From Rhizobium subbaraonis (lineage in GTDB: Bacteria > Pseudomonadota > Alphaproteobacteria > Rhizobiales > Rhizobiaceae): a DNA stretch of 54,659 nucleotides. Positions 1 to 54,659 of this stretch are shown here, in pieces. The position numbers and the translations under genes are program-made. Location of the stretch: NCBI RefSeq assembly GCF_900220975.1, contig NZ_OBQD01000027.1, positions 1 to 54,659 on the forward strand. Direction: 5' to 3'. The notes beneath the pieces were generated by a model, which searched no databases, had not been told where the DNA came from, and saw nothing but the letters and a program-made list of their open reading frames with translations. Position 1 is the first letter of the stretch, and the number at the start of each line of letters is the position of its first letter.

Positions 1-756
1 ATCCGCATTCCCGGCGAGCGCATCGGCGGCGAGATGTCGCCGGCTGACCGCTACGCCTACAACCTCGCCATGATCATCGACGATCAGGATATGCGCATCA
101 CCCGCCGCGAGGAGTTCATGTGCTCTCAGGCGATCCGTACCGGGCAGGTGACGGTCACCGGCGAGGATTATCCGACGCAGACTATCAACTATGGTCGCGA
201 TCCGGCCCTCACCATTGCGCTCACCTCGACGGCGCGCTGGGGCGAAACCGGTGTCGATCCCTATGACGATATCGAGGAGTGGTGCCAGCTGCTGGTCGAC
301 ACCGACGGGTTTACGGCTCGCGAGGTTCTCCTCGGCGGTAGCGCGGCGGGGCTTCTCAAGCGATCCCCGCGCTTCATGGAGCTGCTCGACAATCGCCGCC
401 AGGCATCGGGCAGCATGGAACTGGGCGTCGTCTCGACCGGAGCAGAGGGCAAGTATTCGAGCGTGCTCGGCACGATCGGTGAACTGACCTTCATTCAGTA
501 TTCGCAGCCCTACACGATCGGTGGCGCAAAGAACAACTTCTGGCCCACCTACGGCGTCGGCATCTTCGACCCGCTTCAGTTCCAGGGCATGTTCGGCTAC
601 GGCGCCATCCTCGACAATCAGGAACTCCGGTCGGTCGAGCGGTTCCCGTTCATGTGGCAGACGTTCAACCCGTCTCGCACGCATGCGCAGACCCAGTCGG
701 CGCCGCTCCCCATCGCACCCGAACCGAACGCCAGCCTGTTTGCGCTGGTGCGCTGA
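1..756 (+). CDS. Phage major capsid protein, gpE type (5' end outside window)
   Basis: The reading frame is open from base 1, so the N-terminus lies upstream; the first Met inside the window (34) is probably internal. The visible 251 residues have the look of the lambda gpE major capsid family: a segment with 'REEFMCSQ', then 'TGQVTV' and 'INYGRDP', and a C-terminal part rich in aromatic residues ('ERFPFMWQTFNPSR'). The family forms the icosahedral shell of siphovirus heads. It is followed in the same direction by head-completion and tail genes in lambda-like order, which supports the call. The family assignment is by recognition of the sequence pattern and by context, not by a search. Confidence 0.85.
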   Translation: MRIPGERIGGEMSPADRYAYNLAMIIDDQDMRITRREEFMCSQAIRTGQVTVTGEDYPTQTINYGRDPALTIALTSTARWGETGVDPYDDIEEWCQLLVDTDGFTAREVLLGGSAAGLLKRSPRFMELLDNRRQASGSMELGVVSTGAEGKYSSVLGTIGELTFIQYSQPYTIGGAKNNFWPTYGVGIFDPLQFQGMFGYGAILDNQELRSVERFPFMWQTFNPSRTHAQTQSAPLPIAPEPNASLFALVR

Positions 757-829
757 CGTCCGGCTCGACGCGTGATCGTCCGGCCTTGCCGGGCGATCCA
801 CTGCTGCAAGAACCCGATCGGAGTGATCC

Positions 830-1207
830 ATGAGCACGAAAACCGAGAAGTTCAACGTTACCGTGAAATGCGGCAACAAAACCTATGCGCCGGGCAAGCC
901 CGTTCCCCTCGGCGGCAAGTACGGCCTGAGCGACGAGGAGGTCTCAAGCCTCCGCGCGAACTTCGGTGATTGGACTGGCGGCCCTGAAAGCGGCGCGCAG
1001 AGCCAGTCCACGGAGGTCGCCAACCTGCAGGCAACCCTCGATACGATCCGTGACGAGCGCGACATGCTCCTCGATCGGGCATCGGAGGCTGAGCAGGACC
1101 TCCACAAGGTTACGAAGGAACGTGACCAGCTGCTCGACGACAACAAGGTGCTGGCCGATCGCGTCGCAACCCTTGAGGCCGCAGCCAAGGGCGGCGACGG
1201 CAAATGA
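830..1207 (+). CDS. Small phage head protein with coiled coil, gpFI position
   Basis: This 125-residue protein starts 73 bases after the capsid gene, with a Shine-Dalgarno-like GGAG before ATG 830. The N-terminal 45 residues form a compact segment ('GNKTYAPGKPVPL', then 'LSDEEVSSLRANFGDW') resembling short phage proteins that describe a parameter-like beta fold. Residues about 60-120 are a heptad-rich helix ('RDERDMLLDRASEAEQDL') predicted to be a coiled coil. It occupies the position of lambda FI, a DNA packaging or head maturation factor, but I see no sequence similarity that proves that role. Its last four bases overlap the next gene (ATGA), which indicates translational coupling. Confidence 0.75.
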   Translation: MSTKTEKFNVTVKCGNKTYAPGKPVPLGGKYGLSDEEVSSLRANFGDWTGGPESGAQSQSTEVANLQATLDTIRDERDMLLDRASEAEQDLHKVTKERDQLLDDNKVLADRVATLEAAAKGGDGK

Positions 1208-1566
1208 TCGACGCGCGGCCGGCGCTGTTTCGGCGGATGGGGGCGGCATTCGAGAAAGCCTTCGGTAATGTCGACGCCGTCTTCACCATTGCCGGCGTCG
1301 ATCGGCCGCCCGTCCGCGCAGTCTTGCGCAAATGGCGCGAGATCGATCTGGTCGAAGATCTCGGCCAGGCGGTCGAAGGCACCACGCACCTGATGTCGGT
1401 CTCAGCCGAAAACGTCGCGGGGCTCATGAGCCAGCGCGACAGCGTCATCATCCATGAACTCGATCGCAACGGGGCCCGAACCGGTGACAGTGCCGCATTC
1501 GAGATCCGCGATCACAGCGACGACGGGCGCGCCATGGTGCGTATCCATCTCTCGGGAGACATCTGA
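1204..1566 (+). CDS. Head-tail joining protein, gpFII-like
   Basis: This 120-residue protein is close in length to lambda gpFII (117 residues), the connector protein that completes the head and receives the tail. The sequence shows the expected all-beta pattern with an N-terminal helix containing 'AAFEKAFGNVDAVFT' and a C-terminal 'RDHSDDGRAMVRIHLS', as in small FII/attachment proteins. It starts inside the stop region of the previous gene (ATGA) and is followed one base later by the next gene. Family assignment rests on length, position and fold pattern. Confidence 0.65.
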   Translation: MIDARPALFRRMGAAFEKAFGNVDAVFTIAGVDRPPVRAVLRKWREIDLVEDLGQAVEGTTHLMSVSAENVAGLMSQRDSVIIHELDRNGARTGDSAAFEIRDHSDDGRAMVRIHLSGDI

Positions 1567-1567
1567 C

Positions 1568-1879
1568 ATGGCCAAACAGTCATCTGGCGCACTGGCGGAA
1601 GCTACAGGGTCCGCTGCTGCGTGCGATCCTCTTGGCGCGCTTTGTGCTGCGCTCGCCTCGCCCGAGGAAACCGAGGCCAAGGTAAATGCCCGCCGCACCG
1701 TCAGCGGCATGGCGCAGCGCCCATGGCAGCAGCTTCCCGCCAAACTCCGCAGCGCTGTCCGCGCCGACGTGCGCCGCCTTCGCGACGACAAGCTGTCGCG
1801 GGAGGACATCATCGCAAGGGGTTACAGCTACGCCGCCGCCGAACAGGCACTGCGCGACATCGGTCAAGGCGGCTCCTGA
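1568..1879 (+). CDS. Hypothetical phage protein in head-tail junction module
   Basis: This 103-residue protein is not one I recognise. ATG 1568 is chosen because GGGAGA stands just upstream and because the longer open frame to 1454 would lie inside the previous gene. The N-terminal 40 residues are Ala-rich and probably disordered; residues 50-100 are a basic helical segment ('QLPAKLRSAVRADVRRLRDDK') ending in 'GYSYAAAEQALRDIG'. It sits between a gpFII-like connector and a tail terminator-like gene, and its stop overlaps the next ATG, so it probably acts in head-tail joining or as a small DNA- or protein-binding accessory factor. The function is unknown. Confidence 0.65.
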   Translation: MAKQSSGALAEATGSAAACDPLGALCAALASPEETEAKVNARRTVSGMAQRPWQQLPAKLRSAVRADVRRLRDDKLSREDIIARGYSYAAAEQALRDIGQGGS

Positions 1880-2343
1880 TGCTGCACCTGCGCAGCCGGA
1901 TCTTCGACTTCTACCGTGACCGCCTGGCCGCCATCCCCGGTTTCGAGGTGGCCGGCAAGGTCAAGCGTGGCCGATCCGGGCCTATCCCGCAGGAGATGCT
2001 GCCGGCCCTCACGCTGAGCTGGGCCGACGGCGAAGAGCGGGCGACGATCCGCGCCTTTGCTGGGCCTGATGGCGAGGATGGATATGACCGCAACCTCCCG
2101 CTCTCCATCATCCTGCACCTGCGCAACGACGATCCGGAAGAAGAGTTCGATGAGCTATGCGTCGCCATCGAGGCGGCGATGGGGGCCGCGGTGAAGGCGC
2201 CAGGCCTCAATATCGAGACGGTGCTGATGTCCAGCCGGCACTACGTCAATCACCAGACCGGGCTGTCCCTCTGCGTCGGCAGCCTGACCTATTCGGTGAG
2301 CTACAAGACGCTCGCCTCCGATCCCACCACCGCCGCGATCTGA
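1879..2343 (+). CDS. Minor tail protein, tail terminator/completion-like (gpU/gpZ position)
   Basis: This 154-residue protein starts at ATG 1879, overlapping the TGA of the gene before (TGATG). The N-terminus 'LRSRIFDFYRDRLAAIPGF' and the later 'LSIILHLRNDDPEEEFDELC' match the layout of phage tail completion proteins: a helix that takes input on the target, then a beta sandwich ending near 'LTYSVSYKTL'. In lambda, gpZ and gpU cap the finished tail and prepare it for joining the head. The position immediately before the tail tube gene agrees. I cannot decide between the U and Z roles. Confidence 0.65.
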   Translation: MLHLRSRIFDFYRDRLAAIPGFEVAGKVKRGRSGPIPQEMLPALTLSWADGEERATIRAFAGPDGEDGYDRNLPLSIILHLRNDDPEEEFDELCVAIEAAMGAAVKAPGLNIETVLMSSRHYVNHQTGLSLCVGSLTYSVSYKTLASDPTTAAI

Positions 2344-2373
2344 CGGCTCAACCCCGAGAAGAGGACCATTATC

Positions 2374-2784
2374 ATGGCACTTGGCCGCGAACTCGTGATT
2401 AGTCGCTCGGATGGCGCCGGCGGCTTCGATCCCGCCTGCATCACCGAGCAGCGCTCCATCCAGATCAACAATGAAGAGATCGACATCACCAAGCCAGACT
2501 GCCTGGCGCCGGGTTCCAAACTGAGGAAGGCCAGCATGTATGGCATTCAGTCGATCGTCGTCAGCGGTCAGGGCGCATTCGTCTCCAGTACCACAATGAA
2601 AACTGTCGCGGCCGACGCCATCAATCAGGTTGTCGAGACCTATCAGGTCATCATTCCCGGGCTCGGAACCTTCGAGGGCGATGCGATCTTCACCGGCTTC
2701 ACCTTCTCCGGCGACAAGAGTGGTGAGCTGCAGAACGACATCACGTTCTCGATGAACAACGCCGTCTTCCAGGCGACGCCGTGA
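2374..2784 (+). CDS. Phage major tail tube protein
   Basis: This 136-residue protein lies between the tail completion gene and the tail assembly chaperone, where siphoviruses encode the tube subunit. It begins 'MALGRELVISRSD' and contains 'ITKPDCLAPGSK', 'ISGQG'-like turns and 'LGTFEGDAIFTGFTFSG', a beta-rich pattern seen in TP901-1/gpV-like tube proteins. A weak GAAGAGGA ribosome site precedes ATG 2374. Its stop codon overlaps the GTG start of the next gene (GTGA). The lack of a C-terminal Ig-like domain makes it shorter than lambda gpV. Confidence 0.75.
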   Translation: MALGRELVISRSDGAGGFDPACITEQRSIQINNEEIDITKPDCLAPGSKLRKASMYGIQSIVVSGQGAFVSSTTMKTVAADAINQVVETYQVIIPGLGTFEGDAIFTGFTFSGDKSGELQNDITFSMNNAVFQATP

Positions 2785-3188
2785 GCGAGGCGGTAGCAAA
2801 TCCCCTGCGGGGTGAAGCAGACGTCACGCTCGGCGCCATCGATTTTCGCATCGCCGTGACGTGGTCGGGACTCGTGAAGCTGTCGCGTGCCATGAAAGCC
2901 GACGGAATGAACGAGGTGTACACCCGTCTGCTGGCATTCGAGCCGTTCGCAGTCACCTGCGCTGTCCGCGCCCTCATCGTCGCGGATGACGAGGACAAGG
3001 CTTCGGGCCTGTCGGCCAAGATCCTTTCCGACAGCAATATATCGCTGGCGGATGCAGAAAGCTGGCAGGCTGCCATCGAAGTTGCCTTTACTGCCCATAC
3101 GAAGGCCGGCGCCATCAAACGCGACGAGCGCACCGCTCATCAGATCGCCGAGGATTTCGTCCTGGGAAAGCCGATCGGCCCCTCCTGA
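2781..3188 (+). CDS. Tail assembly chaperone, short form (gpG-like)
   Basis: This 135-residue protein begins at GTG 2781, overlapping the tail tube stop. It is helical and lies directly before the tape measure gene, the fixed place of tail assembly chaperones in siphoviruses. 'MKADGMNEVYTRLLAFEPFAVTCAVRAL' spans two helices and cannot be a virion part of known type. Codons 128-130 (CTG GGA AAG) contain the slippery heptamer G GGA AAG in the correct frame, so a minority of ribosomes should slip by -1 and make the long form described separately. The short form coats the tape measure during tail assembly in lambda; that role is inferred here from position and from the frameshift signal. Confidence 0.8.
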   Translation: MSEAVANPLRGEADVTLGAIDFRIAVTWSGLVKLSRAMKADGMNEVYTRLLAFEPFAVTCAVRALIVADDEDKASGLSAKILSDSNISLADAESWQAAIEVAFTAHTKAGAIKRDERTAHQIAEDFVLGKPIGPS

Positions 3189-3460
3189 TCAGCGAACACG
3201 TCAAGACAGCCTATCGCATCGCCACTTCCCCTGATCGCCTCGGGTGGAAACCGGCGGAGTTTTGGGCATCCACGCTTGCCGAGTTCGAAATGTCTCTGGA
3301 GGGGCTGGCTGGAAAGTACCAGGGACCCTTTGCCTTCTCGCGCGAGACCGTCCGCCGCATCGCTGCGGCGAGCGGCAAAACAAAATCCATCAGGAAGACG
3401 TTGAGCCATGAGCCGCCCCGAGATCCCGGTCTACATAACAGCCGTGAGCAAGAACGCTGA
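2781..3460 (+). CDS. Tail assembly chaperone, frameshifted long form (gpGT-like)
   Basis: A -1 slip on GGGAAAG at 3164-3170 moves ribosomes out of the short chaperone frame after residue 130 and into a frame open to TGA 3458-3460, adding 96 residues for a product of 226. The extension has no proper start codon of its own near its beginning, yet is clearly coding: it holds 'DRLGWKPAEFWASTLAEFEM', a segment like the small tail chaperones of phages and gene transfer agents (L-G-W-x-P then F-W-x-x-T). Its end overlaps the tape measure start by 53 bases. In lambda the GT protein links the tape measure to tail tube subunits through its T domain. Lambda uses the same heptamer. Confidence 0.75.
3164..3170 (+). 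promoter_or_regulatory. -1 programmed ribosomal frameshift site GGGAAAG
   Basis: The heptamer follows the X XXY YYZ rule with zero-frame codons GGA (3165-3167) and AAG (3168-3170), preceded by the G of CTG. It is placed six codons before the stop of the short tail assembly chaperone. After slippage the tRNAs re-pair with GGG and AAA and translation continues from 3170. Identity, phase, gene position and the open -1 frame all agree with the lambda G-GT site. Efficiency cannot be read from sequence; I looked for but did not establish a downstream stimulatory structure. Confidence 0.8.
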
Positions 3461-5948
3461 GGCGGCTATTGGCCGCTTCACAGCTCTCGCAAGGACGTCT
3501 GCCGGACACGTCGCCGAGGCGTTCGGCCGAATCAAGGCCGCAGCGTTTAATCTCGGCACATTCGGCAGCGCGCTCAGCCTTGCCGGGCTCGTCGCCGGCG
3601 CGCGGCAGGCAGCCAGCGAAGTTGCCTCCATCGGTGACGAGGCCAAGCGCGCCGGCGTCAGCGTCAAGGCATTCCAGGAGTTGAAGTTCGTAGCCGAACA
3701 AAATCGTATCGGCGTCGATGCGATGGTCGATGGTTTGAAGGAACTGAACTTGCGCGCCGACGAGTTCGTTGTCACGGCCGGTGGCCCCGCCGCCGAGGCA
3801 TTCCGGCGGCTCGGCTACAGTGCCACCGCTCTGAAGGCAAAGCTGCGTGACCCTTCGGCCCTATTCAGCGAAATCATCGGCAGGCTCGGTGAGTTCGATC
3901 GTGCTGCACAGATCCGTATTGCCGACGAGATCTTCGGTGGCTCTGCGGGCGAACGTTTTGTGCAGTTGATTTCTCAGGGGGAGAGCGGGATCAAACGGCA
4001 GATCTCCGCTGCGAACGAGCTCGGCATCGTGCTCGATGATAAGGTCGTGAAAAAAGCTGACGAGATTGACAGGAAATTCTCTCTCCTCGCCGGCACGATT
4101 TCGACGCGACTGAAAGGTGCCGTCGTCGAGACTGCGACAGAGCTGTTGACCTGGCGCAAGGCCTATCTCCAGTTGGAGCAGGCAGCACAATTCCGAACCG
4201 CGCTCAAGCTCTCCGACAAGCTTCGAGAGATCGAGCAGACGCGCGCGGCACTCGATCAGCTCCAGTTCGACCAGAAGGCTTTTCCTGAGGACATCAATGT
4301 CGGCGCCAACATCGAGCGGCTGACGCAGAAACTCTCTGAGCTGGAGACGGAAGCGCGCACCTTGCGGGGAACACTGGCCTCGGGCGTTTTCCCCGGCAAG
4401 GTCAAGGACGACATTATCGAAACCACGCCGGCGGTGAACGGCTTGCGTTCGGCGCTGGGCCAGACCGGATCGGCGGCAGAATCCGGCGCAAAGGGGCTGG
4501 AAACCTATGCCGCTGCCATTCGTGAGCTGCAGCAGGCTGTTCCCGAACTGGCAAAATCGCTCGCCGATCTCGACGCGCAGGCAAAGATCAATACCGCCTA
4601 CGGTGCCGCGATCTCCAAGGCGACCAGTGTTCAGGAGGTGCTGGAGGCCAACGCCCTGCGCAACCAGGCCAATAGCGCCCTGTCGCAGCGCGGCGCCCGG
4701 GAAGCGGCTTCGCGCGGATTTCTCGATCTTATCGGATTTGCCGAGGGAACGGATCGGGCTCGCGGATACAACGAGACGCTCGACTACGGCCGCTACACCG
4801 GCGGAAATCGCAACCTGGTGCTGATGTCGCTCGACGATATCGATGCGATGCAGTCGAAGATGCTCAGCGACCCCAATAATACAAAGAATTCCTCGGCCGT
4901 CGGGCGCTATCAGATCGTCCAGAAGACGTTGCGCGGTCTGCGCCAGCGACTTGGGCTCGATGGCTCGGAGCTGTTTTCGTCCGATTTGCAGGATCGCCTG
5001 GCAATGGAATTGATGCGGGGGCGCGGCAACGATCCCGCCGGTCTGCGCAACGAGTGGGAAGGGCTTCGTCGCGTCGATGATGCGACGATCCGCGCAGCTT
5101 ATGACGGGACATCGGTGAGCATGCCCGGCGTCGATCAGGGGATCGAGCTGAAAAACGAAAAGATGCGCGAGCAGAAGGCGACCTATGACGAGATCATCGC
5201 AGGCGCGCGCCAGTTCACTGCTGAGCAGAAGCTCGAAATGGCAGCCCTCGGCCTGACGCGCGATGCTGCCGCCCGTCTGCGCTACGAGCAGGAGCTTTTG
5301 ACGCAGGCCGAACAGGCCGGGCTAGACCTGACGCCGGACCAGATCGCCAAGCTGAAGGCGTTGGCAGCGGAAATGGCCAATGCTGAAGAGCGGACGCTGA
5401 ATTTCGCGCAAAGCCAGGAGGAATTGCAGGCTCGCGTCAACGAGTTCGGTGCGATCGCTGGTGGCGCGGCACGGGGGTTTGTCCAGGACCTTATGAACGG
5501 CAAGACTGCGGCTGAAGCGCTGAAGAATGCGCTGGCGCGGCTCGCTGATCAGGCGCTCAACGGCGCGCTCTCCGCGATCTTCGGGGGTGGCGGTGGTGGA
5601 GGTGGATCTAGCATCTTTGGCAGCATAGTCGGCAAGCTTCTGGGGCTCCCGGGCAACGCGAACGGCACTGACAACTGGCGCGGCGGTTTAACTTGGGTTG
5701 GCGAGGAAGGACCGGAGCTTTTGAACGTGCGCCCCGGTGCGCAGATCATTCCGAACCACACGCTCGATGCCTTGTCGAAAATGGATAGCCGCGACCGTCG
5801 CCGCGCGGGTGGCGGCGGTTCGAGCTACCGTGGTGGCGATGTCATCATTCAGGGGGATGTCTCGGAAAAGAACATCAAGTTGATCCGCCAAGCCATCGAC
5901 GAGAACAACCAGAAGCTGGCCTATGCCCGCGAAAACGAGTGGCGCTGA
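3408..5948 (+). CDS. Tape measure protein with internal muramidase domain
   Basis: This 846-residue protein is the longest tail gene and follows the chaperone pair. AGGAAG stands before ATG 3408. Residues 1-430 are long helices and coiled coils ('LSDKLREIEQTRAALDQL'), the ruler part that sets tail length. Residues about 437-580 form a lysozyme-like domain: 'LIGFAEGTDRARGYNETL' with the likely catalytic Glu at 446, 'YGRYTGGNRNLVLMSLDDID', and 'SSAVGRYQIV', as in phage muramidases (COG4678 type). Residues 600-700 return to coiled coil, then a seven-glycine linker and a C-terminal 'GNANGTDNWRGGLTWVGEEG' with 'PELLNVRPGAQIIP', typical of tape measure C-ends. The muramidase probably opens peptidoglycan during DNA entry. 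Confidence 0.92.
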   Translation: MSRPEIPVYITAVSKNAEAAIGRFTALARTSAGHVAEAFGRIKAAAFNLGTFGSALSLAGLVAGARQAASEVASIGDEAKRAGVSVKAFQELKFVAEQNRIGVDAMVDGLKELNLRADEFVVTAGGPAAEAFRRLGYSATALKAKLRDPSALFSEIIGRLGEFDRAAQIRIADEIFGGSAGERFVQLISQGESGIKRQISAANELGIVLDDKVVKKADEIDRKFSLLAGTISTRLKGAVVETATELLTWRKAYLQLEQAAQFRTALKLSDKLREIEQTRAALDQLQFDQKAFPEDINVGANIERLTQKLSELETEARTLRGTLASGVFPGKVKDDIIETTPAVNGLRSALGQTGSAAESGAKGLETYAAAIRELQQAVPELAKSLADLDAQAKINTAYGAAISKATSVQEVLEANALRNQANSALSQRGAREAASRGFLDLIGFAEGTDRARGYNETLDYGRYTGGNRNLVLMSLDDIDAMQSKMLSDPNNTKNSSAVGRYQIVQKTLRGLRQRLGLDGSELFSSDLQDRLAMELMRGRGNDPAGLRNEWEGLRRVDDATIRAAYDGTSVSMPGVDQGIELKNEKMREQKATYDEIIAGARQFTAEQKLEMAALGLTRDAAARLRYEQELLTQAEQAGLDLTPDQIAKLKALAAEMANAEERTLNFAQSQEELQARVNEFGAIAGGAARGFVQDLMNGKTAAEALKNALARLADQALNGALSAIFGGGGGGGGSSIFGSIVGKLLGLPGNANGTDNWRGGLTWVGEEGPELLNVRPGAQIIPNHTLDALSKMDSRDRRRAGGGGSSYRGGDVIIQGDVSEKNIKLIRQAIDENNQKLAYARENEWR

Positions 5949-6637
5949 TGGAGATCCTTGCTTCTCACCTGGTGCCGACCCGAATCATGTTCCGGATCAA
6001 GCCTATGCAGGACCTTGGGCCTCGGTCATTCGGCGGCAAGCAGCAAGTGGGGGTGACCGATGCCGGCTATTGGGTCGGCAGCCTGGGGCAGTTCCCGATT
6101 GCCGACCGTGATCAGATCCTGGACTGGCGCGGCATCATCGCTTCGCTGGAGGGAATGGCAGGCGATCTGATGGTCGGACCGTTCGACGATCTGCGGGCGC
6201 CGACGTTCGGGGCTTTTCCTCCTGTCGTCACGGGGATTCCGCATTCCGACGGTGCGACGTTTTCGGACGGGAGCGGCTATAGCCAGTCGACCATTCGCAT
6301 CACGCTTGCCGGTGCTCTCCCGCGTCGAGCAACCTCGGCGGTGCTGACCATTCATCAGGCCGGGGCGCTCCAGCGCGGCATGTATTTCTCGGTCTATGAA
6401 GGGTTGCGGCCTTCCCTGCACATCATCACCAAGCCGCCCGAGATCGATGGCAATCACGCAACGATACAGTTCCGCCCGCCGCTTCGCTTTGCCGTCGAGA
6501 GTGGTGCGACCGTCGATTTCGCGACGCCGAAGGCGTTGATGAACCTGGCGTCGGCGGATGAAGGCGCGCTCGACCTCGATATGGGGCGGTGGGCCAGGCC
6601 GTCGCTTGAACTCGTTGAAAGCTGGAGCGGGGTGTGA
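5948..6637 (+). CDS. Minor tail protein after tape measure (gpM/distal tail position)
   Basis: This 229-residue protein begins at ATG 5948, which overlaps the tape measure TGA (TGATG); a GTG at 5939 would add only three residues. The sequence is beta-rich with few charged helices and contains 'DQILDWRGIIASLEGMAGDL', 'MVGPFDDLRAP' and a C-terminal 'ATIQFRPPLRFAVESGATVDF'. Proteins of this kind in alphaproteobacterial phages build the tail tip ring between tape measure and receptor-binding protein. It matches the lambda gpM position. I recognise it as a tail structural protein by pattern and place only. Confidence 0.7.
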   Translation: MEILASHLVPTRIMFRIKPMQDLGPRSFGGKQQVGVTDAGYWVGSLGQFPIADRDQILDWRGIIASLEGMAGDLMVGPFDDLRAPTFGAFPPVVTGIPHSDGATFSDGSGYSQSTIRITLAGALPRRATSAVLTIHQAGALQRGMYFSVYEGLRPSLHIITKPPEIDGNHATIQFRPPLRFAVESGATVDFATPKALMNLASADEGALDLDMGRWARPSLELVESWSGV

Positions 6638-6686
6638 TGCGATTCAAGCGACATCACATCAATGCTTTTCATTAAAGGAGATAGAA

Positions 6687-6848
6687 ATGGTCCCCGCAGC
6701 GAGATACCAAGAGCTGATGAGTAAACCAGTCGAAACGATCTTTGCTCTGATCGTCCTACGCCTTGGCGAAAAACTCGCCAATGAACTGGCGGCTGATTTG
6801 CTGCAGAACAAGCCTATGCCGCCAGTCACATGGCCGAGGCTGGGTTAG
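6687..6848 (+). CDS. Small hypothetical protein inserted in tail operon
   Basis: This 53-residue protein starts at ATG 6687, preceded by a strong AAAGGAGAT ribosome site, which is the best evidence that it is real. The sequence is mostly one amphipathic to hydrophobic helix ('VETIFALIVLRLGEKLANEL') ending in 'MPPVTWPRLG'. It has no recognisable domain. It lies in a 600-base island between two tail genes together with a minus-strand gene whose last four bases overlap its own last four, so the two are convergent. The pair resembles a moron insertion. Confidence 0.6.
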   Translation: MVPAARYQELMSKPVETIFALIVLRLGEKLANELAADLLQNKPMPPVTWPRLG

Positions 6849-7138
6849 CCAAAATGCTTTTTAAGCTCTTCGACCAACGTTGGGATTTTCCCGGCCGCAA
6901 GACTGTCCCAATATCCATCGCCGGCGTTTACGAGAGGCTGGCCACCGTTGTCCACACCGCGCCGTGTTAGCCTGTATTTCATCTCGCGGAAGACGTGTTT
7001 CTTGAGGAAGTCCTGGGTCTTTGGATCTTCAGTATTGAGGTTGATCCCTGCTTCTTTGGCGGCGATGTAAATCATCAGTCCGTTTACGATCGCCTCTAAG
7101 TCGTCAATGCGACCGGTGATGTCTGCCTGCGTTACCAT
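6845..7138 (-). CDS. Hypothetical minus-strand moron gene inside tail operon
   Basis: This 97-residue protein starts at the ATG complementary to 7136-7138, directly after TAAGGAGGT on the minus strand, a near-perfect ribosome site. The longer open frame up to 7270 is therefore not used. It is highly helical: 'DITGRIDDLEAIVNGLMIYI', then 'DPKTQDFLKKHVFREMKYRL' and a C-terminal 'IPTLVEELKKHFG'. I do not recognise a family. It runs against the late tail genes, which implies its own promoter, possibly active in the lysogen. Base use is visibly richer in A+T than its neighbours, as in morons. A host-benefit or exclusion role is possible but unproved. Confidence 0.7.
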   Translation of the reverse strand: MVTQADITGRIDDLEAIVNGLMIYIAAKEAGINLNTEDPKTQDFLKKHVFREMKYRLTRRGVDNGGQPLVNAGDGYWDSLAAGKIPTLVEELKKHFG

Positions 7139-7237
7139 GATGTACCTCCTTAGCTTTACGAGCGCAAAGGAGCATGGCAGCAACCGGGAGTCGAGTCGGC
7201 CAACCTCCTGACGCCCCGGTAAACCACGGAAAACCAC

Positions 7238-7810
7238 ATGACCTTCAGTGCAGCAGTGCGCGCGCAACATGCGGGCCGCGTGGTTCGGCGTGGCAGGCTT
7301 GTGCTCTTCGACTTCGCGTCAGGGCCGATCGGCGTCTGGAATGGCTTTGGCCGACTGGAAACGAATGACGGCCGCACCTGGCTCGGCTTCGGCGAGCTGG
7401 GGCAGGTCTCGGGGATTGCGCAGGCGATCAACGGCAAGGCGCCGGAACTGCGGTTCACCGTCTCCGGCGTCGACGAAAGCTTTGCCGGAAAGGTGAAGGG
7501 CGAGGCGTCGGAATACTTCGATCGGCTCGTCACCGTGTTCTCGCAGTATTTCGACGAGGATGCCCAGTGCCTGGACAATCCCTATGCCGTCACCTGGGGG
7601 AAGATCCGCGGGATGGAGGCGACCCGCGCGGCCGACGACAATGGCGGGTTCGTTCGCACCGTTTCGATCTCGGCCGAAGGGCCTTTCTCGAACAAGCGCC
7701 GCGCGCCGTTCGGATATGTGACTGACCGCGACCAGCAGAACCGCTACCCCGGCGACAACGGCATGCGCCGCGTCGCCGGTATCGATGCGAAAGAATACAA
7801 ATGGCTTTGA
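7238..7810 (+). CDS. Minor tail protein (gpL position)
   Basis: This 190-residue protein resumes the tail operon after the inserted pair. It starts 'MTFSAAVRAQHAGRVVRRGRL' and contains 'LGFGELGQVSGIAQAINGKA' and 'ELRFTVSGVDESF', a beta-sandwich pattern found in tail tip proteins of Rhizobiales phages. The C-terminus 'YPGDNGMRRVAGIDAKEYKW' is the kind of short tail that mediates contacts in the tip complex. It overlaps the next gene by ten bases. In lambda this place is held by gpL, which binds an iron-sulfur cluster; here no matching cysteine set is visible (a single Cys in 'DAQCLDNP'). Confidence 0.7.
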   Translation: MTFSAAVRAQHAGRVVRRGRLVLFDFASGPIGVWNGFGRLETNDGRTWLGFGELGQVSGIAQAINGKAPELRFTVSGVDESFAGKVKGEASEYFDRLVTVFSQYFDEDAQCLDNPYAVTWGKIRGMEATRAADDNGGFVRTVSISAEGPFSNKRRAPFGYVTDRDQQNRYPGDNGMRRVAGIDAKEYKWL

Positions 7811-8196
7811 CCGTTCTCGACGCCTTCATCGCCGACATGGCGCAGAAGCCGTTTTGCTGGCGCAATCTGAATTGCGGGCTGGAACTGGCCGACTGGTGGC
7901 GGGTCAATCACGGGATCGACCCGGCAGCAGACCTGCGGGGCGTTGTTACCGATGCCGCCGACGCCGAGCAGCTGATCGCCGATCGCGGCGGACTTGTTTC
8001 ATTGGTCTCCGCCATTGCTACGAAGGCCGGCGCTGTCGGTTCCGCCGGTGACAGGCCGGGCGACTTCGGCGTGATCGAGGTTGCGGGCGTGCAGTATTGC
8101 GCGATCCTTTCGTCCAGTGGTCGCTGGATCGTGAAGGCTGAGCGTGGTGTCGCCGGTTTCCGCGACTGCACCGTCCTGGCGGCGTGGAGCATCTGA
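7801..8196 (+). CDS. DUF6950 family tail protein (gpK position)
   Basis: This 131-residue protein has the signature of DUF6950: 'FIADMAQKPFCWRNLNCGLE', then 'LADWWRVNHGIDPAADLRG', and a small C-terminal domain with 'PGDFGVIEVAGVQYCAIL'. The first segment resembles the 'pFxWGxxDC' entry of NlpC/P60 peptidases, with Cys in 'LNC' at the catalytic place, and lambda gpK in the same genomic position is an NlpC/P60 protein. The usual His of 'HVGI' appears to be replaced ('YCAI'), so activity may be lost or altered. Start and stop overlap both neighbours. The peptidase relation is inference. Confidence 0.75.
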   Translation: MALTVLDAFIADMAQKPFCWRNLNCGLELADWWRVNHGIDPAADLRGVVTDAADAEQLIADRGGLVSLVSAIATKAGAVGSAGDRPGDFGVIEVAGVQYCAILSSSGRWIVKAERGVAGFRDCTVLAAWSI

Positions 8197-10652
8197 TGCC
8201 GCAGGCAATTGTTGGTCTCATCGCTGCGGCCGGTATCCCCGGCCTCGTTACCGCCACGGGCGCGCTGACGCTCGGCGGCAACCTGCTGGCCGGCGCCATC
8301 GGCTTTGGCATCTCCTATGGCGCCAATGCCCTGTTCAAGGAGGATGCGCCGAAGCCAGCGGAGATGCGCGGAACCGTCCGTCAGTCGGTATCGTCTCGGC
8401 GCAAGAGCTATGGCGAGGGGCCGATGGGCGCCGCCATCATCTTTTTCGAAGTCCGCGACGGCGCGCTGGTGCAGATCCTCTATCTTGGCGAGGGCGGCGA
8501 ACAGGGGATAGACGCCTTCACCGAATGGCGGCTGGACGAGCGGATCGTCACCGTCGAGCTGGACGGCAATATCAACACCTCGCCGATCGACGGAAAGGTG
8601 GAAGTCGAGTTTCGCCTGGGGTCTGCGAGCCAGCTTCACTACGAGCGGGTCGCGGAAATTTTCCCCGAGATCTACGACGACACGCATCGCTGCCGTGGTT
8701 GCGTCACCGTCATGATCAAGTCCAACAAGGTCAAGACGGAAAAGATCAGGGAGGTTTACCCTAACCGACTGCCGCAGCTCGTGCCGGTAGCCCGTCGAAA
8801 CAAGGTGTTTGATCCGAGGACCGAGCTGACGGCCTACTCGGCGAACCTGGCGCTGATCTTCCGCAGCTACCTCGTCGACCTCGACGGCGCGGGACTGCCG
8901 GCCAGCATGATCGACGAGGCCGATTTCGAGGTGGCGGCGGACATCGGCGATGAGCTGCTTGCGACCTCGGGTGGCGGTACGGTTCGCCGCTATCACGGCC
9001 AGCTGGACTACAAGCTGGAAGAGGAACCGATCAATATCATCGAGCGGATGATCACGGCGACCGACGGCCGGCTGTTTCTAAAGCGCTCCGGCAAGATAGG
9101 GTTCAAGGCGGGCAAATATGTGCCGCCGACCGTCTCGATCCCCGACGCCGTCATCGTCAGCTATTCGCTGAAAGACTCGAGCGGGCCGCTGCGCGAAGGC
9201 ACCGAAGTGACCGTCCGCTACCAGAACAAGATGGCGCGCTATACCGAGGCGACCTGCGATCCCTGGATCATCGATGCTGACGGGACGCGAAAGCCGATCC
9301 CGATCCAGGCCTACGAGATCCAGGAGCACCATCATGCCCGGCGCATCGCCAAAAGGCGGGCGCAGCGTGCAACGGCGCGTTGGCGCGGCACGATCGTGAC
9401 GGACCTGTTCGGGCTGGAGGCGTGGGAGGAGCAGTACATCTACCTCGAGGTGCGCGACCTCGGCATCGACTTCGAGCCTTTCGAGATCATGGATATCCGC
9501 GAAGGCGACGATGACATGACCGTCGTCATCGACGTCGTGAGCCTGCCGGAAGATCCCGAGACCATGCACGATCTGACATTCGCCGAGGAGGGAACGCCGC
9601 CGGCCATTCCCGAAGACTTCGACGACGAATCCATCCATGCACCGGAAAATCTCACTGTTTCGATCGAGAAGCGAAATGTCGGCGAGGCGACGATCGCTCT
9701 CCTGGTGGCGTCCTGGGACGCGTATTCGGATCGCGATGATCTATCCGCACAGGCGCAGATCTCGCTTGCCGACGCTGAAGAGTGGACGGACATCAACGTT
9801 GCCGACAGCAACACGCGTTCCGAGGCGGTCGGGATAGCAGATGGCGAGCGATACGATGTTCGCGTGAGGTGGAAAGAGCCAGAGGGGAAACCTTCCGACT
9901 GGGCGCTGTTCGAAAACGTGCTTGTCAGCATCTACGAGCAGGAGAGCCTTGCGCTCTTCGCCGCCATGACGACGCCGCCCACCACCAACCGCAAGGGCCA
10001 CATCAATACGCTGATCCGAACCCTCAAGAATGCCGGTGTCTGGGCGAAGCTGACGAAGATTGCGGTTCTCGCAGCCGCAAACGAGCAGGCGGCATTGCTT
10101 GATTGGAAGAACCCGGGCGGGACCGCCTTCTCGAAGGTGGGCACGATCACGTTCACCGCGGATCGCGGGTTCACCGGTGACGGTGCGACCGGCTATCTCG
10201 ACAGCGGCGTTGCATGGAACACGCTGGTTTCTCAGGACAATGCTTCGATGTGGGGCTTTTCCCTGACAGAAGCATCCGCCAACTCCTCGATTGTCGGAAC
10301 AGCGTCTGGCAGCGGTAGTGCCTTCGTAGGGCCAAGGAACAGCGCGGCGTATACCGTTCGCGCCCACGGCGCTCAAGTGACCGTGGACAGCGCCGGCTCT
10401 TCCATCGGCTTCTTTGGCTGGTCCCGCTCCCTTTCCTCTGCGTTCCGGGCTTATCGCAACAAAGTCGAGAGCACCATAAGCCAGGCGTCGGCGGCGCCGC
10501 CAACCGGCAACATGACCATACTGAGAACTGCCGGCACGTATGGTCCGTGGCAGGTACCTTTTGCTTGTGCTGGAGCAGCGCTCACCACGGCAGAACAGGG
10601 CGCGCTCTACGACGCCATCGCAGCGTACCTGACAGACATCGGGGCTCTCTAG
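8196..10652 (+). CDS. Tail tip / host specificity protein, gpJ-like
   Basis: This 818-residue protein begins at ATG 8196 (TGATG overlap with the gene before); a GTG at 8184 is possible. Residues 10-50 are a Gly/Ala-rich hydrophobic stretch ('GLVTATGALTLGGNLLAGAI') that includes the I-like segment fused to J in rhizobial phages. The central part ('DEADFEVAADIGDELLATSG', 'YHGQLDYKLEEEPINIIERM') matches the J-type hub. Residues about 490-590 look like a fibronectin-type domain, and from about 590 ('TTNRKGHINTLIRTLKNAGV') a separate distal domain begins. It forms the tail tip and contacts the host surface. Shorter than lambda gpJ (1132). Confidence 0.85.
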   Translation: MPQAIVGLIAAAGIPGLVTATGALTLGGNLLAGAIGFGISYGANALFKEDAPKPAEMRGTVRQSVSSRRKSYGEGPMGAAIIFFEVRDGALVQILYLGEGGEQGIDAFTEWRLDERIVTVELDGNINTSPIDGKVEVEFRLGSASQLHYERVAEIFPEIYDDTHRCRGCVTVMIKSNKVKTEKIREVYPNRLPQLVPVARRNKVFDPRTELTAYSANLALIFRSYLVDLDGAGLPASMIDEADFEVAADIGDELLATSGGGTVRRYHGQLDYKLEEEPINIIERMITATDGRLFLKRSGKIGFKAGKYVPPTVSIPDAVIVSYSLKDSSGPLREGTEVTVRYQNKMARYTEATCDPWIIDADGTRKPIPIQAYEIQEHHHARRIAKRRAQRATARWRGTIVTDLFGLEAWEEQYIYLEVRDLGIDFEPFEIMDIREGDDDMTVVIDVVSLPEDPETMHDLTFAEEGTPPAIPEDFDDESIHAPENLTVSIEKRNVGEATIALLVASWDAYSDRDDLSAQAQISLADAEEWTDINVADSNTRSEAVGIADGERYDVRVRWKEPEGKPSDWALFENVLVSIYEQESLALFAAMTTPPTTNRKGHINTLIRTLKNAGVWAKLTKIAVLAAANEQAALLDWKNPGGTAFSKVGTITFTADRGFTGDGATGYLDSGVAWNTLVSQDNASMWGFSLTEASANSSIVGTASGSGSAFVGPRNSAAYTVRAHGAQVTVDSAGSSIGFFGWSRSLSSAFRAYRNKVESTISQASAAPPTGNMTILRTAGTYGPWQVPFACAGAALTTAEQGALYDAIAAYLTDIGAL

Positions 10653-10725
10653 TCCAGCGTCGCCATCGACGAATCCCTCACACCGAGAAATTGACAGCCC
10701 GCGCCGAACCTTCGGACGCGATCAC

Positions 10726-13521
10726 ATGGGGTATTCAATGACCATTACCGATCAGGCGAAAATCGTCTATGCCGCCGGTTCTTCCTCCTCGCCCGCCGAG
10801 CCGGACAAGTCCCAGATCATCGCCCTGTTCAAGATGATCGATGCGCTCCTGTCGTCGGCGTTGAATGGCGTCCTTATTGGCAATGCCGTTGTCTACGCGA
10901 CCCGGTCGGCCCTCTATGCTGATCTCGCACACCCGGCAAACCGGCTCGGCATCGTCTACAATGACCCTACGGCCGGCTACAACGGCATCTACATCAAGGC
11001 GGGTTCCTCGGGCTCGGGCAGCTGGTCGATCACGTCGCTTGCGTTGCCCGCGACCTTTGCGGCCGACTTATCCGCCGTCATTGCTGAAGTCGCTACGGCT
11101 CGCGGGGCCGAGGTCAGCCTTGTCGCGAGGCTGAGCGCGATCGTCACCTCGATCACAACGGGCGACAACGCCGTACGCACTACGCTTGCTGCAGCAACCA
11201 CGCCCGTCGTCGATTTCGGCCAGGAGCTGCTCTACGACGAAAGCGGCGTCGCCGGTCCTGAGAAGACCCTTTACGTGCCGCGCGAGCTATTTGCCCGTGC
11301 CGGTGGATCGACGGCGCTGAATGGAAGTTTCGGAACCGCATCGACGCCGTTTCCGAACCACGTCGCCTTCACGATCACGTCGGGTTCCGATATTGCGACG
11401 GTCTACGTCGACGCCAACGACGATACCAATCCCGTCAAGATCGCGCTCGTCCCCTCCGGCGTCGTACAGAACATTGCCGCGCGATACTTCATCGTCGCCG
11501 AGATCTGGCGCGGTGTCGTGAAATCGCCATTCCCGGTGATGCGCCTGGATGAGAACCTGAAATCGCGGATCCAATTCCGCTATCCCATTGCGATCCTCGG
11601 CGACAAGATCCGGTTTTCTGCCTTCTACCACTACACGCGCCGCACGGGCTTCACCCTCTATTCGCCCGCGAGCGGTGATCTCTACTGGGAGTTCGATCTC
11701 TCGACGGCGACGAACTCGGAGACGCGCTATTACTTCGACCCCGTTGCGGCGGCGGCAGGATCTGCGCCGATCAAGGCAGTTTCCGGGAATGCCTTTCCAA
11801 TGTTCCCGCGCGACGATCGGTTTGTGTTCATCGCGGCAAGTCTCGCGCGCTCGGTGCGGACGGATCATCAAACCGTCGGTGCGCGTCCGGGAAGCCGTCA
11901 CCTCAGCATGTTCAGCCGGGGCAACGATCCCGACAGATCGACGCTTTTTTCGGCAAACGCGCTGCTGGCGGATTTCACGTCTTCGGAATTGACCTCCCGC
12001 GGCATCGTCCGGGGGGTGACCGGGATCGAGGCATTCTACGGCGAGGATCTGCCGCCCGACATGCCATTGGAGGGCTGGTATTTCGTTCGTTGCTATGTGC
12101 ACACCCCTGTCGTGGATCCTGAGACCGGCGAGGGGGTTTACTATACACCGCGGCTCTATTTCCTCGATGCCGGGGGGAACGCGCTGACGACCGAGGGCGG
12201 AGCGAACAGCTATTTCGGGCTGGCTAAAGAAAAGCGACTTTCAGTGGACACTGCGATCTTTGTCGGGTTTGCGCGATACAAGTTCACGTCGCGGCCCGTT
12301 CGCTACAATATTGGGGCCTATCAGGATCCAGGAACGATGTGCACGTTCGGCGGCGCGCAGCTCTACGCTGGCGTCAACATCGGCGGATACATCTTCCCGG
12401 AAGAGTGGCCGACGCCATCGGATATGGATGCGCTGTATGGGGGGAAACACTATTCCATCGCGGGCCGTCCGCTGCCGTTCTTCGTGCCGTCGATGCTTTC
12501 CGGCAAGCGCAACGTCTCTACCTTGCCCCTGCTGACGATCCGCTGCGCGGCAAGCGCTGACGCTGATACGCCTTACTTTCTCTCCGGCGCCGGCACGCTC
12601 GAACTGGACTACGCTCGCGCCGGATCCTCGATGCTGTTCGAGACGCAGGGCGGCCCGGAGGGCGCTGGCAGGCGAGCGCGGCGAACGGTTGCGAATGCCC
12701 GGGTCTCTGCCCCTGTTGCCGGCAGTGCCGCCATTCTCGGCTTTGGCGACAGCATCGGCAACCGATCGGTTCTGGGGAAGGCTTCGGCCAAGATGTCTGC
12801 AGTCGGGATCTCTCCGACCTTCATCGGCTCCATTCAGCAGAACGACGGGCTCATGGGAGAATGCCGCGAGGGTTGGGAGTGGCAGGACTTCTACCACGGC
12901 GAAACACAGTTTCCGCCCGTGACAAACGTCGCGGCCTATCTGGCTTTGGCGGCCGATGGCACTGGAAGCGATCGGCGGCAGGGCCATAACCCCTGGGTCC
13001 GCCCTGCGACGGGCGGCGACCCCGTCGGCAAAGTCTTCTACGGGCACATCTTTGATTTCGCCTGGGGGCTGTCTCGTCTCGGGCTGGCGCTTCCAACGCA
13101 CGTCATGATCAACTTTGGCACCAACGACATCAACCAGCGTTCGCCGGCCATGTCTCTCGCGCAGGCGAAGACGGGGCTTGGTATCCTCGTGTCCTCGATC
13201 CGCGCCGCCGGTGCCAATATCCAGATTGGCGTCGGCTTGCCGGCCATCCCGCGCAGCGCCTCGAGCGATCAGAAATGGGTTGAGGAGCAGGTGCCGATGA
13301 TCCGCGCCATCATCGACTACGTGAGGACGCTGGCCGATGACAAGGTCAACGTTCTCCCCTTCTGGGCGCACATGTCGACGGACACCGATTGGGTGGAGAC
13401 GACACTATTTGTCGATGAAAATGCGACGGTCGCACGCGTGTCGGACGAACTTCATCCCAACGAGCAGAACCGGCACATGATGGCAGAGGTCATTGCCGCC
13501 TGGGTGGCAAACACGATCTAG
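10726..13521 (+). CDS. Tail fibre/spike with C-terminal SGNH hydrolase domain
   Basis: This 931-residue protein follows the tail tip gene. A second possible start, ATG 10738, has GGGG six bases upstream. Residues 1-150 resemble the helical tail-attachment part of phage fibres; the middle is beta-rich. Residues about 665-930 are an SGNH/GDSL hydrolase: block I 'LGFGDSIG' with the likely nucleophile Ser676, block III 'NFGTNDI' (798-801), and block V 'DELHPN' with Asp907 and His910. Such domains on virions remove acetyl or other acyl groups from surface polysaccharide. This suggests that the phage binds and edits an acylated O-antigen or exopolysaccharide. Substrate is unknown. Confidence 0.85.
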   Translation: MGYSMTITDQAKIVYAAGSSSSPAEPDKSQIIALFKMIDALLSSALNGVLIGNAVVYATRSALYADLAHPANRLGIVYNDPTAGYNGIYIKAGSSGSGSWSITSLALPATFAADLSAVIAEVATARGAEVSLVARLSAIVTSITTGDNAVRTTLAAATTPVVDFGQELLYDESGVAGPEKTLYVPRELFARAGGSTALNGSFGTASTPFPNHVAFTITSGSDIATVYVDANDDTNPVKIALVPSGVVQNIAARYFIVAEIWRGVVKSPFPVMRLDENLKSRIQFRYPIAILGDKIRFSAFYHYTRRTGFTLYSPASGDLYWEFDLSTATNSETRYYFDPVAAAAGSAPIKAVSGNAFPMFPRDDRFVFIAASLARSVRTDHQTVGARPGSRHLSMFSRGNDPDRSTLFSANALLADFTSSELTSRGIVRGVTGIEAFYGEDLPPDMPLEGWYFVRCYVHTPVVDPETGEGVYYTPRLYFLDAGGNALTTEGGANSYFGLAKEKRLSVDTAIFVGFARYKFTSRPVRYNIGAYQDPGTMCTFGGAQLYAGVNIGGYIFPEEWPTPSDMDALYGGKHYSIAGRPLPFFVPSMLSGKRNVSTLPLLTIRCAASADADTPYFLSGAGTLELDYARAGSSMLFETQGGPEGAGRRARRTVANARVSAPVAGSAAILGFGDSIGNRSVLGKASAKMSAVGISPTFIGSIQQNDGLMGECREGWEWQDFYHGETQFPPVTNVAAYLALAADGTGSDRRQGHNPWVRPATGGDPVGKVFYGHIFDFAWGLSRLGLALPTHVMINFGTNDINQRSPAMSLAQAKTGLGILVSSIRAAGANIQIGVGLPAIPRSASSDQKWVEEQVPMIRAIIDYVRTLADDKVNVLPFWAHMSTDTDWVETTLFVDENATVARVSDELHPNEQNRHMMAEVIAAWVANTI

Positions 13522-13677
13522 GCTCAGAATGTCGGCCCCATGACAAGCGCAACGAAAAAGGCGCAGCTGAGGGCTGAGAAGTAACGAGAGTAACATTGTT
13601 CATGGCGACGATCTCCAGCTTTCCCGTCGCCTGAAAACGCGCAAACCGCGCACCAGTTCCGAAAGAAGGACATCATC

Positions 13678-14313
13678 ATGAACCGCAGCGCATTCTATGC
13701 GTCTGTGCGCTCGTCGCTGTTTGGCGGCCGGCTGACACAGGGGCAGGTCAAGGGGATGGAGACCATCCTGAACAAGTGGCAGGCGGACGGGCTGACCGAC
13801 GCCCGCTGGCTGGCCTACATGCTGGCGACCGCTTTTCTCGAGACCGGCCAGACGGTGGCGCCGATCACCGAGAACCTGAACTATTCGGCCGCCGGACTTC
13901 GGAAGACGTTCCCGAAATACTTCACCGTCGCTCAGGCCAACGCCTACGCCCGCCAGCCGGAACGGATCGCAAACCGGGCGTATGCCAACCGGATCGGCAA
14001 CGGCAACGAAGCGTCCGGCGACGGCTGGCGCTACCGGGGGCGTGGGCTGGTGCAGATCACCGGTCGGGCGAACTATCGGACCTATGGCCTGGAGAACTCG
14101 CCGGGCGACGCGCTGCTCGACGCCGTCGCCACGCGGATCATGTTCGACGGCATGATCAATGGCCGCTTCACCGGCGTGAAGCTCGCCGACTGCTTCAACG
14201 AGACGACCACCGACTGGAAGAACGCCCGCAAGATCATCAACGGGCTCGATCGCGCCGACGACATCGCCGGTTACGCGCGGAAGTTCCACGCGGCCATTCT
14301 CGCGGCCTCCTGA
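13678..14313 (+). CDS. Endolysin, GH19 chitinase-like muramidase
   Basis: This 211-residue protein starts after AAGGAC at ATG 13678. It has the features of GH19-type endolysins: 'LAYMLATAFLETGQT' with the likely catalytic Glu, 'PITENLNYSAAGLRKTFPKY', 'ANRIGNGNEASGDGWRYRGR' and 'GLVQITGRANY'. There is no signal peptide, so export to the murein depends on a holin. It cuts the glycan strands of peptidoglycan to release progeny. The 57-residue membrane protein just downstream is the likely partner. Length is typical for single-domain phage GH19 enzymes. Confidence 0.9.
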   Translation: MNRSAFYASVRSSLFGGRLTQGQVKGMETILNKWQADGLTDARWLAYMLATAFLETGQTVAPITENLNYSAAGLRKTFPKYFTVAQANAYARQPERIANRAYANRIGNGNEASGDGWRYRGRGLVQITGRANYRTYGLENSPGDALLDAVATRIMFDGMINGRFTGVKLADCFNETTTDWKNARKIINGLDRADDIAGYARKFHAAILAAS

Positions 14314-14330
14314 GCACGAAAGGACACCCC

Positions 14331-14504
14331 ATGCAGAAGATTTCGAAAGCCATAGCAGCAGCAGCCGGCGGCGCTGCAACCGGCACCATTGGCTTGCCGT
14401 TCATGCCGGCCGACACGCCTTGGTATGGCTATCTGTTGCTCTACGCGATCACCGTCGGTCTGCCGGCGGTGCTGACTTACTGGGCACCACCGAACAAGGT
14501 CTGA
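14331..14504 (+). CDS. Small membrane protein, holin candidate
   Basis: This 57-residue protein begins 17 bases after the endolysin stop, with AAAGGA upstream of ATG 14331. It shows a short basic N-terminus 'MQKISKAIAAAAGGAATGTI', a first weak hydrophobic stretch, then 'WYGYLLLYAITVGLPAVLTY' as a clear membrane segment, and a short polar tail. Size, membrane character and place next to the endolysin point to a class II-type holin. No family assignment is possible for so short a protein. Its 3' end overlaps a convergent minus-strand gene by 28 bases. Confidence 0.65.
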   Translation: MQKISKAIAAAAGGAATGTIGLPFMPADTPWYGYLLLYAITVGLPAVLTYWAPPNKV

Positions 14505-14710
14505 TCGGCATTGCCTGCCATGGCGAGCAGCTTCTCGCGGTCATGGATGCCTTCGCGATAGTGACGGAGCAGGAGGCCAGCCAGCGCTGTTGCCTCCTGG
14601 CTCTCTGCTTCTATCCCGCGTTGCAGACAGATTTCGTCGAAAGCGCTCCCCAGCACTGAGAGGCCAGCAGGATCGACGAAACCTTCCGATGGAATGTGAC
14701 GGTGGATCAT
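14477..14710 (-). CDS. Small helical hypothetical protein
   Basis: This 77-residue protein is read from the ATG complementary to 14708-14710; GGAGAACC precedes it on the minus strand. The longer open frame to 14755 lacks a ribosome site. It contains 'FVDPAGLSVLGSAFDEICLQ' and 'ATALAGLLLRHYREGIHDRE', the pattern of a family of short rhizobial proteins (a helix with 'LxxAFDxA', then a helix ending 'GxxDxxKL') that are common on chromosomes and prophages but have no known function. It overlaps the holin candidate tail to tail. The similarity is from pattern recognition only. Confidence 0.65.
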   Translation of the reverse strand: MIHRHIPSEGFVDPAGLSVLGSAFDEICLQRGIEAESQEATALAGLLLRHYREGIHDREKLLAMAGNADQTLFGGAQ

Positions 14711-14837
14711 GACGGTTCTCCAATATGGCGGCGCCGGCCCATGGCGCCCCGGCAAACATCGTAAAAATGAGATTTGCGGACGGGCTCGTCAAGCGGTCCG
14801 CACGCCGAACACATGCAGTTGAATGGCAGGGGACCAA

Positions 14838-15293
14838 ATGGCCGAGGCGAATGCAATGGAACTACCGAGACGCGCACCCAAACTCGAATGGAACTTGAAC
14901 ACGCTGATTCAAATCGTGACGCTCTTCGCCATGATCGGCGGCGGCATGGCAATCTGGATCGACAAGAGCAGAGACATTGAAGAGCTGCAGGCCTGGCGCT
15001 CCGCAATCGAGCAGGACCGAAAGGAGAAGTCGGCCGAATACCGCGCCAGCATGGCGAAGCTCGAGGAGCGGGTGAAGGGCACGGAGAAGGACATCGGTAA
15101 GATCGACAACCTTCAATATCGGTTGACAGTCGCAGAGCAGTCCACCGCGACGACGGCAACCGCGATGAAGGAGCTGCAAGACAGTCTCAACGACATGAAC
15201 GGCGATATCCGGGTCATGCGGGAGATCTTGCAGCGGCTGGACAATGTGAACGGCAGGCGGGCTGAGAAGCCGCTGCTTCTCGAGCCTGGCTGA
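14838..15293 (+). CDS. Membrane-anchored coiled-coil phage protein
   Basis: This 151-residue protein starts at ATG 14838, five bases after AGGGGA; an in-frame ATG at 14823 lacks that signal. Residues about 15-40 include a membrane helix ('IVTLFAMIGGGMAIWI'), and residues 45-140 are a long heptad-rich coiled coil ('ERVKGTEKDIGKIDNLQYRL', 'MKELQDSLNDMNGDIRVM'). This N-in anchor plus periplasmic coiled coil is the layout of phage i-spanins and of holin-associated proteins. I see no o-spanin lipoprotein nearby, so the spanin role is a suggestion only. Confidence 0.65.
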   Translation: MAEANAMELPRRAPKLEWNLNTLIQIVTLFAMIGGGMAIWIDKSRDIEELQAWRSAIEQDRKEKSAEYRASMAKLEERVKGTEKDIGKIDNLQYRLTVAEQSTATTATAMKELQDSLNDMNGDIRVMREILQRLDNVNGRRAEKPLLLEPG

Positions 15294-15398
15294 TCACCAC
15301 CAGCGAAGCGCCTGTCCAAGCCTCGCCACGAAACTCGCCGCCGCACCCAGCATGGCGACGGCAATAATCGCGCAGACCCACCAGGGGTTACGCCTCAT
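15294..15398 (-). CDS. Tiny membrane protein, 34 residues
   Basis: The start codon (complement of 15396-15398) lies inside the 3' end of the upstream minus-strand gene, so the two overlap by 11 bases. The product has one membrane segment, 'WWVCAIIAVAMLGAAASFVA', flanked by basic residues (N-terminal 'MRRNP'), the arrangement of a single-pass inner membrane peptide. Its stop codon abuts the stop of the plus-strand coiled-coil gene. Short membrane proteins of this kind are frequent in prophage lysis regions. The call rests on hydrophobic pattern and coupling, not on homology. Confidence 0.4.
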   Translation of the reverse strand: MRRNPWWVCAIIAVAMLGAAASFVARLGQALRWW

Positions 15399-15558
15399 CG
15401 CTGTTGAGAGGCTCGGTCTCCGTCAGCTGTCTCGCGAACTGGCGCGCCTCGGCCTCCGTCTCGAATGCCTTGTGGCTGGAATGGTCGTTCGTCTTTTCGC
15501 TCACCACCCATTTGCCGTTTTGTTGGACAATGGTGATTCTTCTGCTCTGCGCATCCAT
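15388..15558 (-). CDS. Small DUF2188-like protein
   Basis: This 56-residue protein starts at the ATG complementary to 15556-15558, preceded by AGAGGA; six codons upstream another ATG (15576) is possible. It shows the compact pattern of DUF2188-like small proteins: 'RITIVQQNGKWVVSEKTNDH', then 'SHKAFETEAEARQFARQLTE', that is, a strand with Trp followed by a helix beginning with 'TxxEA'. These are widespread small proteins without firm function. It is coupled by overlap to the tiny membrane gene downstream. Confidence 0.65.
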   Translation of the reverse strand: MDAQSRRITIVQQNGKWVVSEKTNDHSSHKAFETEAEARQFARQLTETEPLNSDEA

Positions 15559-15692
15559 GCAACCAGTTCCTCTCATGCCCAGTCCTGAGTAACGCGTTAA
15601 GCTTACTCAAAATTCGCTGTTCCGCCAAAGGTGGCGGCAATCTCCTTCTTCTGGAGCATTGCGGATGGACAAATCGGGCTTACCATCGATGC

Positions 15693-15902
15693 ATGTTGAA
15701 ACCCGGTCCCGACGATCTGACTTTTTCTCGGCGGAGCCTCCGCCTCACTGTCGTCCTGCTTTGTCATGGCTATCAGCATGTCAGTGAGCTTGCGCGGATG
15801 ACCGACAAGGAACTGCTGTCGCTGGAACGCATCCGGCCAAGCGATGTCGACCAGATCCGTGCGGAGCTTTCCAGGTTGGAGTGCGAAGGAATGGTCCAGT
15901 AG
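15693..15902 (+). CDS. Small helix-hairpin-like hypothetical protein
   Basis: This 69-residue product has the pattern 'HVSELARMTDKELLSLERIR' followed by 'PSDVDQIRAELSRLECEGM', resembling the helix-hairpin segment of RNA polymerase alpha C-terminal domains ('MTxxELLxIRNxGxKSxxEI'). That fold binds DNA, but the N-terminal 25 residues are unrelated and the similarity is local. No good ribosome site stands before ATG 15693. The gene is in the accessory flank of the prophage among other small genes. A real gene is likely but not certain. Confidence 0.45.
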   Translation: MLKPGPDDLTFSRRSLRLTVVLLCHGYQHVSELARMTDKELLSLERIRPSDVDQIRAELSRLECEGMVQ

Positions 15903-15921
15903 ATCGCCGCACTGGGGCGTT

Positions 15922-16092
15922 CTATTGATACCTTTCACTCGCCGCGGGCCGGTGCTCCGCGCACCACCAATCGATCGCGCCCTTGCCGCGGTCGTAGCCG
16001 AAACTTCCCCACCTCTTGCAATCCGGGTGCTGGCACCAGTGTTCCTCATGGACGCTGGCTGCCTTCTGCCCGTTCGACTTCTCGTCACTCAT
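15922..16092 (-). CDS. Small Cys/His-rich protein, 56 residues
   Basis: This minus-strand gene starts at the ATG complementary to 16090-16092 after GGAAC. The product contains 'EEHWCQHPDCKRWGSFGYDR' and then 'WWCAEHRP', a C-x4-C plus C-x2-H arrangement that could bind one zinc ion. I have seen this type ('HWCxHPxCxxWGxFG') as a recurrent small protein in Rhizobium chromosomes and prophages, with no assigned function. It is opposite in strand to its neighbours. The Cys/His spacing is what is seen; zinc binding is inferred. Confidence 0.65.
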   Translation of the reverse strand: MSDEKSNGQKAASVHEEHWCQHPDCKRWGSFGYDRGKGAIDWWCAEHRPAASERYQ

Positions 16093-16176
16093 CAATTCTG
16101 TTCCATCTTTGTTCTCATTATGCCATTACCCTATTCCGGCATGCGGGCCAAGACGAGAGCAAGAAGGAATAGCTTT

Positions 16177-16422
16177 ATGGTTCGTAGATCCGGCCGTCAC
16201 GAGCATATGTATGACCATGAGCGCGAAGCGTTCATCGCCCACGCAACGGCCCTGCACAAGACAATCTGCAACACTTCCGGCAGCCTGACGACCTCGGGCG
16301 AGGAATACCGCGTTCTGGCCGAACTGAATCAGGCCATCTGCGGAGCGATCCAGAAGATCACCGGAGAACCGCCGGCGTGGGCTCGACCGGCGACCCACAC
16401 TGGCACCGGCGTGCCGAAGTAG
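16177..16422 (+). CDS. Small hypothetical helical protein
   Basis: This 81-residue protein starts at ATG 16177, nine bases after AAGGA; the in-frame ATG 16141 lacks a site. Sequence features are a His-rich N-terminus ('RSGRHEHMYDHEREAFIAHA') and two helices ('ATALHKTICNTSGSLTTSGE', 'YRVLAELNQAICGAIQKITG'), with a Pro-rich end. I do not recognise a family. It lies in the prophage flank between two minus-strand small genes. Confidence 0.55.
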   Translation: MVRRSGRHEHMYDHEREAFIAHATALHKTICNTSGSLTTSGEEYRVLAELNQAICGAIQKITGEPPAWARPATHTGTGVPK

Positions 16423-16459
16423 GCGCCTGGCGGCGCCCTGCGCGACGTGGGGCGCGGCT

Positions 16460-16690
16460 TCATTTCTTTCTCCGCGCACGCTTCACCGACGCCTCCGTGC
16501 GCCTGTTGGCTTCCATCGCCAGGACATGGTGATCGGCCAGCATGGCAAGAGCGGTCGCTGCTTCCTCCTCGCCCCATCCGGCCTGGACGGCGCCCCAGAC
16601 GAGCTCCTGGAAGGATGCCTCCAGGGCTTCCTCGCATTCGACGAGGCGATCGGGCGTATCCGGCGAGCGTGGTGAGAGAATCACTGTCAT
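16460..16690 (-). CDS. Small hypothetical protein divergent from the ligase
   Basis: This 76-residue protein is read from the ATG complementary to 16688-16690, with GGAGGAGA just before it. It contains 'LVECEEALEASFQELVWGAV', 'QAGWGEEEAATALAMLADHH' and a basic end 'RTEASVKRARRKK'. The layout (amphipathic helix, 'AGWxxxEAAxAxxxLAxxH' helix) is that of a short Rhizobiales family I have met near mobile DNA, of unknown function. Its start lies 46 bases from the ligase start on the other strand, so the two genes share a divergent promoter region. Confidence 0.65.
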   Translation of the reverse strand: MTVILSPRSPDTPDRLVECEEALEASFQELVWGAVQAGWGEEEAATALAMLADHHVLAMEANRRTEASVKRARRKK

Positions 16691-16736
16691 GCTCTCCTCC
16701 ATTGGAACGAATTGAGCTTTCGCGCGATAATGCGGC

Positions 16737-17711
16737 ATGGAGAGACGTAGGGCCAAAGGCGCGACAGTCCACCACGACCCGATGCCGACGCGCATCGAGC
16801 CCTGCCTCGCCTTGCTCGTGAGCCGGCCGCCCGTCGGTCCGGAATGGAGCTTCGAGGTCAAGTGGGACGGATACCGGCTGGCAGTCCATAGAGAGCCGTC
16901 GGGCGTCCGCATCATCACGCGGGGCGGGCACGACTGGACGGAGCGCTTTCCCGCCATCGCACAGGCTGCGGAGGCAATCGACGCGGATACGCTGATCCTT
17001 GACGGCGAGGCGGTGGTTCTCGACGAGCAGGGGCGATCGGACTTCGGCGCGCTTCAGCAGGCGCTGGGCGGTCGCGGCGGCAAGCGAAGTGCCAGCGAGG
17101 CACTGTTCTGTGCCTTCGATCTTCTCTATCTCAACGGCCACGACCTGACGGGCATGCCGCTGCGCGATCGACGCGCGATGCTCGAGGCGATCTGCCATGT
17201 TCCCGGCGGCATCATCCGGTTGTCCGAGGAGATCGGCGACAATGGCGCGGAGCTGCTGAAGGTCGCTTGCGGCATGGGGCTGGAAGGGATCATCGGCAAG
17301 AACGAAAGCAAGCCCTATCGTTCCGGTCGGCGCGGCGACTGGGTGAAGATCAAGTGCGTGCAGAGTGAGGGCTTTGCGATCGTCGGTTACGAGCCCTCGC
17401 GCGATGCACTCGGCGGCATCGGCCGACTGCTGCTGGCAGCAAGAAAGGGCAGTGACCTGGTTTATGTCGGCGGCGTGGGGACCGGCTTCACCGCGCGATC
17501 AGGGGCCGCGCTGCGCCGCCAGCTCGACGCGATAGCGATCCCGAAAGCCGCTATCGATGTGGGAAAGCGAAAGGGCGTTTTCGTGAAGCCGATACTTGTG
17601 GCGGAAATTGAGTTTCGCGCGTGGACGCAGGACGGCAAGCTTCGGCATGCGTCGTTCAAGGGGCTGCGCGATGAGGCGGATGCGGCCTCGATTTATGAGA
17701 TTGTGGGGTGA
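16737..17711 (+). CDS. Stand-alone ATP-dependent DNA ligase, LigD/LigC type
   Basis: This 324-residue protein consists of the nucleotidyltransferase and OB domains of an ATP-dependent DNA ligase only. Motif I is 'EVKWDGYR' with the AMP-accepting Lys42; motif III region 'LDGEAVVL'; motif IV 'LEGIIGK'; motif V 'DWVKIK'. The OB part ends with 'RAWTQDGKLRHASFKGLRDE', as in rhizobial LigD ligases. The polymerase and phosphoesterase domains of full LigD are absent, and no Ku gene is in the window. It seals nicks in DNA, likely in end joining or repair. Start may be MPTRIEPC (16782). It is near a prophage and an SRAP repair gene. Confidence 0.92.
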   Translation: MERRRAKGATVHHDPMPTRIEPCLALLVSRPPVGPEWSFEVKWDGYRLAVHREPSGVRIITRGGHDWTERFPAIAQAAEAIDADTLILDGEAVVLDEQGRSDFGALQQALGGRGGKRSASEALFCAFDLLYLNGHDLTGMPLRDRRAMLEAICHVPGGIIRLSEEIGDNGAELLKVACGMGLEGIIGKNESKPYRSGRRGDWVKIKCVQSEGFAIVGYEPSRDALGGIGRLLLAARKGSDLVYVGGVGTGFTARSGAALRRQLDAIAIPKAAIDVGKRKGVFVKPILVAEIEFRAWTQDGKLRHASFKGLRDEADAASIYEIVG

Positions 17712-17718
17712 TGGAACA

Positions 17719-17745
17719 CCCGGCGGCACTGCACATGCCGCCGGG
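17719..17745 (+). terminator. Hairpin after ligase gene
   Basis: A perfect ten-base stem (CCCGGCGGCA / TGCCGCCGGG, loop CTGCACA) starts eight bases after the ligase stop. No T-run follows, so it is either a weak terminator or a 3' stabilising structure. Confidence 0.45.
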
Positions 17746-17857
17746 CTGCTGTATACCTCATACACAGCTCACCCGCGCGAACGCGAGTTCTGCAATTTTG
17801 AGTGTAATTGTCAAAAATTTTATTAACCTGCTCGCCGGGTCACGTAACGAGGGCGCG

Positions 17858-18016
17858 ATGAGCGAGACACGAGGCGAATTCATCAAGGCGAAACTGACGG
17901 AGTTACTGGAGTTGAGCCGGAAGGACGGAGAGAAAGCCGTCATGTTAAGCTATTTGCTCTCAATGACGCTTCAGGAGGCGCGGCAAGTCTACTGGGGTGA
18001 ACGGGGACCGGCCTAG
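17858..18016 (+). CDS. Small hypothetical protein, 52 residues
   Basis: This 52-residue protein begins at ATG 17858 after CGAGG. It is helical: 'RGEFIKAKLTELLELSRKDG' and 'VMLSYLLSMTLQEARQVYW'. An AT-rich stretch (17796-17826) upstream looks promoter-like, with TTGAGT and a TATTAA-like element. Its last four bases overlap the stop of the SRAP gene on the other strand. Small proteins with the end 'LxMALxEA' are common in Rhizobium near such genes; no function is known. Confidence 0.55.
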   Translation: MSETRGEFIKAKLTELLELSRKDGEKAVMLSYLLSMTLQEARQVYWGERGPA

Positions 18017-18741
18017 CCCGCCGGCATTGGAGGCAGAACGAGCATTAGCTCGTCGTCAGGCAATGGTCGCTGGAGGCGCTTCGCTTCTTCCCAGGGAGCC
18101 GTCAGCCACGTCTCCGTTTCGTCGCCGGGCCGAAGGATCACAGGCATCGCCTTCTGGTGGATCGGCGCGACCACGGCGTTCGGCTCGGTCGTGAGGAATC
18201 CGAAGAGGTCGGTCGTTATCATGCCCTCTTTGACCTTCCGGACGCTTTCCCACTGGGGAACCCAAATTCCAGCGAAGAACAACAGCGGTTGCGTCTCATC
18301 CGCTGCAAACCAGGCGTTTGGTGTCCTGCCGCCTTCGGCCTTGCTCGCGGGGTCGGGCTCAGCAAATCGGGTGAACGGGACGACGCAGCGGTTCTCGACG
18401 CCAAGCCAGCGGGTCCAGTGTTTGCTTGAGGTATTGCGGACGTTGGTCGTGCCGCCGTCCGGCTCCAGACGCATCAACTCGATGAAGTCGACGTCCTTGC
18501 CCTTAGCGCGAAGCTTTTCGGCGCGCTTTTGTGCCGATTGAAACAGAGCCTGTCTCGATGACGGTAGTCCCCAACGGACCATGGCAGCCTCGCGTCCGGC
18601 AGGGGTGTTCCGCACGATCGGTGCCTTGTAGTCGGGATAGATGTCCAGCGACGGTTCCAGGTTGCCCAAACTGTCGATCATGGCTCGCGTCGCCTGAAGG
18701 ATCGCAAGCTGGTTCGTCGTGACGTTATACAGGTTGCACAT
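18013..18741 (-). CDS. SOS response-associated peptidase (SRAP/HMCES/YedK type)
   Basis: This 242-residue protein starts 'MCNLYN', giving the obligatory Cys2 once Met1 is removed. The SRAP active site is complete: Asn100 in 'GGTTNVRN', Glu128 in 'VPFTRFAEP' and His195 in 'APIHQKAMPVIL'. Family members link covalently to abasic sites in single-stranded DNA and shield them from breakage, then release themselves. It is slightly longer than E. coli YedK, with an extra segment around 60-95. It is convergent with the 52-residue gene. I searched upstream for a LexA box with the alphaproteobacterial GTTC-N7-GTTC spacing and found none. Prophages often carry this gene. Confidence 0.93.
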   Translation of the reverse strand: MCNLYNVTTNQLAILQATRAMIDSLGNLEPSLDIYPDYKAPIVRNTPAGREAAMVRWGLPSSRQALFQSAQKRAEKLRAKGKDVDFIELMRLEPDGGTTNVRNTSSKHWTRWLGVENRCVVPFTRFAEPDPASKAEGGRTPNAWFAADETQPLLFFAGIWVPQWESVRKVKEGMITTDLFGFLTTEPNAVVAPIHQKAMPVILRPGDETETWLTAPWEEAKRLQRPLPDDELMLVLPPMPAG

Positions 18742-18966
18742 GCCGATCCTCCTGTTCCCAAGGTGGCGGCGTTCTCAGGGCTCTGTCAATATTTCTGGCA
18801 GCCTTACCCACAAATGTCCGTCGCTTCGGTTTTACAAGGCGGCACTAACCCATTGAGGACGTTTGGGTCGTCTTGGAGACGTTTTACAGTCAACCCATTG
18901 GTGGCAATGGAAGGTCATGAGCTTCCCAAGCTGAACGTCTTCAGTCATCACAACTGTGTCAAGGAG

Positions 18967-19557
18967 CTACGTCCCGAGCCAGCGCTTTTTCAACTGGGCA
19001 ACAAGTTCCTCGGAGGTATCGCACATCACCAAGTGTGACATCAAAAGACGTTGAAGCTCTCTCCTACGATCGCTTTCTAACTTTGCGACCGCCGACTTTG
19101 TCGCCGCGACTCTCCTGGTCGCCGTCACGTCACCATGATGCGTCTTGCCGTCGTTCTCGGTGTGAAAAATGCAAAACCACCGCTTCTCGTCGCGCAGCGC
19201 GCGGATGGCGCTTGCTGGAAGAATAGCGGCGCCGACCAACTTGCCCTCATCGCTAGCCGCGACAAGTTGGTTAACTGTAACCTTTATCTCTTCCTCTGGA
19301 GCATCCTGCCGCACCACGCTGAGGCCGGCGGAGAATACCGCGCGCAACTTTGCACTAACCAGCTCCCCCGCTTCAAGATCGTAGCCATCCGGTGTCGTCA
19401 AGATCCTGGCGATTACCTCGTCACTGCTAATTGGAGAGCCACCATTTGGATGCAAAGAATGGTCTTCGCAGCCACACTCTGGACTATGTTCGTCCAAGGT
19501 ATCAGCACGCCTAAGAAATTCGGCGCCAGCCCACACTTCAAGACAGCCAGGACTCAA
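18967..19557 (-). CDS. Third gene of TIGR04255 operon, Cys/His-motif protein of unknown function
   Basis: This 196-residue protein starts at a TTG (complement of 19555-19557); AAGGG lies nine bases upstream and overlaps the end of the preceding gene, which supports the start and coupling. No ATG is available near. Residues 24-36 hold a compact set, His24, Cys28, Cys30, His33, His36 ('HSPECGCEDHSLH'), that could bind a metal. Next comes 'GGSPISSDEVIARILTTPDG', then a mixed alpha/beta region with 'LPASAIRALRDEKRWFCIFH' and a basic C-terminal helix. I recognise no domain. G+C is visibly lower than in core genes. The function is unknown; operon position suggests it acts with the two genes before it. 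Confidence 0.75.
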   Translation of the reverse strand: MSPGCLEVWAGAEFLRRADTLDEHSPECGCEDHSLHPNGGSPISSDEVIARILTTPDGYDLEAGELVSAKLRAVFSAGLSVVRQDAPEEEIKVTVNQLVAASDEGKLVGAAILPASAIRALRDEKRWFCIFHTENDGKTHHGDVTATRRVAATKSAVAKLESDRRRELQRLLMSHLVMCDTSEELVAQLKKRWLGT

Positions 19558-19563
19558 TGTGGC

Positions 19564-20097
19564 CTACCCTTGGATTATGGCAATTGCTTTGCGCAGAGGC
19601 TCGGGAAGGTGCTTTCCATTGAAGGGAATGCAGAACTCCTCGATCACTTTATCCTTCGTATCAAAACTGAATGAAATTTCATCCGCTGCCTCAACCGCAA
19701 CTTCAGCATTCGCCGGGACGTCGCGAAGGAAAAAAACTGGCCGCCCATCGCCTCCTACATGGACCCGGATTTTGACCCGAGTGTTGACGAGCAAAGCAAA
19801 GAGTTCAATTGCGGTATCAATTAGTTCAGACGAGGGTGCGGGCGCACCGTCACCGTCCCAATTGTCTTTCCAGGTTCGGAACGAACGAAGCCTAGCCAAC
19901 GACACGTCAATTTCGGAATCCAAGTATATCACGTTGTCCCATTTTACTTGGGACGTTCCACTGACGAGACTCGTCGATGCAGAGATTGTGCTTATTCGGT
20001 TAAATTGACCCCTGGTTGTGGCAGAAACTGCTACACCTTGGGAATTCTCGAAACTGCTGCGTGTCCTCTGCGGAGAGTGGGAATCTAACACCTGCAT
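19564..20097 (-). CDS. Second gene of TIGR04255 operon, WDGDGA-motif protein of unknown function
   Basis: This 177-residue protein starts four bases after the stop of the TIGR04255 gene (ATG complement of 20095-20097) and stops six bases before the third gene. Residues 1-45 are Ser/Thr-rich and poorly ordered. Residues 70-95 contain 'FRTWKDNWDGDGAPAPSSEL', a motif (NWDGxGA) shared by several short uncharacterised bacterial proteins, followed by a helix ('IDTAIELFALLVNTRVKIRV') and a strand 'HVGGDGRPVFFLRD'. No catalytic site is evident. A+T content is raised. It may serve as a binding partner of the gene products on either side. Confidence 0.75.
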   Translation of the reverse strand: MQVLDSHSPQRTRSSFENSQGVAVSATTRGQFNRISTISASTSLVSGTSQVKWDNVIYLDSEIDVSLARLRSFRTWKDNWDGDGAPAPSSELIDTAIELFALLVNTRVKIRVHVGGDGRPVFFLRDVPANAEVAVEAADEISFSFDTKDKVIEEFCIPFNGKHLPEPLRKAIAIIQG

Positions 20098-20101
20098 TCT
20101 C

Positions 20102-20941
20102 TCAGCCCTTCATCGAAACGGCGGCGGCCGCCTGGTCCGTTATAATTTTACCAAAGGTTTGCTTCAACGACACATGCAGGGCTTCGAAGCGCTCGATTAT
20201 GGCCGCACCCTCAAAGCTTTCATTCGAAAGCGGAGGATAGCCTTTTTGGTTAAAGAAATCTGTAAGGTGCGTCCGAATGCGAGCTACTCGCACTGGATCT
20301 TCGCCCGTTGGTGTGGTTCCAGTGTTTATGTCGGCTACGTCAATATCAATGTTGCACAGTCGCTTTGTCTGCGCATCCGGTGATGTAAAAAAACCGGAGT
20401 GGCAATGCCACGGATTTGTTTTACTGTAGGAAACAGGTGATGTGAACTCGCTATTCTCACGAATAAGCTCTGAGCAGTCTGGGCCATGGGAAGCGGGAGC
20501 CGCTTCGAACATATCGATATACTCAAGCTGGATCGCGGAAATTGTTACGCTATCCATGTAGCGCTCCGTAAGGGGTAGAAATAGCTCGCCCAACTTCTCT
20601 GCAAGGGCGGCCCACCTAGTGTAGCGCCACTCTTCAAACGAGATCTCCGACTTCAAGATTAACAATTTGTCAGATGCGAACCCTGGGCGCTCGAGACGTA
20701 AGTGCTCTACTCCCACTTCTCTGATGCTCTGCACCGGAGGGCCAGATGGAGACATTGTTACGTTCACATCCTGCACTGGCTGCTCAACATTCAACCCTAA
20801 CGCGCGCGCTCGGTCTTTGCCAAGCGTTAGGATCCTGCGCCAAGGTATCTCGTTAACATCTTGGCTGAATCGGACTCTGGCTATCACCTGCTGTATGGCA
20901 TGCGCTGAGTTGATTGGCCTCCACTGCTTCAAGGCCGCCAT
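20102..20941 (-). CDS. TIGR04255 family protein
   Basis: This 279-residue protein fits TIGR04255, a sporadically distributed family of unknown function. Family marks are the N-terminal 'NSAHAIQQVIARVRF' (about 12-25), a 'LGL' segment near 49, a strand region with 'ISFEEWRYTRW' (100-110) followed by a helix ('AALAEKLGELFLPLTERY'), and 'AIQLEYIDMFEA' (136-147), corresponding to the usual 'xGLRYIDRF'. The start is ATG 20941 after GGGGGA. It is the first gene of a tight three-gene operon with no sign of other cargo. Sporadic families of this kind are often found in defence islands; a defence function here is inference only. Confidence 0.8.
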   Translation of the reverse strand: MAALKQWRPINSAHAIQQVIARVRFSQDVNEIPWRRILTLGKDRARALGLNVEQPVQDVNVTMSPSGPPVQSIREVGVEHLRLERPGFASDKLLILKSEISFEEWRYTRWAALAEKLGELFLPLTERYMDSVTISAIQLEYIDMFEAAPASHGPDCSELIRENSEFTSPVSYSKTNPWHCHSGFFTSPDAQTKRLCNIDIDVADINTGTTPTGEDPVRVARIRTHLTDFFNQKGYPPLSNESFEGAAIIERFEALHVSLKQTFGKIITDQAAAAVSMKG

Positions 20942-20969
20942 TACATCCCCCGGAACCTATTTCCGCATA

Positions 20970-20998
20970 GACTTAGGTGAGCCGCTCGCATCAGTCAA
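20970..20998 (-). promoter_or_regulatory. Putative promoter of the TIGR04255 operon
   Basis: On the minus strand TTGACT (20998-20993) is separated by exactly 17 bases from TAAGTC (20975-20970), with the start codon 29 bases beyond. The -35 match is good, the -10 match poor. Confidence 0.35.
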
Positions 20999-21321
20999 TC
21001 TCGTGCTCGGCGCCGATGTGCAGCACTGGACACTTTTAAAAAAAACATAATGATTAAATAGCGTGGGTTCGTGTCCAGAAATCCGCTAGCAGATTGTTTC
21101 CGTTCGATTTCTGTGTCCCGGCATGGGGCACCAACTGCTTACCTAAATTTTGATTTTTATTGTTTGGCTGCGGTGATCCCCGCTTGTCTAGCCTTTGCGC
21201 AGCGCTGCTCCGTCTCATCGCGCCGGCCCCGGTGCGAGCCACCTCTGACGGCGTCGTGTTGAAGACATAATCGGCGACACGCGCTATCGTCCCCGCGACG
21301 CTGGACCAAAGGGATTTGACG
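20999..21321 (+). other. Intergenic region at the prophage/core transition
   Basis: These 323 bases hold no credible gene. The left part (21035-21060) is a run of A and T; 21060-21180 is mixed, with an A+T-rich patch near 21143-21165; the rest is high G+C like the core. A short T-arm-like string (GGTTCGTGTCC at 21066-21076) does not extend into a tRNA. The change in base use makes this a plausible place for the right prophage or island end, but no att repeat can be tested within the window. Confidence 0.4.
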
Positions 21322-21810
21322 ATGGACGCGATTTCAACCCCCAATCCGATCCTGGAAGTCATTCTGGGCACGCTGACGATGATTGTCGTCATCTTCGTGC
21401 ACGGCGCCGGCATTCGAACGATAAACCGGCGGTTCAACAGGGCCTGGGTTCACGTCACCGGTGCCACTGCCCTCTGGCGGCTCGATCTTCTGCTGGCCGT
21501 CACCATCGGATCCCTCGCCCTGCTGCATTTCGCCGAGACTTTGCTCTGGGCAACCCCTCTGGTATTGCTGGGCATCGTTCCGACCCTTCGAGACAGCTAC
21601 TACTTCGTTCTGCAGAGCTATACGACGCTGGGCGATGGCACAGTCCGATTGCCCGACGACTGGAGGTTGATCGGGCCGATCATCGCCATGTCGGGCCTGT
21701 TCACCTTCGGATGGACAGTAAGCGTGCTGGTGAACATCATGACCGCCTTTGGCAAGGCCGACAGGGAACGGGCGGAGCGACTAAAGGGGGGCGTTGCGGA
21801 GGTCGAATAG
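21322..21810 (+). CDS. Small ion channel-like membrane protein
   Basis: This 162-residue protein starts at ATG 21322 after AAAGGGA; a TTG at 21316 is less likely. Membrane helices are predicted at about 10-30, 53-88 (possibly two) and 117-140 ('LIGPIIAMSGLFTFGWTVSV'). Before the last one stands 'LQSYTTLGDGTVRL' (98-110), placed like the pore loop and filter of two-TM potassium channels, in which 'TTLGDG' replaces the canonical T-V-G-Y-G-D. It is thus a channel-like protein of the Ion_trans_2 type common in rhizobia; selectivity cannot be stated. It is the first gene with normal core base use after the accessory flank. Confidence 0.7.
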   Translation: MDAISTPNPILEVILGTLTMIVVIFVHGAGIRTINRRFNRAWVHVTGATALWRLDLLLAVTIGSLALLHFAETLLWATPLVLLGIVPTLRDSYYFVLQSYTTLGDGTVRLPDDWRLIGPIIAMSGLFTFGWTVSVLVNIMTAFGKADRERAERLKGGVAEVE

Positions 21811-21980
21811 GGGACCGCAGGATCGCAGCCGTCTATCACGCCGGGCGATGGCGTTGAGATGCGTCGTCAGGTGCCCTGGCGGACCTCACGTCAACAGACT
21901 GGACGTTGCACAAGCTTGCTTGCGCGGGTTTCGCAGCGGTTCTACTGCTTTCGCGCGACACTCCTCATAGGGCATTCATC

Positions 21981-22601
21981 ATGGAAATCTTCACGTCCGC
22001 CGGCCTGCTGGCTCTCCTGCAGGTCATCGTGATCGATCTGGTGCTGGCGGGGGACAACGCGGTCGTGATCGGACTTGCCGCTGCCGGCCTCCCCGCAGCG
22101 CAGCGCAAGAAGGCGATTTTCGTCGGCATCATTGCGGCCACGGTCCTGCGCATCGGGCTCGCCAGCGTTACGGTCCAGCTGCTCGATATCATCGGCCTGC
22201 TTCTGGCAGGTGGCATTCTTCTGTTGTGGGTGTGCTGGAAGATGTGGCGGGAACTGCGTGCCGCGGTCAGCGACGGCCAGCACACTGCGGCGGATACGGT
22301 TTCTGTGCCGAAGAAGTCGTTTACGCAGGCGGCGACGCAGATCGTCGTTGCCGACGTCTCCATGTCGCTCGACAACGTGCTCGCCGTGGCGGGAGCATCG
22401 CGCGAACATCCGACCGTGCTCGTGATCGGGCTGGCCCTTTCTATCGCCATGATGGGCATTGCGGCGAACTACATTGCCCGCCTTCTCAACCGCCATCACT
22501 GGATCGCTTATGTCGGCCTCGCCCTCATCCTCTACGTGGCCCTGCATATGATCTATCGCGGGGCGGCCGAAGTGTGGCCGCATGTGGTCGCATCACTGTG
22601 A
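21981..22601 (+). CDS. TerC family integral membrane protein (YjbE type)
   Basis: This 206-residue protein starts at ATG 21981. It has about seven membrane helices and the two acidic signatures of TerC proteins: 'VIDLVLAGDNAVVIG' in the first helix and 'VADVSMSLDNVLAVAG' in the middle. TerC proteins export metal ions, above all manganese, and in some cases protect against tellurite or help metallation of secreted enzymes. The 170-base leader (21811-21980) was checked for the yybP-ykoY manganese riboswitch and no convincing core was found. Length is normal for the YjbE subgroup. Confidence 0.9.
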   Translation: MEIFTSAGLLALLQVIVIDLVLAGDNAVVIGLAAAGLPAAQRKKAIFVGIIAATVLRIGLASVTVQLLDIIGLLLAGGILLLWVCWKMWRELRAAVSDGQHTAADTVSVPKKSFTQAATQIVVADVSMSLDNVLAVAGASREHPTVLVIGLALSIAMMGIAANYIARLLNRHHWIAYVGLALILYVALHMIYRGAAEVWPHVVASL

Positions 22602-22640
22602 AGCGGGTTCCAGAAACGGGCTGTCCCGCCGCGTTCCCCA

Positions 22641-23852
22641 TCAGCGTCTCTCCGGGTCGATGGTGAACAGCTCGGTCGCGCGCCCGACGCCGCGCAGCGC
22701 GTAGCGGCCGAGGGAGACCATGTCGGCCGCCCGCGCCGGCGGGCAGGCGTCGACGAAGTCGCGCGACATCAGGACGTTCCGGTCGACGGAGGTGCAGAGC
22801 GCCGAAATGCGGCTGACCTGGTTGACGCAGGGGCCGACGACGGTGAAATCCAGCCGGCCGCGGCTGCCGATGTTGCCATAGAGAACGTCGCCGACGTGGA
22901 GGCCGAGATAGACCTCGGTGGCGGGCATGCCCGCGCCAAGGCGCCTGGCGTTGAGTTCGGTAAGGTTGCGGTGCACGGCGCGCTCGGCGTCGAGCGCTGC
23001 CACGCAATCGGCCTGCCGGTCACCGGAGCGGAAGATCGCCAGCACGCCGTCGCCGATCAGCTTCAGGACGCTGCCGCCGTGGTCGTGGATGGCGCCGACC
23101 ACAAGTTCGGCGTAGTCGTTGAGGAACGGAATGATGTGCTCGGGCTCCGTCCGGTCTGAAATGCTGGTGTAATTGTGCAGGTCGGAAAACCAGATGACTG
23201 CCTCGATTTTCTCGACCTCGCCGCGGTTGATGCGGCCGCTGACAACCTTCGCGCCAGCATCCCGCCCGAGATAGACCTCCGCGAGCGTGCCGATGATGCG
23301 GATCGAGGACGCACATTTGATCGCGAGCGCCAGCGTCGGCACGAGGATGCGCAGGGCACGCAGATCGTCGTCGCTAAAGCCTTCGGCGGCGCGCGTCGAC
23401 CAGCTGGAAAAGAAGGCGTCCATTTCGCCAACGCGGCCATTCTCTGTGAAGCGATGGATCATTGCCAGGTAATCGGTGTGGCCGGCGGCCTTCAGTTCCG
23501 GCATGTTGGCGTAGTCCGTCGCCGCGCCCCTGGCAAAGGGGCGGTGGACTTCGTCGACCTCCGTCGTCATCAGATGGTAGAAGACCGACGACCGCCAGGC
23601 CTGCCGGCTATGGTCGTCGCTGATCGCTTCGTATTCGCGCACCTCCATTTCCGGATCGGCGCTGTCCCAATGGAAGGACCGGCCCTCGAAATCGGGGTGC
23701 AGCGTGTCGATGATCGCCAGCGCGCGGCCGATCCGAAGGCCCTTTTCGTTGCAGCGTTCGCAGAAGCCGGCGATCAGGTCGCCCTCGTCGGTGCCCTGAT
23801 AGCCCTCGCGGGAGAGCCAGAGGGTGATTTCGTGGAGATCGCGATCTTTCAT
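22641..23852 (-). CDS. Class III adenylate cyclase
   Basis: This 403-residue protein is read from the ATG complementary to 23850-23852 with AAAGG upstream. The C-terminal half (about 212-400) is a class III cyclase catalytic domain: metal-binding Asp224 ('WFSDLHNYTS') and Asp268 ('KLIGDGVLAI'), adenine-selecting Lys264 and Asp335 ('LDFTVVG'), and transition-state Asn344/Arg348 ('NQVSRI'). All key residues are present, and Lys/Asp indicate ATP, not GTP, as substrate. The N-terminal 200 residues contain no membrane helix and look like the sensor region found in rhizobial Cya proteins. It makes cyclic AMP in the cytoplasm. Confidence 0.92.
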   Translation of the reverse strand: MKDRDLHEITLWLSREGYQGTDEGDLIAGFCERCNEKGLRIGRALAIIDTLHPDFEGRSFHWDSADPEMEVREYEAISDDHSRQAWRSSVFYHLMTTEVDEVHRPFARGAATDYANMPELKAAGHTDYLAMIHRFTENGRVGEMDAFFSSWSTRAAEGFSDDDLRALRILVPTLALAIKCASSIRIIGTLAEVYLGRDAGAKVVSGRINRGEVEKIEAVIWFSDLHNYTSISDRTEPEHIIPFLNDYAELVVGAIHDHGGSVLKLIGDGVLAIFRSGDRQADCVAALDAERAVHRNLTELNARRLGAGMPATEVYLGLHVGDVLYGNIGSRGRLDFTVVGPCVNQVSRISALCTSVDRNVLMSRDFVDACPPARAADMVSLGRYALRGVGRATELFTIDPERR

Positions 23853-24006
23853 GGGGCCTTTGCTACGCCTGAAGTTTGGGAATGCCCTTGACGTGGCAGG
23901 ATTACAGGAAAAATTCCGATTGTATATCGGCTTCCCCGCGGCCTTGATAACGTCGCCGGGAGCGTCCTGGCGGAACCGGCCGCAACGGCAAACGACGGAG
24001 GAATCC

Positions 24007-24270
24007 ATGGTTTTCAAGGAAGGTACGTTTCACGGCGAGGTCCCAGAGCACTTCGACGGACCGCATCCGGCGCTGCTCGAAACGGCGGTGGCCGATGCAC
24101 TGGCCGCCGCCGGCACGATTGATCCCTCCGACGTGGCCGTGACGTGCGAAAAGGGGACCGTGTTTTTGACCGGGCGCGTCGGCTCGCCGGAGGAGATCGA
24201 GCGCGCCATCGCCATTGCCGCCTCCGTCGCTGGCGTCAAGGCGGTCGAATCGAAGCTTTCCGCCGGCTGA
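24007..24270 (+). CDS. BON domain protein
   Basis: This 87-residue protein starts at ATG 24007 after GGAGGA. It has no signal peptide. Residues about 20-85 form one BON domain: a helix 'ALLETAVADALAAAGTIDPS', strand 'VAVTCEKGTVFLTGRVGSPE', helix 'EIERAIAIAASVAGVKAVES'. BON domains bind phospholipid or serve as protein interaction modules in osmotic stress proteins. The gene stands alone, divergent from the cyclase. Confidence 0.9.
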   Translation: MVFKEGTFHGEVPEHFDGPHPALLETAVADALAAAGTIDPSDVAVTCEKGTVFLTGRVGSPEEIERAIAIAASVAGVKAVESKLSAG

Positions 24271-24351
24271 GGTGTCGGCGGCGCCGCGTCCCCATTGCCG
24301 CCCGGCGGGGTGAAATGCTACTGCAATGCAGCGAGGGAGACGCATTGCAGC

Positions 24352-25995
24352 ATGCTTGCCGAACGGTCGACATACGAGGAGCTCTGCCGGGATTTCCGCT
24401 GGCAGATACCTGAACGCTTCAATATAGGCACCGCTGTGGCGGACGTCTGGGCCGCGCGGGAGCCTGACCGGGTCTGCCTTCAGCATTTCTCGCCGGACGG
24501 CCTGCACCTCAGCATGACCTATGGCACGCTTGCGGCGCGCTCGTCGGCATTCGCGCGCGGACTGGCTGAAAAGGGCATAGGAGCGGGAGACCGGGTGGCG
24601 ATCCTGCTTCCGCAGGGCTTCGAGACGGTGATCGCGCATCTTGCCATCTACAAGCTCGGGGCGATCGCGCTGCCATTGGCCTTGCTGTTCGGCGCCGATG
24701 CGCTGGAATTCCGTCTCCGCGATGCGGGCGTGCGCGCCGTGGTCACCAACGCCTTCGGTTTCGAGCGCCTGACAGGCATTCGCGACGGCCTCGAAGCGCT
24801 TTCCCTCGTCGTGGTGACCGAGGGCGAGGTGCAGGACGGCGCGGTTCCATTTGCCGCGATGGAGGTGGGGGCCGGCGAACCGTTCGTCCCGGTGGACAGC
24901 GGGCCGGACGACCCGGCGTTGATGATCTATACGTCGGGCACCACCGGACCGCCCAAGGGGGCGCTGCATGGCCACCGGGTGCTTCTCGGCCACGTGCCGG
25001 GCTTCCAGATGCACCACGAGTTCCTGCCGCAGCCTGACGATCGGATATGGACGCCGGCGGACTGGGCCTGGGCAGGCGGTCTCCTGAACGTGCTCCTGCC
25101 TGCGCTTTTGCTCGGCGTGCCGGTGGTTTCGTCGCCGGGGCAGAAGTTCGATCCGCACATGGCCTACCGGATCATGGCGGAGATGGAGGTGCGCAACGCC
25201 TTCATTCCGCCGACCGCCCTGCGCCTGATGAAGAGCGTCGAAGATCCGCTCCGGTACTACGACCTGAAGCTGCGGACCATTGGTACCGCGGGCGAGGCGC
25301 TCGGGCGGGAGACGTGGGACTGGGTGCGCCGCACGCTCGGCATCACCATCAACGAGTTCTACGGCCAGACCGAATGCAACATCGTCATCGGATCCATCGG
25401 CAGCCTTGGCGTGTCGCGGCCGGGGCCGATCGGCAAGGCCGTGCCCGGGCATGTGGTCGCCGTCATCGATGCGGACGGCCGGGAACTGCCGCGCGATACG
25501 GCCGGGCAGATCGCGGTGCGGCGCCCCGACCCCGTCATGTTCCTGCGCTACTGGAACGACGAAGGCGCCACCGAGCGCAAGTTCATCGGCGACTGGATGA
25601 CGACCGGCGACCTCGGACGGATGGACGATGAAGGCTATATCACTTTCATCGGCCGGGACGACGACGTCATCACCTCGTCCGGCTATCGCATCGGCCCCAG
25701 CGAGGTGGAGGATTGTCTGGCAAGCCACCCCGCCGTGCAGCTTGCCGCCGTGGTCGGGAAGCCCGACCCGATCCGAACCGAGATCGTCAAGGCCTATGTC
25801 CTGCTCCGCCAGGGGTTTGCCGCCAGCGAGGCGCTCGCGGCCGAAATCAGCAACTGGGTGAAGACGCGGCTGTCGATGCATGAGTATCCGCGCGAGGTCG
25901 CCTTTGTCGATACGCTGCCGCTGACGACATCAGGAAAGGTCATCCGGCGGTTTCTGCGCGAACAGGCGATGGCCGAGACGCAAGCCGGCGCCTGA
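24352..25995 (+). CDS. Acyl-CoA synthetase (AMP-dependent synthetase/ligase)
   Basis: This 547-residue enzyme belongs to the ANL superfamily. The P-loop-like signature is 'IYTSGTTGPPKGALHG'; 'EFYGQTECN' is motif A5; 'WMTTGDLGRMDDEG' holds the ATP ribose-binding Asp; 'TTSGKVIRR' contains the C-terminal catalytic Lys. It activates a carboxylic acid with ATP and loads it on coenzyme A. 'TPADWAWAGGLLNVLLPALL' resembles acetyl-, propionyl- and medium-chain synthetases of the AcsM/benzoate-like subgroup, but the substrate cannot be assigned. The start is MLAERSTY at 24352. It is convergent with the GNAT gene. Confidence 0.92.
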   Translation: MLAERSTYEELCRDFRWQIPERFNIGTAVADVWAAREPDRVCLQHFSPDGLHLSMTYGTLAARSSAFARGLAEKGIGAGDRVAILLPQGFETVIAHLAIYKLGAIALPLALLFGADALEFRLRDAGVRAVVTNAFGFERLTGIRDGLEALSLVVVTEGEVQDGAVPFAAMEVGAGEPFVPVDSGPDDPALMIYTSGTTGPPKGALHGHRVLLGHVPGFQMHHEFLPQPDDRIWTPADWAWAGGLLNVLLPALLLGVPVVSSPGQKFDPHMAYRIMAEMEVRNAFIPPTALRLMKSVEDPLRYYDLKLRTIGTAGEALGRETWDWVRRTLGITINEFYGQTECNIVIGSIGSLGVSRPGPIGKAVPGHVVAVIDADGRELPRDTAGQIAVRRPDPVMFLRYWNDEGATERKFIGDWMTTGDLGRMDDEGYITFIGRDDDVITSSGYRIGPSEVEDCLASHPAVQLAAVVGKPDPIRTEIVKAYVLLRQGFAASEALAAEISNWVKTRLSMHEYPREVAFVDTLPLTTSGKVIRRFLREQAMAETQAGA

Positions 25996-26016
25996 TCGCT
26001 CACCGAATCGCAGGGT

Positions 26017-27282
26017 CTAACGCTTGGCCAGCGCGCGGATCTTGTCGCGCAGCAGGCGGGCGACGTTGCGGGTGTTGCGGTAGAGGTGCAACTGCGTCGC
26101 GACCTGGCGCACGTCGCGGTCGCGGTTCTGCTGAAGGCCTATGATGAGGGTTCCCATCTCCTCCCGCTCCTCCCAGAAACGGCTCATGACGGGATGATCC
26201 GGTACCGCGCAGGAATCAGAGCGGACGATGTTGGCATCGTCCAGGTGCCACTCGGTCAGCTGTGCGACCAGGAGCTTGCCCGGCGAGAAGCGGGCGAAGC
26301 TCTCGTCATAGGCGGTCTTCCAGGTATAGGCTTCGCCGCCGGCGAGGAAGACGATCATCGAGGCGATGGCCTTGCCGTCGAAGTCCAGCGTGTGGATGCG
26401 CACGCTGTCGGTCTCGGCGAGATTGGTGATGGCCTCGCGCGCAAACGCTGCGCGGTAGCGATCGTTTATCATCGCGGTGCGGCCGCGGCCCTTCCAGCCG
26501 GCGGCTTCGAGCAGCAGGAACTGCTCCATCCGCTGGCGGATTTCGGCCGGCTGGCGGGCGACGTGGTAGGTGACGTTGCCCATCATCTCCAGCTTGCGCC
26601 ACTGGCGCTGCAACTCTCTGAAATGCTGGGGCGAAATCGCGCGCTTGAGGTAGGCCTGGCCGTCGAGCAGGCTTTCGAGCATCGGCCGGCGATAGGTGTT
26701 GGCGACCGTGAGGGGAAGGTTGCGCCCGATCGCCACGGCACGGGCAAGGGCTGCGAACGGGCCGTCGAGGCGCAAATCGGGCAAGACGAGGATCGGCGGC
26801 AGGCCGTTGCCGGCCTCCGCCAGTCCCTCGTAGAGATTGTCGATCGTTTCCGCCGCCTCCTCGGCATCCACGAGCGGCGTGCCGAGCGGGCCGAAGGGAT
26901 TGGACCAGGCCCGGATGATGGCCGTTCCGACGGAAAAGCCCGGACGTTCTATCGAAAACGGCATCAGGAAGCGGATCCGGCTGCGGCGCGCGTCCTCGTC
27001 GCGGATCAGGGAAAGCCGTACCGTGCGATCCTCCAGCCGCGGCATGGCGGGGGCGAGGAAGCGGCCGGTGAAAAAGACGTTCGGCTCTACCGCTCGGTTC
27101 GCCAGGAAGTCCAGTTCCTGCTGCAGCTCATAGCCGGCGATCGCCGGATAGAACGAGAGCGAACGGCCGGGACGACCGATCGGGATGCGATGGTCGGCTG
27201 CGGGCGCCTGTTGTGCGGCGGCGGGAACGGCGCCATGCGGCGCGCCCAGTCCCTCGTTTCCGGATCCCGAGATGAAGGTCAT
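26017..27282 (-). CDS. GNAT/FemAB-like acetyltransferase (CelD/BcsL type)
   Basis: This 421-residue protein begins at the ATG complementary to 27280-27282, one base after the flippase stop, so the two are translated together. The C-terminal half (about 230-380) matches the Acetyltransf_6/CelD domain: 'FRELQRQWRKLEMMGNVTYH', 'FLLLEAAGWKGRGRTAMIND', 'FARFSPGKLLVAQLTEWHLD'. Such proteins acylate envelope polysaccharides or lipids. With the flippase upstream, a role in decorating an exported glycan is likely. The acyl donor and target are unknown. Confidence 0.8.
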   Translation of the reverse strand: MTFISGSGNEGLGAPHGAVPAAAQQAPAADHRIPIGRPGRSLSFYPAIAGYELQQELDFLANRAVEPNVFFTGRFLAPAMPRLEDRTVRLSLIRDEDARRSRIRFLMPFSIERPGFSVGTAIIRAWSNPFGPLGTPLVDAEEAAETIDNLYEGLAEAGNGLPPILVLPDLRLDGPFAALARAVAIGRNLPLTVANTYRRPMLESLLDGQAYLKRAISPQHFRELQRQWRKLEMMGNVTYHVARQPAEIRQRMEQFLLLEAAGWKGRGRTAMINDRYRAAFAREAITNLAETDSVRIHTLDFDGKAIASMIVFLAGGEAYTWKTAYDESFARFSPGKLLVAQLTEWHLDDANIVRSDSCAVPDHPVMSRFWEEREEMGTLIIGLQQNRDRDVRQVATQLHLYRNTRNVARLLRDKIRALAKR

Positions 27283-27283
27283 G

Positions 27284-28753
27284 TCATTCCGTCCTGTCTC
27301 GTCGTGCCGCAGCCGTTGCCGGACTTGCGAACGCAAAGATGGTGATGCCGAGCATGCGGCGCACGGCGGCATAGAGGAGGGCCGCCTCGATCGCCATGGC
27401 GCCCGCTGTGGCGATCGCCGCCCCATCGATACCGAAGGGCGGGATCAAGGCGACGTTGAGGCCGATATTGGCCGCGAGTGCCACGGCATAGAGCACCATG
27501 CACAGCTTCTGCTGTCCGGCCATCATCAGAAGGACCTCTCCGGGGCCGACGGTGGCCTTGGCGAGGATGCCGACCAAAAGGATGACCATGACGCCATAGC
27601 CGGCCGTAAACGCGGGGCCGAACAGAGAGAGCAGGAAGTGCCCGACCAGCAGGACACCGAGGCCCACGGCAAGAGAGGGCCAGAAGCTCCAGCGCACCGT
27701 CTCGCCGGCGAAGGCGGCAAGGCCCTCGCGGTCGCCCTGACCGTAGAGGGAGGAGAAGCGCGGTGCGGCGGCGGCCTTCACGGCGAACAGGACGAAGTGG
27801 ACAAGCGCCATCGTCTTGGCCGCCGCGTAGTAGATCGCGACACTTTCCGGATCCAGAACCAGGCCGACGACGACGACGTCGGAATTGGTCAGGAGGAAGC
27901 CGAAGCCCTCGATCAGGAAGATCGGCAGCGACATCCTGATCCAGGTGGAAAACTCGATCCGGCGCGGTCCGCGGCTGTAGGTGCGATGGAGACGTCGGCT
28001 GACGTCGAAGAACTGGACGAGCGAGGTCAGGTAGGTCGCGGCCAGCGCGGCCGCCATTGCGGTCTGGGCGGTGTGTTCGGCGCCCGCCGTCACCGCGGCC
28101 ACCATGAAGACGAGGATGAGGAGCGGGCGGACGATGTAGGTGGGGCTGAGTGCCGCGATCGCCCAGCTATGCGCGCGAGCGGTGCCCTCCAGCACGTCGC
28201 CAAGCGCGATCATCGGCAGGCAGAAGATGCCGAGGAAGACCGGGACGACATAGAAGCTCTCGACACGATCGCGCAGCAGCCACAGCGCGAGAAGCCCGAC
28301 GGTGGCGAGTGCGGTGGCCGAGAGCATCGAGAAATTTCGCGCCGCCGACGTCAGCCCGCGGATCTCCGGATGCGCGTTCTGCGCACTGTATTGCGGCAGG
28401 AAGCGGATGACAGTCGAGTGAAATCCGAGGCAGGAAAGGTTGCCGAAGATGATCACCAGAACCCAGACGAAGACGAAGATGCCGTATTCGAACTCGCCCA
28501 TCATGCGGGCCATGATGATCTGGGAGATGAAGGCGATGGCAGCGCTCGCCACGCGGATCGCAAACGCGATCAGGGCCATACGCTGGGCGAGGTTGTGCGG
28601 TGCGTTGCCGGAAAATGCCTCGGCGAGCTGCCGCGTGACGGGGGCAACCCTGCGGCGCAGACCGTTTGGCAGCAATTTCTCCGCCGACTGAATCACCGCC
28701 ATGAACACAGGAACCCGCACACTACGCAAAACAGAAAATACCCGCGTAGTCAT
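27284..28753 (-). CDS. Polysaccharide flippase, MOP superfamily (Wzx type)
   Basis: This 489-residue integral membrane protein has about 12-14 hydrophobic segments ('ASAAIAFISQIIMARMMG', 'VLLMMAGQQKLCMVLYAVAL') and the internal repeat of MOP flippases; the C-terminal 'YGVMVILLVGILAKATVGPG' is the polysaccharide-synthesis C domain. It probably moves a lipid-linked sugar across the inner membrane. The first 60 residues are polar and unusually long for Wzx. A later start (at MALIAFAIRVA) would remove them, but no better ribosome site is seen there. Partner of the GNAT gene downstream. Confidence 0.88.
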   Translation of the reverse strand: MTTRVFSVLRSVRVPVFMAVIQSAEKLLPNGLRRRVAPVTRQLAEAFSGNAPHNLAQRMALIAFAIRVASAAIAFISQIIMARMMGEFEYGIFVFVWVLVIIFGNLSCLGFHSTVIRFLPQYSAQNAHPEIRGLTSAARNFSMLSATALATVGLLALWLLRDRVESFYVVPVFLGIFCLPMIALGDVLEGTARAHSWAIAALSPTYIVRPLLILVFMVAAVTAGAEHTAQTAMAAALAATYLTSLVQFFDVSRRLHRTYSRGPRRIEFSTWIRMSLPIFLIEGFGFLLTNSDVVVVGLVLDPESVAIYYAAAKTMALVHFVLFAVKAAAAPRFSSLYGQGDREGLAAFAGETVRWSFWPSLAVGLGVLLVGHFLLSLFGPAFTAGYGVMVILLVGILAKATVGPGEVLLMMAGQQKLCMVLYAVALAANIGLNVALIPPFGIDGAAIATAGAMAIEAALLYAAVRRMLGITIFAFASPATAAARRDRTE

Positions 28754-28853
28754 GCCAGATCACGGTTAACAAACAGTGGGCAGCCGCTGCGAGAGATCGC
28801 GTGGGCGGGGATACCCACCGCCGATCGGCGCGCGGAGGGTTGCCGGAAGCAGC

Positions 28854-28875
28854 GATGCCGCCCGAAGGCGGCATC
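28854..28875 (-). terminator. Hairpin downstream of secA
   Basis: Minus-strand stem of nine pairs (GATGCCGCC / GGCGGCATC) with a TTCG tetraloop begins 26 bases after the secA stop. There is no T-run, so termination may be incomplete. Confidence 0.5.
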
Positions 28876-28900
28876 GAAACTTTGAACTGTGCGGCTTGCC

Positions 28901-31618
<2,718 letters not shown>

Positions 31619-31762
31619 CGGGATGGTCCTTTCTTCTCTGTCGAAGGCGCTTCTTTCGGGCCGACGATGGTGCGTGCAAACCACTTGAAACGCCCGGAAA
31701 CGTTCTGGACGCGGGATTGCGTGACAGATAAGAGGGGGGTCGAATGATGTCAACGGCGCATT

Positions 31763-31776
31763 CGGTTACACAACCG
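31763..31776. promoter_or_regulatory. Palindrome in the secA/parvulin divergent promoter region
   Basis: CGGTT-ACAC-AACCG is a perfect inverted repeat halfway between the two divergent genes, the arrangement of an operator for a dimeric regulator. No regulator is known to me for it. Confidence 0.3.
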
Positions 31777-31846
31777 CCACATTCCGGTGCTGTTGAACCG
31801 ATTGAGAGCCGATTTCGATCCGAGATTGGTGGACCCTGAAAGGTTT

Positions 31847-32737
31847 ATGAGGATGTTCAAATACAGCAAGCTCGCAGCCGTTGCGCTGATTGCGATCGCG
31901 GCCGCTCATGGTTCGGCCCTGGCTCAGGACGCCACCGATCCGGTTGTGGCCAAGGTCGGAGGCGTCGAGGTCCGCCAGTCCGAAATCGACCTCGCAACCG
32001 CAGGCCTCGACCCGCAGTTGGCAAACCTGCCGCCTGAGCAGAAGAAGGTCGCCGCGCTGTCGGCGATCATCGACGTGAAGGTGCTCGCCGCCGGCGCCAC
32101 CAAGGAAGGCCTGGAGAACGACGAGCAGTTCAAGCAGCGCGTCGCCTTCCTGACGGAGCGCGAACTGCACAACGCCTACTTCAAGAAACACGTCGTCGAC
32201 GCGATTACGCCGGAAGAGGTGAAGGCGCGCTACGAAAAGGAAATCGCAGCGATCGAGCCGCAGGAAGAAGTGAAGGCGCGCCACATCCTGGTCAAGACCG
32301 AGCAGGAAGCCAAGGACGTCATCGCGGCGCTGGACGGCGGCAAGGACTTCGCCGAACTCGCCAAAGAAAAGTCGACCGATGCGGCCTCCGAGGGCGGTGA
32401 TCTCGGCTATTTCACCAAGGGCCGGATGGTGCCGGAATTCGAGGTGGCGGCGTTCGCACTCGAAAAGGGCGCCTATACCAAGGAGCCGGTCAAGACGCAG
32501 TTCGGCTACCACGTCATTCTCATCGAGGACAAGCGCAAGCAGGCGCCCCCGACGCTGGAGCAGGTCGAGCCGCAGGTTCGCCAGCTTCTGATGCGTGACA
32601 AGTACGTCGCACTTCTCGACGCTGCCAAGGCCGCTTCGAGCGTGGAGATCGAAGACCCGGCCCTGAAGAAGGCCTACGACGAGATCAACAATCCTCAGCC
32701 GGCGGCGGAGAGCCAGCCTGCCGAAGAGAACAAGTAA
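31847..32737 (+). CDS. Periplasmic parvulin peptidyl-prolyl isomerase
   Basis: This 296-residue protein starts at ATG 31847 (or ATG 31853, two codons later). Residues 1-27 are a signal peptide with basic start and cleavage after 'AAHGSALA'. Residues 30-130 are a SurA-like chaperone segment ('DPVVAKVGGVEVRQSEIDLA'). The parvulin domain spans about 143-240: 'VKARHILVKTEQEAKDVIAA', 'LAKEKSTDAASEGGDLGYF', 'FGYHVILIEDKR'. The C-end is rich in Ala/Gln/Glu. It assists outer membrane and secreted protein folding. The same neighbour order (secA-parvulin-argJ) is usual in rhizobia. Confidence 0.93.
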   Translation: MRMFKYSKLAAVALIAIAAAHGSALAQDATDPVVAKVGGVEVRQSEIDLATAGLDPQLANLPPEQKKVAALSAIIDVKVLAAGATKEGLENDEQFKQRVAFLTERELHNAYFKKHVVDAITPEEVKARYEKEIAAIEPQEEVKARHILVKTEQEAKDVIAALDGGKDFAELAKEKSTDAASEGGDLGYFTKGRMVPEFEVAAFALEKGAYTKEPVKTQFGYHVILIEDKRKQAPPTLEQVEPQVRQLLMRDKYVALLDAAKAASSVEIEDPALKKAYDEINNPQPAAESQPAEENK

Positions 32738-32747
32738 TCCTGCCAAT

Positions 32748-32771
32748 GACCCGCCCTCGTGGCGGGTCTTC
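32748..32771 (+). terminator. Hairpin between parvulin gene and argJ
   Basis: Perfect eight-pair stem GACCCGCC / GGCGGGTC with loop CTCGT starts 11 bases after the stop, followed by TTCC. Weak T tail, so possibly an attenuating terminator. Confidence 0.5.
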
Positions 32772-32791
32772 CATTGCCTACGGGAAGTCTC

Positions 32792-34033
32792 ATGTCCGGT
32801 TCCGTCTCTCCGCTCGCTCCAAAATCCTATGCCGAGATGCCGCCGGTCCGCGGCGTGCGCATGGCGACCGCCGCCGCCGGCATCAAGTACAAGGGGCGCA
32901 CCGACGTCCTGATGATGGTGTTCGATGAGCCGGCCTCGGTCGCCGGTGTGTTCACGCGCTCCAAGTGTCCGTCGGCGCCCGTGGATTTCTGCCGGGCCAA
33001 CCTTCCGGCGGGCCGGGCGCGTGCGGTCGTGGTCAATTCCGGCAACGCGAACGCGTTCACCGGCAAGAAGGGACGCGAATCGACGGCGATGACGGCTGCT
33101 GCCGCGGCGAGCGCGGTCGGCTGCAGCGAAAGCGAGGTTTTCCTCGCTTCCACCGGCGTCATCGGCGAGCCGCTCGATGCGACCAAGTTTTCCGGCGTGC
33201 TCGACGGGCTGGCCGTCTCGGCGACCGACAATTTCTGGTTCGAGGCCGCCAAGGCCATCATGACCACCGACACCTATCCGAAGGTTGCCACCCGCACCGC
33301 CCGGATCGGCGACGTGACCGTCCGCATCAACGGCATCGCCAAGGGCGCAGGCATGATCGCGCCCGACATGGCGACCATGCTTTCGTTTGTTGTCACCGAC
33401 GCCGATCTGCCGGCTGCAACACTGCAGGCGCTTCTGTCCGAAGGCGTCGAGCCGACGTTCAACGCGGTGACGGTGGACAGCGACACTTCGACATCCGACA
33501 CGTTGATGCTTTTTGCGACGGGCGCGGCCAAGGCGGACGGGCAGAAGGCCATCTCCGGTCCCTCCGATCCGGCGCTGGTCGATTTCAAGGCGGCGCTGAA
33601 CGATCTTTTGAAGGACCTGGCGCTGCAGGTCGTGCGCGACGGTGAAGGCGCCCGCAAGATGGTGGCAATCACCGTCGAAGGTGCGGAGAGCGACGCTGCC
33701 GCCAAGCGCATCGCGCTGTCCATCGCCAATTCGCCGCTCGTCAAGACGGCCGTCGCCGGCGAGGACGCCAACTGGGGTCGCATCGTGATGGCGGTCGGTA
33801 AATCCGGCGAGATGGCTGACCGCGACCGCCTGGCGATCTGGTTCGGCGACGTCCGCGTGGCCGTGAACGGAGAGCGCGATCCCGACTATTCGGAGGCCGC
33901 TGCTTCCGCCGTGATGAAGGAAGAGGACATAGCCGTCCGCGTCGATATCGGCCTGGGCTCGGGCAAGGCGACCGTGTGGACCTGCGACCTCACCAAGGAG
34001 TATGTCGAGATCAACGGCGACTACCGCAGCTGA
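32792..34033 (+). CDS. argJ: Bifunctional ornithine acetyltransferase / N-acetylglutamate synthase
   Basis: This 413-residue enzyme starts at ATG 32792 after GGAAG. It transfers the acetyl group from N-acetylornithine to glutamate in the cyclic arginine pathway. The precursor cuts itself before Thr195 in 'APDMATML', giving alpha and beta chains. '[10 protein letters not shown]', 'SSGSAA'-like '[10 protein letters not shown]' and the C-terminal '[20 protein letters not shown]' are conserved ArgJ blocks. Nothing is missing. Whether it is bifunctional or only the transferase cannot be told from sequence. GNAT and mutT genes follow in the same direction. Confidence 0.97.
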
Positions 34034-34046
34034 AGACTGGGATGCA

Positions 34047-34865
34047 ATGAGCGTGACCGATACCGATACCGACATCCTTCACTTCACGGAGAGGAATGCC
34101 TTGGCCGATCTGGCAAGCGTTCGCCGGCTTGAAGCGGTCGGCTTTCGCGCCTGGCCGGCAGCTTCCACCCAGTATGACGGGAGCTGGCTGATCCGGCTGA
34201 ATGCCGGCCATCCTTCCAAGCGGCTGAATTCCGTCAACCCGCTCGATCCCTCCGACGTCCGCGACATGGCGGTGCGGCTGGAGAAGGCGGCGAAGCGCTT
34301 TGCAGACTACGGGCGCCCCTTGCTGTTGCGGCAGACGCCGCTGACGCCGCCCGCCCTCGTTGCGCTGATGGATCACAAGGGCTGGGGTCATGTGGGCGAG
34401 ACTGCGGTCATGGTTGCGGATCTTTCGGAACCGCTGACCACCGATCCCGATGGGCTGGAGCATCTTCCGAGCCGCGACGTCGGCCGCTTCGTCGATGCGC
34501 GCATTCGCGTCTCCGGTGACGACCCGGCGCTGAAGCCGGGGCTGACCGAGATCATCAATGCGATCATTCCGGAAGCGGGGCTGTTCATCTTCGAGGATCC
34601 GGATTCAGGCCCGACGGGCGTGTCGCTCGCGATCCACGACAACGATCTTGCCGGCGTCCTGCAACTGGCCGTGGCTCCGCAGGCGCGCGGACGCGGCATC
34701 GGTACGGCGATCCTGCATTCGTCGATGCGCTGGGCGCGGCTGCGCGGCGCCAGGCGTGTGTGGGTGCAGGCCGAACTCGACAACGACGCGGCGAGCGCGC
34801 TCTATCGCAAGGCCGGCTTCAGCGAAGTCTACCGCTATATCTATCGTGGCCCGGTGGCGAGATGA
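34047..34865 (+). CDS. GNAT family N-acetyltransferase
   Basis: This 272-residue protein starts at ATG 34047, 13 bases after argJ. The C-terminal GNAT domain carries motif A 'LAVAPQARGRGIGTAIL' for acetyl-CoA binding and ends 'ALYRKAGFSEVYRYIY'. The N-terminal half, about 130 residues with 'LRQTPLTPPALVALMDHKGW', is typical of the rhizobial argJ-linked group. Substrate unknown. The stop overlaps the mutT start (ATGA), so the three genes argJ, GNAT and mutT probably form an operon. Confidence 0.9.
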   Translation: MSVTDTDTDILHFTERNALADLASVRRLEAVGFRAWPAASTQYDGSWLIRLNAGHPSKRLNSVNPLDPSDVRDMAVRLEKAAKRFADYGRPLLLRQTPLTPPALVALMDHKGWGHVGETAVMVADLSEPLTTDPDGLEHLPSRDVGRFVDARIRVSGDDPALKPGLTEIINAIIPEAGLFIFEDPDSGPTGVSLAIHDNDLAGVLQLAVAPQARGRGIGTAILHSSMRWARLRGARRVWVQAELDNDAASALYRKAGFSEVYRYIYRGPVAR

Positions 34866-35278
34866 CCGAGACGCACTCGCGCAAGATTCTGCTTGTCGCC
34901 GCCTGCGCGCTGATCGATGCCGACGGACGCATTCTTCTGGCTCAGCGGCCAGAGGGCAAGTCGCTTGCCGGACTGTGGGAGTTTCCCGGCGGCAAGGTGG
35001 AGCCCGGGGAGACTCCCGAGGAGACGCTGATCCGCGAATTGCAGGAAGAACTCGGCGTGACCACGAAGGTCGCCTGCCTGGCACCGCTGACGTTTGCCAG
35101 CCACAGCTACGACGACTTTCATCTTCTGATGCCCCTCTATGTCTGCCGCCGGTTCGAGGGAACCGCGCATGGCCGGGAGGGACAGGCGGTGAAGTGGGTC
35201 AAGCCGAAAATGCTGCGCGACTATCCGATGCCGCCGGCCGACGAGCCGCTGATCCCCTATCTGATGGACCTGTTGTGA
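34862..35278 (+). CDS. mutT: (8-oxo)-dGTP diphosphatase MutT
   Basis: This 138-residue Nudix hydrolase begins at ATG 34862 inside the GNAT stop. The Nudix box is intact: 'GGKVEPGETPEETL' followed by 'IRELQEELGV' fits G-x5-E-x7-R-E-x2-E-E-x-G. It has the MutT-specific start 'VAACALIDADGRILLAQRPE' and 'LAGLWEFPGG'. It removes oxidised dGTP from the nucleotide pool and so prevents A:T to C:G changes. A candidate terminator follows. Confidence 0.95.
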   Translation: MTETHSRKILLVAACALIDADGRILLAQRPEGKSLAGLWEFPGGKVEPGETPEETLIRELQEELGVTTKVACLAPLTFASHSYDDFHLLMPLYVCRRFEGTAHGREGQAVKWVKPKMLRDYPMPPADEPLIPYLMDLL

Positions 35279-35304
35279 TTTTGGATCACTTCGGCGCCTT
35301 TTCG

Positions 35305-35330
35305 AGCGTTCGTTAATCGAACGTTTATTC
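35305..35330 (+). terminator. Terminator-like hairpin after mutT
   Basis: AGCGTTCG and CGAACGTT form an eight-pair stem with one G-T pair around TTAAT, followed by TTTATT. It closes the argJ-GNAT-mutT unit. Confidence 0.6.
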
Positions 35331-35459
35331 CCTTGCTCTTAAAATGACCCCGCTGGCGCGTGCTGACCCTGATTTTGTGCGCGGCAGGCAAGGCATTTGA
35401 GCAGGCGCAAGCATCCCGGATGCAGGCGCCGGTAGGATGTCCCATCGAGAGACAAGACA

Positions 35460-35771
35460 ATGCGCGACGACGAATTCTGGAAAGCGGTACAGGACAAGGA
35501 TCTTACGTCGGTTCCCGGCAACGGCCGCATCGGCGTGCTCAACCTTGCGCTTCTGTTCGGCACGGCGGCGATCGCACTGGCGCTCGTGCTGGCGCCTGTT
35601 CTTTCGTCGCGGACGAACACGCGCATGCTGGCGCAGTCTCCGGAAGACTTCGACATGATGTCGACCGGCTCGGTTCCCCAGCGCAGCGAAGGCAAGCGCT
35701 ACACGGTTCGTCGGAGCGTGTTGCAGGAAATGCCCGGTGCCGTCTGTATAGTCGGCGAGAACGGCTGCTGA
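35460..35771 (+). CDS. Small single-pass membrane protein next to Flp pilin
   Basis: This 103-residue protein starts at ATG 35460. Residues about 24-48 are one membrane helix ('GVLNLALLFGTAAIALALVL'); the N-terminus (24 residues) is cytoplasmic by charge and the C-terminus ends 'PGAVCIVGENGC' with two Cys. It is a conserved rhizobial protein of unknown function. It lies 67 bases before an Flp pilin gene, so a link with pilus assembly is possible. Confidence 0.75.
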   Translation: MRDDEFWKAVQDKDLTSVPGNGRIGVLNLALLFGTAAIALALVLAPVLSSRTNTRMLAQSPEDFDMMSTGSVPQRSEGKRYTVRRSVLQEMPGAVCIVGENGC

Positions 35772-35838
35772 GACGGCGTATCATTCACAATCGACGGCGT
35801 GCGCGCCGGGACGTCAGAGTATAACGAGCGAGGTCGTA

Positions 35839-36009
35839 ATGCGTATGCTGAAAGCTCTGATGAAGGATCGCAGCGGGGCAACGGCCGTGGAATACGGCTT
35901 GCTGGCGGCACTTATTTCCATCGGTCTACTAGGTGGCCTCAGCGCCTTCCGGGACCAGCTCCTGAACGTGTTCATCACGATCCGCGATGCCATCGTGAAC
36001 GTGGGCTGA
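35839..36009 (+). CDS. Flp/Fap-type pilin component
   Basis: This 56-residue protein starts at ATG 35839 after GAGG. It has the Flp signature: 'KDRSGATAVEYGLLAALISI' with the prepilin-like Glu-Tyr at the head of a single hydrophobic helix, which packs into the pilus core. Mature pilin would be cleaved just before or at the hydrophobic stretch by a CpaA peptidase. No cpa/tad genes are in the window, so it is an orphan pilin locus or depends on a distant cluster. Its stop lies two bases from the convergent methyltransferase stop. Confidence 0.9.
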   Translation: MRMLKALMKDRSGATAVEYGLLAALISIGLLGGLSAFRDQLLNVFITIRDAIVNVG

Positions 36010-36011
36010 CG

Positions 36012-36899
36012 TCAGTCGAACGTCTTCGACTTGAGCGCGTCGGCGAGGCGCGTCTTTGCCGAACCGGGCTTCAGCGGCTTTTGCTGGCTCTCGTGCGGCG
36101 CCCATCCTGACAGATAGATGATCGAGAAGGTGGCGCGCACGCGGCCGTCCGGATCGGAATAGCGCTGCGCATAAAGTTCGGCTGCCCGGAGGAAAAATGC
36201 GCGCCCCGGCGGTTTGCGGCTGCGGGCTGCAAGCGGGTTTGCCATGCCCATGGCGCGCAGGTCGCGCATCAGCTCAAACAGCGAATCGTAGCGGACGGTA
36301 TACGTCTCCTTGTCCGTCACCGGCAGGGCGAAGCCGGCGCGTTGCAGCAGCGCACCGATGTCGCGGATGTCGGCGAAGGGAATGACGCGCGGGCTGGCTC
36401 CGCCGGTCATTTCCACCTCTGTCTGCAGCAGCACGTCGCGAAGCTCCTGCAGCGTGTCTGCGCCCGGGACGGCGGCGAGAAAGAGGCCATCCGGCTTCAG
36501 CGCGCGGCGGATCTGTACGAACATGCCGGGCGTGTCATTGGTCAGGTGCAGCGAAAGTGGCGATACGGCCAGATTGATCGACGCCGGCTCCAGCGGCAGC
36601 TGTTCGAGCGGGGCGATGGTGAAGTGATCTCCGGGCGCTGCAAACGCGGCATGGGTCTCGATGCGGGTGACCTTTCCGATCTTGCCCGTCGCAAGGAGCG
36701 CCTGTGCGGCAAGGCCGGTGTAGCCGTGAATTTCTGCGGCCGCTTCAAACTGGCGTTCGACAACGGCCAGCCGTTCGGAAAGTTCCTCTGCGGCAATCTT
36801 CAGCAGGAAATCGGCCGGCGGTGCCTCTGATCTGAGCGTGCGAAGACGGTTCGTTTCAACCAGGGCTTGATCGAAGATCGCTTCCAAGGAACATTCCAT
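36012..36899 (-). CDS. SAM-dependent methyltransferase, BioC/NDUFAF5-like
   Basis: This 295-residue protein starts at the ATG complementary to 36897-36899 ('MECSLEAIFDQALVE'); the open frame continues upstream but overlaps comF and lacks a site. It has a class I methyltransferase fold: 'INLAVSPLSLHLTNDTPGMF', 'QIRRALKPDGLFLAAVPGAD' and 'YTVRYDSLFELMRDLRAMGM', the last being a mark of the NDUFAF5/BioC-like group (its human homologue hydroxylates arginine in complex I). The usual Gly-rich SAM loop at the N-terminus is weak. I cannot tell whether it is a true biotin BioC; no bio genes are near. Confidence 0.88.
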   Translation of the reverse strand: MECSLEAIFDQALVETNRLRTLRSEAPPADFLLKIAAEELSERLAVVERQFEAAAEIHGYTGLAAQALLATGKIGKVTRIETHAAFAAPGDHFTIAPLEQLPLEPASINLAVSPLSLHLTNDTPGMFVQIRRALKPDGLFLAAVPGADTLQELRDVLLQTEVEMTGGASPRVIPFADIRDIGALLQRAGFALPVTDKETYTVRYDSLFELMRDLRAMGMANPLAARSRKPPGRAFFLRAAELYAQRYSDPDGRVRATFSIIYLSGWAPHESQQKPLKPGSAKTRLADALKSKTFD

Positions 36900-37001
36900 T
36901 CGTTCGATGCGCTGAGGGGCGTGTCTCGCCTGCAAAGGCGGTATGGAGATAGGAATGTCAACCGCGTGAGGCAAACCGATCCCGGCAATTTTCGAAAGAC
37001 C

Positions 37002-37742
37002 ATGCTGGGCCGCATGCGTGAGGCAGCGCGGGGAGCGCTCGATTTCGTCTATCCGCCTTGCTGTCCGGGCTGCCAGGTCATCCTGGGGCGCCATGCCGGC
37101 ATCTGCGCACAGTGCTGGTCCTCGCTGCGGTTCATCGAGCGCCCTTATTGCGAGGTGCTCGGCCTTCCGTTCGCCCACGACCTGGGTCCCGGCATCCTGT
37201 GCGCCGATGCCATCGCGGATCCGCCGCCGTTTACGCGCCTGCGCTCCGCGGTCGTCCATGACGGGCTCGCCCGCAATCTGGTGCACGGCCTGAAGTATCG
37301 CGATCGCACCGATCTAGCTCCGATGATGGCACAATGGATGGTGCGGGCTTCGGATGGCCTGATCGCAGATTGTGATGCCGTCGTCCCGGTACCCTTGCAT
37401 CGCTACCGCCTGCTGGCGCGCAAGTTCAACCAGGCCGGGGAGCTTGCGCGGGCGATCGCGCACCAGACCGGCAAGCCTCTGTCCACCGGGCTGCTCGCGC
37501 GCAAGCGGAGAACCCGGCAACAGATCGGCCTCAGCGCAAATGCCCGGCGGGAGAATGTGCAAGGAGCGTTCTCGGTTGCGGAGGAGAACAGGGTTGAATT
37601 GGCCGGCAAGCGCATCCTTCTCGTCGACGATGTCTATACGACGGGTGCTACGGTTGCCGCAGCAACGCGGGCGATGATCCGTGGCGGCGCGAGCGAGGTC
37701 CGCGTTTTGACCTTTGCAAGGGCCCTTTCGGACCATATATGA
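37002..37742 (+). CDS. comF: ComF family phosphoribosyltransferase-like protein
   Basis: This 246-residue protein starts at ATG 37002, divergent from the methyltransferase. It has the N-terminal zinc-type cysteines (C20/C21, C24, C35, C38: 'PPCCPGC', 'CAQC') and a C-terminal phosphoribosyltransferase fold with the PRPP signature 'LVDDVYTTGAT' (208-218). ComF proteins help take up or process single-stranded DNA during transformation, and in other species act in repair. It is the first gene of a cluster with glutaredoxin and amidase genes. Confidence 0.92.
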   Translation: MLGRMREAARGALDFVYPPCCPGCQVILGRHAGICAQCWSSLRFIERPYCEVLGLPFAHDLGPGILCADAIADPPPFTRLRSAVVHDGLARNLVHGLKYRDRTDLAPMMAQWMVRASDGLIADCDAVVPVPLHRYRLLARKFNQAGELARAIAHQTGKPLSTGLLARKRRTRQQIGLSANARRENVQGAFSVAEENRVELAGKRILLVDDVYTTGATVAAATRAMIRGGASEVRVLTFARALSDHI

Positions 37743-37782
37743 AGGACAAAGGAACCCGCCTATCGCTATGGAGAATGCTGTA

Positions 37783-38040
37783 ATGGCTTCGGTCGACATT
37801 TATACGCGGCAGTTTTGCGGATATTGCAGCGCCGCCAAGAAGCTGCTGGAAACGAAGGGCGTCGTCTTCACCGAGTTCGATGCCACCAATGCACCGGAGC
37901 TTCGCCAGGAGATGATCGGTCGCGCGAACGGCCGCAGCACCTTCCCGCAGATTTTCATCGACGGCGAGCACATCGGCGGCTGCGACGACCTGCATGCGCT
38001 CGATCGTGACGGCAAGCTGGATCCGCTGCTGGCGGCGTGA
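37783..38040 (+). CDS. grxC: Glutaredoxin 3
   Basis: This 85-residue protein starts at ATG 37783 after GGAGA; an ATG at 37768 would add five residues. The dithiol active site is 'CGYC' (Cys12, Cys15), and 'TFPQIFIDGEHIGGCDDL' holds the cis-Pro and glutathione-binding segment. It reduces protein disulfides with glutathione. Length matches GrxC exactly. The next gene follows after 14 bases. Confidence 0.96.
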   Translation: MASVDIYTRQFCGYCSAAKKLLETKGVVFTEFDATNAPELRQEMIGRANGRSTFPQIFIDGEHIGGCDDLHALDRDGKLDPLLAA

Positions 38041-38054
38041 GGGATAGAGAGACG

Positions 38055-38912
38055 ATGTCCGTGAAAATCGCCGCCGTCCAGATGTGCTCCGGTATTGATC
38101 CGGAGGTGAATGCCCAGTCGATGGAACGCCTCGTTCGAGAGGCCGCCGCCCAGGGTGCCATCTATGTGCAGACCCCGGAAATGACCGGTGCCGTGCAGAA
38201 GGACAGGGCGGGGCTGAAAGCCATCCTCCGGGCGGAAGGCGATGACCTGATCGTGCGCAAGGCCGCAGAGCTCGCGGGCGAACTCGGCATCCATCTCCAT
38301 GTCGGCTCCACCGCGATCGCGCTTTCGGACGGCAAGGTCGCAAACCGCGGCTTCCTGTTTGCGCCGGACGGGCAGCGGATCTGCTCCTACGACAAGATCC
38401 ACATGTTCGACGTCGATCTCGACAACGGCGAAAGCTGGCGCGAGAGCGCGGTCTACAGTCCGGGCAATGTCGCCAAGGTCGCTGACCTCCCCTTCGCCAA
38501 GCTCGGTTTTGCCATCTGTTACGACGTACGGTTCCCGGAACTGTTCAAGGCCGAGGCGCAGGCGGGCGCGCAGATCATTTCGGTCCCCGCCGCCTTCACG
38601 CGGCAGACGGGTGAAGCGCACTGGGAAACGCTGCTCCGGGCGCGTGCAATCGAGAACGGCGTCTACATCATCGCGGCCGCACAGGCGGGCGTTCACCAGG
38701 ACGGCCGCGAGACCTTTGGCCACTCCCTTGTCATCGATCCGTGGGGCAGGGTGGTCGCCTCGACCGGCGGAACCGGCGAGGCCATCGTGATTGCCGAGGC
38801 GGACATCGGCGCCGTCAAGGCCGCGCGCGATCGTATCCCGAACCTCCGCAACGGGCGGGCCTTTTCGGTCGAGGAGATCGCACAGACCGCAACAGGAGGC
38901 GTTGCCGCGTGA
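38055..38912 (+). CDS. Nit1-type carbon-nitrogen hydrolase (deaminated glutathione amidase-like)
   Basis: This 285-residue enzyme has the complete nitrilase triad: Glu42 ('VQTPEMTG'), Lys114 ('YDKIHMFDVD') and Cys155 ('FAICYDVRFPEL'). The block 'IHMFDVDLDNGESWRES' is characteristic of the Nit1/NitFhit group, which removes damaged (deaminated) glutathione. It stands directly after the glutaredoxin gene, a match in function. Its last four bases overlap the DUF1178 start. Confidence 0.92.
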   Translation: MSVKIAAVQMCSGIDPEVNAQSMERLVREAAAQGAIYVQTPEMTGAVQKDRAGLKAILRAEGDDLIVRKAAELAGELGIHLHVGSTAIALSDGKVANRGFLFAPDGQRICSYDKIHMFDVDLDNGESWRESAVYSPGNVAKVADLPFAKLGFAICYDVRFPELFKAEAQAGAQIISVPAAFTRQTGEAHWETLLRARAIENGVYIIAAAQAGVHQDGRETFGHSLVIDPWGRVVASTGGTGEAIVIAEADIGAVKAARDRIPNLRNGRAFSVEEIAQTATGGVAA

Positions 38913-39337
38913 TCCGCTACGACCTCGTCTGCGACAATGCCCACGAATTCGAGGGCTGGTTCGGCTCGTCGGAAGATTTCGGCCGCCAGCAGGAGCGCGG
39001 GCTTGTCAGCTGTCCGTCCTGCGGCTCGCCGCGCGTCAGCAAGCGGCTGATGGCGCCGTCGGTCTCGACTGCGCGCAAGAAGGAAGAACGGCGGCATCCC
39101 GTCATGACCGCGCACGACCAGCAGGCGATGGACAAGCTTCGCCAGATCGTCGCGACGATCAAGGCGAACGCGGAAGATGTCGGCGACCGCTTTCCGGAAG
39201 AGGCGCGCAAGATCCACTATGGTGAAAGCGAACAGCGCGGACTGATCGGCCGGGCCACGGCCGAGGAGGCGCGGTCACTGATAGAAGAAGGGGTGGAGAT
39301 CGCGCCGCTTCCGATCCTGCCTGACGACAAGAACTAG
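38909..39337 (+). CDS. DUF1178 family protein with zinc-ribbon motif
   Basis: This 142-residue protein begins at GTG 38909 (GTGA overlap) after AGGAGG. It has the DUF1178 pattern: 'IRYDLVCDNAHEFEGWFGSS', then 'VSCPSCGSPRVSKRLMAPSV', a CPxC half ribbon together with Cys8, and a C-terminal 'IHYGESEQRGLIGRATAEEA'. Its role is unknown; the family is a constant neighbour of the Nit1-type amidase in alphaproteobacteria. Confidence 0.93.
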   Translation: MIRYDLVCDNAHEFEGWFGSSEDFGRQQERGLVSCPSCGSPRVSKRLMAPSVSTARKKEERRHPVMTAHDQQAMDKLRQIVATIKANAEDVGDRFPEEARKIHYGESEQRGLIGRATAEEARSLIEEGVEIAPLPILPDDKN

Positions 39338-39339
39338 CG

Positions 39340-39936
39340 ATGGCGCCGCATCTTGCCGCGCCGCGCCATCATCTGGCGATGTACAATTTCGGCCTGCATG
39401 TGGATGACTACGAGAGCCCGGCTGTCGAAGGGTTCCGTCTTCGGGAGGCCGCAAATTTCGCGGCGGCGGAGAGGGCCAAGGGCTTTGTCGGCCGCTCCAG
39501 ATATGCCGGTGTCGAGGGGCCGGAAAGCTGGGGCGAGCAGGTCTTCCCGCGCTTCATCGCAGCAAGCGGCCTCGACAGCGGGCCGTCGTCCCTGTCGCTC
39601 TGGCAGGACCTGGAATCGCTGATGGCATTCTCCTACAACGGCGTTCATGCCGACGCGCTGAAGCATGCGCGCCACTGGAACCGCAAGCAGAGCTGGCCGT
39701 CGCTGGTGCTTTGGTGGGTCGACGCGGGCACGCGGCCGGCCTGGGCCGACGGCGTCGCACGGCTGGAGCATCTGCACGACAAGGGGCCAAGCCCCTTTGC
39801 CTTCACGTTCAAGGCTGCGTTCGATTCGTCCGGTGAGGGCGTCGTCATCGACCGTGGCCGCGTGCGGCAGCTCGCCGAGGCCAATGCGCCTGATCAGGCG
39901 GATCTGCTGGCGCATGTCCACTCCCTGAAACCCTGA
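39340..39936 (+). CDS. DUF3291 domain protein
   Basis: This 198-residue protein begins two bases after the DUF1178 stop, so it belongs to the same transcription unit. Residues about 12-150 match DUF3291, a dimeric alpha/beta-barrel related to monooxygenases: 'HLAMYNFGLHVDDYESPAVE', 'LSLWQDLESLMAFSYNGVHA', 'WPSLVLWWVDAG'. The C-terminal 45 residues are less conserved. Function is unknown; no cofactor site is seen. Confidence 0.88.
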   Translation: MAPHLAAPRHHLAMYNFGLHVDDYESPAVEGFRLREAANFAAAERAKGFVGRSRYAGVEGPESWGEQVFPRFIAASGLDSGPSSLSLWQDLESLMAFSYNGVHADALKHARHWNRKQSWPSLVLWWVDAGTRPAWADGVARLEHLHDKGPSPFAFTFKAAFDSSGEGVVIDRGRVRQLAEANAPDQADLLAHVHSLKP

Positions 39937-39974
39937 GGTGGCGACGGCTGTGGTTCAGCCGGCGCGCTGCGGGC

Positions 39975-40724
39975 TCAGGCCTGGGCGCGGCGTGCGACCA
40001 GCATGTAGTTGACGTCCATGTCCTTGGACAGGTTCCACTGGTTGGAAAGCGGATTGAAGAAGACGCCGGTACGATCGGTCACCGACAGGCCGGCGGCCCC
40101 GAGCGGCTTTTCGATCTCTTCGGGGCGCACGAGCTTTTCATACTGGTGGGTGCCCTTCGGCAACCAGCGCAGCACATTTTCCGCGGCGAAGATCGCCAGC
40201 GCCGCCGCCTTGAGGGTACGGTTGATGGTTGCGACGAACATCATGCCGCCGGGGCGCACCATGGAGGCGCAGGTGGTAAGGAAGAAATCCACGTCGGCGA
40301 CGTGTTCGACCACTTCCATGTTCAAGACGATATCGAAGCTTTCGCCGGCTTCGGCCAGAGCCTCGGCCGTGACCGCGCGATAGTCCACCTCGATGCCGCT
40401 GCCGGCCGCATGAGTCTTGGCAATGCCGATATTTTTCTCCGAAGCGTCAGCACCGACGACACTGGCTCCCATGCGCGCCATGGGCTCGGACAAAAGGCCA
40501 CCGCCGCAGCCGATGTCGAGCACGCGCAGGCCTTCGAGCGGACGATGGGCTTTCGGATCGCGGCCGAAGTGCGCCGAAGCGGCATCGCGGATGTAGGCAA
40601 GGCGAACCGGATTGAACTTGTGCAGCGGACGGAATTTTCCGTTCGGATCCCACCATTCCGCAGCCATGGCCGAGAAACGGTCCACTTCGGCCTGATCGAT
40701 GGTCGTGCGCGCAGTCTCGCTCAT
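39975..40724 (-). CDS. ubiG: Ubiquinone biosynthesis O-methyltransferase
   Basis: This 249-residue enzyme starts at the ATG complementary to 40722-40724 after AGGAG ('[20 protein letters not shown]'). Motif I is '[15 protein letters not shown]'; '[20 protein letters not shown]' and '[20 protein letters not shown]' are diagnostic UbiG blocks with the membrane-binding loop. It performs both O-methylations of coenzyme Q synthesis. The frame stays open upstream to 41006, but without a ribosome site. Confidence 0.97.
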
Positions 40725-40858
40725 GGCGGCTCCTTTTCCTTCCGCTCCTGAAGTCGGACGGTTGGGCGTTGAAGTCAAGTCCGCCGTCGACATTCCCGTT
40801 TCCCGGACGCGGTTGCGCGCTTCCGTTGTCCTTGGTCTGGATCTGGTGGAGAGGCGTA

Positions 40859-41260
40859 TCAAGCCTTGTCGGCGAGGTCGGCGTGCCGGTGCACCAGTTG
40901 CCATCGGCCATTCGAGCGGCGGAAGATTTCCGTGACGCGAAGGCGCATCGGTACGGGGTCTGGGAGGCCCTTCAGGCGTGCGGTCGCATTCTGGTAGCCG
41001 ACCCAATAGCCGAATTTGCCGTCGTGACCCATGTGGATGATCTCTATGTCGCTCTCGCCGCCGGGACCGAAAGAGGCGGCATCGTCGACGTAGCGGGCGA
41101 GCACCTCGTCTGCGCCTTCCACCACCGCTCCCCGTGGATGGAAGAAACTGGCCGGCGACGTCGCGGCGGCGATCGCCTCAAGGGGGCCGGCATCGCCGTT
41201 GACGTAGGCGCGGGCAACTTCCTTACGTTTCTGGATGAAGGCGTGGAAATCGTCGGACAT
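40859..41260 (-). CDS. NTF2-like (SnoaL/DUF4440-type) protein
   Basis: This 133-residue protein begins at the ATG complementary to 41258-41260 after GGAGA. It has the NTF2 cone fold pattern: helix '[20 protein letters not shown]', '[20 protein letters not shown]', strand '[16 protein letters not shown]', and '[20 protein letters not shown]' at the end. Such proteins serve as small-ligand binders or isomerases. It stands between ubiG and a LysR regulator, with no operon partner. Confidence 0.88.
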
Positions 41261-41402
41261 GGATGCGTCTCCATTCGGCTCGTCCCATCTGCGCCGGCAC
41301 GAGCCGGTTTCGTTCGGCTCGCCCATGCGTCGAAGCAATCTTCCGTCGTTCCGCCGGTCGATGCAACCTCTCGCCCGCTGCGGCAATGCTGCCGGCTGCC
41401 CG

Positions 41403-42269
41403 CTACCCCAGGGCGCTCGGCTGAAACGCCGCCCGGATGACCTCCATCATGCTGGTGATTGCCGCACTCGACCGATGCGGGTTGCGCTTCAGCACCACGC
41501 GTGACGAATCCACCGGCGGAAAACCGTCCTCGCGGGTCAGTTCCCGGGCGGCGGGCGGAATATTGCTGCGGGCCAATGGTGCGATGGCGAGCCCCGCCGA
41601 CACGGCGGTTGCCAGCCCGCTGCAGGTATCGCAACTGAATGCCTCGCGATAGGGAATGGTATGCTGCTGCAGCGAGCGGAGCGCGAAATCGCGAAACCAG
41701 TCGGAGTTTCGATAAACCGCGATCGGCACCGGCCGTAGCAGGTGCAATTCGTGCGCACGTGAGGTGACCCACACGGTGGGGTCGACGCAAAGCACGTCGC
41801 CGCTCTGGGTGCCGCGCCAGTCGAAGACGACGGCGAGGTCAAGCTCGTCGTTCTCCAGTGCCCTGGCCTGCTGGGCCGAATGTCCGCAAAGCACGGTGAC
41901 TTCGGTGGCGGGATGGCACTCGGCAAAAGCCGCCAGCGCCCGCGGCAGCACCGTCTGCGTATACTCCTCTGGGATGCCGACGCGGACCGGTCCGTCCAGC
42001 GGCTTGGAGCGCATCGCAGACGCGGTCTCGTCGATCAGACCGACGATGCGTTGGGCATAGGGAACCAGGCGCCGCCCTTCTGCGGACAGGGTCACGCCAC
42101 GCGGGCCGCGCTCGAAAAGCGGCGCGCCCACGGCTTCCTCCAGCCGCTTGACCTGCATGCTGATGGCGGACTGGGTGCGGCCGAGCACGGTCGCGGCGCG
42201 CGTCACGTTCCCCGTATCCGCTATGACCAGGAAGGCTCGGAGAAGTTCGCTTTCAAGCGGCAGCGACAT
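41403..42269 (-). CDS. LysR family transcriptional regulator
   Basis: This 288-residue protein starts at the ATG complementary to 42267-42269. Residues 5-62 are the winged helix-turn-helix ('LLRAFLVIADTGNVTRAATV', 'LGRTQSAISMQVKRLEEAVG'). The rest is the LysR substrate-binding domain ('VRVGIPEEYTQTVLPRALAA', 'LDLAVVFDW'). The effector and target are not known; the neighbouring NTF2-like gene and the small divergent gene are candidates because LysR genes often control adjacent genes. Confidence 0.93.
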   Translation of the reverse strand: MSLPLESELLRAFLVIADTGNVTRAATVLGRTQSAISMQVKRLEEAVGAPLFERGPRGVTLSAEGRRLVPYAQRIVGLIDETASAMRSKPLDGPVRVGIPEEYTQTVLPRALAAFAECHPATEVTVLCGHSAQQARALENDELDLAVVFDWRGTQSGDVLCVDPTVWVTSRAHELHLLRPVPIAVYRNSDWFRDFALRSLQQHTIPYREAFSCDTCSGLATAVSAGLAIAPLARSNIPPAARELTREDGFPPVDSSRVVLKRNPHRSSAAITSMMEVIRAAFQPSALG

Positions 42270-42372
42270 GGAGGTAGCGCCATCTGTTTTTCTGATGGCT
42301 GCATCATAACTATTCGTTTGTGGAATGTCTATCGCCGGGGAACCATCGAACCTCCTGATGCGGGAGGTGCGT

Positions 42373-42615
42373 GTGAACAAGTGGCGGTGGGCGTGGACGT
42401 CATGCCTTGCGAGAATCGAGGACCGGCTGCAAAGGGCGCGCAACGATGCGGCCATGCGGCATTTCGTGTCGGTGCTGATCGTCCGAGGGGACGGACGTCT
42501 TCTTGCGGATGCCGGTCTGGATGAGCAAGGACGGCCTGATCGGTCGCGGAGCTGCAAGCAAAAGCCGGCGTATCACGGGCAGCCGGTCGGCGAGCGGGCA
42601 CGCCGCTGCGGCTGA
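42373..42615 (+). CDS. Small DUF1127-like protein, possibly degraded
   Basis: This frame runs from GTG 42373, with GGGAGG five bases upstream. The N-terminus 'MNKWRWAWTSCLARIEDRLQ' and 'GRLLADAGLDEQGRP' resemble the YjiS/DUF1127 pattern (an amphipathic helix, then 'LxDRxLADIGLxR'). The linker between them ('FVSVLIVRGDGR') is odd for the family and the Arg after GL is lost, so a frame error or decay is possible. It lies opposite to the LysR gene. Confidence 0.45.
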   Translation: MNKWRWAWTSCLARIEDRLQRARNDAAMRHFVSVLIVRGDGRLLADAGLDEQGRPDRSRSCKQKPAYHGQPVGERARRCG

Positions 42616-42736
42616 GCGTACGGCAACTCAACCGACCGCCAGCAAACCCGCCATTGCGCCCCGCCCCCTCTTCGGCTAAGAGACGCCGCGACTTTCCGCG
42701 CGCGTCCGCGCGACCCACCAGTACTGGTAGACAGAT

Positions 42737-44011
42737 ATGGCACGCATCGTGATGAAATTCGGCGGAACTTCCGTCGCTGACTTGGACCGCATTCACAATG
42801 TCGCGCGCCACGTCAAACGCGAGGTCGATGCGGGTCACGAAGTGGCCGTCGTCGTCTCGGCGATGTCGGGCAAGACGAACGAACTCGTCGGCTGGGTGCA
42901 CGGCATGCCGAAGGCGACGGGCGCAAGCTCACCCTTCTATGACGCGCGCGAGTACGACACGATCGTTGCCTCCGGCGAACAGGTCACTTCTGGCCTTCTG
43001 GCCATCGCCCTGCAGTCGATGGGCATCAATGCCCGCTCGTGGCAGGGTTGGCAGATCCCGATCAAGACGGACAACGCGCACGGGGCGGCGCGGATCCTCG
43101 ACATCAACGGCGAAGAGATCATCCGCCGCATGGGCGAGGGCCAGGTTGCCGTCGTTGCGGGTTTCCAGGGGATCGGCCCGGACAACCGCGTCGCCACGCT
43201 CGGTCGCGGCGGTTCGGATACGTCTGCGGTGGCGATCGCGGCGGCGGTGAAGGCAGACCGCTGCGACATCTATACCGACGTCGACGGCGTCTACACGACC
43301 GACCCGCGCATCGAGCCCAAGGCGCGCCGCCTGAAGAAGATCGCCTTCGAGGAAATGCTGGAAATGGCGTCGCTGGGCGCCAAGGTGCTGCAGGTGCGCT
43401 CGGTCGAGCTCGCCATGGTGCACAAGGTGCGCACCTTCGTGCGCTCGTCCTTCGAGGATCCCGATGCGCCGGGCATGGGCGATCTTCTGAACCCGCCCGG
43501 TACGCTGATTTGTGATGAGGAAGAGATCGTGGAACAGGAAGTCGTAACCGGCATCGCCTATGCCAAGGATGAAGCGCAGATTTCGCTCAGGCGCGTCGCC
43601 GACCGCCCGGGCGTTTCGGCTGCGATCTTCGGACCGCTGGCCGAAGCCCACATCAATGTCGACATGATCGTCCAGAACATCTCCGAGGACGGTTCGAAGA
43701 CCGACATGACCTTCACCGTCCCCTACGGCGACGTCGAGAAGTCGCTCAAGGTTCTGGAAGGCGCGAAGGAGAAGGTCGGTTTCGACGTGATCCAGCACGA
43801 GACGGGCCTCGTTAAAGTCTCCGTCATCGGCATCGGCATGCGCAGCCATGCGGGCGTTGCCGCCTCGGCCTTCCGGGCGCTGGCCGACAAGGGCATCAAC
43901 ATCAAGGCCATAACCACCTCGGAAATCAAGATTTCCATCCTGATCGACGGCCCTTACGCGGAACTCGCAGTACGGACTTTGCATTCCGTCTACGGTCTCG
44001 ATAAGAAGTAA
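42737..44011 (+). CDS. lysC: Aspartate kinase
   Basis: This 424-residue enzyme starts the lysine/methionine/threonine branch by phosphorylating aspartate. The N-terminus 'MARIVMKFGGTSVADLDR' is the kinase signature; 'GRGGSDTSAVAIAAAVKADR' is the nucleotide/aspartate site. Two ACT domains follow (about 270-335 and 345-415), the sites for feedback inhibition. The weak ribosome site and no lysine riboswitch are found in the 121-base leader. ptsP follows after 69 bases. Confidence 0.97.
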   Translation: MARIVMKFGGTSVADLDRIHNVARHVKREVDAGHEVAVVVSAMSGKTNELVGWVHGMPKATGASSPFYDAREYDTIVASGEQVTSGLLAIALQSMGINARSWQGWQIPIKTDNAHGAARILDINGEEIIRRMGEGQVAVVAGFQGIGPDNRVATLGRGGSDTSAVAIAAAVKADRCDIYTDVDGVYTTDPRIEPKARRLKKIAFEEMLEMASLGAKVLQVRSVELAMVHKVRTFVRSSFEDPDAPGMGDLLNPPGTLICDEEEIVEQEVVTGIAYAKDEAQISLRRVADRPGVSAAIFGPLAEAHINVDMIVQNISEDGSKTDMTFTVPYGDVEKSLKVLEGAKEKVGFDVIQHETGLVKVSVIGIGMRSHAGVAASAFRALADKGINIKAITTSEIKISILIDGPYAELAVRTLHSVYGLDKK

Positions 44012-44080
44012 TCGACCGGATTCGTCGGGCAGATTCCCGACGGCTTCACGGGTGGATTCATTTTCGGGAGACGCCACGCG

Positions 44081-46348
44081 ATGAGAGATCTCTCCGCGGG
44101 TCCGCGCGTCCTTCTCAAGCGGCTGCGCGAATTGATGGCGGAGCCGCTCGAGCCACAGGAGCGCCTGGACCAGATCGTGCGCCAGATCGCACAGAACATG
44201 GTCGCGGAAGTATGCTCCGTTTATGTGCTTCGCTCGGACGGGGTTCTCGAACTCTACGCCACCGAAGGCCTCAATCCAGGTGCCGTGCACCTGGCGCAGC
44301 TGAAAATGGGGCAGGGCCTCGTCGGCACGATTGCCGCATCCGCACAGCCGTTGAACCTTTCGGACGCACAATCACATCCCGCCTTCCGTTATCTTCCAGA
44401 GACCGGGGAGGAGATCTATCACTCCTTCCTCGGCGTGCCGATTCTCAGGACCGGGCGCGCACTCGGGGTTCTCGTCGTGCAGAACAAGGCGAGCCGGACC
44501 TATCGCGAAGACGAGCTGGAGGCGCTTGAGACCACTGCGATGGTCATCGCCGAAATGGTGGCGACGGGCGAGCTGAAGAAGCTCACCAAGCCCGGCCTGG
44601 AACTGGACCTGTCGCGTCCGGTATCGATCGACGGCGCCGGATTCTGCGAAGGCATCGGGCTCGGCTATGTCGTACTGCACGAGCCGCGTATCGTCGTCAC
44701 GAACCTCCTCAACGAGGATTCCGAGCACGAGCTGGGCCGTCTGGCGGAAGCGCTCGGGTCCTTGCGTATCTCGATCGACGACATGCTGTCGCGCCGCGAC
44801 GTGCCGGTGGAGGGCGAGCACCGCGAGGTGCTGGAGACCTACCGTATGTTCGCCCATGACCGCGGCTGGGTGCGCAAGCTGGAAGAAGCGATCCGCAACG
44901 GCCTGACGGCGGAGGCGGCCGTGGAACGGGTGCAGAGCGAGACCAAGGCGCGTATGATCCGCCTGACGGATCCCTATCTGCGCGAGCGCATGCACGATTT
45001 CGACGACCTCGCCAACAGGCTGCTGCGCCAGCTGACGGGCTATGGCGCCAAGCTTTCAGCCGCCAGCTTCCCCGGCGACGCGATCGTCGTTGCCCGCGCG
45101 ATGGGGGCGGCCGAACTGCTCGACTATCCGCGGGAAAACGTCCGCGGTCTCGTGCTGGAGGAGGGGGCCGTCACAAGCCACGTCGTCATCGTGGCGCGCG
45201 CCATGGGCATCCCGGTCGTCGGGCAAGCTGCCGGTGCGGTGGCCTTGGCGGAAAATGGCGACGCCGTGATCATCGACGGCGACGAGGCGAAGGTTCACCT
45301 GCGCCCGGTCCAGGACCTGCAGCGGTCCTATGAAGAAAAGGTGCGGCTGCGTGCCCGTCGGCAGGCCCAGTACCGTGCGCTCGTCGCGGTCGATCCGGTG
45401 ACCAAGGACGGAAGGCAGATCAACCTGCAGATGAATGCGGGGCTTCTGGTGGATCTGCCGCATCTTGCCGAATCGGGCGCGCTCGGCATCGGCCTGTTCC
45501 GCACCGAACTGCAGTTCATGATCGCCTCGACCATGCCGAAGGCGGAGGAGCAGGAAGGCTTCTACCGCAGCGTCCTGAAGCAGGCGGCCGGACGGCCGGT
45601 GACGTTCCGCACGCTCGACATCGGTGGCGACAAGGTGGTGCCTTACTTCCGCGGCACGGATGAGGAAAATCCGGCGCTCGGATGGCGGGCCGTGCGCCTT
45701 TCGCTGGATCGGCCCGGGCTTTTGCGGACGCAACTGCGGGCGATGCTTCGTGCCGCCGCCGGTGGCGAGCTGCGGCTGATGGTGCCGATGGTGACCGAGG
45801 TTGCCGAACTTCGGGAGGTGCGCGGGCTCCTGCAGAAGGAAATCGAACGGCAGTCGAAGATCGGCGAGCAACTGCCCAAGAAGCTGCAGTTCGGCGCCAT
45901 GCTGGAAGTGCCGGCGCTGCTCTGGCAGCTGGACGAACTGATGGCGGAAGTGGATTTCGTATCCGTCGGTTCGAACGACCTGTTCCAGTTCACCATGGCG
46001 GTGGACCGCGGAAACGCGCGCGTGTCCGACCGATTCGACGTTCTCGGCCGGCCCTTCCTTCGTGTCCTGCGCGATATCGTGCGGGCCGGAGAACGCCATG
46101 CAACGCCCGTCACGCTTTGCGGCGAGATGGCCGGCAAGCCGATTTCGGCGATGGCACTGCTGGGTCTCGGCTTCCGCTCGGTCTCCATGTCTGCGACGGC
46201 ACTCGGGCCGGTCAAGGCCATGCTGCTCAGCCTTGAAGCCGACAAGCTGGGCGTTGTGTTGGAAGAGGCCTTGAACGACACCCGGCCGGTTCGTTCGGTA
46301 CGGCAGATCCTGACGGACTTTGCCGCCGAGAACGGAATTCCGCTGTAG
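44081..46348 (+). CDS. ptsP: Phosphoenolpyruvate-protein phosphotransferase PtsP (enzyme I-Ntr)
   Basis: This 755-residue protein starts at ATG 44081 after GGGAGA. Residues about 20-160 are a GAF sensor domain; the central domain carries the phosphorylated His367 in 'GAVTSHVVIVARAMGIPVVG'; the C-terminal TIM barrel has 'MLEVPALLWQLDELMAEVDF' and the active-site Cys in 'VTLCGEMAGKP'. It transfers phosphate from PEP to NPr and on to EIIA-Ntr. The GAF domain senses glutamine or 2-oxoglutarate in related systems. lysC next to ptsP is the usual rhizobial arrangement. Confidence 0.97.
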   Translation: MRDLSAGPRVLLKRLRELMAEPLEPQERLDQIVRQIAQNMVAEVCSVYVLRSDGVLELYATEGLNPGAVHLAQLKMGQGLVGTIAASAQPLNLSDAQSHPAFRYLPETGEEIYHSFLGVPILRTGRALGVLVVQNKASRTYREDELEALETTAMVIAEMVATGELKKLTKPGLELDLSRPVSIDGAGFCEGIGLGYVVLHEPRIVVTNLLNEDSEHELGRLAEALGSLRISIDDMLSRRDVPVEGEHREVLETYRMFAHDRGWVRKLEEAIRNGLTAEAAVERVQSETKARMIRLTDPYLRERMHDFDDLANRLLRQLTGYGAKLSAASFPGDAIVVARAMGAAELLDYPRENVRGLVLEEGAVTSHVVIVARAMGIPVVGQAAGAVALAENGDAVIIDGDEAKVHLRPVQDLQRSYEEKVRLRARRQAQYRALVAVDPVTKDGRQINLQMNAGLLVDLPHLAESGALGIGLFRTELQFMIASTMPKAEEQEGFYRSVLKQAAGRPVTFRTLDIGGDKVVPYFRGTDEENPALGWRAVRLSLDRPGLLRTQLRAMLRAAAGGELRLMVPMVTEVAELREVRGLLQKEIERQSKIGEQLPKKLQFGAMLEVPALLWQLDELMAEVDFVSVGSNDLFQFTMAVDRGNARVSDRFDVLGRPFLRVLRDIVRAGERHATPVTLCGEMAGKPISAMALLGLGFRSVSMSATALGPVKAMLLSLEADKLGVVLEEALNDTRPVRSVRQILTDFAAENGIPL

Positions 46349-46474
46349 CCGCGCCCCATCGCGATCGGCCAACTTGTCAGCCGGCCTCGATCGCCCGATC
46401 ATCAACATCCGCGCTGTCATGAAACACCCGATCCGGTTTTCTGGCGTGCGCGGCGGAAATCTGGAGTTCTAACG

Positions 46475-47557
46475 GTGGCAAAGCTTCCGGTCGAGAAAAT
46501 GCGGGAACTGGAGCGGCGCTTCGGCGAGATCGAAGCGCGCATGTCTGCGGGGCCGGACTCCGAAACCTATGTCAAACTGGCATCGGAGTATTCGGAGCTG
46601 CAACCGGTCGTGACGAAGATCCGCGAGTACGAGAAGGCCGGCAGCGAGATTGCCGACCTGGAGACGATGCTCGCCGACAAGGGCACCGACCGCGAGATGC
46701 GCGACCTTGCCGAAATGGAGCTGCCCGACCTGAAGGAGCGGATCGAGAAGCTGGAGCAGGATATGCAGATCCTTCTCCTGCCCAAGGATGCCGCCGACGA
46801 AAAGAGTGCGATCGTGGAAATTCGAGCCGGTACCGGAGGCTCCGAGGCGGCACTTTTTGCCGGGGACCTCTTTCGCATGTACGAGCGCTTCGCCGCGGCC
46901 AACGGCTGGAAGGTGGAAGTGCTCTCTGCCAGCGAGGGCGAAGCCGGCGGCTACAAGGAGATCATCGCCACCATCTCGGGGCGCGGCGTGTTCGCCAAGA
47001 TGAAATTCGAATCCGGCGTGCATCGCGTCCAGCGGGTGCCCGAGACCGAGGCTAGCGGACGTATCCACACCTCTGCTGCGACTGTTGCGGTGCTTCCGGA
47101 GGCTGAGGAGATCGACATCGAAATCCGCCCGGAAGACATTCGCATCGACACCATGCGTTCGTCGGGCGCTGGCGGCCAGCACGTCAACACGACCGATTCG
47201 GCGGTGCGCATCACCCATCTGCCGACCGGGCTCGTCGTGACAAGTTCCGAGAAATCGCAGCACCAGAACCGCGCAAAGGCCATGCAAGTGCTGCGGTCGC
47301 GACTCTACGACATGGAGCGTCAGCGGGCGGAGAGCGAGCGCTCGGCCGACCGCAAGAGCCAGGTGGGGTCCGGCGACCGTTCGGAGCGCATCCGTACCTA
47401 CAATTTCCCGCAGGGTCGCGTCACCGATCACCGCATCAACCTCACGCTCTACAAGCTCGACCGTATGATGGAAGGCGAAATCGACGAAGTGGTCGATGCG
47501 TTGTTGGCGGACTATCAGGCCGGTCAGCTGGCGCAGCTTTCCGAACAAAGGGGTTAG
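46475..47557 (+). CDS. prfA: Peptide chain release factor 1
   Basis: This 360-residue protein starts at GTG 46475 after GGAG. The 'GGQ' catalytic motif is at 233-235 ('[16 protein letters not shown]'), and the decoding '[20 protein letters not shown]' stands before it; 'PxT' recognition motif appears as 'VPETEAS', the RF1 type for UAA/UAG. prmC, the enzyme that methylates its GGQ glutamine, follows after three bases. Confidence 0.98.
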
Positions 47558-47560
47558 GGC

Positions 47561-48424
47561 GTGCCCGGCGCCCCCCTTTCCGATGTCCTGGCCGAAGCGC
47601 GGCGTCGGCTCGCCGACGGCGGAATTGCGGATGCGGCACGCGAAGCCCGCCTGCTTGTCGGCGGCCTTCTTGGCCTCGAACCGGCTGCGATGATTTCCGG
47701 CGGAACGCAGGTGATCGACGAGGCTAAACAGGCGATCGTCGCCTCTGCCATTGCCCGCAGGATTGACCGGGAACCGGTCTACCGGATTCTCGGGCGGCGG
47801 CCATTCTTCGGGCTGGTGCTTTCGCTCTCGTCCGAGACGCTGGAGCCCCGGCCTGATACCGAAATCCTGGTGGAGCGGCTCATTCCGGTCGCGGAGCGAA
47901 TCGTTGCAGCGAAGGGAAGCTGCCGCATCCTCGACCTCGGCACGGGAACCGGGGCAATCTGCCTGGCTCTGATCGAAGCCGTGCCCGGCGCCGTGGGTAC
48001 AGGAACCGATATCTCGGAAGGCGCCCTTGAAACAGCGCGGGCGAATGCCCAGCTTAATGTTCTGTCGGATCGGTTCGACGCTCGCAGGAGCGACTGGTTC
48101 ACCGCCGTGAGCGGTCGATACGACATTATTGTTTCCAACCCGCCCTATATTCGCTCCGCCGTGGTCGACGAACTGGCCGATGAGGTGAAGCGATTCGATC
48201 CCAGGCGGGCCTTGGACGGTGGCGGAGACGGGCTGGATGCCTACCGCGCCATCGCCGAAGGAGCACTTGCGCATCTGGCGCCCGGCGGGGTGGTCGGCCT
48301 GGAGATCGGTTTCGACCAGCGCCAGGCGGTGACGGAACTGATGCAGGCCAAGGGTTTTCGCCTCGTGGAGGCGGCAAGCGACCTCGGTGGAAACGACCGT
48401 GTTCTCATTTTTGCCGGGATATAG
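47561..48424 (+). CDS. prmC: Release factor glutamine methyltransferase
   Basis: This 287-residue enzyme begins at GTG 47561, three bases after the prfA stop. The catalytic 'NPPY' is at 193-196 ('IIVSNPPYIRS'), the SAM loop is 'ILDLGTGTGAICLALI', and 'LEPRPDTEILVE' is the signature that separates PrmC from other methyltransferases. It methylates the glutamine of GGQ in release factors 1 and 2. Co-translation with prfA is clear from spacing. Confidence 0.97.
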   Translation: MPGAPLSDVLAEARRRLADGGIADAAREARLLVGGLLGLEPAAMISGGTQVIDEAKQAIVASAIARRIDREPVYRILGRRPFFGLVLSLSSETLEPRPDTEILVERLIPVAERIVAAKGSCRILDLGTGTGAICLALIEAVPGAVGTGTDISEGALETARANAQLNVLSDRFDARRSDWFTAVSGRYDIIVSNPPYIRSAVVDELADEVKRFDPRRALDGGGDGLDAYRAIAEGALAHLAPGGVVGLEIGFDQRQAVTELMQAKGFRLVEAASDLGGNDRVLIFAGI

Positions 48425-48768
48425 GCTACGACCAGCGCCGCTCGTGCACAAATTCCGCTGCCAACGCAGAAGGGTCGCAAAGAAAAGGCTTGGAATCAGC
48501 GTTGAAGCGGGATAGGTTGCCGCTACGCACCGGGCAAGGTCATGAGAAACAGATTCGCTCTGCAATGACCGACGCGAAGCTTTCTCTCAAAGAAGAGTTG
48601 CTGGGGTTAGAAGCTGCTCTGTGCAGGTACCTGTCAATTTGACGTTCAGCGGCGACAGGACCACCGAAGGGCGTGGTGTGTTCTCCGACGAAATTCGTCC
48701 GGGTCTGCTTGTGCGGCCGGGCGGTGTAAATACACGATCATCAAGACCAGAGTTCAGGTGAGTGAAAT
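48425..48768 (+). other. Intergenic region before the DUF4167 gene
   Basis: These 344 bases hold no gene I can support. A 25-codon frame from ATG 48565 ('MTDAKLSLKEELLGLEAALC') is too short to judge and lacks a ribosome site. TGACGTTC and a T-rich patch near 48630-48645 could belong to the promoter of the downstream gene. No hairpin typical of a terminator follows prmC. Confidence 0.5.
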
Positions 48769-49434
48769 ATGAGGCCAGGACAGCAAAACAAGCGCGGCCG
48801 CGGGCGTAACAACAACAATAACAACAATAACAACAACAATTTCCGCAAGGGCGGCGGCAATCCGCTGACCCGGACCTACGACAGCTCCGGTCCGGACGTA
48901 AAGATCAGGGGCACGGCTCAGACGATTGCGGAGAAATACGCAGCACTGGCCCGTGATGCCCAGAGCGCCGGCGACCGTGTGATGGCGGAAAACTATCTCC
49001 AGCACGCCGAGCACTACAATCGAATCATCCTGTCTGCCCAGCAGCAGATGCAGGAACGTCACCAGCGTGACGATCGCCAGGACTTCAACGATCGGGACGG
49101 CTTCGACCGCGACCAGGACGACGATTTCTCTGGGGACGACGCGCCCGTTGCGGCAGCCGCCGCGCCTGCATCGGCGCCGGTACCGGCCGCAGCAGCTGCG
49201 CCGGAGCCCGTCGCGGTTGACGAGCCCGTGATCGACGGCACCGGCCCGCAGCCGGTCATCGAAGGCACGCCGGCAGAGGTCTCGCTGGAAGAAGAGGCAT
49301 CGGCGCCTCAGCCTTCGCGCCGCCGCAGCGCCCCCCGTCAGCGGCGCCCGCGTCGCACCGAAGCCCAGAAGGCCGGGGAAGAGGCGACGGATTCGGGCGA
49401 AGGCCCGGTGCTGGAAACGGCAACGACCGAGTAA
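48769..49434 (+). CDS. DUF4167 protein with poly-asparagine tract
   Basis: This 221-residue protein has a basic N-terminus 'MRPGQQNKRGRGR', eleven consecutive Asn, then the conserved DUF4167 helix pair ('IRGTAQTIAEKYAALARDAQ', 'AGDRVMAENYLQHAEHYNRI') ending 'AQQQMQERH'. The C-terminal half is Ala/Pro/Glu-rich and disordered, with a final basic block 'RRRSAPRQRRPRRTEAQKA'. Its basic ends suggest RNA or membrane binding; function is not established. An intrinsic terminator follows, then clpB, the order common in Rhizobiaceae. Confidence 0.93.
   Translation: MRPGQQNKRGRGRNNNNNNNNNNNFRKGGGNPLTRTYDSSGPDVKIRGTAQTIAEKYAALARDAQSAGDRVMAENYLQHAEHYNRIILSAQQQMQERHQRDDRQDFNDRDGFDRDQDDDFSGDDAPVAAAAAPASAPVPAAAAAPEPVAVDEPVIDGTGPQPVIEGTPAEVSLEEEASAPQPSRRRSAPRQRRPRRTEAQKAGEEATDSGEGPVLETATTE
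48808..48840 (+). repeat. AAC/AAT triplet repeat coding for eleven Asn
   Basis: Eleven tandem AAC/AAT codons, in frame in the DUF4167 gene. Being a triplet tract, changes in copy number would alter the Asn run without breaking the frame. Confidence 0.9.
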
Positions 49435-49484
49435 TTTGCCATCGTGCTGCCGGCTTTTGGCGGACGACTGGCCCGATCGAAACG

Positions 49485-49522
49485 GCCGCCTGCAACACTG
49501 CGTTGCGGGCGGCTTTTCTTTT
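49485..49522 (+). terminator. Intrinsic terminator after DUF4167 gene
   Basis: GCCGCCTGCAAC and GTTGCGGGCGGC pair over twelve bases (one G-T) around ACTGC, followed directly by TTTTCTTTT. This is a textbook Rho-independent terminator. The remaining bases to 49746 carry no gene; GGAGG (49735-49739) is the clpB ribosome site. Confidence 0.92.
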
Positions 49523-49746
49523 GTCTTTCTTCTGTTCCGAGGCTTGGCCGCCCGGCCTTTCAAAAAGTCCGCGGCGGAGGCGGGGCCTCCCTTTAATTCG
49601 GTTGCCGCCTCCCCATATTCGGTGTGAGGTTTACATGCTTCAATGCCATGCAATCTTGCAATTGACAGGTTTGCCGAGAACGGGAGCCTGATCCTGAATC
49701 GCCGACCGGTGCCTGAGCGGGCCGGTCGAGACATGGAGGTCGTCAT

Positions 49747-52350
49747 ATGAATATCGATAAATACTCCGAGCGCGTTCGCGGGTTTCTGCAGTCCGCACAG
49801 ACCAAGGCGCTCGCCGATGGCAATCCGCAATTCACGCCTGAGCACATCCTGAAAGTTCTGCTCGACGACGAGCAGGGCATGGCAGCATCGCTGATCGCGC
49901 GCGCCGGCGGCGACGCCAAGGAGGCGCTGCGGGCGACGGAGGCTGCGATCGCCAAGCTTCCGAAGGTGAGCGGCGGCAATGGATCGCTTTCGCTTGCCCA
50001 GCCGCTCGCACGCGTTTTCGCAACCGCCGAGGATGCCGCCAAGAAGGCTGGCGACAGCTTCGTCACCGTGGAACGCCTGCTTCTGGCGCTGGCGATCGAG
50101 AAGTCGGCGGCAACCGCCGACATCCTCGCCAAGGCCGGGCTTTCCCCGCAGGCTCTCAACCAGGTCATCAACGACCTCCGCAAGGGCCGCACCGCCGATA
50201 CCGCCAATGCCGAACAGGGCTTCGATGCGCTTAAGAAATACGCACGCGACCTGACCGCCGATGCGCGTGAAGGCAAGCTCGATCCGGTGATCGGCCGCGA
50301 CGACGAAATCCGCCGTACGATCCAGGTCCTGTCCCGCCGCACCAAGAACAATCCGGTGCTGATCGGCGAGCCTGGCGTCGGCAAGACGGCGATCGCCGAG
50401 GGCCTGGCGCTGCGCATCGTCAATGGCGACGTGCCCGAGAGCCTGAAGGACAAGCGGTTGATGGCGCTCGACATGGGCGCGCTGATCGCGGGTGCGAAGT
50501 ATCGCGGCGAGTTCGAGGAACGGCTGAAGGCCGTGCTGAACGAAGTCCAGTCGGAGAACGGCGAGATCATCCTGTTCATCGACGAGATGCACACGCTCGT
50601 TGGCGCCGGCAAGGCGGACGGGGCGATGGATGCGTCCAATCTCCTGAAGCCTGCGCTTGCCCGCGGTGAACTGCACTGCGTCGGCGCGACCACGCTCGAC
50701 GAGTACCGCAAGCATGTCGAGAAGGATCCGGCGCTCGCCCGGCGCTTCCAGCCGGTCTTCATCGAGGAGCCGACGGTCGAGGACACCATCTCGATCCTGC
50801 GCGGCCTGAAGGAGAAGTACGAGCAGCATCACAAGGTGCGGATTTCCGATTCCGCGCTGGTTGCTGCCGCGACGCTTTCCAACCGCTACATCACCGACCG
50901 GTTTCTGCCGGACAAGGCGATCGACCTGATGGACGAGGCGGCTGCCCGCCTGCGCATGCAGGTGGATTCCAAGCCGGAGGAACTCGACGAGCTCGATCGG
51001 CGGATCATTCAGCTTAAGATCGAGCGCGAGGCCTTGAAGAAGGAGACCGACCGGTCCTCGCAGGACCGGCTCGAAAAGCTCGAGGTCGACCTAACCTCTC
51101 TGGAAGAGCAGGCAGCCGCGCTGACCGCGCGCTGGCAGGCGGAGAAGAGCAAGCTCGGCCACGCCGCCGACCTGAAGAAGAAGCTCGACGAGGCTCGCAA
51201 CGAACTGGCGATGGTACAGCGCAAGGGCGAATTTCAGCGCGCCGGCGAACTGACCTATGGCGTCATCCCACAGCTCGAAAAGGAGCTGGAAGATGCCGAG
51301 GGTCATGACAAGGGCGACGTCGATCCGATGGTGCAGGAGGTCGTCACAGCCGACAACATCGCACATGTGGTCTCCCGCTGGACCGGGATCCCGGTCGACA
51401 AGATGCTGGAAGGCGAGCGTGACAAGCTGTTGCGGATGGAAGACGAACTCGGCAAGTCGGTGGTCGGCCAGGGCGATGCCGTCCAAGCGGTGTCCCGTGC
51501 CGTCCGCCGGGCGCGTGCCGGCCTGCAGGATCCGCACCGGCCGATCGGCTCGTTCATCTTCCTCGGACCGACCGGCGTCGGCAAGACGGAGCTGACCAAG
51601 GCTCTCGCACGCTTCCTCTTCGACGACGAGACGGCGATCGTCCGCATGGACATGTCGGAATACATGGAGAAGCACTCCGTTGCCCGGCTGATCGGCGCGC
51701 CTCCCGGCTATGTCGGTTACGAGGAGGGCGGTTCGCTGACCGAGGCGATCCGCCGCCGGCCCTACCAGGTGGTCCTGTTCGACGAGATCGAGAAGGCCCA
51801 TCCGGACGTCTTCAACGTGCTTCTGCAGGTGCTTGATGATGGTCGCCTGACCGACGGGCAGGGCCGCACGGTCGACTTCCGCAACACGCTGATCATCATG
51901 ACGTCGAACCTCGGGGCCGAATATCTGGTCCAGCTCGGCGAGAACGATGACAGCGAGAAGGTCCGCGACGAGGTCATGGGGGTGGTGCGCGGGCACTTCC
52001 GCCCGGAATTCCTCAACCGTGTCGACGAGATCATCCTGTTCCACCGCCTGCGGCGGCAGGAAATGGGGGCAATCGTCGATATCCAGCTCGGTCGCGTCCG
52101 GCAGTTGCTTGCCGAGCGCAAGATCACGCTGGAGCTGGACGAGGAGGCCACCCACTGGCTGGCCGACAAGGGCTACGATCCCGTCTACGGCGCACGGCCG
52201 CTGAAGCGGGCGATCCAGAAGTACCTGCAGGATCCGCTGGCCGAGAAGATCCTGTCGGACGAGATCCCGGACGGCTCGACAGTGAAGGTGACTGCCGGTT
52301 CCGACCGGCTGCTCTTCCACACGGTGGGCAGCAAGAGCAAGGCCGCCTAA
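49747..52350 (+). CDS. clpB: ATP-dependent chaperone ClpB
   Basis: This 867-residue AAA+ protein starts at ATG 49747, seven bases after GGAGG. It has the N-domain (1-145), NBD1 with Walker A 'GEPGVGKT' (207-214), the middle coiled coil ('[20 protein letters not shown]'), and NBD2 with 'GPTGVGKT' (607-614) and '[20 protein letters not shown]'. It extracts polypeptides from aggregates together with DnaK. The IGL/F loop for ClpP is absent, as expected for ClpB. I saw no CIRCE or RpoH-like promoter clearly; the leader is 224 bases long. A terminator follows. Confidence 0.98.
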
Positions 52351-52380
52351 GGCTGCGTCGGCACAATATTGAAGAAATAT

Positions 52381-52413
52381 GGCGCGCGGAGTTGATCCGC
52401 GCGCCTTTTTATT
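52381..52413 (+). terminator. Intrinsic terminator after clpB
   Basis: GGCGCGCGGA / TCCGCGCGCC forms a perfect ten-pair stem with loop GTTGA, followed by TTTTTATT. It separates clpB from the convergent peptidase gene. Confidence 0.92.
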
Positions 52414-52446
52414 CAAGCCACAAAGGGCTTGCGCGTCTGGAAGCGT

Positions 52447-54405
52447 TTACTTGGCTGCGACTTCGGCGTCATCCGCCTTGCGGCCGAGGAGGTCGTCGAT
52501 GCGCTTGCGCTCGACCTGAAATTGCGCCAGCGCTTCGCCGTCGAGCGACTTGCCGCCCGGCAGCCGAATTTTCAGCGGGTCAACCTTGTTGCCGTTGACG
52601 ATCATCTCGTAGTGAAGATGCGGACCGGTCGAAAGGCCTGTTGTTCCGACCCATCCGATGACCTGGCCCTGCCGAACCTTGCCCCCGACCTTGACGCCCT
52701 TGGCGATCGCGCTCTGGTGGTTATAGGACGACACATAGCCGTTCGCGTGGCGGATCAGGGTCTGGTTGCCGTAGCCGCCGGAATCCCAGCCCGCCTTTTC
52801 CACGGTGCCGTTGCCGGCTGCGATGATTGGCGTGCCGCGCGGTGCCGACCAGTCGACGCCGGTGTGCATACGGGAAAAGCCGAGGATCGGGTGACGGCGC
52901 ATGCCGAATCCCGAACGGAACTTGCCGTTCGGTACCGGATTGCGCAGGAGGAACTGGCGAATGCTCTTGCCGTCCTCGTCATAGTAGTCGATCGTGCCGT
53001 CTTCAGGATCCTGGAAACGATAGACCCGAGTCTCGCTGTCGCCGAAGCGGGCGTCGATGAAGAGCAGTTCTGAGTCCTCCGTCGCGACGCCGGTGTCGTC
53101 GGCGACGGAGAAGAAGGCTTCCAGCGTATCGTTCGGCCGCAACTGCGCCTGGAAATCCACATTGCTGGCCAGGATCCGGATCAGCTGTGCTGTCATGCCC
53201 TGGCTCATGCCGTAGGACAGCGCCGCGCGATAGATCCCGTCGTAGACGCGCGGCAGGTCGCGGCCGCTGGCGATTACCGGACGGGTGTCGCCGTCGAAGG
53301 CGGTCGCTACCGCCGAAAGCGGGGGCGGCTCAGCACCCGGGATGAAGCGTCCCTTGTCGTCCAGCGCGACGGTCGTGACATGTCTGCCGCCCGAGTAGAC
53401 GGACGCGCGCACGATGTCGGCCTGCTTGCCTTTCTGGATGATGCAGATGCGCAGCACGTCGCCCTGCGCAAGTTCGGCGCCGCCCAGCACGCCTTCGAAA
53501 TAGCGCGACAGGTCTTCCGCCTGCGCCTTGCTGTAGCCGGAGGCGGCCATCAGTTCGACGATGTCCTGTGCCCGCCGGACCGGAATGACGTCCTCGGCAT
53601 ATTCGGGGTCGTCGTCCGTGCGCGTATCGAAATCGGAGACGCTCATGTTCTCTTCGACGACACGCGCCGTCAGACCCTGCAAAAGGTCGAGGTCGCCGGC
53701 ATCGGAGGCAAAGCGCTGCGGGTCGACATAATAGAGGGAAGCGATCTGGGTGCTGCCGTCGGTGAGCGCCGAACCGTTGGTGCGCACGTTCTCTTCGACC
53801 TCATCCACCGACATCTGGTCGGAGAAGGCGAGTGCGGATCCGCCGGACGGGAATTCGCCGCTCTTCAGGGCGACTTCGGACTCGACGTCGGAACCGTAGA
53901 TCGTGCCGGTGCGGGCCACCGGTTGCTCGTCGCGTCCGCCGTCGGAGAAGATCGCGAGCGGATCGAACGGCGGATAGTCTGCCCCGGAGGGGCTGCTTGC
54001 CGCGAGCGCCATCGTCACATGGGCGAAGGGCTTGCGCCGGACGACTTCCTTCTCGCCGTCATGGATCATGGTGGAGACGTCCATGATCTTCTTGTCAGCG
54101 GGCTTGGCGACGATGGTGGGATCGAGAATGCGCTGGCCGCGCTTAGCCGCACTTTCGGCATGGGGGACGTGGTCCTGCGGCTCCAGCGCCGCATAGGCCT
54201 CGGCGGGGATCGCCAGCTGCTGGCGGCCGTCGAGGGCTGCAAAGAGCGCGACCCCCATCAGTATGGAAGATGTGATGCCGGTCAGAAACGTACCTGAAAG
54301 CCACCGCAGCGAGATCTCGCGCCGGTCCGGGGCGCGCCGGCCATCCGCCATCAGGGGCGGCTCGTCGCCGAGCGTGCGGATCATGTTCCTGTCGGTCGTC
54401 GTCAT
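52447..54405 (-). CDS. Membrane-anchored M23 (LytM-type) peptidase
   Basis: This 652-residue protein has a cytoplasmic 33-residue N-end, one membrane helix (about 34-60, 'FLTGITSSILMGVALFAALD') and a large periplasmic part. The C-terminal M23 domain (about 496-620) holds the zinc ligands His514 and Asp518 ('RMHTGVDWSAP') and His596/His598 ('TGPHLHYEM'), all in place, so it should be an active endopeptidase cutting peptidoglycan cross-links. The region 150-490 contains OapA/LysM-like segments with 'GDVLRICIIQKGKQADIVRA'. It is convergent with clpB. The 254 bases upstream (54406-54659) contain no gene; the last 90 are rich in T and G. Confidence 0.92.
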   Translation of the reverse strand: MTTTDRNMIRTLGDEPPLMADGRRAPDRREISLRWLSGTFLTGITSSILMGVALFAALDGRQQLAIPAEAYAALEPQDHVPHAESAAKRGQRILDPTIVAKPADKKIMDVSTMIHDGEKEVVRRKPFAHVTMALAASSPSGADYPPFDPLAIFSDGGRDEQPVARTGTIYGSDVESEVALKSGEFPSGGSALAFSDQMSVDEVEENVRTNGSALTDGSTQIASLYYVDPQRFASDAGDLDLLQGLTARVVEENMSVSDFDTRTDDDPEYAEDVIPVRRAQDIVELMAASGYSKAQAEDLSRYFEGVLGGAELAQGDVLRICIIQKGKQADIVRASVYSGGRHVTTVALDDKGRFIPGAEPPPLSAVATAFDGDTRPVIASGRDLPRVYDGIYRAALSYGMSQGMTAQLIRILASNVDFQAQLRPNDTLEAFFSVADDTGVATEDSELLFIDARFGDSETRVYRFQDPEDGTIDYYDEDGKSIRQFLLRNPVPNGKFRSGFGMRRHPILGFSRMHTGVDWSAPRGTPIIAAGNGTVEKAGWDSGGYGNQTLIRHANGYVSSYNHQSAIAKGVKVGGKVRQGQVIGWVGTTGLSTGPHLHYEMIVNGNKVDPLKIRLPGGKSLDGEALAQFQVERKRIDDLLGRKADDAEVAAK

Positions 54406-54659
54406 GCCGATCGCGTTTGTCCCGTGTCGTTGCGTCGCCGTGGCAGCGGCCCGAAGATGTACGTGTTGCAGGGCCGAGTCAAATCAGCGCGGGGATATAC
54501 ACCCGTGAATCGCTTCCGCTCGCGCGCCCGCTTCGCTCATGACGATGCCAATGTGAATAATTGAAGGCATGGGAGCTTAGTTTTGGTTTGTTTTGTGATG
54601 TTTGAGAATTTTTGGGATCAGGATTGCTGGAAAACCGGGGTTTTGGTTTGGGTGTGGGG

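Follow-up and report, generated by a model that had tools for sequence, protein, structure and literature searches.

Three adjacent genes at the edge of a prophage of Rhizobium subbaraonis, designated here A, B and C, constitute a real and repeatedly conserved operon. The trio is put forward as a putative selfish or phage-defence module, and it probably works as one. The window, i.e. the whole stretch of DNA that was analysed, comprises 54,659 nucleotides and represents an entire contig, so that the other end of the prophage lies outside it.

Gene organization and genomic setting

Gene A (20102-20941, minus strand; 279 aa, ATG start), the proposed sensor or chaperone, encodes a protein of the TIGR04255 family and is followed by gene B (19564-20097, minus strand; 177 aa, ATG start), which encodes a WDG-domain protein carrying the sequence NWDGDGA and is the proposed partner or antitoxin of C. 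Gene C (18967-19557, minus strand; 196 aa, TTG start, HSPECGCEDHSLH) is the proposed effector enzyme. The initial annotation had described three minus-strand genes at these positions, and their coordinates, lengths, start codons and intergenic gaps, of 4 bases between A and B and 6 bases between B and C, were all confirmed. An A+T-rich region on the same strand (20942-21246) extends upstream of the operon to the host junction and is presumed to hold the promoter; a single weak promoter-like match was located upstream of A (21077-21050), the total for the stretch being 3 versus 1.5 expected. The trio was also correctly described as being more A+T-rich than the core, its G+C content being 52.7% (A 51.9, B 50.4, C 55.7) compared to 62.0% for positions 1-14400 of the window and 64.0% for positions 21247-54659, and a G+C content as low as that of the trio was encountered in 10 of 527 segments of trio length (overlapping, step 100, with those covering the trio counted).

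On one side of the operon are the late genes of the prophage, and on the other the host DNA resumes at 21247. The late genes (34-14313, plus strand), as recognized by PHROGs, specify the major head, tail terminator, tape measure, tail, fibre and endolysin proteins, and, in agreement with the earlier description of the trio as adjoining both a prophage and DNA repair cargo, these phage genes are located on one side of it together with genes for a DNA ligase and an SRAP protein. On the other side, the host chromosome with its ion channel and TerC genes (21247-23834) is collinear with the genome of a congener, G054 (89.8% identity), in which zero matches were found to the left of 21247. Since host collinearity begins at this position, the start of A lies at the margin of the variable DNA, approximately 300 bases in from the border. 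The empty site of the prophage was not recovered, the DNA of G054 to the left of the junction being different and matching the genome of the window at scattered spots only, and no convincing repeats that might represent attachment sites were detected between positions 12000 and 24000 of the window. The ligase and SRAP genes, which occupy 16737-18741 between the endolysin gene and the trio, resemble DNA-repair cargo of a prophage flank: the former encodes an ATP-dependent DNA ligase (16737-17711, plus strand; PF01068, E 1.5e-33; phrog_114) and the latter, 3' of the trio, an SOS response associated peptidase (18013-18741, minus strand; PF02586, E 2.2e-20), and neither is claimed for the system formed by the trio.

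Conservation of the gene order

TIGR04255 genes were found in 21 of 397 genomes of the same order. Downstream of them, profile matches to both B and C were present at 12 of the 21 loci (G000, G029, G306, G316, G325, G335, G458, G460, G498, G602, G611 and G622), and at four further loci (G337, G352, G365 and G536) B was recognized by profile and the next gene was identified as C by hhalign, with E-values, each referring to single comparisons, of 2.3e-6 for the G536/G337 pair and 2.6e-4 for the G352/G365 pair, as opposed to 0.08-0.79 for five controls. G345 is a doubtful locus among the 21 (B 0.003, C 0.013). Sequences entered the iterated B and C profiles at an inclusion threshold of E 0.01, so that later E-values flatter the members that had been included. 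The C profile matched 8 of 398 genomes of the phylum, five of which carry A-B-C (G000, G029, G525, G727 and G803), two B-C with no A next to it (G755 and G797) and one B-C preceded by an AAA_21 ATPase gene (G801), as well as 3 of 78 genomes of another order (G803, G777 and G800); in G777 and G800 the A, B and C matches cluster, with C lying in two pieces in G777. Within the family, B was detected in 2 of 297 genomes.

When A alone was used as bait, 13 distinct IMG/VR contigs were retrieved, all of which (13/13) carry B and C behind A, and the same holds for the five genome contigs obtained in this manner (5/5), which derive from Tardiphaga robiniae, an Aestuariivirga MAG, Rhizobiales bacterium IMCC20636, Gemmobacter aestuarii and an alphaproteobacterial MAG. 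These collections overlap with others, in that two of the IMG/VR contigs duplicate genome loci (G325 and Gemmobacter) and three of the five genome contigs had already appeared in the TIGR04255 and C profile surveys. A first scan of genome contigs, with the A protein of the window as sole query, returned zero relatives.

The order A-B-C is present in 26 distinct loci gathered for comparison, in which the spacing, based on script-chosen starts, ranges from -25 to +10 bases between A and B and from -73 to +36 bases between B and C. The check on co-occurrence, including the 13 IMG/VR contigs, thus bears out the idea of the trio as a unit, and the objection that its genes might not be found together elsewhere has failed, since A-B-C recurs in order. 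That three unrelated genes have become neighbours by chance is extremely improbable in view of this recurrence, and in particular of the contigs that were found with A alone. Across the 26 loci, the distances of A and C are correlated (Mantel r 0.27; 3 of 2000 permutations as high), as are those of B and C (Mantel r 0.22; 5 of 2000 permutations as high), and no correlation was observed for A and B (r 0.04; 659 of 2000 permutations as high). At locus L092 (1043-1959) the first gene is split over two reading frames, with the frames of B and C being open.

Association with mobile elements

The IMG/VR contigs are viral by selection, being predicted viral sequences. At another locus (L094, 469-3902), C is followed, about 210 bases on, by the gene for a tyrosine integrase that has an Arm-DNA-binding domain, so that the trio lies at the integrase-bearing end of an element, and a PF00589 integrase is encoded near the genes in at least 3 of 19 genomes with the trio or B-C (G622 at ~0.8 kb, G727 at 4.2 kb and G029 at 5.8 kb). 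Neighbouring genes were called by ORF length, and 149 of the 268 called ORFs were considered, corresponding to the nearest five per locus at 31 loci with one duplicate locus dropped; among the family matches listed, i.e. the best 25 of 156 and the best 25 of 92, at least 4 of the 149 proteins match Phage_integrase (Pfam), and portal, terminase and phage replication proteins (PHROGs) are seen beside ordinary housekeeping genes.

Searches of 72,556 plasmid records yielded zero matches for the A, B and C proteins of the window and zero matches for the C proteins of G029, G803 and G536, and the C protein of G365 had matches on two Rhizobium gallicum plasmids, where a VapC-family toxin gene lies next to it in the opposite orientation. 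On the R. gallicum plasmid NZ_CP006879.1 (L106, 6001-6408) a distant relative of C, with no adjacent B annotated, is located downstream of nif genes. For 50,697 phage records, which were searched with the C proteins of G803 and G365 only, there were zero matches to these two queries. Thus, the earlier characterization of the trio as mobile holds for travel with prophages, as evident from the window and the 13 IMG/VR contigs, and does not extend to plasmids as regards the genes of the window, so that, within the searches made, mobility is confined to elements of the prophage type.

Properties of protein A

The placement of A in the TIGR04255 family was upheld, as its score of 46.1 bits (E 5.2e-12) exceeds the curated NCBIfam cut-off of 30, with residues 13-271 being aligned to model positions 4-247 of 252, and this cut-off is also passed by the trio relatives in G803, G611 and G029. 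The family model (sporadTIGR04255) covers A alone and names no function, with B and C falling outside the described families found. In a full-text literature search, from the scope of which preprints and most subscription papers were excluded, neither a paper on the name TIGR04255 nor a description of the trio was found.

An AlphaFold2 model of A based on 17 sequences (pLDDT 89.0, pTM 0.87) was compared with PDB chains using Foldseek, and the only matches at E<=0.001 were four AdoMetDC/prozyme chains (E 5.4e-5 to 2.8e-4, probability 0.97-0.99, TM 0.26-0.29, rmsd 14-18 A). The list also includes 2o2a (E 0.012 and 0.017, probability 0.87 and 0.97), which we take to be a member of the SecB-like superfamily, SecB itself as entry 1ozb (E 0.033 and 0.042, probability 0.51 and 0.33), and chains of the START and PYR/PYL-type helix-grip fold, all with low TM-scores. 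These weak fold matches of a predicted structure may keep the idea of a SecB-like A open, if weakly. As a sequence relative of SecB, A was ruled out, because no match to SecB (PF02556) was obtained in Pfam at E<=10 for 17 A proteins, and hhalign comparison of A or its halves with 11 SecB proteins, which were motif-chosen from 25 fetched SecB loci, gave E-values of 0.35 or worse. An internal duplication of A is unsupported, its halves matching each other by profile at E 0.23, and profile searches for solved relatives of A produced none with one alignment and IMP dehydrogenases (E 0.54-1.1) with another.

The prominence of AdoMetDC and its prozyme among the fold matches, together with the listed helix-grip chains, would suit an alternative in which the trio is fitness cargo of the prophage without any role in conflict, A binding a small molecule or lipid and A-B-C taking part in a metabolic or regulatory step that aids the lysogen. 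This explanation, which also draws on the lack of plasmid matches for the genes of the window, is considered unlikely: the AdoMetDC superpositions combine low TM-scores with a large rmsd, and both the sporadic occurrence of the genes (TIGR04255 in 21/397 genomes and B in 2/297 of the family) and the swapping of partners described below speak against it. Such features are more typical of conflict genes.

Properties of proteins B and C

In keeping with the initial annotation, which knew of no role for them, B and C are without a known family, none being reached in Pfam, NCBIfam, PADLOC or PHROGs: B had zero families at E<=1, and C produced sub-threshold matches only (DUF1543 0.021, DUF5947 0.052 and phrog_29583 0.084). 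A W-[DN]-G motif is kept in 20 of 26 B proteins, and a 19-residue stretch with a mean hydropathy of >=1.6 is present in 4 of 26, which do not include the window copy. The B protein of the window terminates in IIQG; ends in AA, LA or VA are seen in 5 of 26 B proteins compared to 2 of 26 C proteins, which argues against a general ClpXP-type tail in B, and an LAA end occurs in a single B protein (1/26). Profile searches for solved relatives of B returned only flagellins (E 0.0086-0.31), which were taken as chance matches. B-like WDG domains are also located near the C-terminus of frames of 415-459 codons in G729, G737, G758, G765, G793 and others (L145-L152), indicating that this domain is used outside the trio.

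The relatives of C are only 15-27% identical to the window copy, and yet residues E47, S80, R83 and H141 are invariant in both the 18-row and the 19-row alignment, with R119 (>=90%) and A142 being nearly invariant in the latter. The retention of five polar or charged positions, fixed or nearly so, at this level of identity points to E47, S80, R83, R119 and H141 as a candidate active site. In distant branches of C, inspection by eye indicated that the regions of the serine and the histidine are kept, with R83 not clearly so. The AlphaFold2 model of C (18 sequences; mean pLDDT 93.5, pTM 0.89) matched no PDB chain at E<=0.001, the best value being 0.22, so that neither an ADP-ribosyltransferase or nuclease fold nor any other solved one was indicated; against viral structure models there was again no match at E 0.001, the best (E 0.015, probability 0.85) being to an unnamed protein, and no solved relatives of C were found by profile. 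The initial annotation had drawn attention to a Cys/His site with the pattern H-x3-C-x-C-x2-H-x2-H, presumed to bind metal. This site is not conserved, as the full motif, even in slightly relaxed form, is found in the window copy alone (1/26) and C-x-C by itself in 16 of 26 proteins, and a metal-dependent mechanism of this kind was ruled out for C because the histidine positions vary.

Exchange of modules between loci

The first and last modules of the operon are exchanged between loci. In the class to which G755 belongs, the C profile was matched in 4 of 48 genomes (G755, G797, G801 and G720), three of which (G755, G797 and G720) possess B-C without an adjacent A; in G720, B and C overlap by one base and an A profile match is absent from the 8 kb that were fetched. 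In G801 (L057, 3856-6311), B-C is positioned directly behind a gene for a 474-aa AAA_21 ATPase (PF13304, E 9.8e-33), in the place of A, the family description of AAA_21 being 'putative AbiEii toxin, Type IV TA system'. The occurrence of B-C alone or behind this ATPase indicates that B and C act as a pair which can be uncoupled from A, with A being a replaceable first gene. Conversely, at 4 of the 21 TIGR04255 loci (G298, G569, G635 and G643) another partner is found, belonging to a family with a motif, noted by eye, like VILSQDCDL. The loci concerned are L025 (G635), L026 (G643), L027 (G569) and L031 (G298); Pfam searches with three of these SQDCD-type partner proteins gave zero matches, and the neighbour of TIGR04255 at L025 exhibits a weak Xre-like HTH match (E 0.0077).

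Proposed function

The separable B-C pair, the optional A with its weak SecB-like fold matches and the linkage to phages underlie a reading of the trio along the lines of CmdTAC. In this phage-responsive system a SecB-related chaperone has been reported to stabilize the antitoxin until it is displaced by a phage capsid protein, thereby freeing the toxin; the account of this work aligns the chaperone CmdC to SecB entry 1OZB and attributes an LAA-type tail to CmdA (PMC11618068). We tentatively favour, as possible rather than probable, the view that A-B-C represents a prophage-borne modular conflict system like a tripartite toxin-antitoxin-chaperone (TAC) module, with putative roles for A as sensor or chaperone, for B as partner and for C as effector. 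B would hold effector C inactive, and A, an alpha+beta protein of weakly SecB-like fold, would act in stabilization or sensing by binding unfolded or foreign protein. By analogy with CmdTAC, an infecting phage may compete for A, upon which B would be lost and C freed, and C may then act enzymatically through E47, S80, R83, R119 and H141, with catalysis by these residues being presumed, to stop the cell or the phage.

The trio shares with CmdTAC and TAC modules the presence of three small genes per operon, the association with phages, at least weak SecB-like fold matches for one protein, and the fact that the B-C pair is also found without the third gene. It differs from them in several respects. 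TAC modules include a SecB-homologous chaperone (PF02556), in whose presence alone the antitoxin neutralizes the toxin, whereas A lacks a SecB sequence match, is about twice as long as a SecB chain and is encoded by the first gene. Their antitoxin has a C-terminal chaperone-addiction or ClpXP tail, such as the LAA-type tail of CmdA, whereas B of the window ends differently. CmdT-type mRNA ADP-ribosyltransferases are characterized by their fold and an HY-[E,D,Q] triad, whereas the best match of C among solved structures (E 0.22) does not indicate such a fold. The missing SecB homology, the ranking of AdoMetDC above SecB for A in Foldseek, the missing antitoxin tail of B, the lack of a known enzyme fold for C, the mutual dissimilarity of the two halves of A, the uncorrelated A-B distances and the absence of PADLOC matches for the three proteins together weigh substantially against a TAC-like interpretation.

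Some of these features would be accommodated by an abortive-infection or defence module without toxin-antitoxin logic, in which an exchangeable sensor (A, or AAA_21 in G801) activates a B-C effector complex on infection, nothing being neutralized and no protease being involved. The ATPase that replaces A as first gene in G801, the position of the trio at a prophage edge, the correlated B-C distances and the absence of an antitoxin-like HTH or tail from B are all in keeping with this. Likewise, systems with AbiEii-like AAA_21 ATPases resemble the trio in that the G801 ATPase stands in the place of A before B-C, and differ in that the operon of the window is without an ATPase. We nevertheless rate an activated effector of this type as rather unlikely, for three genomes possess B-C but no recognizable adjacent sensor, which is odd for a sensor-dependent effector, and a search of PADLOC-DB 2.0.0 assigned none of the three proteins of the window to a defence family (0 families at E<=1). 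This latter result also qualifies the suggestion of the initial annotation that the trio is a mobile defence or conflict system, of which the prophage-borne unit was substantiated and a match to known defence families was not obtained.

A bolder reading, which we deem quite unlikely, would be that the trio belongs to an undescribed, widespread and modular family of prophage immunity systems, in which B-C, as one effector pair, is wired to TIGR04255, to an AAA_21 ATPase or to no sensor at all and in which both the fold and the chemistry of the enzyme C are new.

Concluding remarks

The analysis unites the unnamed family TIGR04255 with two orphan proteins in a single three-gene unit that is open to testing, whose gene order is defined, whose modules are naturally swapped and in which C has a candidate active site. 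Should this unit serve in defence or addiction, an immunity module that was not flagged here by PADLOC-DB 2.0.0 is carried by prophages of alphaproteobacteria and of other groups, and its effector, C, would then be a protein without a solved structural relative at the sensitivity used.
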